From: Mermis nigrescens | Lineage: Eukaryota > Nematoda > Enoplea > Mermithida > Mermithidae | Direction: 5' to 3' | NCBI GenBank assembly: GCA_036768485.1 | Contig: JAVLUZ010000143.1 | Coordinates: forward strand, 6,760,480-6,824,479 | Length of the DNA stretch: 64,000 bases | Part shown: positions 1 to 64,000 of the stretch, one piece after another | Position numbering within the stretch: the stretch's first letter is position 1 | How the letters are laid out: each line of letters begins with the position of its first letter | The notes under the pieces: generated by a model | Told to the model about the DNA's origin: nothing | What the model saw: the letters and a program-made list of their open reading frames with translations, nothing else | Database searches by the model: none | Made by a program: the position numbers and the translations under genes

Positions 1-1430
1 AAATCGCTGCGGTCCAGTGATATTTTGTTTACCATTCAGTAAAAAAATTGCTGAACAGGAGTGACCATTTTTCTGAGGTTCAAAAGAGAGGTGACGGAAG
101 TGCAGTGACCATTTTTCTGAAGTTCAAAAGAGAGGTCACGGAAGTTCAGTGACCGTTTTTCTGAATTTCAAGAAAAGGTCACGGAACTGCAGTGGCCGTC
201 TTTCTGAATTTCAAAAAGGTCACGGAACTGCAGTGACCGTTTTTCTGAATTTCAACAAAAAGGTCATGGAACTTCATTGACCATTTTTCTGAATTTCAGA
301 AACCAGGTCACAGAACTGCAGTGACTAACGTGGGCAACAGCAAAATCCTGAGGGGTCTGCTGGGCCAAAATCGCCAAAAATTCAATTCTGGGGGGTCCGA
401 TAGATTCTCGGGGGAGGGGTTCCACACTGCTTACGCCCATGCGTGGCAGTGACTGTTTTCCTGAATTTCAGAAAAGTCGATGAAATGCAATAAGTTATAT
501 TATGAGCAAACATTGGCGCAGGGGGTTTGGGGGGTTTGTCTCCTCGGGAACTTAAAATACCCAAAGATTAGTGTAGACCCGACCCCTAGGTTTTCCAAAA
601 AGTGTTAGACAGTATTTTTACCGTAACTACTGCTTCTGAATAATGAATGCCTACCTTGCATACAGAAATTCGAATTAGGTAATAAGTTTTAGCACAGGTA
701 ATTTAATTGCATACATGTGGCCGCTTGAAGCTAAAATAAATATGTAGGTAGGATTTGTGCACACAAATGCGTAGGTGGGTCATTTTCGATTTCGATAGCT
801 GCAATCCGCCCATTCTAGGCTTAAAGCAGAGGCTGATTTTGATATTAGTCGGACGAGACCACTCATGGGCGCGATTGGTCTGTATTCGCCGAGAATTCGA
901 TGGACTACCAAAAATCGATTGATCCTCATATTTGAAGTTTTGGTGCTATGTTTAGCGAGTTTGCCCCATCGGACCCCCAGAATTTGGTCGCTGCTTAAAA
1001 TTCGATTTAATTGAACAGACTACAGCGAGCGAATAAGTATCTGATAACACTGTCGAAAATTTGGCATTTTTTAGTCAAAAAATTATCTAACGTTTAAAAG
1101 GCACACTTTCTATGATTTTTTGAAAAATCGACGACTGTGGGAATCACAGCTAATTTGATGGACCCGAATTCTGAAAAAAAACACCTCTCAATCATACTGC
1201 ACAATTTTAGGGCCAAAACGGCGTCAAAAAACAGTTAGTATAAATGCTAAAATAGCTTACAACTGGTCACTGGATAATTTCAAGCATTTGAGGGAAATGT
1301 TTAATTTATTTCCATTTGTATTCTTCCTTTCTCATTCCGAAATTCTATTGTTCTGATAGTACAGCCGGTAGATCTCAGCTTAATGCCTCTTGTGCATGTC
1401 TGATCTCACTTGAATTTATTATTTTCCGCC
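1..1430. repeat. Left arm of a large foldback-type inverted repeat
   Basis: This stretch is a diverged reverse complement of 3785-5545. Matching landmarks include the block at 1280-1420 (mirrored at 3795-3950), the block at 600-720 (mirrored at 4755-4860) and the outermost bases near 6-45 (mirrored near 5500-5540). The arm runs off the left window edge, so its true outer end and any target duplication are not visible. Long arms with internal tandem subrepeats are characteristic of Foldback-type DNA elements; that class assignment is inference. Confidence 0.8.
50..340. repeat. Minisatellite inside the left foldback arm
   Basis: About five imperfect units of roughly 55-60 bp repeat here. Each contains GTCACGGAA, GCAGTGACC and TTTTTCTGAA in that order. 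The same units, inverted, occupy about 5140-5500 in the other arm. No coding potential is evident. Confidence 0.8.
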
Positions 1431-3235
1431 TTTTCCGTCTGGAAAAACCAATTTAATTAAAAGTATTTAAGTTGGTATGTACTTCCTTCTCTATTCTAGA
1501 GTGTTCTTTAATTATTACTGTAATGTTCTTTTGTAACAACATCCAAAAAATATTTTCATTGGAAAATCACAACGTAATACAAGTATGTATGTACATGTAC
1601 ATATCTATATTACATCGTGCAGCGATGCAACCTAGGACGGCTTGGATAACACCTCAGTCTAGGGAGACACGATGATATTTTGGTTTGGGCAAAACTTACT
1701 TGACTGATCAAACTATATTTGTGTGTTTGGTGCGCAATGAAGACAAAAGATCCGCACATCTGGCGGATTCAGTTCGAGAAATTTGAGATGACCAGACCTA
1801 CAGTACACCCGTAATTAAGGCCCGCTGTAGATAGTGTATCTACACGAGCCGTTACTTGTACGGCCTTTGCGCACCTTAGTGCGCCAATTCCGACCATCCG
1901 GTCATTTGTTTCCACTTTGGCGACCCAGCCATATTTTCAGATCGACGATATGACATGCGGAGGCATTCCGACCACGCAGTGTCAATTGGTTGGACTCTTG
2001 TCGCTAGGCGTCGCGAGGGATACTATGATGCGACCTTTTTACTGTGGAACACCCCACAAGTCCCCTATCACTTTTCACATTTAAAACATAGGCGACATGA
2101 CCGCTATTCACGTTGAGCCTGTGCGGAGACCCGAAAAATCTATGTGCAAGTAGCACACAATTTCTGTCATAAAAACATTTCTTTTTTTCTTTTCTTCATA
2201 TATTACTGTAGGCCAATCCCCCTGAGGATGATTAGTCTGATTAGTTAGTTTGGTGGCGGTTTGGCCTTGCGTTTTTCGGCGTGTCGTTTCCGACTCTATC
2301 AGCGCCATTTCTTGTACATTGTTTTTGATTTGGTAAAAGCACGAAAATCAATTGTCTAGAGGTGCACTATACCGCAGGCAGTTGCGAATTGGGAATAGGC
2401 CGGCCTCTACATTATTCCCTGCCGGATTTCGTTGGGTAAAATCTTTATTTATCATTTTGTGCAAAATTTACAATTCCTCTTTCAAACCAAAAATCTATAA
2501 AAATTATTACATAATTTTTATAGTGGATGACAGCCCGGAGTAGAGCTCTTTGTTGTTGTGATTTAAGTACAGAGTGCTATTGGAACCAGAAATTTGTAAG
2601 TTGTTTCGCCATAGGTAATCTAGTGCGAAACCTTTTCTATTCTTTTCGCGAAAAATATTTCTTTTGGTCTAAAGAGGTCCAAGGACCTAGGGCAAATTCC
2701 GGGGTTATCTAATTACTCCTGGTTAAGATCTGCGGTCGGCATCTCCAACCCATAATCTCCATAGGTACCGGACCAATTACGTCCGTGGAGATTTTAGGTA
2801 GTAGGTATTCAGGGTCATTTTGGAAGAGTGCAGGTTTTTACCGCAGCTTCTTGACCAGCGCTAATTGTAGCATAGGTACTTAGGTAAGCCCCGAAGGTAC
2901 TTCATTGGGGTTTGTTGCTTTCGTAGTTGTTGTGTGTTGGGTATCTGTCCTGACGGCGTGCTGTCAGTTTAGCTATCCGTACATACTTCAAGTACTTAAT
3001 CAGCCAACTCATTTGCGCGCGCTAAGATACTCCAACAACTTGAAAGCGGGCAAAGCCCCAGAAGTTACACCGCATTGCAATCAATAGCAATCAAAAACGG
3101 CCTACTTTCTTATTTTCGGCTATTATGCTTCTTTATTGTGGGACGTACATACATACATACCTACATAAAACGTCTTATGAAACGTATATAGAAAGAACCA
3201 GCATAAAAATTATGGACTCGTGCCTAGCGTACGTG
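1431..3235. other. Foldback spacer, no gene recognised
   Basis: This is AT-rich sequence between the two inverted arms. Only short open stretches occur, with no recognisable protein domain, RNA gene or transposase motif. It may be the decayed internal region of the foldback element. Confidence 0.5.
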
Positions 3236-3508
3236 CACACATGGGTGTGGGGTGTGGGTTATGCACCCCCAGAAGTTGAAATACCCCCCCAGAAATCAAA
3301 ATACCCCCACAGAAAAAATTTATTTTTGCTTTTTTTGCAATTTTTTGATGCCATTGGATAGTGCTCGACGAGAAACGTCGAAAAATGGTGTCTTTTTCGC
3401 CATACAACCACTTTTAAGACAATTTTTTGACCTTTAAAAATTTTTTCACACCCCGCCCCCCAGAAAATTTTTCACTCCTCCCCAGAATTTCGGTGCTGCC
3501 CACCTATG
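3236..3508 (+). mobile_element. Family A hAT-like MITE
   Basis: The element starts CACACATGGG and ends CCCACCTATG, the two imperfect ends shared by about 20 copies in the window. Flanking 8-mers CGTACGTG and CGTAAGTG (one mismatch) are a plausible TSD. Inside are the conserved family A blocks: GATGCCATTGGATAGTGCTC, an inverted GAAACGTCGAAAAATGGTG block and C-runs near both ends. It is non-coding. Confidence 0.85.
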
Positions 3509-3784
3509 CGTAAGTGCCTACTAATATTCAAATTAATATGACAATCGGGTCGCCAGGCCAGAATATGTTTGTCTGTTTATACAGGACTGCTATACATACA
3601 GTAGGTAAACAGGTAGATTACTCCATAGCTGATTTGTACGACATCGATGATGAGTAGAGTGCACACAATTGCTTTTTCAAAGTTCTGCACGTAGCTGTGA
3701 ACGATACATACATTTTGCGCATTAGAAATTGATCATTTGCAATGAATTACATAAATCAGATAGTGTTTCGGAGTCGTTTGAGGG

Positions 3785-5545
3785 CAGGAAATATTAAATT
3801 CAAGTGAGATCAGACATGCACAAGGGGCATTAGACTGAGATCTACGAGCTGCACTATCAGAACGGAACAATACGATTCCAGAATGAGAAACGAAGAATAA
3901 AAACGGAAGTTAATTAAACATTTCCCTCAAATGCTTGAAATTATTTAGTAACTAGTTGTAACCTATTTTTGCATTTATACTGTCTTTGACGCCATTTTGG
4001 ACTTCAAATTGTGCAGTATGATCGAGAGGGGTTTTGGGGAATTCGGCACCAGAATGACTACAGACCCCATCAAATTAGCTGTGATTCCCACGGTCGTCGA
4101 TTTTTCAACAAATCATATAAAGTGTGCCTTTTAAACGTTGAAGATAACTTTTAGACTCAAAAATGTCAAATTTTTGACAGTGTTATCAGATACTTATTCG
4201 CTCGTTGTAGTTTGTTCAATTAAATCGAATTTTAAGCAGCGACCAAATTCTGGGGGTCCGATGGGGCAAACTCGCTAAACATAGCACCAAAACTTCAAAT
4301 ATGATGATCAATCGATTTTTGGTAGTCCATCGAATTCTCGGCGAATGCAGACCAATCTCGCCCATGAGTGGTCTCGTCCGACTAATATCAAAATCAGCCT
4401 CTGCTTAAAGCCTAGAATGGGCGGATTGCAGCTATCGGAATCGAAAATGTACCCATCTACGCATTAGTACAAATATATACCTGTTTATTTATGTAGCTTC
4501 ATGCGGCCACATGTATGCATACGTGGGCAGCAAGAGAATTATGGGGGTGCAAATTTTTCAAAGGTCAAAAAATGCCTTAAAAATGGTGGTATGGTATAAA
4601 AACACCATTTTTCGACGTTTCTCATCAAGCACTATCCATTGGCATCAAAAAATTGCGGTAAAAAACAGAAAAAAATTTTAAAAATTGAATTCTGGGGGGT
4701 ATTTTGATTTCTGGGGGGTATGCATACCCCCCACGCCCAGGTGTGCATGTATGTAATTAAATTGCCTGTGCCAAAACTTATTACCTAATTCGAATTTCTG
4801 TATGCAAGGTAGGCATTCATTATTCAGAAACAGTAGTTACGGTAAAAATACTGTCTAACACTTTTTGGGAAAGCTAGGGTCGGGTCTAGCTACTAATCTT
4901 TGGGTATTTTAAGTTCACGGCGAGACAAACCTCCCAAACCCCTGCGCCAGTGTTTGCTCATAACATAACTTATTGCACTTCATCGACTTTCTGAAATTCA
5001 GGAAAAGTCACTGCCACGCAAGGGTATGAGGAGTCTGAAGCCCTCCCCCGAGAATCTAGCGGAGACCCCAGAATTAAATTTTTTGGCGATTTTGCCCCAG
5101 CGGTCCCCCAGGATTTTGCTGCTGCCCATGTTTGTCACTGCAGTTCTGTGACATGGTTTCTGAAATTCAGAAAAATGGTCAATAAAGTTCCGTGACCTTT
5201 TTGTTGAAATTAAAAAAAACGGTCACTGCAGTTCCGTGACATCTTGTTTGAAATTCAGGAAAATGGTCACTGCAGTTCCGTGTCCTTTTCTGAAATTCAG
5301 AAAAACGGTCACTGCAGTTCCGTGACCTTTTCTTGAAATCCAGAAAAACATCACTGAACTTCCGTGACCTCTCTTTTGAACTTCAGCAAAATGGTCACTG
5401 CACTTCCGTGACCTCTTTTTGAACTTCAGAAAAATGGTCACTGCACTTCTGTGACCTCTCCTTGAACTTCAGAAAAATGGTCACTCCTGTTCAGTGATTT
5501 TTTACTGAATGGTAAACAAAATATCACTGAACCGCAGTGACCGTT
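3785..5545. repeat. Right arm of the foldback inverted repeat
   Basis: This is the reverse complement of 1-1430 with moderate divergence. It is longer than the left arm mainly because a family A MITE (4518-4745) inserted into it after the arms formed. The outer part (about 5140-5500) carries the inverted 55-60 bp minisatellite units. Confidence 0.8.
4518..4745 (-). mobile_element. Family A MITE inside the foldback arm, perfect TSD
   Basis: Ends are CATACGTGGGC and GCCCAGGTGTG. The flanking 8-mer CATGTATG is identical on both sides. The left foldback arm near 705-715 has the uninterrupted site (GCATACATGTGGCC, one copy of the target in reverse complement), which acts as an internal empty-site control. 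Confidence 0.93.
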
Positions 5546-6164
5546 TTTCTGAAGTGCACACTGGCGCCAGTGTGGTTCCTTTCTGTTGTGGTAATTAATA
5601 CAAGATCCCTTAACCCGCAAAAATCGGGCTACAAAAGTGGTTTGAAATTTTGCTGTAGCGGCTTTATAATGTCGCATCAAATCCATATATGTACTGTAGA
5701 ATATCTCAACTATGGCGCTAGCTGAATACACTTTTGAAGGCACTTTAAATTCTTTCAAAAACTTTAAAGCTTAATGAAAGCGACATAGGTACCATCTATG
5801 GTATGGTATGTATGTACTACATATGTGCATAGTACATTTATATGCATTTAATTTTAACTTTGCGGCTTGGTCATGAAGCCGGTTCCAGCTCTTAAGAGCC
5901 AAACTCACCCAGATTTCCACAGCACAGAGTTAATAACATTCACGATAGCCAAGCGGATTCACTTTACTCGTACATTCCATTATAGCAGAGTACCAGTTGG
6001 TTATTTTTTAACCTCAGTGTTCACCCGGCAAATTAGTTCCCCCACTAGTACCCGATTTCTTCATCGCTCGGCCGGCAATCTATGAAAGAATTAACTATGT
6101 TTGTACATACCTACATACTCTGTCAAGCAATGAAAAAGTCGATTGGCACAGTAATAATGATTAC
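5546..6164. other. No feature recognised
   Basis: AT-rich sequence between the foldback arm and the retrotransposon. There are short open stretches on both strands without recognisable domains. The last four bases, TTAC, are the left target duplication of the retrotransposon block. Confidence 0.5.
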
Positions 6165-7192
6165 TGTAAACGTAGGGCGAACCTACATTCACTTGCTTAC
6201 TTATACCCGAAGCTTAAGCTCACGCGCTCGCACAAAAGGCGACTCGGGGTAAGGCCCGGCCTATCAAGATAGCCCGGCCCTCTACTGCGCGCACCTAGTG
6301 AAACTTACTTACTTAACCCCTTTTGAGATTAAGTACCTAAATAATGTTAGTTCCCCGGAAACCTAATTGAGGGCTCAAAAAGATTATTATTTAACTTTTT
6401 TGGGACCGAATTCCGGTGCTTGAAGATATTGAAGATTCCTAAGTATAGTGTAGCACAAGGACAGAATTCAACAGCACGGAAATTCAAACCGAGCCCAATC
6501 ATCGTTAATTAAATCATTAATTTTTACAATATTTTTGGACAGAAAATTATGAAGCAATGAAAAACGCGACAGCATGAAGATGCATGCTGCCGACTGTCGT
6601 GTTTCGCTAATCAGTTAAAAACAACATTATAATTGTGAGGGCACGTAGCCCGCCAATGGCATACAACTATTGCCGAGATGGCACACAAATAAAACAATAA
6701 ATGCGTAAAGGTGAAAAAAGCCTGCCCACTACGCGACGAATTACTACGAGATTTTCCTGCAGCCACACAGGGGAAAACACAGGGATACTACGTGCGGAAA
6801 AATGCGTCGCACGGAAAAGAAAACAGGCACAGCATAGAAGCTGGCGAAAAACCGGAAAGCTCAATGTAAAATGAAAAATTCTTAAAGTGGGAATGATCGT
6901 AATATCGTCAAAACTGCGCTCGCACACAGTTTTTAACAATACAAAAAAGAGGCGTATCAAATGCGGACAAAGAAACGTGGAATGGATCTACGAGAATAAC
7001 AATAGGCCTATGGGCAAAGCTTACGGTAAAGAATGTACAAACGAAATAGACACGAATATGAGACACACACATATGGAGTTTTAACACACATATGATATGA
7101 TAGCACACATACCAATTCGTACTCAAGTTGCATTAAGCTCCGATTGCCCATTTTCCTATACCGGATTTTTATTGAAAATATGTGTGGGAAAG
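6165..7192 (-). repeat. 3' LTR of outer element, truncated
   Basis: Matches the complete LTR at 25447-26688 from its TGTAAACG end to about 7192. It then jumps to sequence that in the plus copy lies near 23045, upstream of the LTR. The polypurine tract and about 500 bp of U3 are therefore deleted. Confidence 0.88.
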
Positions 7193-8245
7193 TATACAGC
7201 AAAATAAAAATATACATGGAAAATAATGAATAACGGAGATATGTAAAAAGATAGTGAGAAAAAAGTGTCCTAAGGTGGAGAGAAAAAACATTGGGAAAAA
7301 AGTGGCTGCAGGAAAAGTAACTAATAAACAAAAAATTTACGGAAAAAATGAATTAAACGAAAATATACAAACTGCTGGCGGTCGGTATGTTGTCCTGGCA
7401 CAGCGAAATCAAATGATGAGCAAATAATCAAGTGCGGCAATCTGGTTGATCGCCGAGGCAAATACGACTGAGCGGTACGACGACCATCAGTCGTGCGCAA
7501 ATAATCTGGCATAATGCGCGACGTAGAATGAGCGTGGTTGTTTCCACGCGACGGAATAGGCGTAAAATGCGGCGCGGCAATTTGCTGCTGGACAGGATAA
7601 CGATCCTGCAATTGCGTAACCGTAACGCGTGGCACAGAAACAGTCATCAGAGCTGGGCAATGCGGCGCAGCTGAACCGCAACGGCGATGATTGTCTGAAC
7701 GCGACGGACGTGGACTGCGACGGCCCGAAGCAGACGGTTGGGCCGCCGGTTGAGCAGAAGTTTGCGAAGCCAATTGTTCGGCTCTGAGTGGCGCAGCGTA
7801 ACTGACAACTACGTTTGACACGATTATAATGACGTTGACGCGACATAAGACGTTCGGTAGGTTGCGACCAAACGTTCGGCTGACGAACCGTAGAAGTAAT
7901 AGCAAAATTGGTAGTACGGCAAATATGGAATGATTGTGGCGTTTCCTCAATAGCCTGCATAGACCTACGGTCGTGTCGCTCTTGTTCCATGCGACGATGG
8001 CGTAAGGCGATTTGACCTTCAATAGATAAATCGACGGTAGATTGACGCAGTTTAGTGGGCGGCTTGTCCGTACGAAGTCGCAGACGCGTCGCGGTTGCTT
8101 AGACGGTTGCGAACTTCTTCTAATTGGCCTGGAAGAGTTATATCCAAGTAACCTTGGATTTGTTGGCAGTGCGGCATAGCGTGAAAAAACGAGTGGACAC
8201 GTGATTGGCAGGATCCGTGCGCGATCAAATTAACTGGATTCGCTT
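7193..8245 (-). pseudogene. ORF4-like 3' coding region (outer copy), unrecognised
   Basis: Open on the minus strand over most of 7487-8022 in two frames, so at least one frameshift separates its parts. The homologous ORF of the plus copy is at 22025-22753. The putative start there is an ATG, but here the same codon reads ACG near 8220. The product would be rich in Arg, Ser, Ala and Pro with low-complexity patches and no recognisable enzyme motif, signal peptide or membrane segment. It may be the C-terminal part of ORF3 split off by mutation, or a separate basic protein. Confidence 0.45.
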
Positions 8246-9879
8246 ATGCGCGGTAAATAAGTCAGTGGTTGTCTCAATAATTTCAGGAAACTCGACGGAA
8301 ACTTCTTTTGGAAACGGATTGAAAAGCTCTTTCCACGAAAATTGATCTAAGCATATGTCGAATCTGTTTGACCATGCACCAAGCAATTTGAGGTTCTCGA
8401 TACCAAAATAGGAATCTTAAAAACCGATTGTCGAGGAATTGAAGAAGTAGTGGCGCGGACATGAAAGTCGTTGATTGAAAAGATGGAATGAAACGGAAAG
8501 TTGACTTGTATTCTTCGAAAAATTCGTTCATTGAACTGAAGATATCAGCCATTTGGCGAATTGTTAACGCCAAAGGAGCATGAATGTCGGGCGCAGGTGT
8601 AAGACGATGTGGAAAAAATTCCGATGGAATTGTGTAGTTGGCTCGACGCACGATTTGAGGTGGTTCTAGCAACCTTGGATGATTGGCTACGAACTCTAAA
8701 CCAACTTCATAGACCATTGAACCGGTTGTGACGTAGAATCGAGTTAGACGAAAAGTTGAATTGTTGTAGAAAGGACGCGGATGTTGCGTGAATTTGCTGA
8801 GAAACGGGATTGGCAAGGCCGGTCGAATTTCGATTGACATATTTTGCGCGGATTGTTGACCGCTTAGAACAACTCAAGGCAATGATTGTTGCTCGTTGGC
8901 CTGATATACATTGTTGAAACTAGTCAAAATACGTTCGATATATTTGTTTGCATTTGCAATTAGAGTTTCGATCAGCGGATTAGCGAATTCTTGTCCCAAA
9001 AGGTTGACAAGATGAGCTCGGAAATCTTCTGTGTACATCCGATAGGCATGTTCAGCTTCCTGGCTCACCAAGAAATCTCGTTTTTGGGCAAATTCTTGCG
9101 CTTGTTGCTTGTTAAGCAACAGTGGCGCACGTTCCTTTGGTTCTTCGTGATATTTGTCCACAACCTCTAAATCTTTGAAAAATCTTTCGTGCACAGCCTG
9201 AGCAAATTCATCTTCCAATTTTCGAATATGATCGCTTTTTTCTTTCGTTTTGCCTTCCGGAACGATCAGATATTTGTAACTGCAAGTCGGCTGATCTTGC
9301 ATCATCATTTCTTCTTCAGCTGTGATTGCTGGCTGAGATGTTTGCGGAGGCTCCGCTACATCTTCACTTGGACTTCCGGAAGCTTCGTCGACAACTTCAA
9401 AAACTTCTTCATCATAGTTGAGGGCTTCTTCCTCATTTTTGTAGACTTTATCAGGATATTTCGGCTCTGTATCTGGCCGTGAGATGGAAGTTGGCGCACT
9501 TGTGCGCTGATCATTGTCGGTAGACGGAGGTGCAGAGACGAAAGGAGTTTGAGACAAAGATGCAGTCGATTCTTGTGACGCTTCTGGTGCTAACGTGAAA
9601 GCTGGTTGCACCATTTCGATGTCTGATTTGTTATCATCATCGTCATATTCCTCTGCGCTCTCATCGAAGCTAGAGTTAGAATGTCTACGATCACGTTTTC
9701 CCTTTTTGAATTCTTCAGCCTTTTCTTTCTTTTTCTGTTCCGCAATATCTCTGCGTTTGATTCTCTCGGCGAGCTCTGCTTTAGATTTCGCAGGCATTGA
9801 GCCGGCTTGAGCCAAAGGCATATCAAATTTTCGATCCTTTTCGACTTTCTGATTTCCGGACATTTCATCTCCGGCGAAT
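8246..9879 (-). pseudogene. ORF3 linker and C-terminal region (outer copy)
   Basis: This continues the exonuclease-bearing ORF on the minus strand. It first encodes a highly charged Lys/Glu/Asp-rich linker, with acidic runs near 9620-9660, followed by about 300 residues of more ordinary composition. An in-frame TGA near 8874 interrupts it; the plus copy has AGA there, so ORF3 originally ran through. The C-terminal segment contains a conserved stretch rich in Phe, Pro and Tyr, which I do not recognise. No transmembrane helix or fusion-peptide pattern is evident, so it does not look like an envelope glycoprotein despite its env-like position. Confidence 0.6.
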
Positions 9880-10945
9880 TGCTCTCTATTGGTCGGAGCC
9901 GTTAGAGCAATATATGAGCGATCAACTGCATGACGCACTATCAAAAGATACAGATCCAGAGCACCGAGTGGATCGGTGATTAGATATCGAACCATATGAT
10001 CTGGCAATGGAGCTCAATTCCAAGCTTGACCTACTGCCGTTCTGGCTGACCGACAAATTTGTAGATTGAACATATACTGTAAAAGCGTTTGGAGACAATG
10101 ATTTGCCAGGCGTAGTTGCTACAGTTCTGGTGAAATTTGTTGGCGAGCGGAAGAGTATCAATTATTTGAGCCTCAAACACGTTGCGTTCGAATAACTCGT
10201 GATGCCTCTGACGCTGACGGCGACTTTGCTGATAGTGTTCCCAAGCAAAAAGATGTGTCGCATACACATGAAAATATGCAATGCGGTCATTATCTGATCC
10301 GTGGCAAGCAAAGGCGACATCTGATAGTCGAATGGTGAGCAACTCATGTAGGCCAAAAGGCGGAAGTGGGAACTGTGCGACGTCCCACACAAAAACTTGA
10401 CCGCGAACTGTCGCGATTTGGATGAAACGGACAAATGGACCGTTTGAATCGTGATGCGTGGCCCTTATGGCCCGATACTGATCATCCCATTGGGAATATG
10501 GCAGAAAAACGCGATCATTAACAAACTCTGAGTCAAAGCCAAAAAGAAAACGACCATTTACGGCGTTCATCGGCGCAAGAATAGCGACAATGGCCGCATA
10601 TGACTGTGCGGGCGAATCTACGAAGACTATACGGATATTGCTGGCTGGGACATATGGCGCAGTCAGTGGCGCTCTGCCAAAATGCTCAAAATACCAATGA
10701 CGTTGAGCCATGATGCGACGATAACGCTGAGGTTCAGCACGCGGGCTTACAGGCGCTATATCGGCAATGAAGCCGGCACGCCCAATATGTGGAGACTCTT
10801 GACCCGTAGGTCCTGAGCGTAGCTGCAAGCCTGCAGCTGCCGCATGCAAGGCTATGAGGAATTCTGTGACATTGGACGGCGTATGGCCGTTGCAATTGAA
10901 CTCTGGACGGTTGTTATCCAAGTTTTCTGACGGTTTGTCGGACAT
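9880..10945 (-). pseudogene. ORF3 N-terminus: RNase D-like DEDDy exonuclease (outer copy)
   Basis: ORF3 starts with ATG at 10945, 94 nt inside the integrase ORF and in another frame. After about 100 N-terminal residues it shows the layout of a DEDD 3'-5' exonuclease (the DNA_pol_A_exo1/RNase D family). Motif I is GFDSEF (Asp and Glu at residues 138 and 140; Asp codon 10532-10534). Next comes a beta-strand block FVRFIQIATVRGQVFVWDV, typical of the family. Motif II is ACHGSDNDRIAYF (Asp near residue 220), followed by IIDT. Motif III is YLITD, preceded by a Trp...PLP stretch as in RNase D (Asp codon 9972-9974). All four acidic residues are present. A frameshift near 10030-10140 separates motif III from the rest, so this copy is broken. 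Family knowledge predicts metal-dependent 3' exonuclease activity; its role in the element is unknown. Confidence 0.8.
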
Positions 10946-12277
10946 AGTTGAGTAAAATAGTGTTCTGAAAAAGGGTAAACGTTATTTAGGGGAACTGCAT
11001 GATTAGATTTAGACATAACGAGTAGATGGACGGGAACGCATTCCTTTTTATGGCGTTCACTAGCCGGTAATTCTGAGAAATCTATGACTATCCCAGGGCA
11101 GACGGGACGACGTGGGACCTGAACTAGTACGATATCGCCTGGAATATATGCGCGTTTCTCCGAAATTAAATCGGAAAATGGCAATTTTGGCGATTGCAAT
11201 AACCTATTTTGATGAACTAAGTGAGTCACGAGCGGATTGTGAATATAGACAATCCGAGCTGTTTCGGAAGTTGGCAGTTCAGTGATGCGATATGGACCCA
11301 CTTGCTTAGGAGCAAGTTTGCCTTGGTTCGACGGAATAACTGCTTTGTTATTCAGATAAACAATATCGTTAACCGAAAAAGTTGTTTCGGAAACATTTTT
11401 ATCATATTGTCGCTTCTGATGCATACGCGCTTTCGCTAAATTAGTGGCTGCAGCCTCGTGTAAGTCACGTAGGGAGTGAACTAGGCTGGCTAAGTACGCT
11501 TCAACTTGGTTAGACGATTCAGGGTCAAGGGTTAAATCATTCAAGATTTGAATATCTAACGGAAAAGATGGCTCTCGACCATAAAGTAAGACAAATGGCG
11601 ATAAATTTGTCGAGGCTTGAGGCGTTGCTCGATAAGCAAACAATGCAAATGGGAGATACTGTTCCCAATCATATTGATCACGAGCAGTTAGCTTCGATAA
11701 ACAGTCAATCAATGTTTGATTATACCTCTCAACCAAACCATCACATTGGGGATGGTACGGTGTTGTAAAATTTTCTGGATATGCAATATTTTGCATATTT
11801 CAGAAACTAACGTTGATGTAAAATTCGATCCTTGATCTGTCAAAAAACGTCTAGGCACTCCGTGTCTGGGTATAATTTCACGAAGCAAAAGATTTGCGAT
11901 CGTAGTAGCTTTTATGTCCGAAACAGGATATGCTTCTACATATTTCGTGAAATAATCCATGAAAACTACAACTTGATCATTTCCAGAGATAGATTTTGGC
12001 ATGTGAAGACAATCACATGCGATGAGATCAAAAGGAGCACTAACTTCAATCGGTTTTAGGGGTACCAATGCTGGAATTGACGAAATCTTACGTTGCAGAC
12101 ATGTATGGCAATTTTCGCACCATGCAATGACATCGTTTTCCATTCTTGGCCACCAATATCTCATTTGGATATTGGGCAAAATTTTTCGGGCTGAGAAATG
12201 AGCACCAAGAATTGAGTCATGAAATTCTGATAGGATAAAACGACGTAGAGATTTAGGTATGACGAGTTGATAGATGA
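10852..12277 (-). pseudogene. Integrase region of pol (outer copy), 5' truncated
   Basis: Minus-strand fragments at 11709-12277 and 10852-11796 encode a gypsy-type integrase. Visible are the CENCHTCLQRK zinc-finger cysteines, the catalytic-core Asp in ACDCLHMPK, the second Asp in LTDQGSNF and, after a frameshift, the Glu in GLVERYN, i.e. a D,D35E core. A C-terminal VGPYRI block resembles the GPY/F module of Ty3/gypsy integrases. The fragment ends abruptly at about 12277, where sequence switches to the LTR of the plus copy. ORF3 begins inside its last 94 nt. Confidence 0.9.
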
Positions 12278-12706
12278 CTTTAATAATTTTTTATTTACAT
12301 TGAGCTTTTCGGTTTTTCGCCAGCTTCTATGCTGTGCCTGTTTTCTTTTCCGTGCGACGTATTTTTTGCACATAGTATCCCTGTGTTTTTCCCCTGTGTG
12401 GCTGCAGGGAAATCTCGTCGTATCTCGTCACATAGTGGGCAGGCTTTTTCGCCCTTACGCATTTATTGTTTTATTTGTGTGCCCTCACGGCAATAGTTGT
12501 ATGCCGTTGGCGGGCTACGTGCCCTCGCAATTATAGTGTTGTTTTTAACCAATTAGCGTAACATGACAGTCGGCAGCATACATCTTCATGCTGTCGCGTT
12601 TTTCATTGCTTCATAATTTTCTGTCCAAAAGTATTGTAAAAATTAATTATTTCATTAACAATGATTTGGACTCGGTTCGGTTCCAATGTAAACGCTTGCG
12701 TTTACA
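12278..12706 (+). repeat. 5' LTR remnant of inner element
   Basis: Matches the 3' LTR from about 24050 to 24460, then ends in a palindrome (12682-12711) instead of the last 300 bp of the LTR. The first 500 bp are absent as well. The final TTTACA matches the end of the other LTRs. Confidence 0.85.
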
Positions 12707-12711
12707 TTGGA
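12682..12711. repeat. Perfect 30-bp palindrome at the LTR end
   Basis: TCCAATGTAAACGC and its exact complement GCGTTTACATTGGA are separated by TT. Each arm is the LTR terminus plus the first bases of the leader, so the junction joins two inverted LTR ends and has replaced the distal LTR sequence. Confidence 0.9.
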
Positions 12712-12725
12712 GGTCATTCACGACG
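12708..12725 (+). promoter_or_regulatory. Candidate primer-binding site
   Basis: TGGAGGTCATTCACGACG lies one base after the LTR terminus ACA. It begins with TGG, the complement of a tRNA CCA end. The same sequence, inverted, adjoins the intact LTR at 25427-25445. I cannot assign the primer tRNA. Confidence 0.65.
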
Positions 12726-12965
12726 ACTGGCCGAGCTAACATCATTTCATTTTCTGCCCAAAAAATTTTTTCAAAATATTTCCACTTTGTGTAACCATAT
12801 TGTGTTCGTGTGCATTCTTAAAATTTCACTATTTGTGTGCATTTTTCACTCTATTGTGTTCATGTGCATATTTTTCTTGGTCGAGATTGGGGTTGTGACA
12901 TAAATTTTTGTCTGATCTTAATCTCAATTTGTCTGTCATGCCAGGCAAAAAAACTAGCAGGAAAA

Positions 12966-15300
12966 ATGACCAAAACTGGGAGAAAAACCCCAGATAAGTC
13001 GCCTAAGCAGGCTAATACAAATGTGAATAATACAAATATGAATGACACAAATGTGAATCGGATAACCAAAAATGGCAATTCAAATAATCTCTTGAATGCG
13101 ATGTTCAGCGCATATGCAAGATTTGGAAAATCGGCTTGAACATATAGCCGTTGAACATGTGCATGCACAGTTGCAAAATGCAAATTCTGCAAACCCTGAT
13201 TTGCAGCCTGTTGAGCCGCAACCGGTGCCCAACGTCACTGCAAACGCGGACCAGCAGCATTTAGCTCGCTTTGCAAATGCTGACTCGGATTCGTGCGTGC
13301 AGCTTGCAACGTCAACGCCAGTCCGTCGTTCGTCCATTCCAGTGCTTCCTAATCAGCAAATCGCCTCACGTTTATTGCGTCCTACTGTTTCTGTAAGCGC
13401 TGAGCAGCAACATTTAGCTCGTTTTGCAAATGTTGAACTGTCTCCGCGAGTACAGATCGTTTCGCCAGCCGTTCAGCCGGCCACGAACCAAGCTAATCCC
13501 GTAAATGCTGAACTTCCGCCACTTCATGCGATGCATATTCCACAGAATCAAATTTTCGTGCCAAATACAGGTGCATCAATCCCGCTGGATCAGAACCCAC
13601 CTCGAAATCAACAGAATCGAAAAGTTCATTATCCGGATCAAGCTACTGACTCTCCGCCGGAAAGTCCAAGGCGTCATGGATCTTCTTCAAGACGTTCATG
13701 GCGTCGTCACCGTGACACATCGTCTGATAGCTCAGAGAATACAGGTATTTGCTACCTAGCTGATTCTATGAATTGAGGTCCATTTTTGCAACAAATTCAG
13801 TACACAATAGCCAATAAGAAGTTTTTTCAGGGTGAAAAAGCAGATATTCGTGGATTTTTTCATGAACTTGAGCGGATTAGCAAATGGCTATAGAATTGAT
13901 GAAAGATCGTGTCTAGATTTGTTGCCATCATTTTTCGATACCTATACGACTAGATTGTTTTGCTCCATACCCAACGACGTTCGCGGAATCTTATGAACTC
14001 ACAAAACAAGCATTAATTGCAGAGTTTCGGCCTATCGACTCAGATACATTGTTTGATAGATTTCTTGAGCAAAAACAGCACCCATCAGAGTCTGTGAACG
14101 CTTATTTTTTGGCGTTACGCAAAGATCTCATTCGAGCTCAACCAGAAATTCAAGTTGACTTCGATAGCTTTTGAGAAAATGCTCCGTCATCAGCTCAGAA
14201 AAGGGATGAACCCAGATATCGTGAGAAAAGCTTACAAAAGAGCGCATGAAGCACCGCTTCAAGATTTTCTTCATGCTGCGCGGTGTATAGAGTTTGCGAA
14301 CCTACAGTATGCTTCAGCTAAGCAGCCTACGCCGTATTTACCAGCAACTGCCGCTGCAGTATCCAGTAGCGTGTTGCCAAAAAATAATTTTCGGCGTTCA
14401 ACGTATAGTCAAAATGAGACCCCCACCCCGTCAATCTGCGTCTTTTCGTCAATCGCGTCCAGAGACATCTAATGCTTTAGCGCAACATTATTGCGTGTAT
14501 TGCAAACACATGGGCCACACCAGAGATGAATGTTTTCGGCGTCAGCAAAACAACAACCAAAATTACCGCAACAGCGAAGCTCACAATCCTAGTGAGTATG
14601 CGAATCGATACTGTAGCCAACCTAGGCCAATGTTTCAAAACAATCCATCATCGTGGCGATCGAACTACCGTACTCTGTATAATTCTCGTGTGTTTTCAAA
14701 ACTCACAGTATCCGTCTACGTCTCAAAATTATGACTCCCGTCAAGATTTTTGACGTCCGAGCAATGATTTTTGGCAAAATTACGGTAATCGCCAGAACTA
14801 CCGTAATCCTTACAGTAACACGCGATACTATGACAATGAAAGAAATATGTTTGCAAATAATCGTTTTGCAGAACATTCTCAGAATTATCGCCAGCCGAAT
14901 AACGCGTATTGACAATTTCCGCAGCAATCTGTGCGTTCTAACCACACATGGGCGTGGGGTTTGGGGGCATGCACCCCCCAGAAGTCGAAATACCCCCCCC
15001 AGAAAAAATTTTTTTTGCTTTTTTTAGCAATTTTTTGATGCCATTGAATAGAGCTTGATGAGAAACGTCGAAAATGGTGTTTTTTCGCCATACCACCATT
15101 TTTAAGGCCATTTTTGACCTTTAAAAATTTTTTCACCCCCAGAAATTTTTCACCCCCCAGAATTTTGGTGCTGCCCACCTATGGTTCTAGCCCCCGGCAG
15201 TTACGTATTCGGTATCATCCACACCCACCATTACGTTTCCCCCACCGCAACCGACCCAACCGTCATCTAATAACGAAAACTTTGTAACTTCGTCTGTCTC
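12966..15300 (+). pseudogene. gag-like region with CCHC zinc knuckle, broken
   Basis: A start Met at 12966 opens a Lys/Asn-rich N-terminus (MTKTGRKTPDKSPKQ) that recurs at the start of the outer copy's gag (25189, minus strand), which supports this start. The frame changes near 13096 and again between 13776 and 14155. In the frame read at 14294-14734 a zinc knuckle CVYCKHMGHTRDEC (C-x2-C-x4-H-x4-C, codons 14492-14533) identifies a nucleocapsid. Gln/Asn/Arg-rich low-complexity sequence follows. A family A MITE interrupts the region at 14943-15183. Gag would package element RNA; this copy cannot make an intact protein. Confidence 0.8.
14943..15183 (+). mobile_element. Family A MITE inside gag
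   Basis: Ends are CACACATGGGCG and CCCACCTATG. Flanking 8-mers are GTTCTAAC and GTTCTAGC (one mismatch). The insertion lies in the Gln/Asn-rich tail of gag, so family A was active after the inner retroelement landed. Confidence 0.9.
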
Positions 15301-15313
15301 GACTTCCGAAAAT

Positions 15314-15820
15314 TTGGAACAGCTTTTTGCATCTCAAGCTTTTCTCGAGGAATATCATTGTTTACAGAAACGTTTAGCAGTCTACAGAAAGCTAAACTCG
15401 CAAGTCAAAACTCAGGATGCAGCTAATAAACCCGTTGTTAGCCATGCATCTACGAATTTGCCTACAATTTTAGCAGAAATCAACGGAATAAAGCTCCCTG
15501 CGTTAATTGACACAGGATCGCAAGTCACAATGATGACCACAAGCGCTTTTCTGCGTTTAGGTTTCAAATTGCCACCAAAGCAAGCAGCGCATGTTGTTCA
15601 TGGAATTGGAAAAATGACAGCAACCGTGCGTTTCACCTATATCATGCATATCACAGTCGCAGAACAAACCACTCCGGCTGTTGTTTTAGTCATCGATGAC
15701 TTACTGGAAGATTTGCTTTTAGGCTTCGATTTTTGCAAACAAGCTTTACTTTTTGTCAACACAGTTGAAGTATTGTGCTTTTGCCAATGGTTTTCGTGTC
15801 GAATTACTATCCGCAAATGA
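15314..15820 (+). pseudogene. Retroelement aspartic protease
   Basis: The open frame contains the retropepsin active site ALIDTGSQV (Asp codon 15509-15511). About 65 residues later comes the LLLGFDF block, equivalent to the I-L-G-x-D-F motif of gypsy proteases. The family cleaves Gag and Gag-Pol. The frame shifts by one relative to RT between about 15753 and 15820; this looks like an indel because sensible sequence continues directly in the next frame. A programmed shift is possible but no slippery site is obvious. Confidence 0.85.
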
Positions 15821-17518
15821 CAAAAAGCATTTACGCGTCAACCCTGATGCGCAAACAGCGTGTCCGGTTTGTGCTCGCGTAACTGTTACCGAATCTATTG
15901 TCATTCAACCGCGTCACGAAGTTGTGACGCCCGGATATGTTTGTTATGGTCAATTCAACGACAAAATTGCTCTTTTTGAACCTGATAATGACTTCATGTT
16001 AAGCAAATCACTGTTTGTCGCACCAGCTATCATCGACACATCAGTTCCTGTTTTCCCACTTCGCGTCTGTAACACGTCTAAATCACCTATCACTATAGAT
16101 ATTGGAGAATTCATAGGTTCTTTAACGACTGAAGCTGAAATTGTGTCTCATGTCGCCCTATCAGACGATAGAGCACTCGAACTTTTTGCTTTGATCAACA
16201 AAGCCTTAAATGGTTCGGCAATAAATGCTCATCAGCAACAGCAGGTTCGTGATCTGTGTCAGCATTACTCTTCAATTTTTGCCTTAAAAGGAGAACCCTT
16301 AGGCCGAACGCCACTCCTAAAGCATCATATCGATACAGGTGATAGTCCGCCTATCACAGGAAAGACATATCGCGTCGAACATTCGCGTCAAAAAGCGATG
16401 CAAGCAGTTATCAACAAAATGTTAGCTGATAAAGTGATTCGTCCAACTACAAGCCCATGGGCTAGTCCGTTATTCCTAATCGGTAAAAAGGATGGTTCTT
16501 TGCGTCCAGTTGTAGACTATCGTCGCCTAAATGAAGTGACTAAGACCCAAGTGTATCCGTTACCTCAAATCGAAGATTATTTCGATGCTCTCGGATTGGC
16601 AGCGTATTTTTCTACACTAGATCTCAAATCAGGTTATTGGCAAATCCCGTTAGATAAAGAATCACGGGAGAAAACAGCTTTCATTTGCCCTGTCGGTCAC
16701 TATGAATTCAATGTGTTACCTTTTGGTCTCAAAAATGCGCCAGCAGATATTCAGCGCTTAATGGAATTAGTTCTAGCAGGACTAAACTGGAACAAATGCC
16801 TAGTTTACATCGACAATATCATAGTTTTTCTCGAACTTTCCCAGAACATCTTCAAGACCTAGAGAAAGTTTTTAAGGCTCTAAATGACACAGATTTGCGC
16901 ATTAAGCTGGACAAATGCCATTTTGCCCACAACAAAGTGCAATTTTTAAGGCATAGAATTAGTTCTTTTGGGATCGCACCAGACCCAACGAAAGTTGCAG
17001 ATGTACGAAGTTTTCCGACTCCGAAAAATGTGAAAGGCGTACAAAAATTCCTTGGCCTTGTCCATTGGTTCAAAAAGTTTGTAAAAGCTCTCGCAAAAGT
17101 AGCTAAGCCACTTTTCAACTTATTGCAAAAAGATATACCTTTTGTTTGGACTGAAAAGCATCAAGAAGCTTTCGAAAAAATCAAGGATGCTTTCACTTCT
17201 CCGCCAATCTTGCAATTGCCAAAGTTTGACGACAAACATCAGTTCATATTGACAACTGATGCCAGCAACTATGCTTTAGGTGCAATTCTTACCCAAAAGC
17301 ATCTGCCGTCGGGTAATTGCTTCATACTCAGCTATGCAAGCCGCGTCTTGAATTCCGCTGAGTGCAATTATGCCACGTCAGAGAAAGAAGCTCTAGCCGT
17401 TGTGTGGGCGATTAAATACTATTGTCACTATCTCTACGGTACAGAGTTCGTGGTTGAAACAGACCACCAAGCTTTAACATGGCTAGTAAACGTCAAAGAC
17501 CCGTCTAGTTGTCTTTGA
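15753..17518 (+). pseudogene. Reverse transcriptase and RNase H, RT active site mutated
   Basis: The frame at 15753-16862 encodes gypsy-type RT. Visible blocks include GKKDGSLRPVVDYRRLN, STLDLKSGYWQIPL (first catalytic Asp), FGLKNAPADIQRLM and LVYIDNIIVF. In the last of these the usual Y-x-D-D is Y-I-D-N (Asn codon 16815-16817), so one of the two metal-binding Asp residues is lost. A frameshift near 16830 leads to 16796-17518, with the thumb/connection and RNase H. There TTDASNYALGAILTQ, TSEKEALAVVWA and VETDHQALTWL supply the Asp, Glu and Asp. A stop follows at 17516. Confidence 0.93.
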
Positions 17519-17555
17519 AGATGGGGACTCAAGCTTCAAGAATACACGTATAAAA

Positions 17556-19396
17556 TTGTGTATGTCCCCGGCGCATATAATTGTGCCGCCGATTTACTTT
17601 CGCGTCACCCCAAAGTATGATGAAAATGAGCGAAAGTATAAAGCTGAAAGAAAAGCAGTTGTGAACCTAGCTAATCTAGAATCCGAAAAGTCAGAGTCGG
17701 AAGAGGATGATAATCCGCCCGACATACCTACCACGTCAAAAGCGAATAGAAATGTACCACCGGTATATTATGAAAGAAATATGCTGACAGATGCAGAAAA
17801 AGCAGAAATGCTAACGCCAGCTAAACTGTTGGCAGAACAACGACTTGACCCTGAAATCGTCAAACTCCGCGACTCTCTCGATGATCTTTCCGAGAAGAAG
17901 TATAGCGATGAATTTTTTGTCAGTCAAGATCTACTTTTTTGATGTTTTCAACCCAAACGTAGCCCACAAGTCATCTATCAACTCGTCATACCTAAATCTC
18001 TATGTCGTTTTATCCTATCAGAATTTCATGACTCAATTTTTGGTGCTCATTTCTCAGCCCGAAAAATTTTGCCCAATATCCAAATGAGATATTGGTGGCC
18101 AAGAATGGAAAACGATGTCATGGCATGGTGTAAAAATTGCCATACATGTCTGCAATGTAAGATTTCGTCTATTCCAGCATTGGTACCCCTAAAACCGATT
18201 GAAGTTAGTGCTCCTTTTGATCTCATTGCATGTGATTGTCTTCACATGCCAAAATCTATCTCTGGAAATGATCAAGTTGTAGTTTTCATGGATTATTTCA
18301 CGAAATATGTAGAAGCATTTCCTGTTTCGGACATAAAAGCTACTACGATTGCAAATCTTTTGCTTCGTGAAATCATACCTAGACACGGAGTGCCTAGACG
18401 TTTTTTGACAGATCAAGGATCCAATTTTACATCAACGTTAGTCTCTGAAATATGCAAAATTTTGCATATCCAGAAAATTTTTACAACACTGTACCATCCC
18501 CAATGTGATGGTTTGGTTGAGCGTTATAATCGAATGTTGATTGACTGTTTATCGAAGCTAAGTGCTCGTGATCAATATGATTGGGAACAGTATCTCCCAT
18601 TTGCGTTGTTTGCTTATCGAGCAACGCCTCAGGCCTCGACGACATTTATCGCCATTTGTCTTACTTTATGGTCGAGAGCCATCTTTTCCATTAGATATTC
18701 AAATCTTGAATGATTTAACCCTTGATCCCGAATCATCTAACCAAGTTGAAGCGTATTTAGCCAGCCTAGTTCACTCCTACGTGACTTACACGAGGCTGCA
18801 GCCACTAATTTAGCGAAAGCGCGTATGCATCAGAAGTGACAATATGATAAAAATGTTTCCGAAACAACTTTTTCGTTAACGATATTGTTTATCTGAATAA
18901 CAAAGCAGTTATTCCTTCGAACCAAGGCAAGCTTGCTCCTAAGCAAGTAGGTCCGTATCGTATCACCAAATTGCCAACTTCCGAAACAGCTCGGATTGTC
19001 TATATTCACAATCCGCTCGTGACTCACTTAGTTCATCAAAATAGGTTATTGCAATCACCAAAATTGCCGTTTTCCGATTTAATTTCTGAGAAACGCGCAT
19101 ATATTCCAGGCAATATCATACAAGTTCAGGTCCCACGTTGTCCCGTTTGTCCTGGGATAGTCATAGATTTCTCAGAATTACCGGCTAGTGAACGCCATAA
19201 AAAGGAATGTGTTCCCATCCGCTTACTCGTTATGTCTAAGTCCAATCATGTGGTTCCCCTAAATAACGTCTACCCTTTTTCAGAACCCTATTTTACTCAA
19301 CTATGTCCAACAAACCGTCAGAAAACTTGGATAACAACCGTCCAGAGTTCAATAGCAATGGCCATACGCCGTCCAATGTCACAGAATTCCTCATAG
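17556..19396 (+). pseudogene. Integrase, frameshifted
   Basis: Fragments at 17556-17942, 18069-18713 and 18971-19396 encode an N-terminal zinc-binding region (an HDSIFGAH block and CKNCHTCLQCK). They continue with a catalytic core with Asp in ACDCLHMPK, Asp in LTDQGSNF and Glu in GLVERYN, and a C-terminal VGPYRI GPY/F-like module. Family function is insertion of element cDNA. At least three frameshifts break it. The last 94 nt overlap ORF3, exactly as in the outer copy. Confidence 0.9.
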
Positions 19397-20330
19397 CCTT
19401 GCATGCGGCAGCTGCACACTTGCAGCTACGCTTAGGACCTACGGGTCAAGAGTCTCCATATGTTGGGCGTGCCGGCTTCATTGCCGATATAGTGCCTGTA
19501 AGCCCGCGTGCTGAACCTCAGTGTTATCGTCGCATCATGGCTCAACGTCATTGGTATTTTGAGCATTTTGGCAGAGCGCCACTGACTGCGCCATATGTCC
19601 CAGCCAGCAATATCCGTATAGTCTTCGTAGATTCGCCTGCACAGTCATATGCGGCCATTGTCGCTATTCTTGCACCAATGAACGCCTTAAATGGTCGTTT
19701 CCTTTTTGGCTTCAACTCAGAGTTTGTTAATGATCGCGTTTTCTTGCCATACTCCCAATGGGATGATCAATATCGGGCCATAAGGGCCACACATCATGAC
19801 TCAAACGGTCCATTTGTCCGTTTCATTCAAATTGTGACAGTTCGCGGTCAAGTTTTTGTGTGGGGCGTCACACAGTTCCCACTTCCGCCTTTTGGCCTAC
19901 ATGAATTGCTCACCATTTGACTATCAGATGTCGCCTTTGCTTGCCACTGATCAGATAATGACCGCATTGCGTATTTTCATGTGTATGTGACATGTCTTTT
20001 TGCTTGGGAACACTATCAGCAAAGTCGCCGTCAGCGTCAGAGGCATCACGAGTTATTCGAACACAATGTGTTCGAGGCTCAAATAATTGATACTCTTCCG
20101 CTCGCCAATAATTTCACGAGAACTGTGGCAACCACCTCGGGAAATTATTGTCTCCAAATGCTTTTACAGTATATGTTCAATCTACAAATTCGTCGGTCAG
20201 ACAGAACGGCAGTAGGTCAAGCTTGGAATCGAGCTCCGTTGCCAGATCATATGGTTCGATATCTAATCACCAATTCACTCGGTGCTCTGGATCTGTGTCT
20301 TTTGATAGTGCATCATGCAGTAGATTGCTC
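19303..20330 (+). pseudogene. ORF3 N-terminus: exonuclease-like domain, catalytic residues lost (inner copy)
   Basis: The ATG at 19303 opens the counterpart of the outer copy's exonuclease. Motif I reads GFNSEF (Asn codon 19714-19716) instead of GFDSEF. Motif III reads YLITN (Asn codon 20272-20274) instead of YLITD. Between them, a stop near 19918 and another near 19948 break the frame, which resumes at 19981. The IIDT block after motif II and the Trp...PLP stretch before motif III remain. With two of four metal ligands changed and stops inside, this copy is dead; its value is that it independently shows the same domain in the same place. Confidence 0.8.
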
Positions 20331-22016
20331 ATATATCGCTCTATCAGCTCCAACCAATGAAGAGCAATTCGCTGGAGATGAAATGTCCGGAAATCAGAAA
20401 GTCGAAAAGGATCAAAAGTTTGATATGCCTTTGGCTCAAGCCGGCTCAATGCCTGCAAAATCTAAAGCAGAGCTCGCCGAGAAAATCAAATGCAGAGATA
20501 TTGCAGAACAGAAAAAGAAAGAAAAGGCTGAAGAATTCAAAAAGGGAAAACGTGATCGTAGACATTCTAACTCTAGCTTCGATGAGAGCGCAGAGGAATA
20601 TGACAATGATAATAATGAATCAGACATCAAAATGGTGCAACCAGCTTTCACGTTAGCACCAGAAGCGTCGCAAGAATTGACAGCATCTCCGTCTCAAGCT
20701 CCTTTCGTCTCTGCACCTCCATCTACCGACGATGATCAGCGCACAAGTGCGCCAACTTCCGTCTCACGGCCAGATACAGAGCCGAAATATCCTGATAAAG
20801 TCTACAAAAATGAGGAAGAAGCCCTCGACTATGATGAAGAAGTTTTTGAAGTCGTCGACAAAGCTTCTGGAAGTCCAAGTGAAGATGTAGCGGAGCCTCC
20901 GCAAACATCTCAGCCAGCAATCACGGCTGAAGAAGAAATGATGATGCAAGATCAGCCAACTTGCAGTTACAAATATCAGATTGTTCCGGAAGGCTAAACG
21001 AAAGAAAAAGCGATCATATTTGAAAATTGGAAGACAAAGTTGCTCAAGCCGTCCACGAAAGAGTTTTCAAAGATTTAGAGGTTGTGAACAAATATCACAA
21101 AGAACCAAAGGAACGTGCGCCACTGTCGCTTAATAAGCAACAAGCGCAAGAATTTGCCCAAAAACGAGATTTCTTGGTGAGCCAGGAAGCTGAACATGCC
21201 TATCGGATGTACACAGAAGATTTTCGAGCTCATCTTATCAATCTTTTAGGACAAGAATTCGCTAATCCGCTGATCAAAACTCTAATTGTGAATGCAAACG
21301 AATATATCAAACGTATTTCGACTAGTTTCAACAATGTATATCAGGCCAATGAGCAACAATCATTGCCTAGAGTTGTCTTTAGCGGTCAACAATCCGCGCA
21401 AAATATGTCAATCGAAATTCGACCGGCCTTGCCAATCCCATTTCTCAGTGAATTCACGCAACATCCGCGTCCTTTCTACAATGATTCGACTTTTCGTCTA
21501 ACTCAATTCTATGTCACGACCGGTTCAATGGTCTATGAAGTTGGCTTAGAGTTCGTAGCCAATCATCCAAGGTTGCTAGAACCACCTCAAATCGTGCGTC
21601 GAGCCAACTACACAATTCCATCGGAATTTTTTCCGCATTGTCTTACGCCTGCGCCCAACATTCATGCTCCTTTGGCGTTAACAATTCGCCAAATGGCTGA
21701 TATCTTCAGTTCAATGAACGAATTTTTCGAAGAATACAAGTCGACTTTTCGTTTCATTCCATCTTTTCAATCAACGACTTTCATGTCAGCGCCACTACTT
21801 CTTCAATTTCTCGACAATCGGTTTTTAAGATTCCTATTTTGGTATCGAGAACCTCAAATTGCTTGGCGCATGGTCGAACAGATCCGACGTATGCTTAGAT
21901 CAATTTTTGTGGAAAGAGCTTTCAATCCGTTTCCAAAGAAGTTTTTGTCGAGTTTCCTGAAATTATTGAGACAACCACTGACTTATTTACCATGCATAAG
22001 CGAATCCAGTTAATTT
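20331..22016 (+). pseudogene. ORF3 charged linker and C-terminal region (inner copy)
   Basis: Continues ORF3 through a Lys/Glu-rich, likely disordered or coiled linker and an acidic Ser/Glu/Asp stretch. A TAA at 20995-20997 is a point change (the outer copy has a Lys codon, AAA). The frame resumes at 21027-22013 with the unrecognised C-terminal segment, which here reads through the site where the outer copy has TGA. Together the copies imply one ORF of roughly 900 codons from 19303. No transmembrane helices, glycoprotein-like cysteine pattern or known domain is visible in this part. Confidence 0.6.
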
Positions 22017-22024
22017 GATCGCGC

Positions 22025-22753
22025 ATGGATCCACCAATCACGTGTCCACTCATTTTTCCACGCTATGCCGCACGACAACAAATCCAAGGTTACTTGGATA
22101 TAACTCTTCCAGGCCAATTAGAAGAAGTTCGCAACCGCCTAAGCAACCGCGACGCGTCTGCGACTTGTACGGACAAGCCGCCCACTAAATTGCGTCAATC
22201 TACCGTCGATTTATCTATTGAAGGTCAAATCGCCTTACGCCGTCGTCGCATGGAACAAGAGCGACGCGACCGTAGGTCTACACAGGCTATTGAGGAAACG
22301 CCACAATCATTCCATATTTGCCATACTACCGATTTCGCTATTACCTCTACGGTTCGTCAGCCGAACGTTTCGTCTCAACCTACCGAACGTCTTACGTCGC
22401 GTCAATGTCATTATAATTGTGTCGAACGTAGTCGTGAATTACGCCGCGCCACTAGAGCCAAACGATCAGCTTTGCAAGCTTCTGCTCAACCGGCGGCCCA
22501 ACCGTCTGCTTCGGGCCATCGCAGTCCACGTCCGTCGCGTTTAGACAATCATCGCCGTCGCGATTCTGCTGCTGCCGCATTGCCCAGCTCTGATGACTGT
22601 TTCTGTGCCACGCGTTACGGTTACACAATTGCAGGATCGTTATCCTGTCCAGCAGCAAATCGCCGCGCCGCATTTTACGCCTATTCCGTCACGTGGAAAC
22701 AACCGCGCTCATTCTACGTCGCGCATTACGCCAGATTATTTGCGCACGACTGA
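22025..22753 (+). pseudogene. ORF4-like basic protein, unrecognised
   Basis: A 242-codon open frame follows ORF3 after 9 nt. It is Arg-rich, with RRRRMEQERRDRRS near residues 72-87, then Ser/Pro/Ala-rich low-complexity sequence. No domain is recognised. It could be the detached C-terminus of ORF3, because the frame just upstream (to about 22018) also reads sensibly into this region. The homologous stretch of the outer copy is at 7487-8220. Confidence 0.4.
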
Positions 22754-23532
22754 CGGTTGTCGTACCGCTCAGTCGTATTTGCCTCGCGATCAACCGGATT
22801 GCCGCACTTGATTATTTGCTCATCATTTGATTTCGCTGTGCCAGGACGATGTACCGACTGCCAGCAGTTTGTATATTTTCGTTTAATTCGTTTTTTCCGT
22901 AAATTTTTTGTTTACTAGTTAATTTTCCTGCAGCCACTTTTCCCAAAATTTTTTCTCTCCACCTTAGGACCTTTTTTCTCACTATCTTTTTACATATCTC
23001 CGTTATTCATTATTTTCCATGTATATTTTTTATTTCGCTGTATACTTTTCTGATTTTTCCAAAAAACATATTTGTTATTTCACTGTATTTGTCTGTCTTT
23101 GATTCATTTATTGTCCTTGTCCATATGTGTTCTCAATTTGTCCATAATTTAAGCCTTTTGTACTCAATACTAATTAAGCCGAGTGACCTGCCCTCCTATC
23201 ATAAATTATTTTTTCAATCAAATTTCTCCGGGTCCCGGGCAAACAGTCTATTCCGTACGTTGCACAAAACCACGTTGTCAACGTGTCGTCGACACACCGT
23301 TTTTCGATCTCCCGTTGCTCAATTGTTTGACGTAGCCGTACGTCATCCCGTACATTTTCATGCATACGTTTCGTGCATAAAAATGTGTCAGCATCCTGCT
23401 TCGATCTGCTGACACAAATCGATAATCGCCCGACTCCACACCATGGCCGTCTTTGCGCAAAAAGTTTGAGCACAAACGTTTTTGCGCTTAAAAATTTGCA
23501 CTGCTTGCAAATTTTTCTCGATATCCGGGGAG
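22754..23532 (+). other. 3' untranslated region and polypurine tract of inner element
   Basis: AT-rich sequence without coding signal lies between ORF4 and the 3' LTR. It ends in CCGGGGAG directly before the LTR start TGTAGAG, a plausible polypurine tract priming plus-strand synthesis. Most of this region is deleted in the outer copy. Confidence 0.65.
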
Positions 23533-24782
23533 TGTAGAGATGGCTCTACACCCCATTTTTGTTGCGTTGGTTCAACGCGAAATTCCATTTGTTTTGTGCT
23601 ATGTTGTACTTACATGCCAATGACTGTTTGCCCCAGATGCTCAAATTCGTGCTTGATTTCCATTTGCACGTACGCGACCACTCAGCGTAATGCTTTAGTG
23701 TGTCGCCCGGGACCACCTTCCCTCTTAAAATTATCATATCTTCATTTCCTTTCCCACACATATTTTCAATAAAAATCCGGGATAGGAAAATGGGCACTCG
23801 GGCTTAATACAACTTGAGTACGAATTGGTATGTGTGCTATCATATCATACGTGTGTTAAAACTCCATATGTATGTGTCTCATATTTGTGTCTATTTTGTT
23901 TGTACATTCTTTACCGTAAGCTTTGCCCATAGGCCTATTGTTATTCTCGTAGATCCATTCCGCGTTTCTTTGTCCGCGTTTGATAAGCCTCTTTTTTGTA
24001 TCGTTTAAAACTGTGTGCGAGCACAGTTTTGACGATATTACGATCATTCCTCCACTTTAAGAATTTTTCATTTTACATTGAGCTTCCCGGTTTTTCGCCA
24101 GCTTCTATGCTGTGCCTGTTTCCTTTTCCGTGCGACGTATTTTTCTGCATGTAGTATCCCTGTGTTGTTCCCCTGTGTGGCTGCAGGGAAATCTCGTCGT
24201 ATCTCGTCGCGTAGTGGGCAGGCTCTTTCTCGCCCTTACGCATTTATTGTTTTATTTGTGTGCCTTCACGGCAATAGTTGTATGCCGTTGGCGGGCTACG
24301 TGCCCTCACAATTATAGTGTTGTTTTTAACCAATTAGGGTAACACGACAGTCGGCAGCATGCATCTTCATGCTGTCGCGTTTTTCATTGCTTCATAATTT
24401 TCTGTCCAAAAGTATTGTAAAAATTAATTATTTAATGAACGATGCTTGGGCTCGGTTCGAATTTCCGTGCTGTTGAATTCTGTCCTTGTGCTACACTATA
24501 CTTAGGAACCTTCAATATTTTCAAGCACAGGAATTTGGTCCCAAAACAAGTTAAATAATAATCTTTTTGAGCCCTCAATTAGGTTTCCGGGGAACTTACA
24601 TTATTTAGGTACTTAATCTCAAAAGGGGTTAAGTAAGTAAGTTTCACTAGGTGCGTGCAGTAGAGGGCCGGGCTATCTTGATAGGCCGGGCCTTACCTCC
24701 GAGTCACCTTTTGTGCGAGCGCGTGAGCTTTAGCTAGGGTTAAGTAAGCACGTGAGTGTAGAGCTGCGGCCCTACACTTACA
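23533..24782 (+). repeat. Complete 3' LTR of inner element (about 1250 bp)
   Basis: Begins TGTAGAGATGGCTCTACA, itself a small inverted repeat, and ends TTACA. It matches 25447-26688 in reverse complement over its length. Beyond its end, sequence switches at once to inverted gag of the outer copy. Confidence 0.9.
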
Positions 24783-25446
24783 CATGCACATGTTCAACAG
24801 CTATACGTTCAAGCCGATTTTCCAAATCTTGCATATGCGCAGAACATTGCATTCAAGAGATTATTTGAATTGCCATTTTCGGTTATCCAATTCACATTTG
24901 TGTCGGAAACCGATCTTTGTGGATTTGGAATTGTCGTTTTGTTCAAAATCTGATGAAGAGTGATATTGTCGTCATTTGCAACTCAATTATCTATTGGAGA
25001 GTCAACACTGTTGTCCTGAGTTTGGACACCTAGCGTTTGATTTGTATTCACAACGCAGTCTGCACTTGCACAATTTTGTGCACTGGCGCTATTATCTGAA
25101 TCTGAGTCATTTGACACATTTCTAGATGATTTCGGAGTATTAGCCTGCTTAGGCGACTTATCTGGGGTTTTTCTCCCCGTTTTGGTCATTTTTCCTGCTA
25201 GTTTTTGCCTGGCATGACAGACAAATTGAGATTATGATCAGGACAAAAAATTTATGTCACAACCCCAATCTCGACCAAGAAAAATATGCACACGAACACA
25301 ATAGAGTCAAAAATGCACACAAACAGTAAAATGTTAAGAATACACACAAACACAATATGATTACATAAAGTGGAAAAATTTTTGAAAATTTTTAGGCAGA
25401 AAATGAAACGATGTTAGCTCGGCCGGTCGTCGTGAATGACCTCCAA
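24783..25446 (-). pseudogene. gag start and leader of the outer element
   Basis: Read on the minus strand, this holds the leader with the primer-binding site beside the LTR (25427-25445), then gag from ATG at 25189. Its first residues, MTKTGRKTPDKSPKQANT, match the inner copy's gag. Downstream the two gags differ by an indel-rich Ser/Asp/Asn stretch. The fragment stops at the inner LTR after about 400 bp of coding sequence. Confidence 0.85.
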
Positions 25447-26688
25447 TGTAAACGTAGGGCGAACCTACGTTCACTTGCTTACTTAACCCGAGCTTAAGCT
25501 CACGCGCTCACACAAAAGGCGACTCGGGGTAAGGCCCGGCCTATCAAGATAGCCCGGCCCTCTACTGCGCGCACCTAGTGAAACTTACTTACTTAACCCC
25601 TTTTGAGATTAAGTACCTAAATAATGTAAGTTCCCCGGAAACCTAATTGAGGGCTCAAAAAGATTATTATTTAACTTGTTTTGGGACCGAATTCCGGTGC
25701 TTGAAAATATTGAAGGTTCCTAGGTATAGTGTAGCACAAGGACAGAATTCAACAGCACGGAAATTCAAACCAAGCCCAATCATTGTTAATTAAATAATTA
25801 ATTTTTACAATATTTTTGGACAGAAAATTATGAAGCAATGAAAAACGCGACAGCATGAAGATGCATGCTGCCGACTGTCGTGTTACGCTAATCGGTTAAA
25901 AATAACACTATAATTGTGAGGGCACGTAGCCCGCCAACGGCATACAACTATTGCCGTGAAGGCACACAAATAAAACAATAAATGCGTAAGGGCGAAAAAG
26001 CCTGCCCACTACGCGACGAAATACGACGAGATTTTCCTGCAGCCACACAGGGGAAAACACAGGGATACTACGTGCGGAAAAATGCGTTGCACGGAAAAGA
26101 AAACAGGCACAGCATACAAGCTGGCGAAAAACCGGGAAGCTCAATGTAAAATGAAAAATTCTTAAAGTGCGGAATGATCGTAATATCGTCAAAACTGCGC
26201 TCGCACACAGTTTTAAACGATACAAAAAAGAGGCGTATCAAACGCGGACAAAGAAACGCGGAATGGATCTACGAGAATAACAATAGGCCTATGGGCAAAG
26301 CTTACGGTAAAGAATGTACAAACGAAATAGACACGAATATGAGACACACACATATGGAGTTTTAACACACGTATGATATGATAGCACACATACCAATTCG
26401 TACTCAAGTCGCATTAAGCCCGAGTGCCCATTTTCCTATCCCGGATTTTTATTGAAAATATGTGTGGGAAAGGAAATGAAGATATGATAATTTTAAGAGG
26501 GAAGGTGGTCCCGGGCGACACACTAAAGCGTTACGCTGAGTGGTCGCATACGTGCAAATGGAAATTAAGCACGAAATTGAGCATCTGGGGCAAACAGTCA
26601 TCGGCATGTATGTTCAACATAGCACAAAACGAATGGAATTTCGCGTTGAACCAACGCAACGAAAATGGGGTGTAGAGCCATCTCTACA
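25447..26688 (-). repeat. Complete 5' LTR of the outer element
   Basis: Runs from TGTAAACG (the 3' end of the LTR in element orientation) to CTCTACA, 1242 bp. It is followed directly by TTAC, the right target duplication. It is the best reference for the LTR of this family. Confidence 0.9.
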
Positions 26689-26692
26689 TTAC

Positions 26693-27034
26693 CTATAGTC
26701 TGTTTCACATGTTTGGGTTCAAATTTTAAAAGCCATGTTCGAAAGTTGACTGATTGCGCTTAAAGCATTGATTTGATATATAATTATCGTACTACCAGGC
26801 ACGTAGCTGTGGGGGGGACTGGGGGAGTCCAGACCCCCCCTCAAAATTCAGAAAAAACCGGAAAATAGGACTTTTCACACGTTATTTTGTGCTATTTTTG
26901 GCTTGGACCCCCCGAAATTGGTGTTGGTCCCCTCCAAAATAGGAGGGTCAGCTACGTGCCTGGGTACTGCGTCGGCTTACTTGGGAAAAAATTCTTAAAA
27001 TTTATGCCCGAACGTGAAACAGACTTTACCCTTC
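26693..27034. mobile_element. Short inverted-repeat element containing a family B MITE
   Basis: The left end, with AGTCTGTTTCACATGTTTGGG, is roughly mirrored at 27000-27030 (CCCGAACGTGAAACAGACTTT). Most of the interior is the family B insertion. The retrotransposon's right duplication abuts its left end. Confidence 0.6.
26796..26962 (+). mobile_element. Family B hAT-like MITE
   Basis: Terminal inverted repeats (TIRs) are CAGGCACGTAGCTG and CAGCTACGTGCCTG. Flanking 8-mers CGTACTAC and GGTACTGC match at six of eight positions. C/G homopolymer runs lie just inside both ends. Confidence 0.85.
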
Positions 27035-27890
27035 CAAGAGTATTCATGCGCTGGGTTAAAACCAGATTATAAATATTAGTGTATGAAAAATGGGAGAGTT
27101 TCCTTGTTTTTTGGCCTTACAAATTGAGTTTGACGTTTTTTATATCCCGAACCTATGTACATCGTTATATTATATTTATCTATTCCGGCTCGAAGTACTT
27201 GTATTTGCTCCCTATTGCTCAACCTTCTTACTACTGTAGATTCCCAGCCTATTTCTCCAATCTCCAGTTCGCTCGCTAGGACTACTGTTTTTTTCCACAT
27301 TAAGGGTTTTAGTGAACCAAAGTTTCGGGATTCGGAAAAAAATTTTGGGCTTGGTCCACATTATTAAAAATTTTTGTAATGCCAAAATGCGTTCTAGAAG
27401 GATAAACTTACAAAAATTTTCCGGCTCTTCGCGCCGGATTCTTTTATTTCTAATGCTTTTTATCGATGCTCCTTTGCGCGCCACGTCGATTGCAGCACTT
27501 TTATCGACAACTTGCTCTAGAACTTAAAGCCTTCACTAATGCGCATTAGCCGATTTCTGGAGTCTCATTAAAGAATAAAAACTCAATAATTTATGAAAAT
27601 GGTGCGAAGCGCCGAGCAATTTCGGAATGTAACCTCTCTAAAACGCCTTTTCGCATAAGAAAATTGTTCAAATCCGGCCTGGCTCAAACATCAATTACGA
27701 GTGATAAGATGAAATTGATTCAGCGCAAAGCGCTGGAACATTTTGACATTTTAATTCTAAAACGCATTTTTGCATTTCAAAAATTGTCCAAAAATCTGTG
27801 CAGAAGATGCGGATTTTCAATCAAAGTAAAGTTCAAGAACAAGTTATTGATTAGTGCTGCAATCGGCGCTGCACGGCCTAAACAATAATA
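27035..27890. other. No gene recognised
   Basis: AT-rich sequence with short open stretches only. It contains partial palindromic GGCGC/GCGCC motifs like those in family F, so it may be an eroded repeat. Confidence 0.4.
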
Positions 27891-28788
27891 AAAAGTATAC
27901 GCATAAAGGCATTTCTTTGCATATCTCAACGAGCTCAATGAAATGGTGAAAAAAAATTCAAAAAATAATTTTTTAAAATTTGTTACTTTATCGAATATAC
28001 TCATATTACACAAATCTATCGTTTGAACAATCTACACAACTGAATTGACGAATAATTTCCTAAATTCTGTCTTTGTAATTAATCTTTGTCATTTACAAAG
28101 GAAAACAATACAGAAAATGAATAATTCGGTGCGAAGCTCCTAAACAATTTAACATGTTCTACACGTCTAACCATACGTAGGCAGCACCAAAATTCTAAGG
28201 GGTTGGTGAAGATTTTTCAAAGATCGAAAAATGGCCTTAAAAATGGTGGTATGGCGAAAAAACACCATTTTTCAACGTTTCTCGTCGAGCACTATTCATT
28301 GGCATCAAAAATTGCGAAAAAAAATAAATTTTCAAAAATTTTATTCTGGGGGGTATTTTGCTTTCTTGGGGATGCATACCCTCCAGTGATCGGACCGAGG
28401 CCTCGGCCTCGGCAAGCCTTGGCGTTTTTTGGAGCCTCGGCCTCGGCGCCGAGGGCGAAGCTGAAAAGTGCCGAGGCGCCGAGGGTTAAAATCAAATTTG
28501 AATAAGTTCAATATATCCGTTAAATATAAACTATTTAGAATGCATCTGCAGTATAGAGGCTGTTTCTTTTCTATTGGCTTTTCTTATTGTTTTAGGCGCG
28601 TACCCAGTTACACCAAGTTACATACAGCAGAGTGCCAATTGATATTCATATGATGACTAAGTTTTATTTCTCATGCTCTCTACATGGATCGGAAAGTACA
28701 GTGCAGAGAAAATAATCGTAATATTAAACACTTTATCTAACTAAAATAAATGTTTATATGTTTATTGTTGTTAGCCAGAATTCTGATC

Positions 28789-28975
28789 TTAATCTGATGA
28801 AGCAGATAATTCATCATCGAAATCTAGATCATCTGAATCAGAGTAAGCCTCATCCATTTGGCCTTGTTGTGCTATCGCGTCATCGTCGTCGTCATTGTTT
28901 ATCAGATTCTTTAAAGTCACACTATTATAACCAACTGATTTGAGATTATGCTTTACAAAAAGGAGTTTTTGAACA
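28789..28975 (-). pseudogene. Acidic C-terminal coding remnant, left arm of hAT-like element
   Basis: Read on the minus strand, this keeps an open frame ending in an Asp/Ser-rich tail (DLDFDDELSASSD then stop). The mirror-image arm at 31373-31558 encodes the same peptide with substitutions. It starts in a plausible exon (VQKLLFVKHNLKSVGYNS). A transposase C-terminus is a guess from position only. Confidence 0.45.
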
Positions 28976-29471
28976 TTTGTCTGTCATTCATTCACCACAG
29001 CTTTTCTATTGTTCCACCGCATTGTCATGAATTATTTTTATTTTAGAGGTTTTGTGTGTCAGTATCACTGATTAAGCATCCTACCGACCTTCCTGCATAG
29101 CATATAGTTCCTATTTTCACCCTAATGTAGAGCTCAGGCTCGTATACAGGGGGATCGAGGGGAAAGTGTCCCTTTCAAAATAAAATATGAGAATAATCAC
29201 GAAAAGACTTTTCGTGCTTCGCGTTGAATTTCACAATGATAATTTGTACAACCAAAAGCGTCTTTTCGCTACATGGATCGGAAAGTACAGTCGCTACATG
29301 CAGAGGTGGATTCAAGGGGGCGGCCACTCCCCATTGGCCAAAATATTTGGCGAGATAAAGAATGGATATGCAATTTGCAATTATTTTTGGTCGTCAGTGA
29401 CCATTATTTCTCAAATTTTTCCGCGCCGGATGATACCTATTAATGACATTTATTTACTTTCTTGGCGACCT

Positions 29472-29932
29472 GGGCCCAGTTTCACCATAAGTTTACGACT
29501 CCTAAGAGTCCTACGAGTTCCGTTTTACGGGAAAGTCGGGTTTCACCATCTTTTTACGAGTTACGAATTACGACTACGAGTTACGAGTAACGAGCAACGG
29601 GTTAAGAGTCCGTATTACGAGGGTTTCACCAGGGTTTCCGTAGGACTCATAAAAACTCATTTTTTATGAGTACTTTTTGGATCTTTTTACGAGTACTTGT
29701 AATACAATGTATATCTTTTCTGTTGCGTATGACATTCTTCGTTAGTCATTGTCTCTGTTTTAAACAGCATAATTATGTAATTAATTGCAGATTTTATGCT
29801 GCTCGATAGAAAAACATAGAAAGTGTCAAGAAATGTTTGGGATTTAGTCAACAAGAAGTAATAAGCTTCTCAGAAAATTTATAACTTTAAATAAAAACGA
29901 AAATAATAATATTAGCAATAATAATAATGACG

Positions 29933-30015
<83 letters not shown>

Positions 30016-30902
30016 TAATAATGATAATGATACTAATAATAAGAATATTACTAATACTAATAATAATAATTATTATTAATATAATACTAATAGTAATAAT
30101 AATGATAATAATAATAATTATTATTATTATTATCATTATTATTATTACTATTATAATTTATAAACGAAATCAATTAAATCAGATTCAGAGACGTTACGAA
30201 GCTAAAAGTATATCACAGCATATTATTTCAATTTTCAAATTTAACAAATCATTCTTAGTAGTCATTAATACGTACATAAAATATGCAGTCGGCTCTTTTT
30301 CGAAGGAAGTGCGATGAAATTCTAATTTTCAGAAATCTAATCAAAAATGTCTGATTTCCGCAATTCATGGAAAAATGTCTAAGTGATTGTAATATTTTTC
30401 ATAAAAAAGCTGCGAACATCACTAACAAGGGCTAAAGAAATAAAATTCCGAATTACTACTCAAGAATGCAGCTTAAGAATCGAATTTTATGGGATTTCTC
30501 TTAAACATTTTTTGAGAAATATATTATTTGTTAATGCTAATCTTCTTACCCTTTACATGTGCTGCCAGTATATGTATTATGTAGGTGTGTGCACGAAAGT
30601 GAAACAAATTGAGAAAAAACAAATCAGAAAACTATTAAGCGCACTAGTCTGCCACTTCTTTACGAGTCCTATGGACCTCTTTTTGATCCGTGATAATATT
30701 ACAAAATTTACGAAACTTGAAACCGCTCAGCCGTTATTTGTGAAAAAACACTTTCGTAAAAAGTACTCGTAGAACTCGTAATTTGTGGCTCGTAAATCTC
30801 AGTTTTTGGTGAAACGGAAATTTGTAGCACTTTCGTAGCCCGATACTCATGAAACCGTCACCCGTAACTTGTAACTTGTAGCTTTGCGGTGAAACCGGGC
30901 CC
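29472..30902. mobile_element. Inverted-repeat element inside the hAT-like element
   Basis: GGGCCCAGTTTCACC at the left and GGTGAAACCGGGCCC at the right form 15-bp TIRs with one mismatch. Subterminal stretches hold many short TACGAGT/ACTCGTA repeats. I could not define a target duplication. The interior has only a microsatellite and short open frames. Confidence 0.7.
29905..30162. repeat. AAT/ATT microsatellite
   Basis: An almost pure AAT run over about 29930-30015 continues as an imperfect AAT/ATT mixture that switches strand. The poly-Ile and poly-Tyr frames across it are artefacts. Confidence 0.95.
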
Positions 30903-31372
30903 TGGAAGCCCTTTTCTGTTCATGTAGGTTTCGAAACAATTTTTACAGCGAAGCAACTATTTTTTGCATAGTTTTCATCTATTTTCAATAAAAAAATTTT
31001 AATGTTTCGCATCAAATGCTATAAATACAGGAAATCAAGCAGCAAATCATGCTTCTAGACGTCTATCCGCCTTAATTTTGCAGATTTTTCGGCGCTTCGC
31101 GCCAGATTTTTCTTAAAGTCTTAGAAATTTAATGATTTTTTTCGCACAAAATTGTACGAAAATTCTAAAATTTTAAGAAAAATATGACTTCAAAAGTGAT
31201 TTTATGTAAAAGTATACAATGTAAAACACCGAAAAATGCTATTTCGCCGCGTTAAGGGCAAAATTTTAAACCTGTTTTTGACGCTTTTGGAAAAGTTTGT
31301 ATACCGCCTCCTCCCGCTACTGGATGGATCAGAAAGTACAGTAATTCTCGCATTCGTCTGCTACCATAAAAT

Positions 31373-31558
31373 GTTCAAAAACTCTTTTTTGTAAAACACA
31401 ATCTCAAAGCAGTTGGTTATAACAGTGTGGCTTTAAAGAATCTGATAAAGGCTGACGACGACGGTAACGTGATAGCACAACAAGGCAAAATAGATGAGGC
31501 TAACTTTGATTCAGATGATCAAGATTTCGATGATGAATCATCTGCTTCATCAGATTGA
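31373..31558 (+). pseudogene. Acidic C-terminal coding remnant, right arm of hAT-like element
   Basis: An open frame ends DQDFDDESSASSD-stop, preceded by VKHNLKAVGYNSVALKNLI. It is the inverted homologue of 28789-28975. Differences between arms are largely codon-compatible, which suggests both derive from a once-functional coding end. It has no start of its own; a TAA lies just upstream. Confidence 0.45.
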
Positions 31559-32129
31559 AATAAAAATTCTGGCTAACACCAATAAACATTTGTTTTAGTT
31601 TGATAAAGTGTTAAATATTACGATTATTCTCTAGCTCATGTACATACAAAATATTCTAAGAGTACTATTTATGGGTATAGGTATATAAGCTTGACCCTCG
31701 GCATTACCCTCGGCCTCGGCCTCGGCCTTGGCCGAGGCAATGATTCTAAGTCGCCTTGGCCTCGGCCAAGGCCGAGGGTCCAAAAGTACCCTCAGTCCGA
31801 TCACTGATACCCTCCCAAACCCCACCATCACGCCCAGGTGTGTGTCTAACTCAAATTTGAGCGGTTTTGGGCAGGCTAGAGGACAAAACTTTTACAGAAA
31901 TGATAAATCCGGCGCAGAAGCGCCAAACAATTTGTATGAGACCCAAAAGCAGTCTTTGAATATTTGTTATTGTAAATTTAGTGTACTGCAATGAATAGGT
32001 CTTACGATCAGATATATGTTCTGTCCTCTGAAACTGCGTTTTTCAGACCTTGACTACGCTTTCGCCTATTTTTTGATTATGTCACAATTAGAATCAGCGC
32101 ACACTTTGGGGGTGAGCAGGGGTATTGAC

Positions 32130-32396
32130 CACACATGGGCATGGAGGGTTTTGGGGGATATGCACCCCCGAGAACCCGAGAACCAAGATACTTCACAGAA
32201 ACCAAAATACCCCCCAGAATTTAATTTTTGAAATTTTTTTGTTTTTTTGCAATTTTTTTATGCCAATGGATAGTGCTCGATGAGAAACGTTGAAAAATTG
32301 TGTTTTTTCGCCATTCCACCATTTTTATGGCAATTTTTTGACTTTTGAAAAACATTGCAACCCCCTCCCCCAAAATTTTGGTGCTGCCCACCTGTG
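32130..32396 (+). mobile_element. Family A MITE
   Basis: Ends CACACATGGGC and GCCCACCTGTG; flanking 8-mers GTATTGAC and GTAATAAC match at six of eight. It directly adjoins a family E copy. Confidence 0.82.
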
Positions 32397-32404
32397 GTAA
32401 TAAC

Positions 32405-32775
32405 CCTGCTTCCCACTGAAGAATCAACCAGACAGGTACTCTTTGGCGATATTAAGCTGACGGAAAGTATTTTGCATCGAAAGCAGTAAAAATGTCAAAA
32501 ATTTTTGCACCGGGTTAGTACTAACTTTTATGTTTATTTAACTTAAAAGGCACACAAAAGCAATCAATTTTCTGTATTTTCTAGTGTTAAAAGCGATATA
32601 ATGCAGTCAAAACAGACTAAAAATGCTTGTAATATTACCACAAAAATGTTTTATTGACTATTTTGAACATTGTGGTCGTTAAACAGCAAAAACTCGTTAA
32701 AATGTAATTTATTGTTTTGGATTTCTGGGATTTTACCCCCTCCGCCCGTCGACCCGGACCTTGTGCATCTATGAG
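32405..32775 (+). repeat. Family E repeat
   Basis: Shares ordered blocks with 43026-43436: CTGAAGAATCAACCAGACAG, AAAAATGTCAAAAATTTTT, GTGTTAAAAGCGATATAATG, a GTTTTGGATTTCTGGGATTT block, and the terminal ACCTTGTGCATCTATG. It is non-coding. Confidence 0.7.
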
Positions 32776-33497
32776 CGCTACTACAAGCGCTTACTGCAAG
32801 CCTAGTTCAAAGGTAGATGTGTACCGGGACAATAATATCGGAAAGCATTTCAGCTATTTTTCAAATGTCAGTCTGATTGCCAGAAATATGGAGTACTGCT
32901 GCCGCTTTATAAATGCAGAATACTGTTTTAATAGAGTCGGGTTAGCAGGCAATTATATAATGGTTTTGGAGAGTCCACCATTTCTCGGAAAATTTAGGGT
33001 TTCACTGCAAAATACTTGGTTTTTTGTAAGTTCTTTGCACTAATATTCAGATTTTAGGAGCTTTTCCTACAAAAACTCCTGTTCTGTTTTTGCTTGCTGG
33101 TTTTGGATAAGTAGAACTTGCCGTATATCATCCTATTTAGGTTAGTGCCTACTCGTATTTCACGCGTTTTTGTATATCTTGTAAAAAAATAGATGCTTTT
33201 TTCTTACTTGCTATTTTTGGCTTGAGTTCCTAGCTCAGATGAGTTCTAAACTTGCTCATTGCCCTGAAAAGCTTAATACCACGAAATTGCTCTCTCTTGT
33301 GGTTCAAAAATTTCCAAATTTCACTGTGGATGCATAGGTATATATATAATAAAAAGCTCAGCCCTAATGTGGGTAGTAAATCGTTTATCTGTATATATGT
33401 AATTGCCTTTTTCATTTTTTTTGGCTTCTTTGATTGGCTGAACAAGCTGTTATAATAGGCAATTAAAGATACAGACCATTCAAAAAGGTGAGTACAC
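32776..33497. other. No gene recognised
   Basis: AT-rich sequence upstream of a family C element. Short open frames on both strands have no recognisable domain. Confidence 0.45.
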
Positions 33498-34116
33498 CAG
33501 TTTTTTTTGTACAAGGTCCGTTTGTACATGTACAAAGATGGTCCCCAAAAGTCTTTGTACATTTTGTACACACAAATCTTCGGGCAGGCATGTAGCTGGC
33601 CCTCCTATTTTAGGGGGACCAACATCAATCTTGGGGGTGGGTGGGTCTAAGCCAAAAATAGCACAAAATAACGTGTAAAAAGTCCTATTTTCCTGGTTTT
33701 TTCTTGAATTTTGTGGGGGTCCGAGCACCCCCCAGTCCCCCCATCAAAGCTACGTGTCTGTCTTTGGGTACTAGAATATGGTACAGTAGCGATTTTAGTG
33801 TTGTAAAAACAGTTGTTCGACTTTTGGTAGTGTATTTTAGCTAATTTCTGTGTCTCTAAATGCAAAAAATCGTCTTAAAACGGCGCGAAGCACCGAAAAA
33901 TTTGACATGTGTCCCTTTGAAATGCAATTTCTGCCATTATAAAGATATATAGAACGCACAATTACTCATTTCGGCGCGAAGCACCGAAATTTTTCCGAAT
34001 TTCAGATCTTTTTTTGCAATTTTTGTTTTCCCAAAAATCTTTGTACATGTACAAAGACGGTCCCGAAAAGTCTTTGTACATCGGGAAAAATCTTTGCCGA
34101 ATACAAAAAAACACTG
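33498..34116. mobile_element. Family C element, interrupted by family B
   Basis: The left end is CAGTTTTTTTTGTAC, followed by GGTCCGTTTGTACATGTACA. The right end is GCCGAATACAAAAAAACACTG. Homologous copies lie at 37550-38253, 47950-48398 and 58166-58623. Two internal GC-rich palindromes occur near 33885 and 33975. A family B MITE sits at 33585-33760. Confidence 0.8.
33585..33760 (-). mobile_element. Family B MITE nested in family C
   Basis: Ends CAGGCATGTAGCTGG and CTACGTGTCTG; flanking TCTTCGGG and TCTTTGGG are an 8-bp duplication with one mismatch. Uninterrupted family C copies read continuously across this site. Confidence 0.88.
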
Positions 34117-34237
34117 GGGTATATTGCCTTGGTGTATGCATCTGCTGTCTACAATATCGGCCTAAACAGTTCAGCTATTTTTGTTTTTTTCATACATGTG
34201 CATAGTTCATTATTGTAACCAAGCTGGCGTATGTGCT

Positions 34238-34337
34238 ATATATTAAATACGTACCCATCTTTTCTGAACAAAGTCGAAAGGCTATCGAATTTTCCTTGTA
34301 GCTCTTATTTACATACATATAAGCTATTCTCTTCATT
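34238..34337 (+). promoter_or_regulatory. Upstream region of snurportin-1
   Basis: A TATATATTAAA stretch lies about 100 bp upstream of the start codon, and the sequence just before ATG is AT-rich (TTCATTATGG). Whether this is a promoter, a 5' UTR or a trans-splice acceptor region cannot be told from sequence alone. Confidence 0.2.
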
Positions 34338-34575
34338 ATGGAAATCGACGAACTAGCGGCCAGTTTGGCCGACAGCGCCTCGGTGCATGGCGCTGGAGTT
34401 TATTCCGCAAGCAGCCCTCATCCTCGATTCGCTCAATACAAAAGTTCCGCTTGGGTTAAGAATAGTCAAGATAAAAGACGATCAGAGATGCTGGAACGCC
34501 AGAAGAAGTATTCAAGCAATCCATTACGCAAAATAGAGCAGAAACGTTGGGGAACGTTGGATCCGTTCACCCAAG
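34338..34575 (+). CDS. SNUPN: SNUPN exon 1: N-terminus and IBB domain
   Basis: Starts [16 protein letters not shown], with Leu spacing like the CRM1-binding N-terminus of human snurportin. The IBB core follows: [28 protein letters not shown] and RKIEQKRW. The donor is CAAG|GTCGAT, leaving phase 1. The open frame runs on for 40 codons past this donor without family similarity, so the exon end rests on phase match and homology. Confidence 0.88.
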
Positions 34576-37500
34576 GTCGATTTTCCCTTCCGACTGCTTT
34601 CTCTTACCCGTTCCCGACTTTTGGGCAGAAATTTGCGTTTTTAATCCATTTCCAAGTGCTTTTTTTGTCTTTTCTGTCTGAAAAAGAAGGTTATTTCCAG
34701 TGAAAATCATCGACTTCCCTACTAACTAATCAAATTTAGCGCAGTTATATGCGAGCAGCCATTCGTGTATAGGCTTGAAGTGATTCAGCCCAAAGAGCAA
34801 TCTGGTAGTTATCAACAGTAAAGTTTCCCAATGAAATTGAGTGATTCATAAAATACTGCATATTTGACTAGTAGATCTAAGTACGTTGAGAAATTACATT
34901 CCACGCATGCGGTGCGATCAATCAAGGGAACAATCTGGCGGCTCAAAAATCATTTAAATACTGATAGCAGCTCTAATTAGAAGACAGAGAGCCATGTAAT
35001 ACGATTAAGAATGGCTCTTTTAACGTTCGTTCGAAAGGCTTTTTCATGTTTTATCCTTAAAAAGTAGGTACCTATTTTCTTTAGTTTTATCATATAAAAT
35101 GAGCTTGACTTCAGTAAGTCGTCCTGCAGATCATGCTTATCTATGAAAGGATATGTATTATCAGTGACGTATCTTGTATTATCCTAAGGAAGTGGTACCC
35201 AACCTTTCCAAAACAGTCAAAAATAGGTCAGAAGATTTGCTGCTTACGTGCAAAATAGCGTTTTCGGCGTTTTACGTTGAATTCAATTTTGACGAACCTT
35301 TTTTTCGAAAAATTGCAAAATTCCGGTAATATTTGTGCCAAGAAATATCAGATTTCTAGGATTTTAGCGAGAATTATTCGTGAAATATAGCGCAAGGACC
35401 TTTAGAAGCTTGATTTCCTGCTCGATTTCCTGTTTTTGCTGCATTTGACTAGAAACGTCGAAAATTTCAAAAAGTTATGCTTGAAAATGGAGTAATTTAT
35501 GCTGAAATAGCAGATTCATTCTTAAATTGTTTATAAACCTAGTTCGTGAGCGAAAAATGGCTTTCAGGTCGCCAAGAAAGTGAATAAATGTGATTAATAA
35601 GCATTATCCGGCGCCAAGCGCCGGGAAAATTAAATTCGAGAAATTATGAACACTGACGGCTAAAAATCATTGCAAATTACATATCTATTCTTTATGTCGT
35701 TAAGAATTTTAAGCCTATGGGGGCGGCGGCTCGCCCCCTCTCCGCCGCCCTTAAATCCGCTTGTGAATCATGCGCCTTTTCCCGTTTTTTCGGCTGAAAA
35801 CACGTTATTTAAAATCGTTTCTAGCCATTGTTTATTTTGAATTGAAAGCAATGATCGGATATTTGCGTTTGATCCGTTACTCGCTTGTCGGTTCCCTTTT
35901 TAATGTTCAATTGATCAGCAGCAGGTCAAACTGAAGCGTTCCTCGTTTCAGGAGTTTTTTGATTTCATAGGTTTGTCCAATCGGATTATTAAGGTTTTGA
36001 CGCTTTATTTTATCTAAAGGACAGGTGTATTTCTAGGAGTAGGTGGAAACAGAATAATTCCTAGCATGTATACATGTAACGGCTCGAAATTTGGGTTGGA
36101 AGGGTCCCCGGCCGTTTTTAGAGAAGGGAGGCACTGTTTTTTATTGTACGAGACAAAGATTTTGAGGCTCGTACAAAGATTTTCGGAGCCATCTTTGAAC
36201 AATGTATTAAGACTTTTTGGGGCAAAGTTATTGTAATTTTAACGCATTTTTGAGTATTTTTTGGCAAAAATTTCAAAAAAATTTTCGGCGCTCCGCGCCA
36301 AATATCATAATTACATTCTATTTAGCTCCAAGCGCGGGCATTGAACACTCCAAAATGTATCTTTAAGCATCTTTGTACGGATTCAAGCATCTTTCACATC
36401 GTATCGCTACTGTTTTATAAAGATTTTATGCAGAAAAAAGAACTATTAAACAACTCTGCACTGTATTCTGCCGTTTGAAGATGAAATTTACTTTCTTATC
36501 TTTGTGCTGCATTAAATTGATGGTATTTATTATGAGATTCAGTCAGCATATTGCAATCGCTGTATTATTTCTCATTGTATAACACAAGTTATTTTAGCTT
36601 TCTGAGTCGAATTTTATGTATAAATTCAACCCAAGACTCATGAAAATTCCAACGCTTCCTGCCGAATTAATATAACCAGCTGAATTAAGGACAAAACAAC
36701 ACTGTTTTGTGAAGCTTGCGGGTCACCGATGTTAATCTAATAGTATGTAATGATGGGTTCTATATATTATATGTACAAAAAATTTTTCTCTCATACAAAG
36801 ACTTTTCCGGAGATTTTTGCACATGTACAAAGTGGCTCGTACAAAAAAAGTGGTGTGGGTAAATAACCTACAATTTTTGATTAAAAGTGGGAAAAAATCT
36901 AAAAACGACCGAAAGATTTAATTTTTCTTGAAAAAAGTCGGGCGGGGTCAAAAATTTTTCGGGCTTGGGGGATAGCGGGGACGACCGCCTTAACGCGAGG
37001 GATTCCTCATCCCCCTGTCACATGTTTGCTTCCTAGTTGAGCTTAAGACTGTATTTAACATAAAGTGAATAAATAAAAAAACAAATACATACAAAATAAA
37101 ATGTAATTTCAATGTATACTTTTCATCACTTTTGCACATTTATTTACCATGCTCACCAATAGCCAATGTGTAATGACATGTTGTATTGCATTTCGAGCAT
37201 CCTGTCGTTTCTTAAGGAACAGAGACGAGCTTTTGCAAGGGTTGAGGGGCGTTTCCGATATTGTTGACGACGATCCTAAGGCTGTTAGGGATTTGCAGAG
37301 GCCCAGACGAGAATTTAATGACGAGGTGAACGGCGTAGTGGCCTCGTGATACTAACTGATTTCTTACCCAGAATTTTATCAGAGAAATCGGTAACATATT
37401 TGGGCCACAACTAAATTATGGGGTGCAACGGGGGCGAAATTGCCATGAATCGCTCCAAAAATACAATTCTGTGGTCTTCAAGATTTACGGAACGGGGTGG

Positions 37501-40500
37501 TCCTGACTATAGGGGGTCAGCACCAAAATTCGGAGGGCTCAGTGTTTCTTTTTTGTACAGGGTCCGTTTGTACATGTACAAAAATGGTCCCCAAAAGTCT
37601 TTGAACATTCTCTACATACAAATTTTTGTGTATTACACAGTAGCGATTTTAGTGTGGTGAAACAGGGTTTTCGATCTTTGGTAGTGCATTTTAGCTAGTT
37701 TCTGGGTTTCTGACGCCAAAAAGTAATGGAAATTGTCTCAAAACGGCGCGAAGTGCCGAAAAATTTGACATTTCCCATCCTAAATGCAAATTCTGCCATT
37801 TTAAAGATATATGGGACAAACAATTACTCATTTCGGCGCGAAGCGCCGAACATTTTTGGGAATTTTACACCTTTTTACAGTTTTTGTTTTCCCAAAAATC
37901 TTTGTACATTTTGTACACACAAATTTTTGGGTAGTGTGGTAAAAACAGATTTGTCGACTTTTTCAGTGTATTTTAGCTAATTTCTGGGTCTCTAAGGGCA
38001 AAAATCACGAAGAATCGTTTTAAAACCGAAAAATTTGACATTTTTCTTCTCAAATGCAATTTCTGCCATTATAAAGATATAATAGAACACACAATTACTC
38101 ATTTTGGCGCGAAGCTTTAAAATTTTTTTGCAAATTTCAGACCTTTTTTTACAATTTTTGTCTTCCCAAAAATCTTTGTACATGTACAAAGACGTTCTCG
38201 AAAAGTCTTTGTACATCGCAAAAAATCTTTGCCGAGTACAAAAAAAAACACTGGGGGGCTGCATGATGTTTTAAACTCAGAAAATCAGAAAAATGGTCTT
38301 AAAAATTCTGGTATCGCAAAAAAACACCATTATTTAACCTTTCTCATCGAGCACTATCCATTGGCATCAAAAATTTGCGAAAAAAAAACAAAAAAAATTT
38401 CAAAAATTGAATTCTGGGGGTATTCGGCCTTCTGGGGGTGCATAGCCTCGAAATCCCCACCCCCACGCCCACGTGTGAATTCTGGTATGCGATAATTACT
38501 CAGCTCTCAATATTCTACCAGTATGTTTTTCACTAGAAAAGGATATACAATTCTTTATATCTGCGTATTGAGATTTTTTGGCTTTCTCTATACTTACGAG
38601 TTTAAAGTGATTAGGTATAATTAATAGATTTAAAGATATAAAAAATAAATTTTTTAAAATAAAATATTTTTGTCTCCTAAAATTTTAGTGCGACTGAAAA
38701 TTTAAATCCAGCACAAATGTTTTTTGTATTAACATCATTTGTATTAACTTGAGTATGAAATTATTCAATGTGAATATGCGCTAATGAGTTCGAAGTTTTG
38801 TACCGACCCGATCAGCAGTATAAAATGCAGAAAGTTAGTTTTTTATCAATTTAGAAAAAAGTGCATTACGTATTCAGGCACGTAATTTTCTATTTTACTA
38901 TTCTAGTGTTTCTTATCCTCGATAGTTATTTACCTTTTATTTATTTAGGTTAGATTTACCGAAGCTCAAATGTTCTGTTCCGAGCAATTCGAATTGTTAC
39001 CGCATTATTTTCATTCGATTCTTGATATTTTATGCGTAGTAAATTGAAAATTATTAGTGTTCAGTCGAACCTGTTAATAAACACTCGGATGGTAGACACT
39101 CCCGCTTAATGGACACCCATCCCTTCGGTCCCTGCCTATCCGCTATGCTTTGTCACAGTTGAAAATCCGTTTAATAAGCACTCGGTTGACGAATAATAAA
39201 TACGGCTCCATAAGACCGTGGCTATATGGCAACGTGCTAATCATAGGTGCAGGCACGTATCTCTGGGGGAATGGGGGGGGGGTTGGACGCCCCCCTCCAA
39301 AAAATTCAGGAAAATCGATTAAATCGGACTTTTTAAACGTTATTTTGTGCTATTTTTGGCCTTTTTGGTCTTATTACCTCCAAAAATTGGTGTTGGTCCC
39401 CCCAAAATAGGACGGCCAGCTACGTGTCTGCATGGGTGGATATGACAGTGTCGACCAGAGGGGGGGGGGTGAAGTCGGAAAACGGTCACATACTAAACAT
39501 AAGTCATAACGTGCGTTTTTAATACGTAATACAATGATATCGTTATTTATTTAAACATGTTAAAATGTCATTAAATGTCATTCTTGTGGTCGGAAGGTGG
39601 ATGAATTCAATTCTGAAATGTATTTTTTCATAAAAGTGCTTATTTTTAAAGAATGTTTTATGCGGATAATTCACCATTACGTTACAAACGATTGACAATA
39701 TATGCAAGACTATAAAAATATTGATATATTTGCATTAAACTGACCAGGTTGACTGAAGTTCCGGTTAACGGATGCGCATTTTTTTACTGTGTGATGAAAA
39801 TTTTCCCAGCAGCAACTTAGCTTCCACTGAAATCGCCCGACAGTACCCGGTTCTTCAATATATGAGAGAGGGCAATATCCACACGTGGGCAGCACCGAAA
39901 TTCTGGGGTGCAAGATTTTTCAAAGGTCAAAAAATGTCGGTAAAAATGGTGGTGTGATGAAAAACACCATTTTTTAACGTTTCTCATCGAACACTATCCA
40001 TTGGCATCAAAAAATTGCGAAAAAAAAACAGAAAAACATTTCAGAAATTGAATTCTGGGGGATTTTTTGTTTGTCGGGGGGTGCATACCCCCAAACACCC
40101 CACGCCCAGGTGTGATAATATCCGCTCTTACCCCTCCCTGTGCCCTTGTGTGGTGCTAATGACCTCGGTTACTTGTCTGGAACACATGACTAAACGACAC
40201 GGTGAAGTCATTTTTGTCAACCTAATTCGATTAGTAAACACATCTTTTCGGATATTAAACACGTGTTGTGCATAGTTAAGTTTAAAATCACTAATGCTTA
40301 GGCAGGCACGTAGATCTGGTGGGAATGAGAGGTCCGGACCCACCCAAATTCAGAAAAAACCGGGAAAATAGCACTTTTTACACGTTATTTTGTGTTATTT
40401 TTGGACCCCGGACCCCCCTCCCCCAAATTGGTGTTGCCCCCCAAATACGAAGGCCAGCTACGTGCCTGTGCTTAGAGGGATACAATCACACATGGGCGTG

Positions 40501-43500
40501 GGGGGGTTTGGGGGGTATACACCCCCCAGAAGTTGAAATACCCCCCCAGAAATCAAAATACTCCCCCCTCCAGAAAAATTTTTTTTTGCTTTTTTAGCAA
40601 TTTTTTGATGCCATTGGATAGAGCTTGATGAGAAACGTCGAAAAATGGTGTTTTTTTGCCATACGACCACTTTTGAGACCATTTTTTGACCTTTAAAAAT
40701 TTTTTCACCCCCCCCAGAAATTTTTAATTCCCCCCCCAGAATTTGGGTGCTGCCCACCTATGGATACAATGATTATCAGCTGTATTATATTACTTTTGGA
40801 TATAACGGCGCTAGGTGACATGCAGAAGTGAATAATTCTCAACTCGGTTAGTAAAAACAGAGCTCATTGATTCCCTCAGGGTGTTTATTAACGCGGTCGG
40901 GCTTAATTAATAAGATACATGGGATGGCAGCGCCTATGTTCTGGGCGTTCATGACGTTTCAGAGTACAAAATAGTGCCAAAAAAAGTATGGGTGGGCAAA
41001 AACACGATTTTACGACGTTCCTCATCGAGCTCTATTTATTAGCATCGGATCAAATCGCGAAATAAACCAGCACTTTTTCTACAGGTTATTTAAAAAAATC
41101 GCGAATTCTGAGATCTTAGAAAACATTTTCGGATTTTTGGTGGGGGGACTGAAACGCAACTTCTCCAGCACACCTTGGCGTGGGGGAGGGGGTTGTACCC
41201 TCCAGAAGTTGAAAAACCCCCGCAGATTACTGTAGACCCCGAAATTATATTTTTAGTAACATTTTTGGCGATTTTACCCATCCTGACCCCCCAGAGTTTG
41301 GGTGCTGCCCATTTATGCCGCAGTACCTTTACTCCAAGATCATGTAAGCCTCTCTCTCTTCGGAATCGAATATCCCAGTAACTACTCGTAGATAAGCAGA
41401 AATAATGGCGTGTTTTAGCTTCTCGGAACAAGATGTATGCTTTTTTAAGAAATTTTAAAAAATTTTGCTCTATTCGACTATGCGTGTTGAAAAATATGCT
41501 GTATGCAAATGAATAGGCGCGAAGCGCCTAAAAATTTCAGGCTAATTAGTTGAAAAGTGCGCTAAAATCTATTCATGCCGTCTTTCAGAGGGTTTAACAA
41601 AAAATTAGATGCAAAATGAAAAAAAATGAAAAATGAAGTCGGGACTTTCAAATGGAATTTATGATTTAAAATATAATTTAATTAAAAAAATTAATTTAAA
41701 ATTTAATTAGAAAAAAATTCAAAATGAAATAGAACCATTTTTTCCTCTGGAAGACCCTTGTAAAAGATATTCGTACTTCCAAACATTTGGGCGGACTAGC
41801 CCCCCTCCATACGTGGGCGGCAACGAAATTCTATGGGGCGGGGGTTCAAGATTTTTCAAAGAGCAAAAAATGGCCTTAAAAGTAGTGGTATGGCGAAAAA
41901 ACCACCATTTTCAACGTTCCTCATCGAGCACTATCATACATGATCATGGGGGGTTTGGGGGGATTTCGTCCCCCGCAGAATCATTTTTCAGCCCTCGCAA
42001 AAAATTTTTCACCCCCGCAAAAAATTTTTCACCCCCTCCCCCAGAATTGGCGATTTTTCAAAAGTTTCCTAAACTTACCTGAAAATTGGTAGAAAAGGTG
42101 TCTTTTAAGGGTTTTTGACTATCTATTTGCTCAAAATCGCCAAATTTTCGGCGCTTCGCGCCATATATTCATGTTTTAAGCGATATATTGGTCAATTTAT
42201 TCGACTTTTTTCGAAATTTTTTTCATGATTTTATGCTCTAGAAATATAGAGTATCGTCAGAAACGCCAAAAAATGATGTTTTTTAACGGGTACCGGCCAT
42301 TTTTTGGACCCAAAAAGGCACTTTAGGTTTTCACCCCCCCCCCCAGAATTCCCATTCTGTGCATGTATGAGCACTATCCATTGGCACCAAAAAAATACGA
42401 AAAACCAAAAAATTTAAAAATTGAATTCTGGAAAGGGTCTTTTGGTTTCTCGGGGGTGGGGTGCATACCACCCAAACCCCCCACCGCTTTTCATCGATAT
42501 TTTGCGTTTTAGCTAATGCTTAGCGAGTGGCTAGTCGATGTACCGGTAGATTTCGAAGCGAATTGGTTGATGGTGCCCGTTCCTATGGGCAAAAGGTGTC
42601 TGGTTGTGGCTTCTAAAGTAAATTGGCTAGTTTGTTCCTAGCAAATACTTCCATAAATTGTAATTTTTATTTCAATTAGGTATATTATGATAATTTTAAA
42701 TTTTATTAAATTTTATAATTGTTTGAGTTTCTTATTATTTTTTCTTTAATTCATTTATATATTTTTGGCAGTTGTTGCTTCCGTTATCGTTGTTTCTTGT
42801 TACCTGATAATCTTGCTTTTGTTATCAACAATTCATAGGGCCTTACCAGATGCTATTCGAAAAGCGGTTATCAAATTTGCGAATTTTTGTCACCTTTGCC
42901 CGGTGGATCCAATAGACGAGGTAATTTTTCGGGTATCCGCGTCTCACTGTTCAAAAAATTTGGTAGTTTGAGAATTCCGGTCATACATGCATATAGGGGG
43001 GCTTCAGAGCACACATGCACACTAGGTGGTGTGAGGGGGGATTACCCCCCCCGAGGGGTTAGCTAGACCGGTACTGTCCGGCGATTTTGAGCAAACAGTT
43101 CTTGTTCTGCATCATTTTTGACATCAAAATCAGTAAAAATGTCAAAAATTTTCCGGCGCTCCGCCACGGATTAGTACTTTTACATACTTTTTTAACCAAA
43201 AAACGCTAAAAATTAGTTAATTTCTGTATTTTTTAGTGTTAAAAGTGATGTAATGCAGTCAACATGGAGTACAAATGCTTTAAAAATGCTAAATTACTAC
43301 GAAAAAACGTTTTATAGGCTATTTTGACTATTTTGGTCGTTTAAACAACAGAAGATTTGTGAACGTTAAATTTACTGTTTTGGATTTCGGAGATTTCACC
43401 CCCCCCCTGCCGACCCTGACCTTGTGCACCTATGCTCCAGCGGGGTTTTCCCATACGTGGGCAGCACCAAAATTCTGTGGGGGGTGCGAAATTTATCAAA

Positions 43501-44655
43501 GGTCGAAAAATGGCCTTAAAAATAGTGGTATGGTGAAAAATCCCATTTTTCAACCTGTCCATGGAGCACACTATCTATTGGCATCGAAAAATTGCGGAAA
43601 AAAACAAAAAATTTCCAAAAATTTAATTCTGGGAAGGGGGTATTTTGGTTTTTAGGGTGGGGGTATATGCTTACCCCCCCCCCCCCCTCACGCCCAGGTG
43701 TGGGTATTACCCCCACTGAAGGGTCAGCCAGACAAGTACTGTCCTGTGATTTTAAGCTGACGGAAAAATTTTTTTCCATCATTTTTGCGGTTAAAAGCTG
43801 TAAAAATGTCAAAATTTTGCCTTTTTTTACCCAAAAACGCCAAAAATAGATCAATTTTTGTATTTTTTGGTACCAAAAGTGATTTTTGGAATTAATTCGC
43901 GTTTTTTGCCTTTTTTAAATGTTTTTTTGGGCAGTTTTTGGCCAAAAGTTCGAGGTCATCTCCTGCCTTCCCCCCTATGAATTTATCATTGAATGACGTC
44001 ATACACTCAATAAAAGCGTCTCTTTACAGTAATCCGCTAAAATGCGCGAAATACACAAAATATTTTGAATAAGCTGAGCAGAAATATACGAATCATTCCC
44101 GCTATAGTTCATTATAAGAAAAATAAAATGCGGCTTTACATTATGTAAACTTAGTTTAAATATAAAATAAATAATTAATTTAAATCAGGACGCTTTTAAC
44201 TTTGAAGCTTATCGAAAAGTTCCATTTTTAGAACTTTTTTCTTAGCTTTTTTGTCCAAAAAAAGTGACTCGGCTGATTATTAAAATAAAGGTTCAAAATT
44301 AAAAATTGGGAAAACTTTGCGATTTCCGGAAAAACAGTTATACTCATAGGTGGGCAGCATCAAAATTCTGGGGGGGGGTGTAAAAATTTTCAAAAGGTCC
44401 AAAAATGTCTTAAAAGTGGTCGTGTGGCGAAAAAAACACCATTTTTCGATGTTTCATATCGAGTACTATCCAATGGCATCAAAAAATCTCAAAAAAGCAA
44501 GAAAATTTCAAAATTTGAATCCTGGGGCGAGGTATTTTGGTTTCTGGGGGGCGCATACCCCCCAACCCCCCCACGCCCAGGTGTGGTTATACTTGACCCA
44601 ATTTTTTCGTATTTTCTGTTGAGGAATTTGCCAAAATCCGCACGATTTTCCCGAA

Positions 44656-44713
<58 letters not shown>

Positions 44714-45514
44714 GCTGTGCCGGGGCCAGGCCCCGGCACCCCGGCCCGCCGGGGCCAGGCTGGCCCCGGCACCGGGGCCGGGGCCAATGTTAGAGTTGAT
44801 TATAATGTAGAAAATTGATAATGTTTTGGGCAGATTTACCTTCAAACTCAATTTCAAGCAAACCGCAGATCTTGCTAATTCAAATCTTTATTTCACTATG
44901 TCAGATTGGTGCAAATTTCAGGTTAATAATCAAAATTGACATATTTTAAATTGCAATTCATATAGACGAGCATTTCCAGCTTGCTTGGTAGCAGACAGCT
45001 ACGTCTATCACAACAAATAGAATAATAAGCCTAACAAAGTGCAAAGTAAAGCACATTGAAAAACGCATCCAAGTCAGGGGAGTTAAATCCATACATGGGC
45101 AGCTCAAAAATTCTAGGGGGTCCAAAATTTTTCAAAGTCAAAAAGTGCCTGATAATATATGGTAGAGCGAAAAAAACACCGTTTTCTCGCGTTTCTCAAT
45201 GAGAGCTATCCATTAGCATCAAAAACCGCAGAAAAACAGAAAAAATTCTGAAAATCAATTTCTGGGGGGTCTAGCGAATTTTTTTTGGGGTGAGAATGTG
45301 AATTCTGGGGGTCCAGATCCATCGATGCCCATGTTCTGTTATATCTTGTAATCCCAACAAATAGTAACGGTTGACGTGCATATATACAAGCAAGAATGTA
45401 TGTATAGGTACATATAAGGGGTAGGGCAGGGTCGTACTATGAGCATGGTAAAGCACGCTATTATTGGCCCCGGCCAGGCCCCGGCCCCGGCAAAAAAGGC
45501 GGCCCCGGCACAGC

Positions 45515-45594
<80 letters not shown>

Positions 45595-48500
45595 CGATTA
45601 TTTTGAATTATAATTCAAATAACATTAGTTTGATTTTTTTTCAAAATTATCCGAAATTTCATCTCCATTCTCTCAGGTCAAACGAAACTCGATGGCATAT
45701 TGGCCAAAGACTCTACGATCTATGTGCTTGATGGCATTTATTTAAAAAACCAATCGATCGGGCAGGGCGAAGTACTGCAATAAAAATTTTTCGCGTTTTT
45801 TTTTGGCGTTTTTGAAATATCATATTTTATTTAGCATATTCGTTAACATTTTCAATAACATACATATTCGGCTAGCTGTCGGCTATCTGTGTCCAGGCAC
45901 GTATCTCTGATGGGAATGGGGGAGTTCGGACCCCCCCCCCTCCAAAATTCAGAATAATCGGAAATGTAGGACTTTTTAAACGTTATTTTGTGCTATTTTT
46001 TGCCTTTTTGGGCTAAGTCCGCCCAAAATGGCGTTGGTCCCCCAAAATAGCAGGGCCAGCTACGTGCCTGTCGGTGTCGCAACCATGCAAAATCCTGTGG
46101 CATTTGTGCACAATGTCAGGATTGGCAGGGGGGTGAAATCCCAAAAATCCAAGACATTAAATTTATGGGCCAGATGTTTTTGCTGTTTTAACGATCAAAA
46201 TGGTCGAAATAGCATATAAAACGTTTTTTTGTGGTAATATCGTATTTTAAAAGCTTTTTTAGTCCATTTTGACTACATTATATCACTTTTAACGCTAAAA
46301 AAATGCAAAAAATTTATCAATTTTGGGCGCTTTTTTGAGTAAAAAGTACTTACTAAAAGTACTTCCTAATTGAAACTTTACCTATTTTATTCAACCTATT
46401 GATTAATATGTTAATTTTAAGCAAAATCAGCAAATTGCTAACTAATTTATTAGGGTCTATTATTAAAAGATTTATTATTTCACCGCTCAGGAGATTGATT
46501 TTTGTCATTAAGGTTTTTATTTTTTTATAATATAAATTAATTAAATGGTTCTAATTTTATAGATTAAAATGATTTCCCAAATCAAATTATTTGAAACTTA
46601 ATGTAAAAAATTTTAGTATTAAAGAAGAATTTATTATGTTAAATTATTTATTTAGGTCAAAGAATTTTTACAATCATTTTAGTATAGAAATATGTTACTT
46701 TAGGCAGTGAAATCTTTAATAATTAATATTCAAAGTGAATAATTTTAAAATCATTTTACAACTCTGAAAAATTTCTGACGTTTTTACTGCTTTTGACCTC
46801 AAAAATGATGCGAAAAACGTTCCATCGGCTCGAAAATCGCTGGACAGTACCAGTCCGGCTGACCCTTCCGGGGGGGTAAAACCTATATAATAAATGATAT
46901 ATATATAGTAATATACAGTGGTCGCCATGACAGATGACGCGCCATCACCCTCAGAATTATAATGGATGGTGCGTCGCGAGCGCCGCGTTCGTCCATCATG
47001 CACCATCATCTCTTTTTTCTACTCAACGCCATTAACCTCCATCATCCCGTTAATCTGGCGATGCGGACGACGCAATTTAGCTATTAATAGCGCCAACAAG
47101 GACGCGCGCACGTGAATGCTGGCGCGCTTCCTTCTTGTTGGTGCTATTAATAGCTGAATTGCGCCGTCACATCGCCAGATACGGGATGATGGAGGTTAAT
47201 GGCGCTGAATAGAAAAAAGATATGATGGCGCATGATGGACGTAACGCGGCGCTCGCGATGCACCATGCATTATAATACTGAGGGTTATAGCGCGTCATCT
47301 TTCATGGCGGTACTGTATGATATATAATATAATATATAATATTATAAAATATAATATACTATATAATACCCCTAGAAAATTTTTCAACCCCTCTCCTAAA
47401 ATTTTTAAATTTTTTCATCCACTCAGAATTTGACGGCTTCTTTACACTACATTTTGATATTGTTTTGAGCTCCAGAGTTTCAGCATTTTATCACATTCTT
47501 GATTACAGGTAGCCTTTTCTGACGACGTACGGTTTAGGGTTTGAAATTTTGGGAGGGATCTACGGCCTTCTTTAGGGGGTACATATAGGTGCGCCAAGTT
47601 TTGGTCAGTAGTGTTAAAAAAGGAAGCAAAAAATGGTCAAAACGCAAGTTTTCGCCAAAACTCGAGGTGGGGGATAAAGAATTTTCTGACTTCGGGGAAG
47701 GGGGCGGCCGATTTTGGGTGGGTGAATCCCGTCTCACCCCTCCCTTCGGCTACATGTATGCTTGCTTGGCAATCGTAGGTGCGCAAGGTCAGGGTCGGCA
47801 GGGGGGGGGGGTGAAAGTAAATTTAACGTTTACGATTTTTTTGCTCTTTTAACGATCAAAATGGTCAAAATGGCCTATATATAAAACGTTTTGTGTGGTA
47901 ATATCGCATTTTAAAAGCATTTTTAGTCCATTTCACTTTGCATTACATACACGGTTTTTTTGTATTCGGCAAAGATTTTTCGCGATGTACAAAGACTTTT
48001 GGAGACCGTCTTTGTAAATGCACAAAAGATTTTTGGAAGACAAAAACTGCAAAAAAAGGTTTGAAATTCGCAAAAATTCTCGGCGCTCCGCGCCGAAATG
48101 AGCAATTGTGTGTTCTATATATCTTTATAATTTCAGAAATTGCATTTTGAAAGGAAAAATGCCAAATTTTTTGGCGCTTCGCGCCGTTTTGAGACGATTA
48201 TTACTGATTTTTGCCCTCAGAAACCTAGAAATTGCTAAAGTACGTAACCAAAGGTCGAACAACTTTGTTTTTGCCACACTAAAATCGCTACTGTACCATA
48301 TAATAGTACCCAAAAATTTGTGTGTACGAAATGTACAAAGACTTTTAGGGACCATCTTTGTACTGTACAAACGGACCTTTAGTACAAAAAAAACTTTGAT
48401 TACATATATCACTTTTAACGCTGAAAAAATGCAAAAATTTATCGATTTTGGGCGCTTTTTGAGCAAAATGTATTTAAAACTACTAATCTGATGCGGAGCG

Positions 48501-51500
48501 CCAGAAAAGTTTTAACGTTTTTACTGCTTCTGACCTCAAAAATGATGCAAAAAACATTCCATTACGTTTAAAATCGCAGAACAGTCCGGCCGACCCTTCA
48601 GGGTGGATAATACCCCCCTCATCTCCCCTCTGTAACTACACGTGGGCGTGGGGGGTTGGGGAGTCTGCATACCCAAAAGTTGGAATACCCCCAGAAATCA
48701 AAGATACCCCCTCCAGAATTCAATTTTTGAAAATTTTTTTGCCTTTCTAGTGATTTTTTGATTCCATTTGATAGTGTTTGATGAGAAACGTCGAAAAATG
48801 GTGTTTTTTGCGCCATACGACCACGTTTAAGACCATTTTTTGACCTTCGAAAATTTTTCACCCTCCCCCTCCCCAGAAATTTTCCACCACCCCCCCCCGC
48901 AGAATTTCGGTGCTGCCCACCTATGTCTGTAACATGTATGGTTGGCAATATCTTCTGTCGGAAAAATTAGTTGTATGTACATTGGTTAATCCCTGCAATC
49001 GGTTCTTGCCCTATTAAATGCTAAATACCGCAATATCGTCAAGGGGGTTATCTAATTGATAGCAAAGCCGTACAACTTTCCGCGTTTTTTTAATAGTTTT
49101 TCGGAATAAACGCAAGGATAAAATGTCGCATGGAAAAAAACAGCAGAATATATAACGCGAAGCGTCCTGGACACACAGGCAAACAGCTGATTGCGCTCAC
49201 GTGTGCTCCATAGTTTAATACTAATTCCGGGTGGAACCGACAATTTTTTTAAATGCCTTTTTTAGGTTCAAAAACATCATTTTTGGCGCTAGGGTGTAAA
49301 CAAATCATTTTAGCGTAGGAATCGCTTGCAGTTGGCCAAAATTTTTCAAACGAGGGACGATATCTTTTTATATATGTCGAATGCATTAGGTCTCATAATT
49401 CTATATTCGTGTTAGCCTGAGTTGCTACCAGACATGCACAGCATGGAAATTCCGGGGTGGGGGTGGTGAAATTTAAAAATGCCTTTTTTCGGGCCCAAAA
49501 AATGTTAAGTATGCGTCAAAAACGTCGTTTTAGGCGTTTCTGACTATGCTCTCTTTTTCCTGACCATAAATACATAAAAAGTGTCGAAAAAATCAAAAAC
49601 TCGAAGAAATTGGATAAAATATAGTCAAAACATGAATACGCCGGCAATTTGACAATTCCGAGCAAATAGATAATTAAATAATCAAGAAGCACCTTTGCTA
49701 CGATTTTTCAGGGAATTTCAGGAAGCTTTTGAAAAATAGCGAATTCTGGGAGAGATTGAAAATTTTTCTGGTGGTGGGACTCTCAAGATCATGTTTATAT
49801 GGTTGCTACGTGTAACATCGGAGTGTGGCATTTTTGAACCCCCTTTACAGACATGCATAGTTTGTGAATTTTGGAGGGGGGTGAAAAAACCGAAAATTTT
49901 TAATAAAATTCCCTTCATGCTCAAAAACATCATTTATTTTCTTAAAATTTTTGGTTGTTGCTCAGATTTTTGCAGAATGTGCTGTGTTTGTGGTATAACG
50001 AATCGTGCATTTCAATTTCGGTCATTTTCTTCGGTGCATTAGCATTAAATACCTATATACAGGCCCGTATCCAGCATTTTTATTTGGGGGGGGCGAAAAC
50101 TTTGAGGTCAAATATCTCATGAACCATTAGGAGATGGTCAAAAATGAATGCATTTTTGAGCATATCTCAACGAGCTGTATGCAATGGTTAAAAAGATGTC
50201 AAGAAATTTTTTTAAAATTTTTTGACTTGATTCCATACTCATATTACACAAATCTATCGTTTAAACAATCTAAATCTACAACTGATTTCTCATCATTCAA
50301 TCGACGAATAATTTCCTAACTTCTGTCTTTGTGATTAATCTTTTCATTCACAAAGAAAAACAATACAGAAAATGAATAATTCGGCGCGAAGCGCCGAAAA
50401 ATTTGACATGTTTTACATGTCTAACTGAAATTTGAGCGGTTTTGGGTGGGCTAGAAGACGAAAACTATACATCAACGAAAAATGCGGCGCGAAGCGCCGA
50501 AAAAATTTCGATTTTATATACTATCTCAAAAGTACGCTAAAAACCTGTTTCGGTAGTGTTTTAGACCTACTTTAAGAATTTTTCATTTTTTCCTTTGGGG
50601 GATCCTTGTCTGTTTTAAAATTATTTTTCATTTCCGGAGGGGCTCCCTAAATACGGCCCTACCCATATCTCCTAGGAACTATGCTCAATGAATGGTGTCA
50701 ATTTTAAAGAAAAATAGAAATTTTTTGTGACACTACGTGCTCGTCATTTTATTTATGGTAAAGATTAATTTGTGCGCTGAAAACCCAAACATAGTATTAG
50801 CAGTTCAGTTCAAAGCATGTATTTTTTGTGTTTAACATCATTTGTGTTCCAATTTCCACTTTAAAGAGTTCATTTATTTCCAGTAAACAAATGTTAATTT
50901 ATCTACTGATTATGTACATGGCAGTTCTTGGATTTAAGACTCCCGATTCTACATTTTTATTTCCGAATTAGTCGTGTCTTCCGGCTGTACTACGCCATAA
51001 AAGTCAAGTTTTAAACATTTTTTCTTACCAAGATTGTAGCTGATGCGATAAATATTCCCGACAGCACAAGCTTGATTATACAAGAACAATAAATCCGGCG
51101 CGCAAGCGCTGTAAAAGTTGAGTTCACTAGCTGAAAAGTACACTGAAAACCTGTTTTGGTGGTGTTTTAGACCTACTTTGAGAATTTTTCATTTTTTCCT
51201 TTGGGGCCCCTCGCGTGTTTCAAAAATTATTTTTCATTTCCAGAGGGGCCGCCCCCCTGAATATATGCGGTCAGGCCCGTATCCAGGATTTTATTTCGGG
51301 GGGGGCCGAAAATTTCTGAGGCTAGATATCTCGAAAACCATTAGGAGATGGGCGAAAATAAAGACAGTTTTGAGCGTATCTCGGCTAGCTCTATACGATG
51401 GTGAAGAAAAATTTCAAAAAAAATTCAAAAAATTTTTTTACTCAATTCCATATTAATATACAGCAAATTTATCATTTAAGCTGATTTCTCATCACTTAAT

Positions 51501-54500
51501 CGACGAATTATTTCTTATCTCTTGCCTTTGCACTTAATCATTGTGCCTTTACAGAGAAAAACAATGCAGATAATGAATAATTCGGCGCCAAGAGCCGAAA
51601 AAATTGACATAATCTGCATGTCAAGTTCAAATTTGAGCGGTTTTGAGCGGGCTAGAAGACAAAAAACATATATAACCTATAAATACGGCGCGAAGCGCGG
51701 AAAAATTTCATGTTTCCCATGTCAAACCTCAAATTTGAGCTGTTTTGAGTGAGCTAGAAGGAAAAACTATAGCTAAACAATGAATCCGGCACAAAGCGTT
51801 AGAAAAAATTGACATGCTCTCTATGTCTAACTCAAATTTTAGCGATTTTCATCGGTTTAGAAGACAAAACCTTACATAAAGAATAAATCCGGCGCGAAGC
51901 ACCGGAAAATTTTGAGTTTACTAGCTCAAAAGCACGCTAAAAACCTGTTTTGGCGGTGTTTCAGACCCACTTCGCCAATTTTTCATTTTTCCCTTTGGGG
52001 GACCCTTGGGAAAAACAAAAATTTTTCCCATTTGAGGCAGGCCCCACCCCTGATCACGGGCCTGTATACGGCTCTCCTATATGTATAGTAAATGTGTGAA
52101 ATCAGCCGTTTTTATGATGATCGGCTAGCTTACCCACGCAATTTTTTATTGTGAAGAGTTCAAATTAAAATGAATAGTGTGAAAATTTGGCATATTTATT
52201 GTCTTTTTCTCTGTTTTTGAGTGTTAGTTAGTCTATTTTTTAGTTTCATAATTTTATTTTATTTATTTGATCTTTTTTATTTTATTTTGATTTCTGTAAC
52301 AATATATATTATTTGTTTCTTTATTTAAGTTTTCATTCAGTTTAATGATTTTTAGAGGAATTTCGGTATTTTATGCTACAGTCGCTCTTCGAAGAAACTG
52401 CCGAATCACCCGATACTTCCAATAAGGTAATTTCCTCAATTTTGTTTCTAAATGATATTCTTATCTCTGTTTACACGCGTATTTGCCTTTTTTATCCGTT
52501 TATGTTTTTTATTTTATTTTATTTATTTATTTTTGTATTTCTTTATCTGATTTTCTATCTAATTATTCCTGTATTTACTGGAATAATTGTATTTGTTTTG
52601 AAACTTTTTCAAATTTTCAGTACAAATTCGTCCTGCTACCTCAGTTTGCGTGCGATTCTAAAAGTATCGAAGACGCTATGAAGTCTGACTTCAAATATGA
52701 GGTGATTGTTACATACTCGTATTCCAATATGCGCGTCATATAGGTGGGCATAATAATAACGGTCGAAATTTTGGTTGGGGTCTTCGGCCCTTTTTTTGGG
52801 GGGATAATTCTCAATTTTTGGCCCATGACACAAAAATCGCCTAAAAATGACCAAAAATTTCAAATTTTCCTCGAAATTCGGGAGATCAACGATTTTTCAA
52901 CGTTGGGTATACGGGCGGACGACCGTTTTTGGCCGAAATCTTTCTTGTTATGTATGTATGTACATGTTTGAGAAAAGATCCCCAGTCGAAATCTCTATCT
53001 CCTTATCCCCAAACACTTAAATTTTCTCCTCTCGATTTTGGCAAAAATTGATGACTTTACCATTTTCAGGGTTTTCAGTTTTTTTGCCATTTCGTTCCAA
53101 AAATAACGGTATTTAGCCACACGTGGGCCTGGGGGTAGGGTATGCATTTTTCTATGAAGGCCGAATACCCCTCTGAAACCAAAATATCTCCCCAGAATTC
53201 TATTTTTGAAATTTTTCGCAATTTTTGATGCAAATGGATAGTGCTCGATGAGAACAAACGTTGAAAAATTGTGTTTTTTTTTCGCAAAACACCATTTTTT
53301 GACCTTTGGAAATATCTTGCACCCCCCATGGAATTTTGATACTGCCCACCTATGTATTTAACCTTGTGCCCCCTGAAAATTTTTGACTACACCATCCGCA
53401 AAAAAATTTAAGCTGTTGCATATCTGTGTATGTCTGTATCAATGCCAGAGAATATTCCAGACACATTGGCTTTCAGATTCAAACTGGACAGGGCTGCATC
53501 AACTGTTTAGGTTCTGAGAACACAACAAACATTGATGTTTGATGTTATGGATAGTTACAAACTCCGTTAGGCAATGTGGTTTAATTAATGCCTTCTTGGA
53601 TTCTCCAGTCTCCATTGATTCAATTAATGAATGTTCAATTCAAGTCAATGAAACTCTGTGAGTACACAAAGACATGAAATCATCAGACGTTTCTGAGTCT
53701 CCTGTATTTTATCCCGTGATCTTCGGTGTATGAAAGTGTATTATCATCTGCAGAATTCTCATTGATTATCATAGGCTTTCTGTGGTCCATTCATCCATGC
53801 ATATCACATCTTTTTCTATAGGCATATTAACTCATATTACATTAATCAACGATGCTGAGATGTACATTCAATCCCTTTCAACAAAGTATTTTGCTCATTC
53901 TGGCACTACTTCTGTGGCACTATGTCCTTCAACGAAATCTTCTCAAATCGTCAAATCTGAAGTCCTTTAATGAAAAAAATATACTGTTTCTGCTGTGCTG
54001 AACTGTCATCTATCAATCCTGAGTCAATGGCATCATCACAAACGTCTCTACTTGCCTAATATACATTTGATCCTAAGATCCCGTTTCAATCAGAGCTTCA
54101 TCAAGTCTTCCAAACTGAAGACGTCAAGGAAATCCTCAGAAAGGTTAAAAGCATAGCTCAGTCTCAGTCTCAGAACAATTAGTTAACATCCCTTTTCACA
54201 AAGAATCCCGTTTGGCCTAAGATGAATTCAAAGTCTTTATACGTTTACTTCTAATTGCAAATTTTATAACCATATTATCCGCAGACCTGAATGTATCAAA
54301 ACAGGTTGTTCAACAATGAAACATCTTTAATATTTCTAGTTTCTGAGGCAAAATCTGTCAATTTACTCTCATTGGCATATTGGAAAATTCATTTTCACCT
54401 CAAGTATTGTATGCAAACATATCAAATCTTATTACTCAATTCAACAAACTGTGTGCAAATCTTTTTACAGTTTTATACTGAATATGCTAAACACATTTCT

Positions 54501-57500
54501 AAAAATAGTTCAAAGTCTTTGTACATTGAAAAATCTTTGCAAATACAACAAAGCACTAGTTTTAATCATTTAAAATCCAGTATTTCTACAATCAACTCAT
54601 TTCAGGTACTTTTGTTTCTGTCCATTGCAAACATTCTACATATTTTTAGAAAATTGTGCTACATAAACATGGCTACATTATACATTTTTCTGATCTTTGA
54701 ATACAGTGATTCTACTTCCTATCTCTCTTTATAAATGTAATAAATCAAATTATTCTTACACCTAAAGATTTTTAAATTTTCATCAATTAAATTTCAACAA
54801 CAACAACAGATATAAGCAAAAGTCAATGAAAAATTTAATGAAATCCATTTAACACAATATTCACAATAGGCATGATCCTCAAAGACATTTCAAAGGGTTG
54901 AAACAGTAGAATGGACAAAGAGCCTCATTTCAGCTAATCCTCAGCATTTACAAGGCCTCAACCTCAAAGCAAGGCCATTCAAAGAAGTCACAGAGAACAG
55001 AGAACAGAATGCAATTCTCCGAATAATTTAATATATATCATTGAATATCAAATATTTCGAACATCTACATTTGAAACTATTTTCTGAGCATAACATGGAC
55101 ACAAATCCATACAATTATGAATTGCAGCAGAAACCTGATATTAATAGCAGACAGATTAGTTTGTCTCATACCACTACATGAATAAGAGAAAATTTATTCA
55201 AATCAGAAAGAGACTGAAGGAATGCTCAGCTATCAGGTGCAAACTCCTCTTCTCAGAATATTTATGAAGACAACCTTTTCAAATATTTTGAGTCAAATTG
55301 CACACAACAAAAGTGCTAACTGTCAATTTCTAAAGTGTGGCTATTTGCAAATATGGCGAAATGAACGAACAGATATCTCACAAACATATGACAACTCAAA
55401 ATTGCAAGGTAGCTCAACGCATACCTTTAACGAAATTTCCGTGGGAATCCTATGCATTTTTAAGACTGAGAGGGTCCATTCCATTTATCAAAACAGCAAA
55501 ACACCGCTCAACAACACCAGCACAGGCCTAGCAGAAATGGGAATATCATTTTCAAAGATTGGAATGAAGAGATATGAGAGGACATCAACTGCTAGTTAGG
55601 ATATCTGAGATACAAATACACAAACACATATGATTTCAACTGCTGTGGATCGAAGTGTGATGCAGTTTGCAAATGAAAATCTGAAACCATAAAAAGATAT
55701 CAATAAAATTTACAAAGAGGTCAACAAACATTTTTCAGAACATTACTAATATTCCTGTTTCTCAAAGGGCTGTCAAATATATCATTTCAAATACAGTTTC
55801 TAGAGAACTCAAAGAATGCAAACTGTTTGTCTCTGACAACTCCTCTTCTAAGATAGGCTGAAATCCAACACAAATCAATTTTGTCTATGAATGAACGTGT
55901 TCATAGATTCAACCCTCTTTTCATATCTATTCATTTGTTTTTAAAAAATTTGCCAAAGAAACACTATTTAATAACACTTTTTGCAGATGAATCCATTCAT
56001 TAATTATCTTGATCTTCATTGATTCATTTGGTATTGTGAAGATTGTTAATATTTGTATCTGTAATATTTTCAGTTGTATTACAGATGACTTTATAGCTTT
56101 CTCAGTCAGTTTATGTCTCATTCTTTCAAACTGTTAAAGACATGACTGCCTGCTGAAACTGTATATCAATTAAACAAACAGTGCATTGAATGAGGCATAT
56201 TCAGCAGAAATTTTCATGTAGAATCTTTGGAACATCTTTGCTTGCTTTAAGATTTTTGAATAGATTTATAAAGGACGTGTTGAGGAGCACTGGTGGATCA
56301 GCTGAACAACTCTGTCTCTATCAACAAAATATTGATGCATTTGAAATGGAAAATGTCGATAATCAGAAACAGGAATAGCTAAGATATTTACTATGGAATG
56401 GCATTGTTTTATAAATCCTTTGTACATACTTGCAATAATTTGTAATTTTTTTCTGCAAATGTTCAGACTTTTGATTTCCTTTGCTTGTAAAAAGATATCT
56501 GCAAAAGCTTTATTTCACGGCCTTCTGGATTTGGAATCACACACTGGCAGTATGTAAAAATGTGTATGTTTAAAAATATATTTATATAAAATATCTACAA
56601 AAATTTGTTCGCTCATACAAAGACTCTTCGCAATTTACTGGTCCCCCATTTTGGGATTTCACCCTTCCCTCAACTCTGGACCTTGGGAAACTATGATCCA
56701 GAGAAGAAGTACAGTGCAGTTTCCGTCATATTACCTGCCACACCGAGAATCGGGATGACCGAAAAAAGCGTGTTTAAACATGCATTAGTGCAAAAGCGAG
56801 CACAACAATGGCTACAGTCCTGTCTTTACTTAGCTTATTTCGTTTGCTCGTTTATTTCTTCGACACTGTTTTCTTATTTATAGTAATGAAAGTTTTTAAG
56901 TGCTTGTTCAGCCATATTTTTTATCAACTTCTCCAAGTCTTCATCAACGGCTACTTGTTAAATTAAGTGTGCTTTCATGCTGCTGACTTTTCCTTCAAAC
57001 ATTTAATCTACTATTATTGAAAATAAAAATGAATTGTTTGACATTCGATAAAGTGTTTAATATTACGATTATTCTCTAGCTCATGTGCCTACAAAATATT
57101 CTAAGAGTACTATTTATGGGTATAGGTATATAAGCTTGACCCATCGGCGTACCCTCGGCCGAGGCAAAGGATTACTAAGTCGCCTCGGCCTCGGCCGATG
57201 CCGAGGGATCCAAAAGTGCCCTCGGTCCGATCCTTGTTGAAACCCAAAAATTGCTAGATAGCTATGTGCTTCGTAGGAAAACGGCTCTATTTTCTTTTTG
57301 GGTCCAGAAAGTTAGCCTCTTTTGGTGTCAGAAAACTAGCTATATAGTGTTTTTGGATTCACAAACATCGCTACATAGCCTTCTTTGACTAAAGCCAGCT
57401 ATAAATCCCTTGTTGGAGTCGAGAAAATAGCTATATATCCTTTTGAAACTCAAAAAAGACAACTAAATAGCATTTCTGAGCTCAAAAAAAGACTTTAGTA

Positions 57501-59568
57501 TCGAGTTTCCTGAGCCCAATAGGCTGGGCTAATTTTCTGAGCCCCAAAAAGGCTATACAGCAATGGTACCGTTGTACAATATAAGTAGATTTTTGGGAAT
57601 ACGGAAACTGTTAAAACCTCTCAAGTTCCAAAAAATGTTCTGTGCTTCACGCCGGACTGGGTAATTGTCTTTTCTATACGCCTTTATAATCACTAAATTT
57701 GCATTTTAAAAAAATGTAAAATTCTTCAGCTTCGCGCTGTTTGAAAAAAGTTTTTAGTATTTTTTGACGTCAGAAGCCGAGAAGCTGGCTAAAAATACTC
57801 CAGCGAAGGTCGAGAAACCGTGTTTTATTACACAAAAATCGTTTACTGTAACATATTTTAGTAGGCATACATACGCCGAGGGTTGCCTTCACTCCCCCTG
57901 AAGGGTCAGCCGGACAGGAACTGTCCGGCGATTTTGAACACTAATGGATTGTTTTTTGCATCATTTTTGAAGTCAAAAGCAGTAAAAACGTCAAAATTTT
58001 TACGGCGCTTCGCGCCATATTAGTAGTTTTAAGTACCTTCTACTCAAAAAGCGCCCGAAATTGATAAATTTTTGCACCTTTTAGTGTTAAAAGTGATAAA
58101 ATGCAGTCAAAATGAACTAAAAATGCTTTCAAAATGCGATACTACCACTAAAAAGCGTTCTATAGCACGGTTTTTTTGTATTCGGCAAAGATTTTTCGCG
58201 ATGTACAAAGACTTATTGGGACCGTCTTTGTACAAGTACAAGATTTTTCGGGAGACAAAAACTGCAAAAAAGGTTCGAATTCGAAATTCGCTGGAATTCT
58301 CGGCGCTCCGCGCCGAAACTGAACAATTGTGTGTTCTATATATCTTTATAATTTCAGAAATTGCATTTTGAAAGGTAAAATGCCAAATTTTTTGGCGCTT
58401 CGCGCCGTTTTTGAGACGATTATTACAGATTTTTGCCCTCAGAAACCTAGAAATTGCTAAAATGCGTAACCAAAGGTCGAACAACTCTGTTTTTGCCACA
58501 CTAAAATCGCTACTGTACCATATTATAGTACCCGAAAATTTGTGTGTAGGAAATGTACAAAGACTTTTAGGGACCATCTTTGCACATGTACAACAAACGG
58601 ACCTTGAACAAAAGAAAACACTGCTCTGACCTTGTACACCTATGATAGTAGGTACCCGAAAATTTGTACGTGCAAAATGTACAAAGACTTTTGGGGAGCC
58701 TGAAGCCACCACCATAGGTGGGCAGCACCAAAATTCTGGGGGGATGCAAGATTTTTCAAGGGTTAAAAATGGTCTTAAAAATAGTGGTTTGGCAAAAAAC
58801 ACAATTTTTCAACGTTTCTCATCGAGCACTATCCATTGGCATCAAAAAAGTGCGAAAAAACAAAAAAAATTCAAAAATTGAATTCTGGTGGGGGTATTTG
58901 GCTTTCTGAGGAAGTGCATACTTCCTTCCCCACGCTTATTTGCGGCCACCACTGTTGATGTACGTACAACGTATGTTACCACACCTGGGCGTTGAGGGGT
59001 TTGGGGTATCCCCGAGAAACCAAAATACCCCCCAGAATTCAATTTTTGAATTTTTTTGTTTTTTCGCAATTCTTTGATGCCAATGGATTGTGCTCGATGG
59101 AAACGTTGAAAAATGGTGTTTTTTCGCCGTACAACCAGTTTTAAGGCTATTTTTTGATCTTTGAGAAATATTGCACCCCTCTAGAATTTTGGTGCCGCCC
59201 ACCTATGTATGTAAATTACCCCTTTCAATATTTCAATGATTCCTCAGCTGGACGGCCTATTGTTCTACTGCAACGACGCGTTTTATGAGCCGGGTTTGAC
59301 CCCGTTGGTCGGCTGGTTGAAACCTTTTATGTTGCAAGAAATTTTGGGGGTAAAAAATTTGCCTGCAAAATACGCGCCGCCCGTTTCGCAAAGCGCCGAC
59401 CATCACGTGACTACGGCCGTCGAATTTATTGAAGACTTCAACGCCAATTTGAAAAAACGGTCAGAAAAACCGCTGCGCGAAAAACCGTCGCCCAAAGAAG
59501 CGACCGTGTCGGCCGATTTGGAGGAGCCCGCTCAGGAAATTGAAATCGATAAAGCTTCTATTGTGTGA
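34338..59568 (+). CDS. SNUPN: Snurportin-1, eight exons over 25.2 kb
   Basis: Importin-beta adaptor that binds the m3G cap of spliceosomal snRNPs and carries them into the nucleus. Exons: 34338-34575, 37240-37325, 42513-42617, 42839-42920, 45678-45772, 52358-52426, 52621-52701 and 59248-59568. Their lengths sum to 1077 nt, i.e. 358 residues plus stop; human snurportin-1 has 360 from memory. Every junction keeps phase. Domains in order are an N-terminal hydrophobic CRM1-type stretch, an IBB domain in exon 1, and the cap-binding domain in exons 3-8. The two Trp residues in LMLSEWLVD and [10 protein letters not shown] correspond to the cap-stacking Trp pair known in the human protein. Introns 1, 2, 4, 5 and 7 (2.7-6.6 kb) are packed with transposons; introns 3 and 6 are about 200 bp. 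The coding sequence shows no stop or frameshift. Confidence 0.95.
34740..36130. other. Intron 1, no element recognised
   Basis: AT-rich sequence with one GGCGC-type palindrome near 35610 and a G-rich GGGGGCGGCGGCTCGCCCCC patch near 35720. No gene or clear transposon ends are seen. Confidence 0.4.
36131..36853. repeat. Diverged family C copy in intron 1
   Basis: CACTGTTTTTTATTGTACG at the left and TACAAAAAAAGTGGTG at the right resemble family C ends, with several CAAAGATTTT/GTACAAAG blocks and a palindrome near 36285. Confidence 0.55.
37240..37325 (+). CDS. SNUPN: SNUPN exon 2: acidic linker
   Basis: Encodes an acidic linker ([17 protein letters not shown]) ending [10 protein letters not shown], which aligns with the basic stretch just before LMLSEW in the family. 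The donor GACGAG|GTGAAC gives phase 0 into exon 3. The acceptor TTTTGCAAG|GG matches the phase of exon 1. AG sites at 37215 or 37228 are alternatives, of which only the latter keeps phase. Confidence 0.75.
37550..38253. mobile_element. Family C element in intron 2
   Basis: TIRs CAGTGTTTCTTTTTTGTAC and TACAAAAAAAAACACTG. Flanks GGAGGGCT and GGGGGCT suggest a 7-8 bp duplication. Two palindromes with GGCGCGAAG occur inside. The right end abuts a family A remnant. Confidence 0.8.
38259..38477 (-). repeat. Family A MITE remnant
   Basis: Contains TCGAGCACTATCCATTGGCA and ends CACGCCCACGTGTG. The left end is lost at the family C junction. Confidence 0.75.
38478..39249. other. Intron 2, no element recognised
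   Basis: AT-rich sequence. Short repeats such as AATAAACACTCGG and AATAAGCACTCGG occur near 39077 and 39172, without clear termini. Confidence 0.4.
39250..39430 (+). mobile_element. Family B MITE
   Basis: Ends CAGGCACGTATCTC and AGCTACGTGTCTG; flanking CATAGGTG and CATGGGTG differ at one of eight positions. Confidence 0.85.
39431..39879. other. Intron 2, no element recognised
   Basis: AT-rich; no termini, domain or RNA gene recognised. Confidence 0.4.
39880..40114 (-). mobile_element. Family A MITE
   Basis: Ends CACACGTGGGCAGC and CGCCCAGGTGTG; flanks GCAATATC and ATAATATC match at six of eight. Confidence 0.82.
40303..40468 (+). mobile_element. Family B MITE
   Basis: Ends CAGGCACGTAGATC and AGCTACGTGCCTG; flanking TGCTTAGG and TGCTTAGA differ at one position. 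Confidence 0.87.
40487..40762 (+). mobile_element. Family A MITE with perfect TSD
   Basis: Ends CACACATGGGCG and CCCACCTATG with identical GATACAAT on both sides. It lies 18 bp from the preceding family B element. Confidence 0.94.
41169..41317 (+). repeat. Short family A copy
   Basis: Ends CACACCTTGGCGTGGGGG and GTGCTGCCCATTTATG remain, but the centre is shortened and no duplication is visible. Confidence 0.65.
41808..42486 (-). repeat. Family A MITE interrupted by family D, ending beside exon 3
   Basis: Starts CATACGTGGGC, is broken inside GAGCACTATC by a family D element, and resumes at 42370 through GAGCACTATCCATTGGC to about 42486. The terminal CCCAGGTGTG is missing. It ends about 25 bp before the exon 3 acceptor. 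Confidence 0.82.
41935..42369 (+). mobile_element. Family D hAT-like MITE nested in family A
   Basis: Ends CATACATGATC and GTGCATGTATG; the 8-bp duplication AGCACTAT is perfect (41927-41934 and 42370-42377). An internal GGCGCTTCGCGCC palindrome lies near 42150. Confidence 0.92.
42513..42617 (+). CDS. SNUPN: SNUPN exon 3: start of cap-binding domain
   Basis: Thirty-five codons in phase 0 on both sides. [15 protein letters not shown] and [13 protein letters not shown] are near-diagnostic for snurportin; the Trp in SEW is the first cap-stacking residue. The acceptor is GTTTTAG|CTA and the donor AAA|GTAAAT. A truncated family A MITE ends about 25 bp upstream. Confidence 0.96.
42839..42920 (+). 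CDS. SNUPN: SNUPN exon 4
   Basis: Encodes [16 protein letters not shown] and LPGGSNRR, matching the conserved G-x-T-x-x-Y-x-K-S-G-Y and LPGG block after VASK. The acceptor is TTCATAG|GGC and the donor CGAG|GTAATT, phase 1, completed by GT from exon 5. Confidence 0.95.
43026..43436 (+). repeat. Family E repeat in intron 4
   Basis: Shares CTGTCCGGCGATTTTGA, GTGTTAAAAGTGATGTAATG, ACGTTTTATAGGCTATTTTG and CCTTGTGCACCTATG with 32405-32775 and 57880-58650. Confidence 0.72.
43452..43702 (-). mobile_element. Family A MITE
   Basis: Ends CATACGTGGGCAGC and CGCCCAGGTGTG; flanks GGTTTTCC and GGTATTAC match at six of eight. Confidence 0.83.
43706..43990 (+). repeat. Family E repeat fragment
   Basis: CTGAAGGGTCAGCCAGACAAG opens a partial family E copy; the 3' half diverges. 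Confidence 0.6.
44345..44585 (-). mobile_element. Family A MITE with perfect TSD
   Basis: Ends CATAGGTGGGCAGC and CGCCCAGGTGTG, flanked by identical GTTATACT. Confidence 0.94.
44656..44709. repeat. TA microsatellite, left part
   Basis: Pure TA run; continues at 45519-45593 on the other side of the inserted element. Confidence 0.95.
44710..45518. mobile_element. hAT-like element with GC-rich termini (family G) in a TA run
   Basis: Perfect 18-bp TIRs TAGAGCTGTGCCGGGGCC. GC-rich GGGGCCAGGCCCCGG repeats lie just inside each end, in contrast to the AT-rich body. It sits inside a TA microsatellite, so an 8-bp duplication would be invisible. A degenerate family A copy lies at about 45093-45330. 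No coding sequence is recognised. Confidence 0.85.
45519..45593. repeat. TA microsatellite, right part
   Basis: Pure TA run ending about 85 bp upstream of exon 5. Confidence 0.95.
45678..45772 (+). CDS. SNUPN: SNUPN exon 5
   Basis: The acceptor CTCTCAG|GT supplies the two bases needed by exon 4. [20 protein letters not shown] aligns with the LDCIY...TYYVLDVMCW block, with the family's Cys and Trp replaced. The donor is GAA|GTACTG. A 'leaked' GT-rich context makes the donor only moderately sure. Confidence 0.85.
45894..46070 (+). mobile_element. Family B MITE in intron 5
   Basis: Ends CAGGCACGTATCTC and AGCTACGTGCCTG; flanking TCTGTGTC and TCGGTGTC differ at one position. Confidence 0.87.
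46100..46885 (-). repeat. Diverged family E copy
   Basis: Reverse-complement family E blocks are seen at 46112-46330 and 46760-46880 (GACAGTACCAGTCCGGCTGA). AT-rich unmatched sequence lies between them. Confidence 0.6.
46914..47317. mobile_element. Fully palindromic Tc1/mariner-like MITE
   Basis: The whole 404 bp is an imperfect palindrome centred near 47115. Mirror pairs include TACAGTGGTCGCC with GGCGGTACTGTA, AGATGACGCG with CGCGTCATCT, and GCTATTAATAGC on both sides. TA at both ends and a CAGTGG start are typical of Tc1/mariner-derived MITEs; that class is inference. Confidence 0.82.
47772..48612 (-). repeat. Family E repeat interrupted by family C
   Basis: Begins GTAGGTGCGCAAGGTCAGGG and ends CCGACCCTTCAGGGTGG in reverse orientation. 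The break at 47950-48398 is a family C element with a clean duplication. Confidence 0.8.
47950..48398. mobile_element. Family C element with perfect 8-bp TSD
   Basis: Left end CACGGTTTTTTTGTATTCGG, right end TACAAAAAAAACTTTG, identical ATTACATA on both sides (47942-47949 and 48399-48406). Two internal GGCGC palindromes. Confidence 0.92.
48637..48925 (+). mobile_element. Family A MITE with perfect TSD
   Basis: Ends TACACGTGGGCG and CCCACCTATG; TCTGTAAC is identical on both sides. Confidence 0.93.
48934..49420. other. Intron 5, no element recognised
   Basis: No domain, RNA gene or terminus recognised. Confidence 0.4.
49429..49801 (-). mobile_element. Family D MITE with perfect TSD
   Basis: Starts CAGACATGCACAGC and ends GATCATGTTTATATG; GTTGCTAC is identical on both sides. 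Confidence 0.9.
49846..50050 (-). repeat. Family D fragment
   Basis: CAGACATGCATAGTTTGTGAA opens a partial copy that ends before the next family F element. Confidence 0.6.
50060..50661 (+). mobile_element. Family F element
   Basis: Starts CAGGCCCGTATCCAG and ends AAATACGGCCCTA. Flanks CCTATATA and CCCATATC match at six of eight. Two GGCGCGAAGCGCC palindromes lie inside, each beside an AATTTGAGCGGTTTTGGG-type or TTCATTTT-type block. Confidence 0.75.
51060..51271 (+). repeat. Left part of an older family F copy
   Basis: Matches the 3' part of 50060-50661, is interrupted by a complete family F element, and resumes at 52065 (TATACGGCTCTCC). Confidence 0.65.
51272..52064 (+). mobile_element. Family F element nested in family F
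   Basis: Ends CAGGCCCGTATCCAGG and CACGGGCCTG; flanks TATGCGGT and TATACGGC match at six of eight. At least four subrepeats each combine a GGCGC palindrome with AAATTTGAGC and GCTAGAAGAC, so the interior is a short tandem array. Confidence 0.78.
52080..52357. other. Intron 5 distal part
   Basis: T-rich sequence leading to the exon 6 acceptor; no element. Confidence 0.4.
52358..52426 (+). CDS. SNUPN: SNUPN exon 6
   Basis: [13 protein letters not shown] corresponds to DFRFYWMHSKLPEE in the family; Phe-Met replaces Tyr-Trp. The acceptor is TTTTTAGAG|GAA, with AG two bases upstream as the alternative that breaks phase. The donor is AATAAG|GTAATT, phase 0. Confidence 0.85.
52621..52701 (+). CDS. 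SNUPN: SNUPN exon 7
   Basis: [20 protein letters not shown] matches the F-K-F-V...L-x-x-F-P-C...S-L block. The acceptor is the strong consensus AATTTTCAG|TAC. The donor is TATGAG|GTGATT, phase 0. Confidence 0.93.
53118..53354 (+). mobile_element. Family A MITE in intron 7
   Basis: Ends CACACGTGGGCC and CCCACCTATG; flanks TATTTAGC and TATTTAAC differ at one position. Confidence 0.87.
53450..57030. other. CpG-depleted intronic segment
   Basis: Composition differs from the rest: rich in TCA/TGA and CA, with no CpG at all between 54301 and 54960. It has open frames of 147 codons at 54291-54734 and 125 codons at 55222-55599, with no recognisable domain. A decayed family C end (TCTTTGTACATTGAAAAATC) sits near 54515. 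A CpG-normal open frame at 56605-56883 (92 codons, partly Lys/Arg-rich) is also unrecognised. Confidence 0.5.
57037..57236 (+). repeat. Terminal fragment of the hAT-like family seen at 28384-31806
   Basis: GATAAAGTGTTTAATATTACG through the GC-rich GGCCTCGGCC block to CGGTCCGATCCTTG matches the right end of the 3.4-kb element. The other end is absent. Confidence 0.85.
57237..57879. other. Short degenerate repeats with GCTATATAG motifs
   Basis: About eight loose repetitions of a block including GCTATATAG, AAAAAG and CTTTT lie at 57240-57560, followed by family C-like sequence with GCGCTGTTT/GCGCCG motifs. No gene. Confidence 0.5.
57880..58650 (+). repeat. Family E repeat interrupted by family C
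   Basis: CTGAAGGGTCAGCCGGACAG opens the copy and CTGACCTTGTACACCTATG closes it. A family C element occupies 58166-58623. Confidence 0.75.
58166..58623. mobile_element. Family C element
   Basis: Left end CACGGTTTTTTTGTATTCGG, right end ACAAAAGAAAACACTG; two GGCGC palindromes. Very similar to 47950-48398 and inserted in the same repeat family. Confidence 0.82.
58713..58944 (-). mobile_element. Family A MITE with perfect TSD
   Basis: Starts CATAGGTGGGCAGC and ends CACGCTTATTTGCG; GCCACCAC is identical on both sides. Confidence 0.93.
58980..59207 (+). mobile_element. Family A MITE just upstream of exon 8
   Basis: Ends CACACCTGGGCG and CCCACCTATG; flanks TATGTTAC and TATGTAAA match at six of eight. 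It ends 41 bp before exon 8, so the branch-point region is close to or inside it. Confidence 0.83.
59248..59568 (+). CDS. SNUPN: SNUPN exon 8: end of cap-binding domain and tail
   Basis: The acceptor ATTCCTCAG|CTG is followed by [20 protein letters not shown] and [15 protein letters not shown], nearly identical in pattern to human DGLLFYH...TPLVGWLRPYM. The Trp in VGW is the second cap-stacking residue. A charged tail of about 65 residues ends at TGA 59566-59568. A family A MITE ends 41 bp upstream and a family D MITE begins 7 bp downstream. Confidence 0.96.
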
Positions 59569-59574
59569 TTCGTC

Positions 59575-60003
59575 CATGCATGATCTTGAGAGGTTTCACC
59601 CCCCTACAGAAAAAGTTTCACTAACGCGCCCCCCACCCGCAATAATTTTTTCACCCCCTCCCCTGCAGAATTGGCGATTTTTCGGAAGCTCCCGAAAATT
59701 TTCTAGAAATTTGTAGAAAAGATGCTTTTTTAGGCGTTTTCAACTATCTTTTTGCTCAGATTTTCGGCGCTTCGCGCCATTATACTCATGTTTTGACTAT
59801 ATTTTGTTCAATTTATCTCGTCTTTTCGATTTTTTTAGAAATTTGTTCACGTTTTTATGCTCTTGAAAGATGGAGCATAGTCAGAAACGCCGAAAAATGG
59901 TGTTTTTGACGCGTATGTACTTACCATTTTTTGGACCCAAAAATACAGTTTATAATTTCACCCCCCCCTCTCCTGCCCAGAATTCCCATGCTGTGCATGC
60001 ATG
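59575..60003 (+). mobile_element. Family D MITE at the SNUPN stop codon
   Basis: Ends CATGCATGATC and GTGCATGCATG. The perfect 8-bp duplication GATTCGTC is at 59567-59574 and 60004-60011. The left duplication contains the last two bases of the TGA stop codon. An internal GGCGCTTCGCGCC palindrome lies at about 59766. Confidence 0.95.
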
Positions 60004-60179
60004 GATTCGTCCATGCCTTAACATTTTCTTTACGCGTAGTTGATTCGTTGATTTAAATTTGGTAGGCGGAGCCGACTCATTTCTTAATCAGCGATTCGTC
60101 CGTTTGAATGACGTCAATGCGGACGTCGTTTAAACTGACCGGTTTCTTATTACAGAACGTTGTTTTACACAACAAATGA

Positions 60180-60750
60180 ATCAGTTATTTACACTGCTAA
60201 ATGTCTTGTTTATCATTTCGTTGATGAAGTGATCAGGTGTGTAAAGTAGTTCGCATCGTTTGTCAGAGCAGGGAACGTTGCTTAATTTCTTACTGTTGTG
60301 TAAAGCGACTTGGTTCGTAAATCGTCATGCAAAACATTAGTCAACCAACGAATAAATCCAATCTTTGTACAGCAAGTATAAAATATTCCGTTTTACAATG
60401 CAAATTTTTTGTTCAATATTGATGAGCGGATCGTTGTGTAAAGTACTTATTTTACACTGTTCAATGAGTCAACGAAAATTGCGTAGTTTCTCCTTTTTGG
60501 TAAAGCGCATGTTTCATGTCGGTTTTACTGAACGAATGAATCCGTCCTTTGTGCAGCAAGTATAAAATAGTCCGTTTTACTAGGCAAAATTTTTTGTTCA
60601 ATATTGTTGAGTGTATCGTTGTGTAAAGTACCCATTTTACACTTCGATGAGTCAACAAAACTTGCGTGATTTTTCTTTTCGGTAAAGCGCATGTTTCATG
60701 TCAGTTTACACAACAAATGCAGCCATCGTTTATACAGCAATATGTATTAT
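60180..60750 (+). repeat. Tandem repeat with about 182-bp period
   Basis: TTTGTACAGCAAGTATAAAAT (near 60364) recurs as TTTGTGCAGCAAGTATAAAAT (near 60546), and GTTGTGTAAAGTAC and GGTAAAGCGCATGTTTCATG recur with the same spacing. A third partial unit follows near 60725. It is non-coding. Confidence 0.85.
60351..60356 (+). terminator. Candidate polyadenylation signal AATAAA
   Basis: The first AATAAA I see downstream of the SNUPN stop, beyond the inserted MITE. Use is unproven; earlier variants such as AATAAT (59642) are possible. Confidence 0.25.
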
Positions 60751-61123
60751 GGTAAGTTTGGAGAAAATTGAAAACAATGTCGGTGATTTCGAGACTATCG
60801 CTTAAAATTTAGGGGTCTTATAATGTATAATTGCTGATCAAGTGTATAATAAGACATTTTTAGTATTCTAAACCTCAAAGCTTTACATAAACGTAAAAGA
60901 AACAAGTGTAAAAAAGTTTGATTTGAAAGACAGAGGTACATAACTCGTTTTTCGAAGTTAAATAATTTAAATCGATAAATTCAAATAATGCAACGTAGAG
61001 TAATGTAATTTAAGTTAATCTTGCATTAACCGGCCATTTGCGTGAATCGCTTAAGCGGTTTGCACAGCAAATAAATCTATCATTTAGGCAGCAAGAGTGT
61101 AACAGTGGCATGTGAGGGATCTA
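60751..61123. other. No feature recognised
   Basis: AT-rich sequence with a further degenerate CAGCAA-ATAAATC block near 61060. Confidence 0.4.
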
Positions 61124-61598
61124 CCACACCTGAGCGTGGGGGTATGCACCGTAGGTGAGCGGCCATCAAAGTTCTGGAGGTGTAAGATTTTTTAAAGGTC
61201 GAAAAAATGGTGGTATGGCGAAAAAACACAATTTTTCAGCGTTTCTCATCGATCACTATTCATTGGCATCGAAAAATTGCAAAAAAATCTTCAAAAAATT
61301 GAATCGGGGGGTGGGTTATTTTTGGTTTCTTGTAAGTGCATACCCCCAACCCACCCCCCCCACACGCACAGGTATGGTATACACCCCCATCCCGATAAAC
61401 CAAAATACCCCTTTCCCCCAAAATTAATTTTTTGAAAAAATTTTATTATCGCAATTTTTTGATGCCAATGTATAGTGCTCGATGAGAAACGTTGAAAAAT
61501 GGTCTTTTTTTGCCATACCACCACCATTTTTAAAACCATTTTTTGATCTTTGAAAAATCTTGCACACCCCCCCCCTCAGAATTTTGGTGCCGCCTATG
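61124..61598 (+). repeat. Family A MITE interrupted by another family A MITE
   Basis: The left 26 bp, CACACCTGAGCGTGGGGG onward, are separated from the remainder (61385-61598, ending CCGCCTATG) by an inverted copy of the same family. Confidence 0.8.
61150..61376 (-). mobile_element. Family A MITE nested in family A
   Basis: Ends CGTAGGTGAGCGGCC and CACGCACAGGTATG; flanks GTATGCAC and GTATACAC differ at one position. Confidence 0.85.
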
Positions 61599-62365
61599 TA
61601 TGAATCCACCCCCTACCCACAGTCCGTCGTCCCTCATTCCTTCCTCCGCCCTCAACAAAGCCAGAAAATTTTTTGAATCCCCTTCCCCGTTTTTGGAAAA
61701 AATTGACTTTTTTGGCCGTTTTTTAGCCAAAATAAGGCTATTACATGTATGAAGAGTGGCGTATAAAAACGTTTTGTTTATTAAATTGATTGAATAAATC
61801 GTAGTGTAAAGTACTTTACACCGGTGGAAAGCAAGATCTAACTTGTAAAAAAAGCATGCTCTGTTGTCAAAAGTTTAGCACCTTAGGAATGAGTTGGCTC
61901 TCTTGCTCTTTTTGTTTTCACTAATCAATCTGCATTATTGTCATCGCATTTTCAGTTCATCTCTTATTATTGTTGTAGATTCTGAGCACAGCTGTAAAAT
62001 TTCCCTTACTTGTCTTATACATTCATCTGACTTTTTAGCGTCGAATGGCGTTTGTGTAAACCGTAAACATTTCATTTTAAAAGTCATTTCGATTTAAACT
62101 CACTTTGCGCGAATTTATTGCGTTCTCGTTTGTAAACCTATGTACTTATGTACCTTATTTGCATTGAGTTTGTCCTCATCAGTCCTATTCGTGGTGTGAA
62201 AAGTAAAGAATGTTTCTATTTTAAAGCTTGGCCTTCTGAAATGAATTCTGCTTTGTAGCCGTGTCGAGTTTGCGATCGCGGAATAGCTTTAAAAATTCGT
62301 ACTATCGTGGAAAGCATTGATCTGGAGCAAAAATTCGGGATAAAAACAGTTTTAGAGGCTATGAT
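61599..62365. other. No gene recognised
   Basis: AT-rich sequence; a GTAAAGTACTTTACACC inverted motif lies near 61810. No domain or RNA gene is recognised. Confidence 0.45.
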
Positions 62366-62582
62366 CACACATGGGCGTGGGGGCATGCACCCCCATCCGA
62401 GAAACCAAAATACCCCCTAGGATTCAATTTTTAAAATTTTTAGACGTCAACGGATAGTGCTCGATGTAAAGGTTGAAAAATGGTGTTTTTCTCGCCATAC
62501 CACCATTTTTAAAGCCTATTTTCTTACCTGTGAAAAATATTGCACCCCCCCCCCATCAGAATTTTCTTGCTGCCCACGTATG
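62366..62582 (+). mobile_element. Family A MITE
   Basis: Ends CACACATGGGCG and CCCACGTATG; flanking duplication not recognisable. Confidence 0.75.
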
Positions 62583-62928
62583 CTTCTGACCACTATACTT
62601 CGAGAATCCGGTAGACTACCAGAATTTATTTTCGGTATGTTTTATTTCCGATTTTTTGCTACAGTCAGTTTCGTTTATCCGAGAGCTTTTTCAGTAAATG
62701 TTTTCTGAGGCTACAGTAACCCCTTCTCTCTTATTTACTGTAGTTAGCTAGATCTCGCTGTAGTTCCGCAGCAGAGAAGGGTTTTTCAATAACATTTTTG
62801 CGACATAATTTATAATAATTCGCCTTCCAGCAGATTAATCAACTTACAGATAAAAATCGTGCATTCAGCTTATCCTAAGTTGGCACTTTAAACACAATAG
62901 ACTAAAATGTTAAGAAACGCCGCGAACT

Positions 62929-62998
62929 CCCTCATAGCTCAGTGGTAAAACGTCTGCTTGTTGTGTTGAAGCAGCCGGGTTCGATTCCACGCGGAAGC
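62929..62998 (+). tRNA. tRNA-like segment 1, probably a pseudogene
   Basis: Contains an A-box-like TAGCTCAGTGGTAAAACG (from 62935) and a B-box GGGTTCGATTCC. The acceptor stem does not pair, the T stem has two mismatches, and the anticodon arm has a six-pair stem (CTGCTT/AAGCAG) with a nine-base loop instead of seven. It is therefore tRNA-derived (SINE head or pseudogene) rather than a working tRNA; I assign no anticodon. Confidence 0.45.
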
Positions 62999-63284
62999 TT
63001 TTTATTTAGCGTATTTACTCTATAGTCTGTTTCATTTATCCGAGAGCTTTTTCTGTAAATGTTTTCGGAGGTTACCGTAACCCATTCTTTCTTATTTACT
63101 GTAAGTCGCTAGATCTCACTTTAGCTTCTTAGCAGAGAAGGGTTTTTCAATAACATTTTTGCGGCATAATTTCTTTTCGTCTTCTATCAGATCAATCAAC
63201 TCACAGATGAAAATCGCGCATTCAGCTATCCTGAGTCGACACTTTAAACACAATAGACTAAGATGTTAAGAAACGCCGCGAACT

Positions 63285-63356
63285 CCCACGATAGCGCAGT
63301 GGTAAAAACGTCCGCTTGTAGACACAGCAACCCGGGTTCGATTCCAGCCGATAGCT
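63285..63356 (+). tRNA. tRNA-like segment 2, probably a pseudogene
   Basis: Second unit of the tandem pair: TAGCGCAGTGGTAAAAACG and GGGTTCGATTCC boxes remain. Acceptor and anticodon stems do not form properly. The box spacing could still bind TFIIIC. Confidence 0.45.
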
Positions 63357-63378
63357 TTTTGTTTAACGCACTTACTGC

Positions 63379-63952
63379 AGTATGTCTCATCACTGATTAA
63401 ATGTTAAATTAAATTTATATGGGCGTATTAGTGCATTTAAAATGGAAGAATTCCAGCCACTCGCCCTCACTGAGCTGATCTGCTGAAGTACAGTAATTCG
63501 TCTTGTTTAGCTTACTGTAGCCCTTAAAAGAATTGACTGAAAAGCTCTCGAATAAATGAAACAGACTATAGTATGTCCCAGTACTGATTAAATGCCTAAA
63601 TTAAATTTATTAGGCAGATTAGTGCATTAAAAATTGAAGAATTCCAGCCACTTGCTCTCACTGAGCTGATCTGCTGAAGTACAGTAATTCGTCTTGTTTA
63701 GCTGACTGTAGCCCTTAAAAGAATTGACTGAAAAGCTCTCGAATAAATGAAACAGACTATAGTATGTCCCAGTACTGATTAAATGCCTAAATTAAATTTA
63801 TTAGGCAGATTAGTGCATTAAAAATTGAAGAATTCCAGCCACTTGCTCTCACTGAGCTGATCTGCCGAATTACAGTAATTCGTCTTGTTTTGCTTACTGT
63901 AGCCCTTAAAAGAATTGACTAAAAGCTCTCGAATAAATGAAACAGACTATAG
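63379..63952. repeat. Three tandem units of 191 bp
   Basis: Units start at about 63379, 63570 and 63761, each beginning near GTATGTC and ending CTCGAATAAATGAAACAGAC. The second and third are nearly identical; the first is more diverged. Each end is the inverse of TCTGTTTCATTTATCCGAG at about 63024, so the array and the tRNA-like units share inverted termini. Confidence 0.9.
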
Positions 63953-64000
63953 TTTCACACCACACAGAAACCCTAGAATTCGGTATGGCTGTAAATGTAG

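What the first reader, a model, noticed from the sequence alone, without database searches (positions are those of the whole stretch)
8246..10945. Gypsy-type retrotransposon encoding an RNase D-like DEDDy exonuclease in the env position
ORF3 starts inside the end of pol and carries, in order, GFDSEF, an IQIATVRGQVFVWDV strand block, a motif II Asp (ACHGSDND), IIDT, a Trp...PLP stretch and YLITD. This is the full DEDDy 3'-5' exonuclease signature. An exonuclease domain here, fused to a long charged linker and an unknown C-terminal region, is not something I know from Ty3/gypsy elements. Roles in cDNA end trimming, tRNA primer removal or counter-defence against small RNAs are speculation. Both copies in the window have it in the same place, so it belongs to the family and is not a chance capture.
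Basis: partly seen in the sequence, partly recalled or inferred. Interest (0 to 1): 0.88.

Follow-up and report, generated by a model that had tools for sequence, protein, structure and literature searches.

The report
Nematode retrotransposon carrying its own exonuclease
A family of jumping genes in what is probably a mermithid nematode carries, where related retroviruses keep their envelope gene, a conserved nuclease related to the human Werner-syndrome exonuclease, a known but rare arrangement, and several relatives also have a chromatin-reading domain fused to the enzyme that inserts them into the genome.

Summary
The window holds two broken, nested LTR retroelements (copy 1 has a 4-bp target duplication). 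Both have an ORF3 behind integrase with DEDDy motifs, but copy 1 has them in two frames and copy 2 has lost two catalytic residues. Relatives in the same genome (probably Mermis nigrescens) have the whole domain in open frames of 1181-1304 aa. Single sequences of the window family do not reach PF01612, but sister elements do, profiles of those sisters find the window family (E 1e-10 to 7e-12), and a combined profile finds WRN exonuclease (2e-12) and Egalitarian. Within families dN/dS is 0.14-0.16. No clear transmembrane segment: not an envelope. A splice-acceptor-like site precedes ORF3 in five of five overlapping families. Prior art: bdelloid Juno/Vesta LTR elements carry a DEDDy ORF3 (Viruses 2017, 9:78), so this is a variant of a known kind in a new phylum. 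Unexpected: integrases of sister elements end in a PWWP domain closest to LEDGF/HDGF; the window family keeps a decayed version. My literature searches, partly seen as top rows only, listed no such fusion. Against a simple catalytic role: 14 of 26 family-C copies have the motif II Asp changed to Asn.

The parts
25447..26688 (-). copy 1: 5' LTR, TGTAGAG...TTTACA, about 1.24 kb
   Evidence: self-comparison; ends read
6165..7192 (-). copy 1: 3' LTR, truncated at its 5' side; ends TTTACA
26689..26692 (-). copy 1: target-site duplication GTAA (upstream)
6161..6164 (-). copy 1: target-site duplication GTAA (downstream)
25429..25446 (-). copy 1: primer-binding-site-like TTGGAGGTCATTCACGAC directly after the LTR; end approximate, tRNA not identified
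   Evidence: same in copy 2
10852..12290 (-). copy 1: integrase end of pol (H2C2 zinc finger, rve core), in two frames
10921..11139 (-). copy 1: PWWP-like tail of integrase, decayed (PVCP in place of P-x-W-P), below Pfam's cut-off
   Evidence: E 2.3e-4; intact-frame relative (E 5.2e-4)
10965..10972 (-). splice-acceptor-like TTTTTCAG just before the ORF3 ATG
7453..10945 (-). copy 1: ORF3, broken; extent by alignment to the intact 1181-aa relative
10523..10540 (-). exonuclease motif I, GFDSEF
10271..10309 (-). exonuclease motif II, ACHGSDNDRIAYF
9972..10013 (-). exonuclease motif III, APLPDHMVRYLITD (other frame)
8132..9062 (-). ORF3 conserved C-terminal region, fold unknown; coordinates approximate, by linear mapping of the alignment
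   Evidence: (37-40% identity between distant families, 64% B-C)
12277..12706 (+). copy 2: 5' LTR, 5'-truncated; start approximate
23533..24782 (+). copy 2: 3' LTR
15191..15820 (+). copy 2: aspartic protease
   Evidence: E 4e-12
15723..17518 (+). copy 2: reverse transcriptase and RNase H
17943..19396 (+). copy 2: integrase end of pol
19267..22808 (+). copy 2: ORF3, broken; motif I D to N, motif III D to N

Best explanation
This is ORF3 of a lineage of Ty3/gypsy-type LTR retrotransposons in a nematode, probably Mermis nigrescens. SHOWN by sequence: ORF3 follows integrase in the env position; its N-terminal part holds a DEDDy 3'-5' exonuclease domain of the WRN/Egalitarian/mut-7 group; the rest is a linker that varies between families and a conserved C-terminal region; there is no clear transmembrane segment; the protein is under purifying selection and the domain recurs in deeply diverged sister families. 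INFERRED: in the overlapping families ORF3 is made from a spliced subgenomic RNA (acceptor just before its ATG), as env is in retroviruses. INFERRED, most likely mechanism: the protein is a soluble, mostly catalytic exonuclease that works with the element's own RNA or cDNA in the particle or nucleus, trimming 3' ends before or during reverse transcription or integration, with the C-terminal region as docking part. Copies with a changed catalytic residue would then rely on protein supplied by other copies.
For: PF01612 on sister ORF3s (picked from the PF01612 genome search): 3.6e-10, 1.3e-8, 1.3e-6, 6e-7, 1.2e-6, five of five over the cut-off. Profile of the P sisters, built without the window family, finds window copy 1 at 1.2e-10 and family-A loci L002-L011 at 7e-12 to 7e-11; profile of families A-D finds a sister at 1e-14. 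Combined profile against the PDB: 17 hits at E up to 1, of which 15 bear the name of an exonuclease of this kind, Egalitarian or DNA polymerase I; best WRN 2.3e-12, Egalitarian 9e-11, mut-7 homolog 6e-6; the other two are an uncharacterised protein and a BLUF photoreceptor. Asp-Glu-Asp-Tyr-Asp complete in 36 of 53 loci. dN/dS of the domain 0.16 (family A, 15 pairs), 0.14 (family C, 10 pairs), 0.07 B against C with dS near saturation. No 19-residue window above 1.65 in Kyte-Doolittle in seven ORF3s. Acceptor-like TTTNCAG|A 4-19 nt before the ATG in five of five overlapping families, in the best 0.8-2.2% of background windows; its three codons keep identical third bases in A-D, as only 4 of 516 three-codon windows do.
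Against: 14 of 26 family-C copies have motif II Asp changed to Asn, mixed over the tree with Asp copies and with the same dN/dS (0.13 against 0.12); family D has His for the motif III Tyr. Within families the linker is about as constrained as the exonuclease (dN/dS 0.16-0.21), so low dN/dS is not special to the nuclease; family B copies differ too little to judge (no synonymous and 4 non-synonymous differences in 3 pairs). No activity, transcript or protein was seen. PF01612 gives nothing for the ORF3s of families A, C, D and L091 or the L090 piece. The fold prediction failed (mean pLDDT 34). The splice acceptor rests on a hand-set matrix, no donor was sought, and the 11 P and Q loci show none in the best 5% of background. 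The 2017 paper found no significant departure from neutrality and no clear copy-number effect for its ORFs.
Confidence: 0.5

Rival explanations
1. Counter-defence: the exonuclease trims or destroys host small RNAs or double-stranded RNA that would silence the element, acting in trans.
For: Relatives include a mut-7 homolog; mut-7 and Nibbler act in small-RNA pathways (for mut-7, abstract start for Nibbler). Arenavirus ExoN takes part in suppression of innate immune signalling (abstract start of PMC7968707). A separate ORF without clear membrane segment suits a trans-acting factor.
Against: No small-RNA data; mut-7 itself promotes silencing; nothing in the sequence points to a substrate.
Confidence: 0.2
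2. Non-catalytic RNA-binding adaptor: the fold is used to bind and carry element RNA, as in EXD1 or Maelstrom (inactive DEDD derivatives, passage) or Egalitarian (recalled), and catalytic residues are partly relict.
For: Egalitarian is the second protein in the PDB ranking; motif II Asn in 14 of 26 family-C copies under unchanged purifying selection; Tyr to His in family D.
Against: Motif I Asp-Glu and the motif III Asp are kept in families A-D where read, apart from L011 and window copy 2; D-E-D-Y-D is complete in 12 of 14 Q loci, the other two being incomplete and one of them with Lys for Glu.
Confidence: 0.2
3. Proofreading: the exonuclease edits reverse transcription errors or removes blocked cDNA ends.
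For: Exonuclease encoded beside RT; nidovirus ExoN is a precedent for a viral proofreader (abstract start of PMC7968707).
Against: ORF3 is a separate protein, not fused to RT; no measure of fidelity; copies with a motif II variant have spread.
Confidence: 0.05
4. Chance capture: a host gene fragment or passenger without function.
For: The host genome does hold what look like cellular DEDDy genes (contig C728).
Against: Same place in five deeply diverged groups (A-D, L091, P, L090, Q); 34 of 109 PWWP rows with a listed exonuclease hit within 2.5 kb downstream on the same strand against 0 upstream and 0 on the other strand; dN/dS 0.12-0.16.
Confidence: 0.02

Closest known systems
Juno and Vesta LTR retrotransposons of bdelloid rotifers (Rodriguez, Kenefick, Arkhipova 2017, PMC5408684; abstract, outline and passages seen)
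   Same: LTR element with gag, pol and an ORF3 in the env position that codes for an RNase D-like DEDDy exonuclease without TM or coiled-coil domains.
   Different: Phylum Rotifera; Juno and Vesta have dUTPase between protease and RT, where copy 2 here shows none; their DEDD is changed to DEED, here DEDD is mostly kept; acquired at least twice there; the word PWWP does not occur in the paper's text and it reports no chromodomain. Their sequences were not at hand for comparison.
Terminons/Athena Penelope-like elements (PMC6431247, passages seen)
   Same: Retroelements with an accessory DEDDy exonuclease.
   Different: Not LTR elements; telomeric, up to 40 kb.
Dada DNA transposons (PMC3706591, passages seen)
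   Same: Those of Laccaria and Ectocarpus carry a DEDDy DnaQ-like exonuclease, proposed to process cleaved 3' ends.
   Different: DNA transposons; domain lies inside the transposase.
WRN exonuclease domain and Egalitarian (PDB 2fbt, 9uju)
   Same: Nearest solved relatives of the domain by profile.
   Different: Cellular proteins. The Q-type L029 alone scores 60.2 and 49.2 bits against two P-type places (C59:2530210, C44:2689258) but 18.8 bits against WRN.
LEDGF/p75 (PC4 and SFRS1-interacting protein) PWWP domain
   Same: The integrase tail of one P-type element matches it at 8e-10; LEDGF tethers lentiviral integrase to chromatin (recalled; HIV paper in the listing).
   Different: Here the domain is fused to the integrase itself; decayed in the window family.

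Membership tests
DEDDy 3'-5' exonucleases (PF01612) | Motif I Asp-x-Glu | tested here: met
   Invariant in alignment A1; Asp invariant and Glu nearly so in A2
DEDDy 3'-5' exonucleases (PF01612) | Motif II Asp | tested here: met
   Invariant in A2, but Asn in 14 of 26 family-C copies
DEDDy 3'-5' exonucleases (PF01612) | Motif III Tyr-x3-Asp | tested here: met
   His-x3-Asp in family D
DEDDy 3'-5' exonucleases (PF01612) | Significant profile match | tested here: met
   Sister ORF3s over the cut-off; window family only indirectly, alone 0.042 for family B and nothing for A, C and D
DEDDy 3'-5' exonucleases (PF01612) | RNase H-like fold | tested here: inconclusive
   Single-sequence model, pLDDT 34
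DEDDy 3'-5' exonucleases (PF01612) | 3'-5' nuclease activity | not testable with these tools
   Needs a bench assay
Ty3/gypsy LTR retrotransposons | LTRs TG...CA, short target duplication | tested here: met
Ty3/gypsy LTR retrotransposons | Order protease, RT, RNase H, integrase | tested here: met
   Copy 2
Ty3/gypsy LTR retrotransposons | RT phylogeny | not tested
   No reference RT set used; the integrase of one sister element matches the Ty3 Gag-Pol chain best in the PDB (E 1.6e-13)
Env-bearing retroelements (errantivirus type) | Envelope glycoprotein with transmembrane segment | tested here: not met
   No clear hydrophobic segment in seven ORF3s; the highest window, 1.65, lies in the exonuclease core of family D; no env family in Pfam. 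Signal peptides were not tested
Juno/Vesta clade | dUTPase between protease and RT | tested here: not met
   scan the copy 2 frames 15191-15820 and 15723-16862 and find none; one broken copy only
Juno/Vesta clade | Sequence kinship of ORF3 | not testable with these tools
   Bdelloid sequences not held
PWWP-domain proteins (integrase tail) | Profile match over cut-off | tested here: inconclusive
   Met in P sisters and L091; families A and D below cut-off (5.2e-4, 1.2e-3), B and C no hit, two Q integrases no hit

The most novel reading that the evidence does not exclude
A nematode lineage of LTR retroelements has built two host-type tools into itself: an integrase with its own PWWP chromatin reader, which would steer insertions to H3K36-methylated gene bodies without a LEDGF-like host tether, and a self-encoded 3'-5' exonuclease that edits the ends or errors of its own RNA or cDNA.
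Probability: 0.2. Interest if true: 0.85.

Novelty: new variant of a known kind. Interest (0 to 1): 0.6.

Why it matters
It shows that a nuclease in place of env is not a rotifer oddity: the same kind of domain sits in the same place in diverse elements of another phylum, kept by selection across deep divergence. That makes the open question of what such a nuclease does for a retroelement testable, with natural catalytic variants (Asp/Asn in family C) as built-in controls. The integrase-PWWP fusion, if it binds methylated H3K36, would be a natural counterpart of the LEDGF tether used by lentiviruses.

Tried and rejected
Direct Pfam and PDB searches with the broken ORF3 of the window gave nothing, and the profile of the four close families alone found no exonuclease in the PDB; only intermediate families made the link. 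Three searches of 5.8 billion proteins found no relative, nor did two scans of viral contigs, so no relative outside this genome was seen. An envelope was considered and rejected for lack of a clear hydrophobic segment. A programmed -1 frameshift at CCCTTTT was considered; family C reads ACCTTTT there, while the acceptor-like motif fits all five families, so splicing is preferred. In the L029- and L052-type loci read, ORF3 does not overlap pol. The fold model is uninformative and was not searched against any library. Trees of integrase and exonuclease agree on the three main groups, but with ten tips this says little, and the order of A and D is unsupported in both.

Weak points: the candidate lists are capped, so counts are lower bounds; near-identical copies may be haplotypes; B and C are close (integrase 90% identical), so the five acceptor families are not five independent cases. 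In some searches frames were cut at their first stop; six of 27 copies have one internal stop, skipped as a codon; the family-C count drops L072, which is family B. In four P and Q loci the first ATG lies 20 or more codons into the frame, so the place searched may be wrong. The splice matrix was set by hand from the recalled nematode consensus. LEDGF cage residues (Met15, Trp21, Phe44) are recalled, not from a call. In one search I gave all 90 rows but only 16 of the 94 rows; one search repeats it with all of both and gives the same counts. The 131 rows were not used there.
Full report
WHAT IS THERE. The minus strand of 8-11 kb carries the end of a pol gene and an overlapping ORF3. Copy 2, plus strand, has ORF3 in the same place; the two are 94.5% identical over 5.1 kb, and copy 2 reads GFNSEF at motif I and YLITN at motif III. 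Protease, RT, RNase H and integrase precede ORF3 in copy 2. Copy 1 has LTRs TGTAGAG...TTTACA flanked on both outer sides by GTAA, LTR identity 96.4%, and TTGGAGGTC directly after the 5' LTR. Copy 2 lies inside copy 1 on the other strand, and its 5' LTR is truncated where it meets copy 1's integrase.

HOST. The genome has 523,963,438 bases in 860 contigs and TTAGGC arrays, the telomere repeat of nematodes by recall. Mermis nigrescens has a published assembly of 524.2 Mb in 867 scaffolds with 84% repeats (PMC10989877, passages; taxonomy). I take the host to be this species; it was not proven by a marker gene (the rRNA search did not complete).

THE FAMILY. One search listed 131 matches. Close relatives (family A) include six rows with a 1181-aa frame; families B, C and D are 39-44% identical to the query. 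I fetched 18 stretches. Between distant families of A-D the exonuclease region is 42-46% identical and the linker 15-23%; for B and C the figures are 71% and 46%. A PF01612 search of the same genome gave 90 rows, 46 over the cut-off. Three of these on contig C728 look like exons of a cellular gene. Thirty loci were fetched, and 27 of them score over 100 bits with profiles of two further ORF3 groups, here called P and Q, which were built from nine of them; I read the frames of 13, and where an integrase frame was held ORF3 follows it. The profile of A-D finds P and Q at E down to 1e-14; the profile of P finds the window copy at 1.2e-10. The 13-sequence alignment keeps the acids (but for one Glu, in L036) and, but for family D, the tyrosine, and its profile finds WRN exonuclease at 2.3e-12, Egalitarian at 9e-11, a mut-7 homolog, NrnC and EXD2. 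So the domain is a DEDDy exonuclease, nearer to WRN and Egalitarian than to RNase D (E 0.81), and window family membership rests on a chain of profiles rather than on one direct hit.

SELECTION AND CATALYTIC RESIDUES. dN/dS in the domain is 0.16 in family A (15 pairs), 0.14 in family C (10 pairs), with the linker at 0.21 and 0.16 and the C-terminal region at 0.27 and 0.12; family B copies are too alike to judge. Between B and C it is 0.07 at saturating dS. The D-E-D-Y-D set is complete in 36 of 53 loci. Of the other 17, five are incomplete in the frame but unchanged where read, three are incomplete and changed, and nine are complete with one change: four family-C and one family-A locus, both family-D loci and two P loci. 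Against a simple catalytic story, 14 of 26 family-C copies carry Asn at motif II (GAT to AAT), scattered over the tree among Asp copies, with dN/dS 0.13 in the Asn group and 0.12 in the Asp group. Family D has His at the motif III Tyr.

EXPRESSION. Seven ORF3s have no clear hydrophobic segment. In families A-D and the A-like L091 a TTTNCAG|A stands 4-19 nt before the first ATG of ORF3, and the third bases of its three codons are the same in A-D, as in 4 of 516 windows of three codons. I read this as a 3' splice site for an env-like subgenomic RNA; a spliced-leader site is equally possible. In the other 11 loci the best site is within the background (tails 0.06 to 0.92).

THE INTEGRASE TAIL. 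In P-type elements the integrase frame ends in a PWWP domain (E 9e-14, 1.5e-11, 2.6e-11; four of four longer or further frames), for one of them nearest in the PDB to LEDGF (7.8e-10) and HDGF. By alignment to LEDGF the Trp and the Phe of the methyl-lysine cage (positions recalled) are kept in the three P frames compared; in A-D the Trp is Cys. L091, a sister of A-D by its ORF3 (5e-58), keeps P-H-W-P and matches PWWP at 1.3e-10, so the tail of the window family, at 5.2e-4 in A and 1.2e-3 in D and not found in B and C, is best read as a decayed PWWP. Two Q-type integrases show none. PF00855 gave 109 rows in this genome, all over the cut-off (150 of 460 candidates scored), 54 in frames of 600 aa or more, many with identical scores, which suggests recent spread or haplotypes; some rows may be host genes. 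Of the 109, 34 have a listed exonuclease hit within 2.5 kb downstream on the same strand, 0 upstream and 0 on the other strand (all rows). Of the 32 long-frame rows without such a hit I fetched one each of two types (L090, L091); both have the domain downstream by profile, L090 in two overlapping frames, though PF01612 itself finds neither. So 34 is an undercount.

WHAT IS KNOWN. Bdelloid Juno and Vesta elements have a DEDDy ORF3, as do Athena elements, and the authors name 3'-end processing of element RNA, a part in silencing, and, as formally possible, an env-like role (PMC5408684, abstract and passages). Dada DNA transposons carry the domain too (PMC3706591, passages). Other papers repeat the rotifer case (PMC5718144, PMC6431247, PMC6338049, passages). 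Searches for DEDDy with retrotransposon (10 of 10 papers listed), DnaQ-like with LTR retrotransposon (3 of 3), and nematode, Ty3 gypsy, exonuclease domain and retrotransposon (10 of 10) listed no nematode case by title and abstract start. Searches for PWWP with retrotransposon, integrase, Ty3 or LTR listed 3 of 3, 20 of 22, 15 of 320 and 12 of 184 papers (two opened for passages) and none by title or abstract start reports an integrase-PWWP fusion in a retroelement. Most subscription papers are not held, so this is not proof of absence.

MECHANISM. Most likely the protein is a soluble exonuclease acting on 3' ends of the element's own RNA or cDNA; counter-defence and a non-catalytic RNA adaptor are the main rivals, and the Asp/Asn variation in family C keeps the adaptor alive. 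None of these has been shown.

Noticed in passing
L036, L042, L052, L091, L092 (host genome); window 10921-11139: Integrase with a C-terminal PWWP domain nearest to LEDGF/HDGF in sister elements; decayed in the window family.
   Followed up: partly
L022-L026, L070-L089 (family C): Motif II Asp to Asn (GAT to AAT) in 14 of 26 copies, scattered over the tree, other catalytic positions unchanged where read.
   Followed up: partly
L090:188-1790: An exonuclease-type ORF3 split between two overlapping frames; may be a sequencing error or a real shift. The type has eleven rows with a 1756-aa pol frame.
   Followed up: no
L031:1393-1875: A 161-aa frame matching PF01612 (3e-6) of unclear kind, host gene or another element.
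   Followed up: no
window 60-5500: Repeats 87-90% alike in inverted orientation (708-1430 with 4519-3783, 60-717 with 5399-4746), apparently unrelated to the retroelement.
   Followed up: no
window 44600-45600: Long TA-rich simple repeats that read as IYIYIY in frames on both strands.
   Followed up: no
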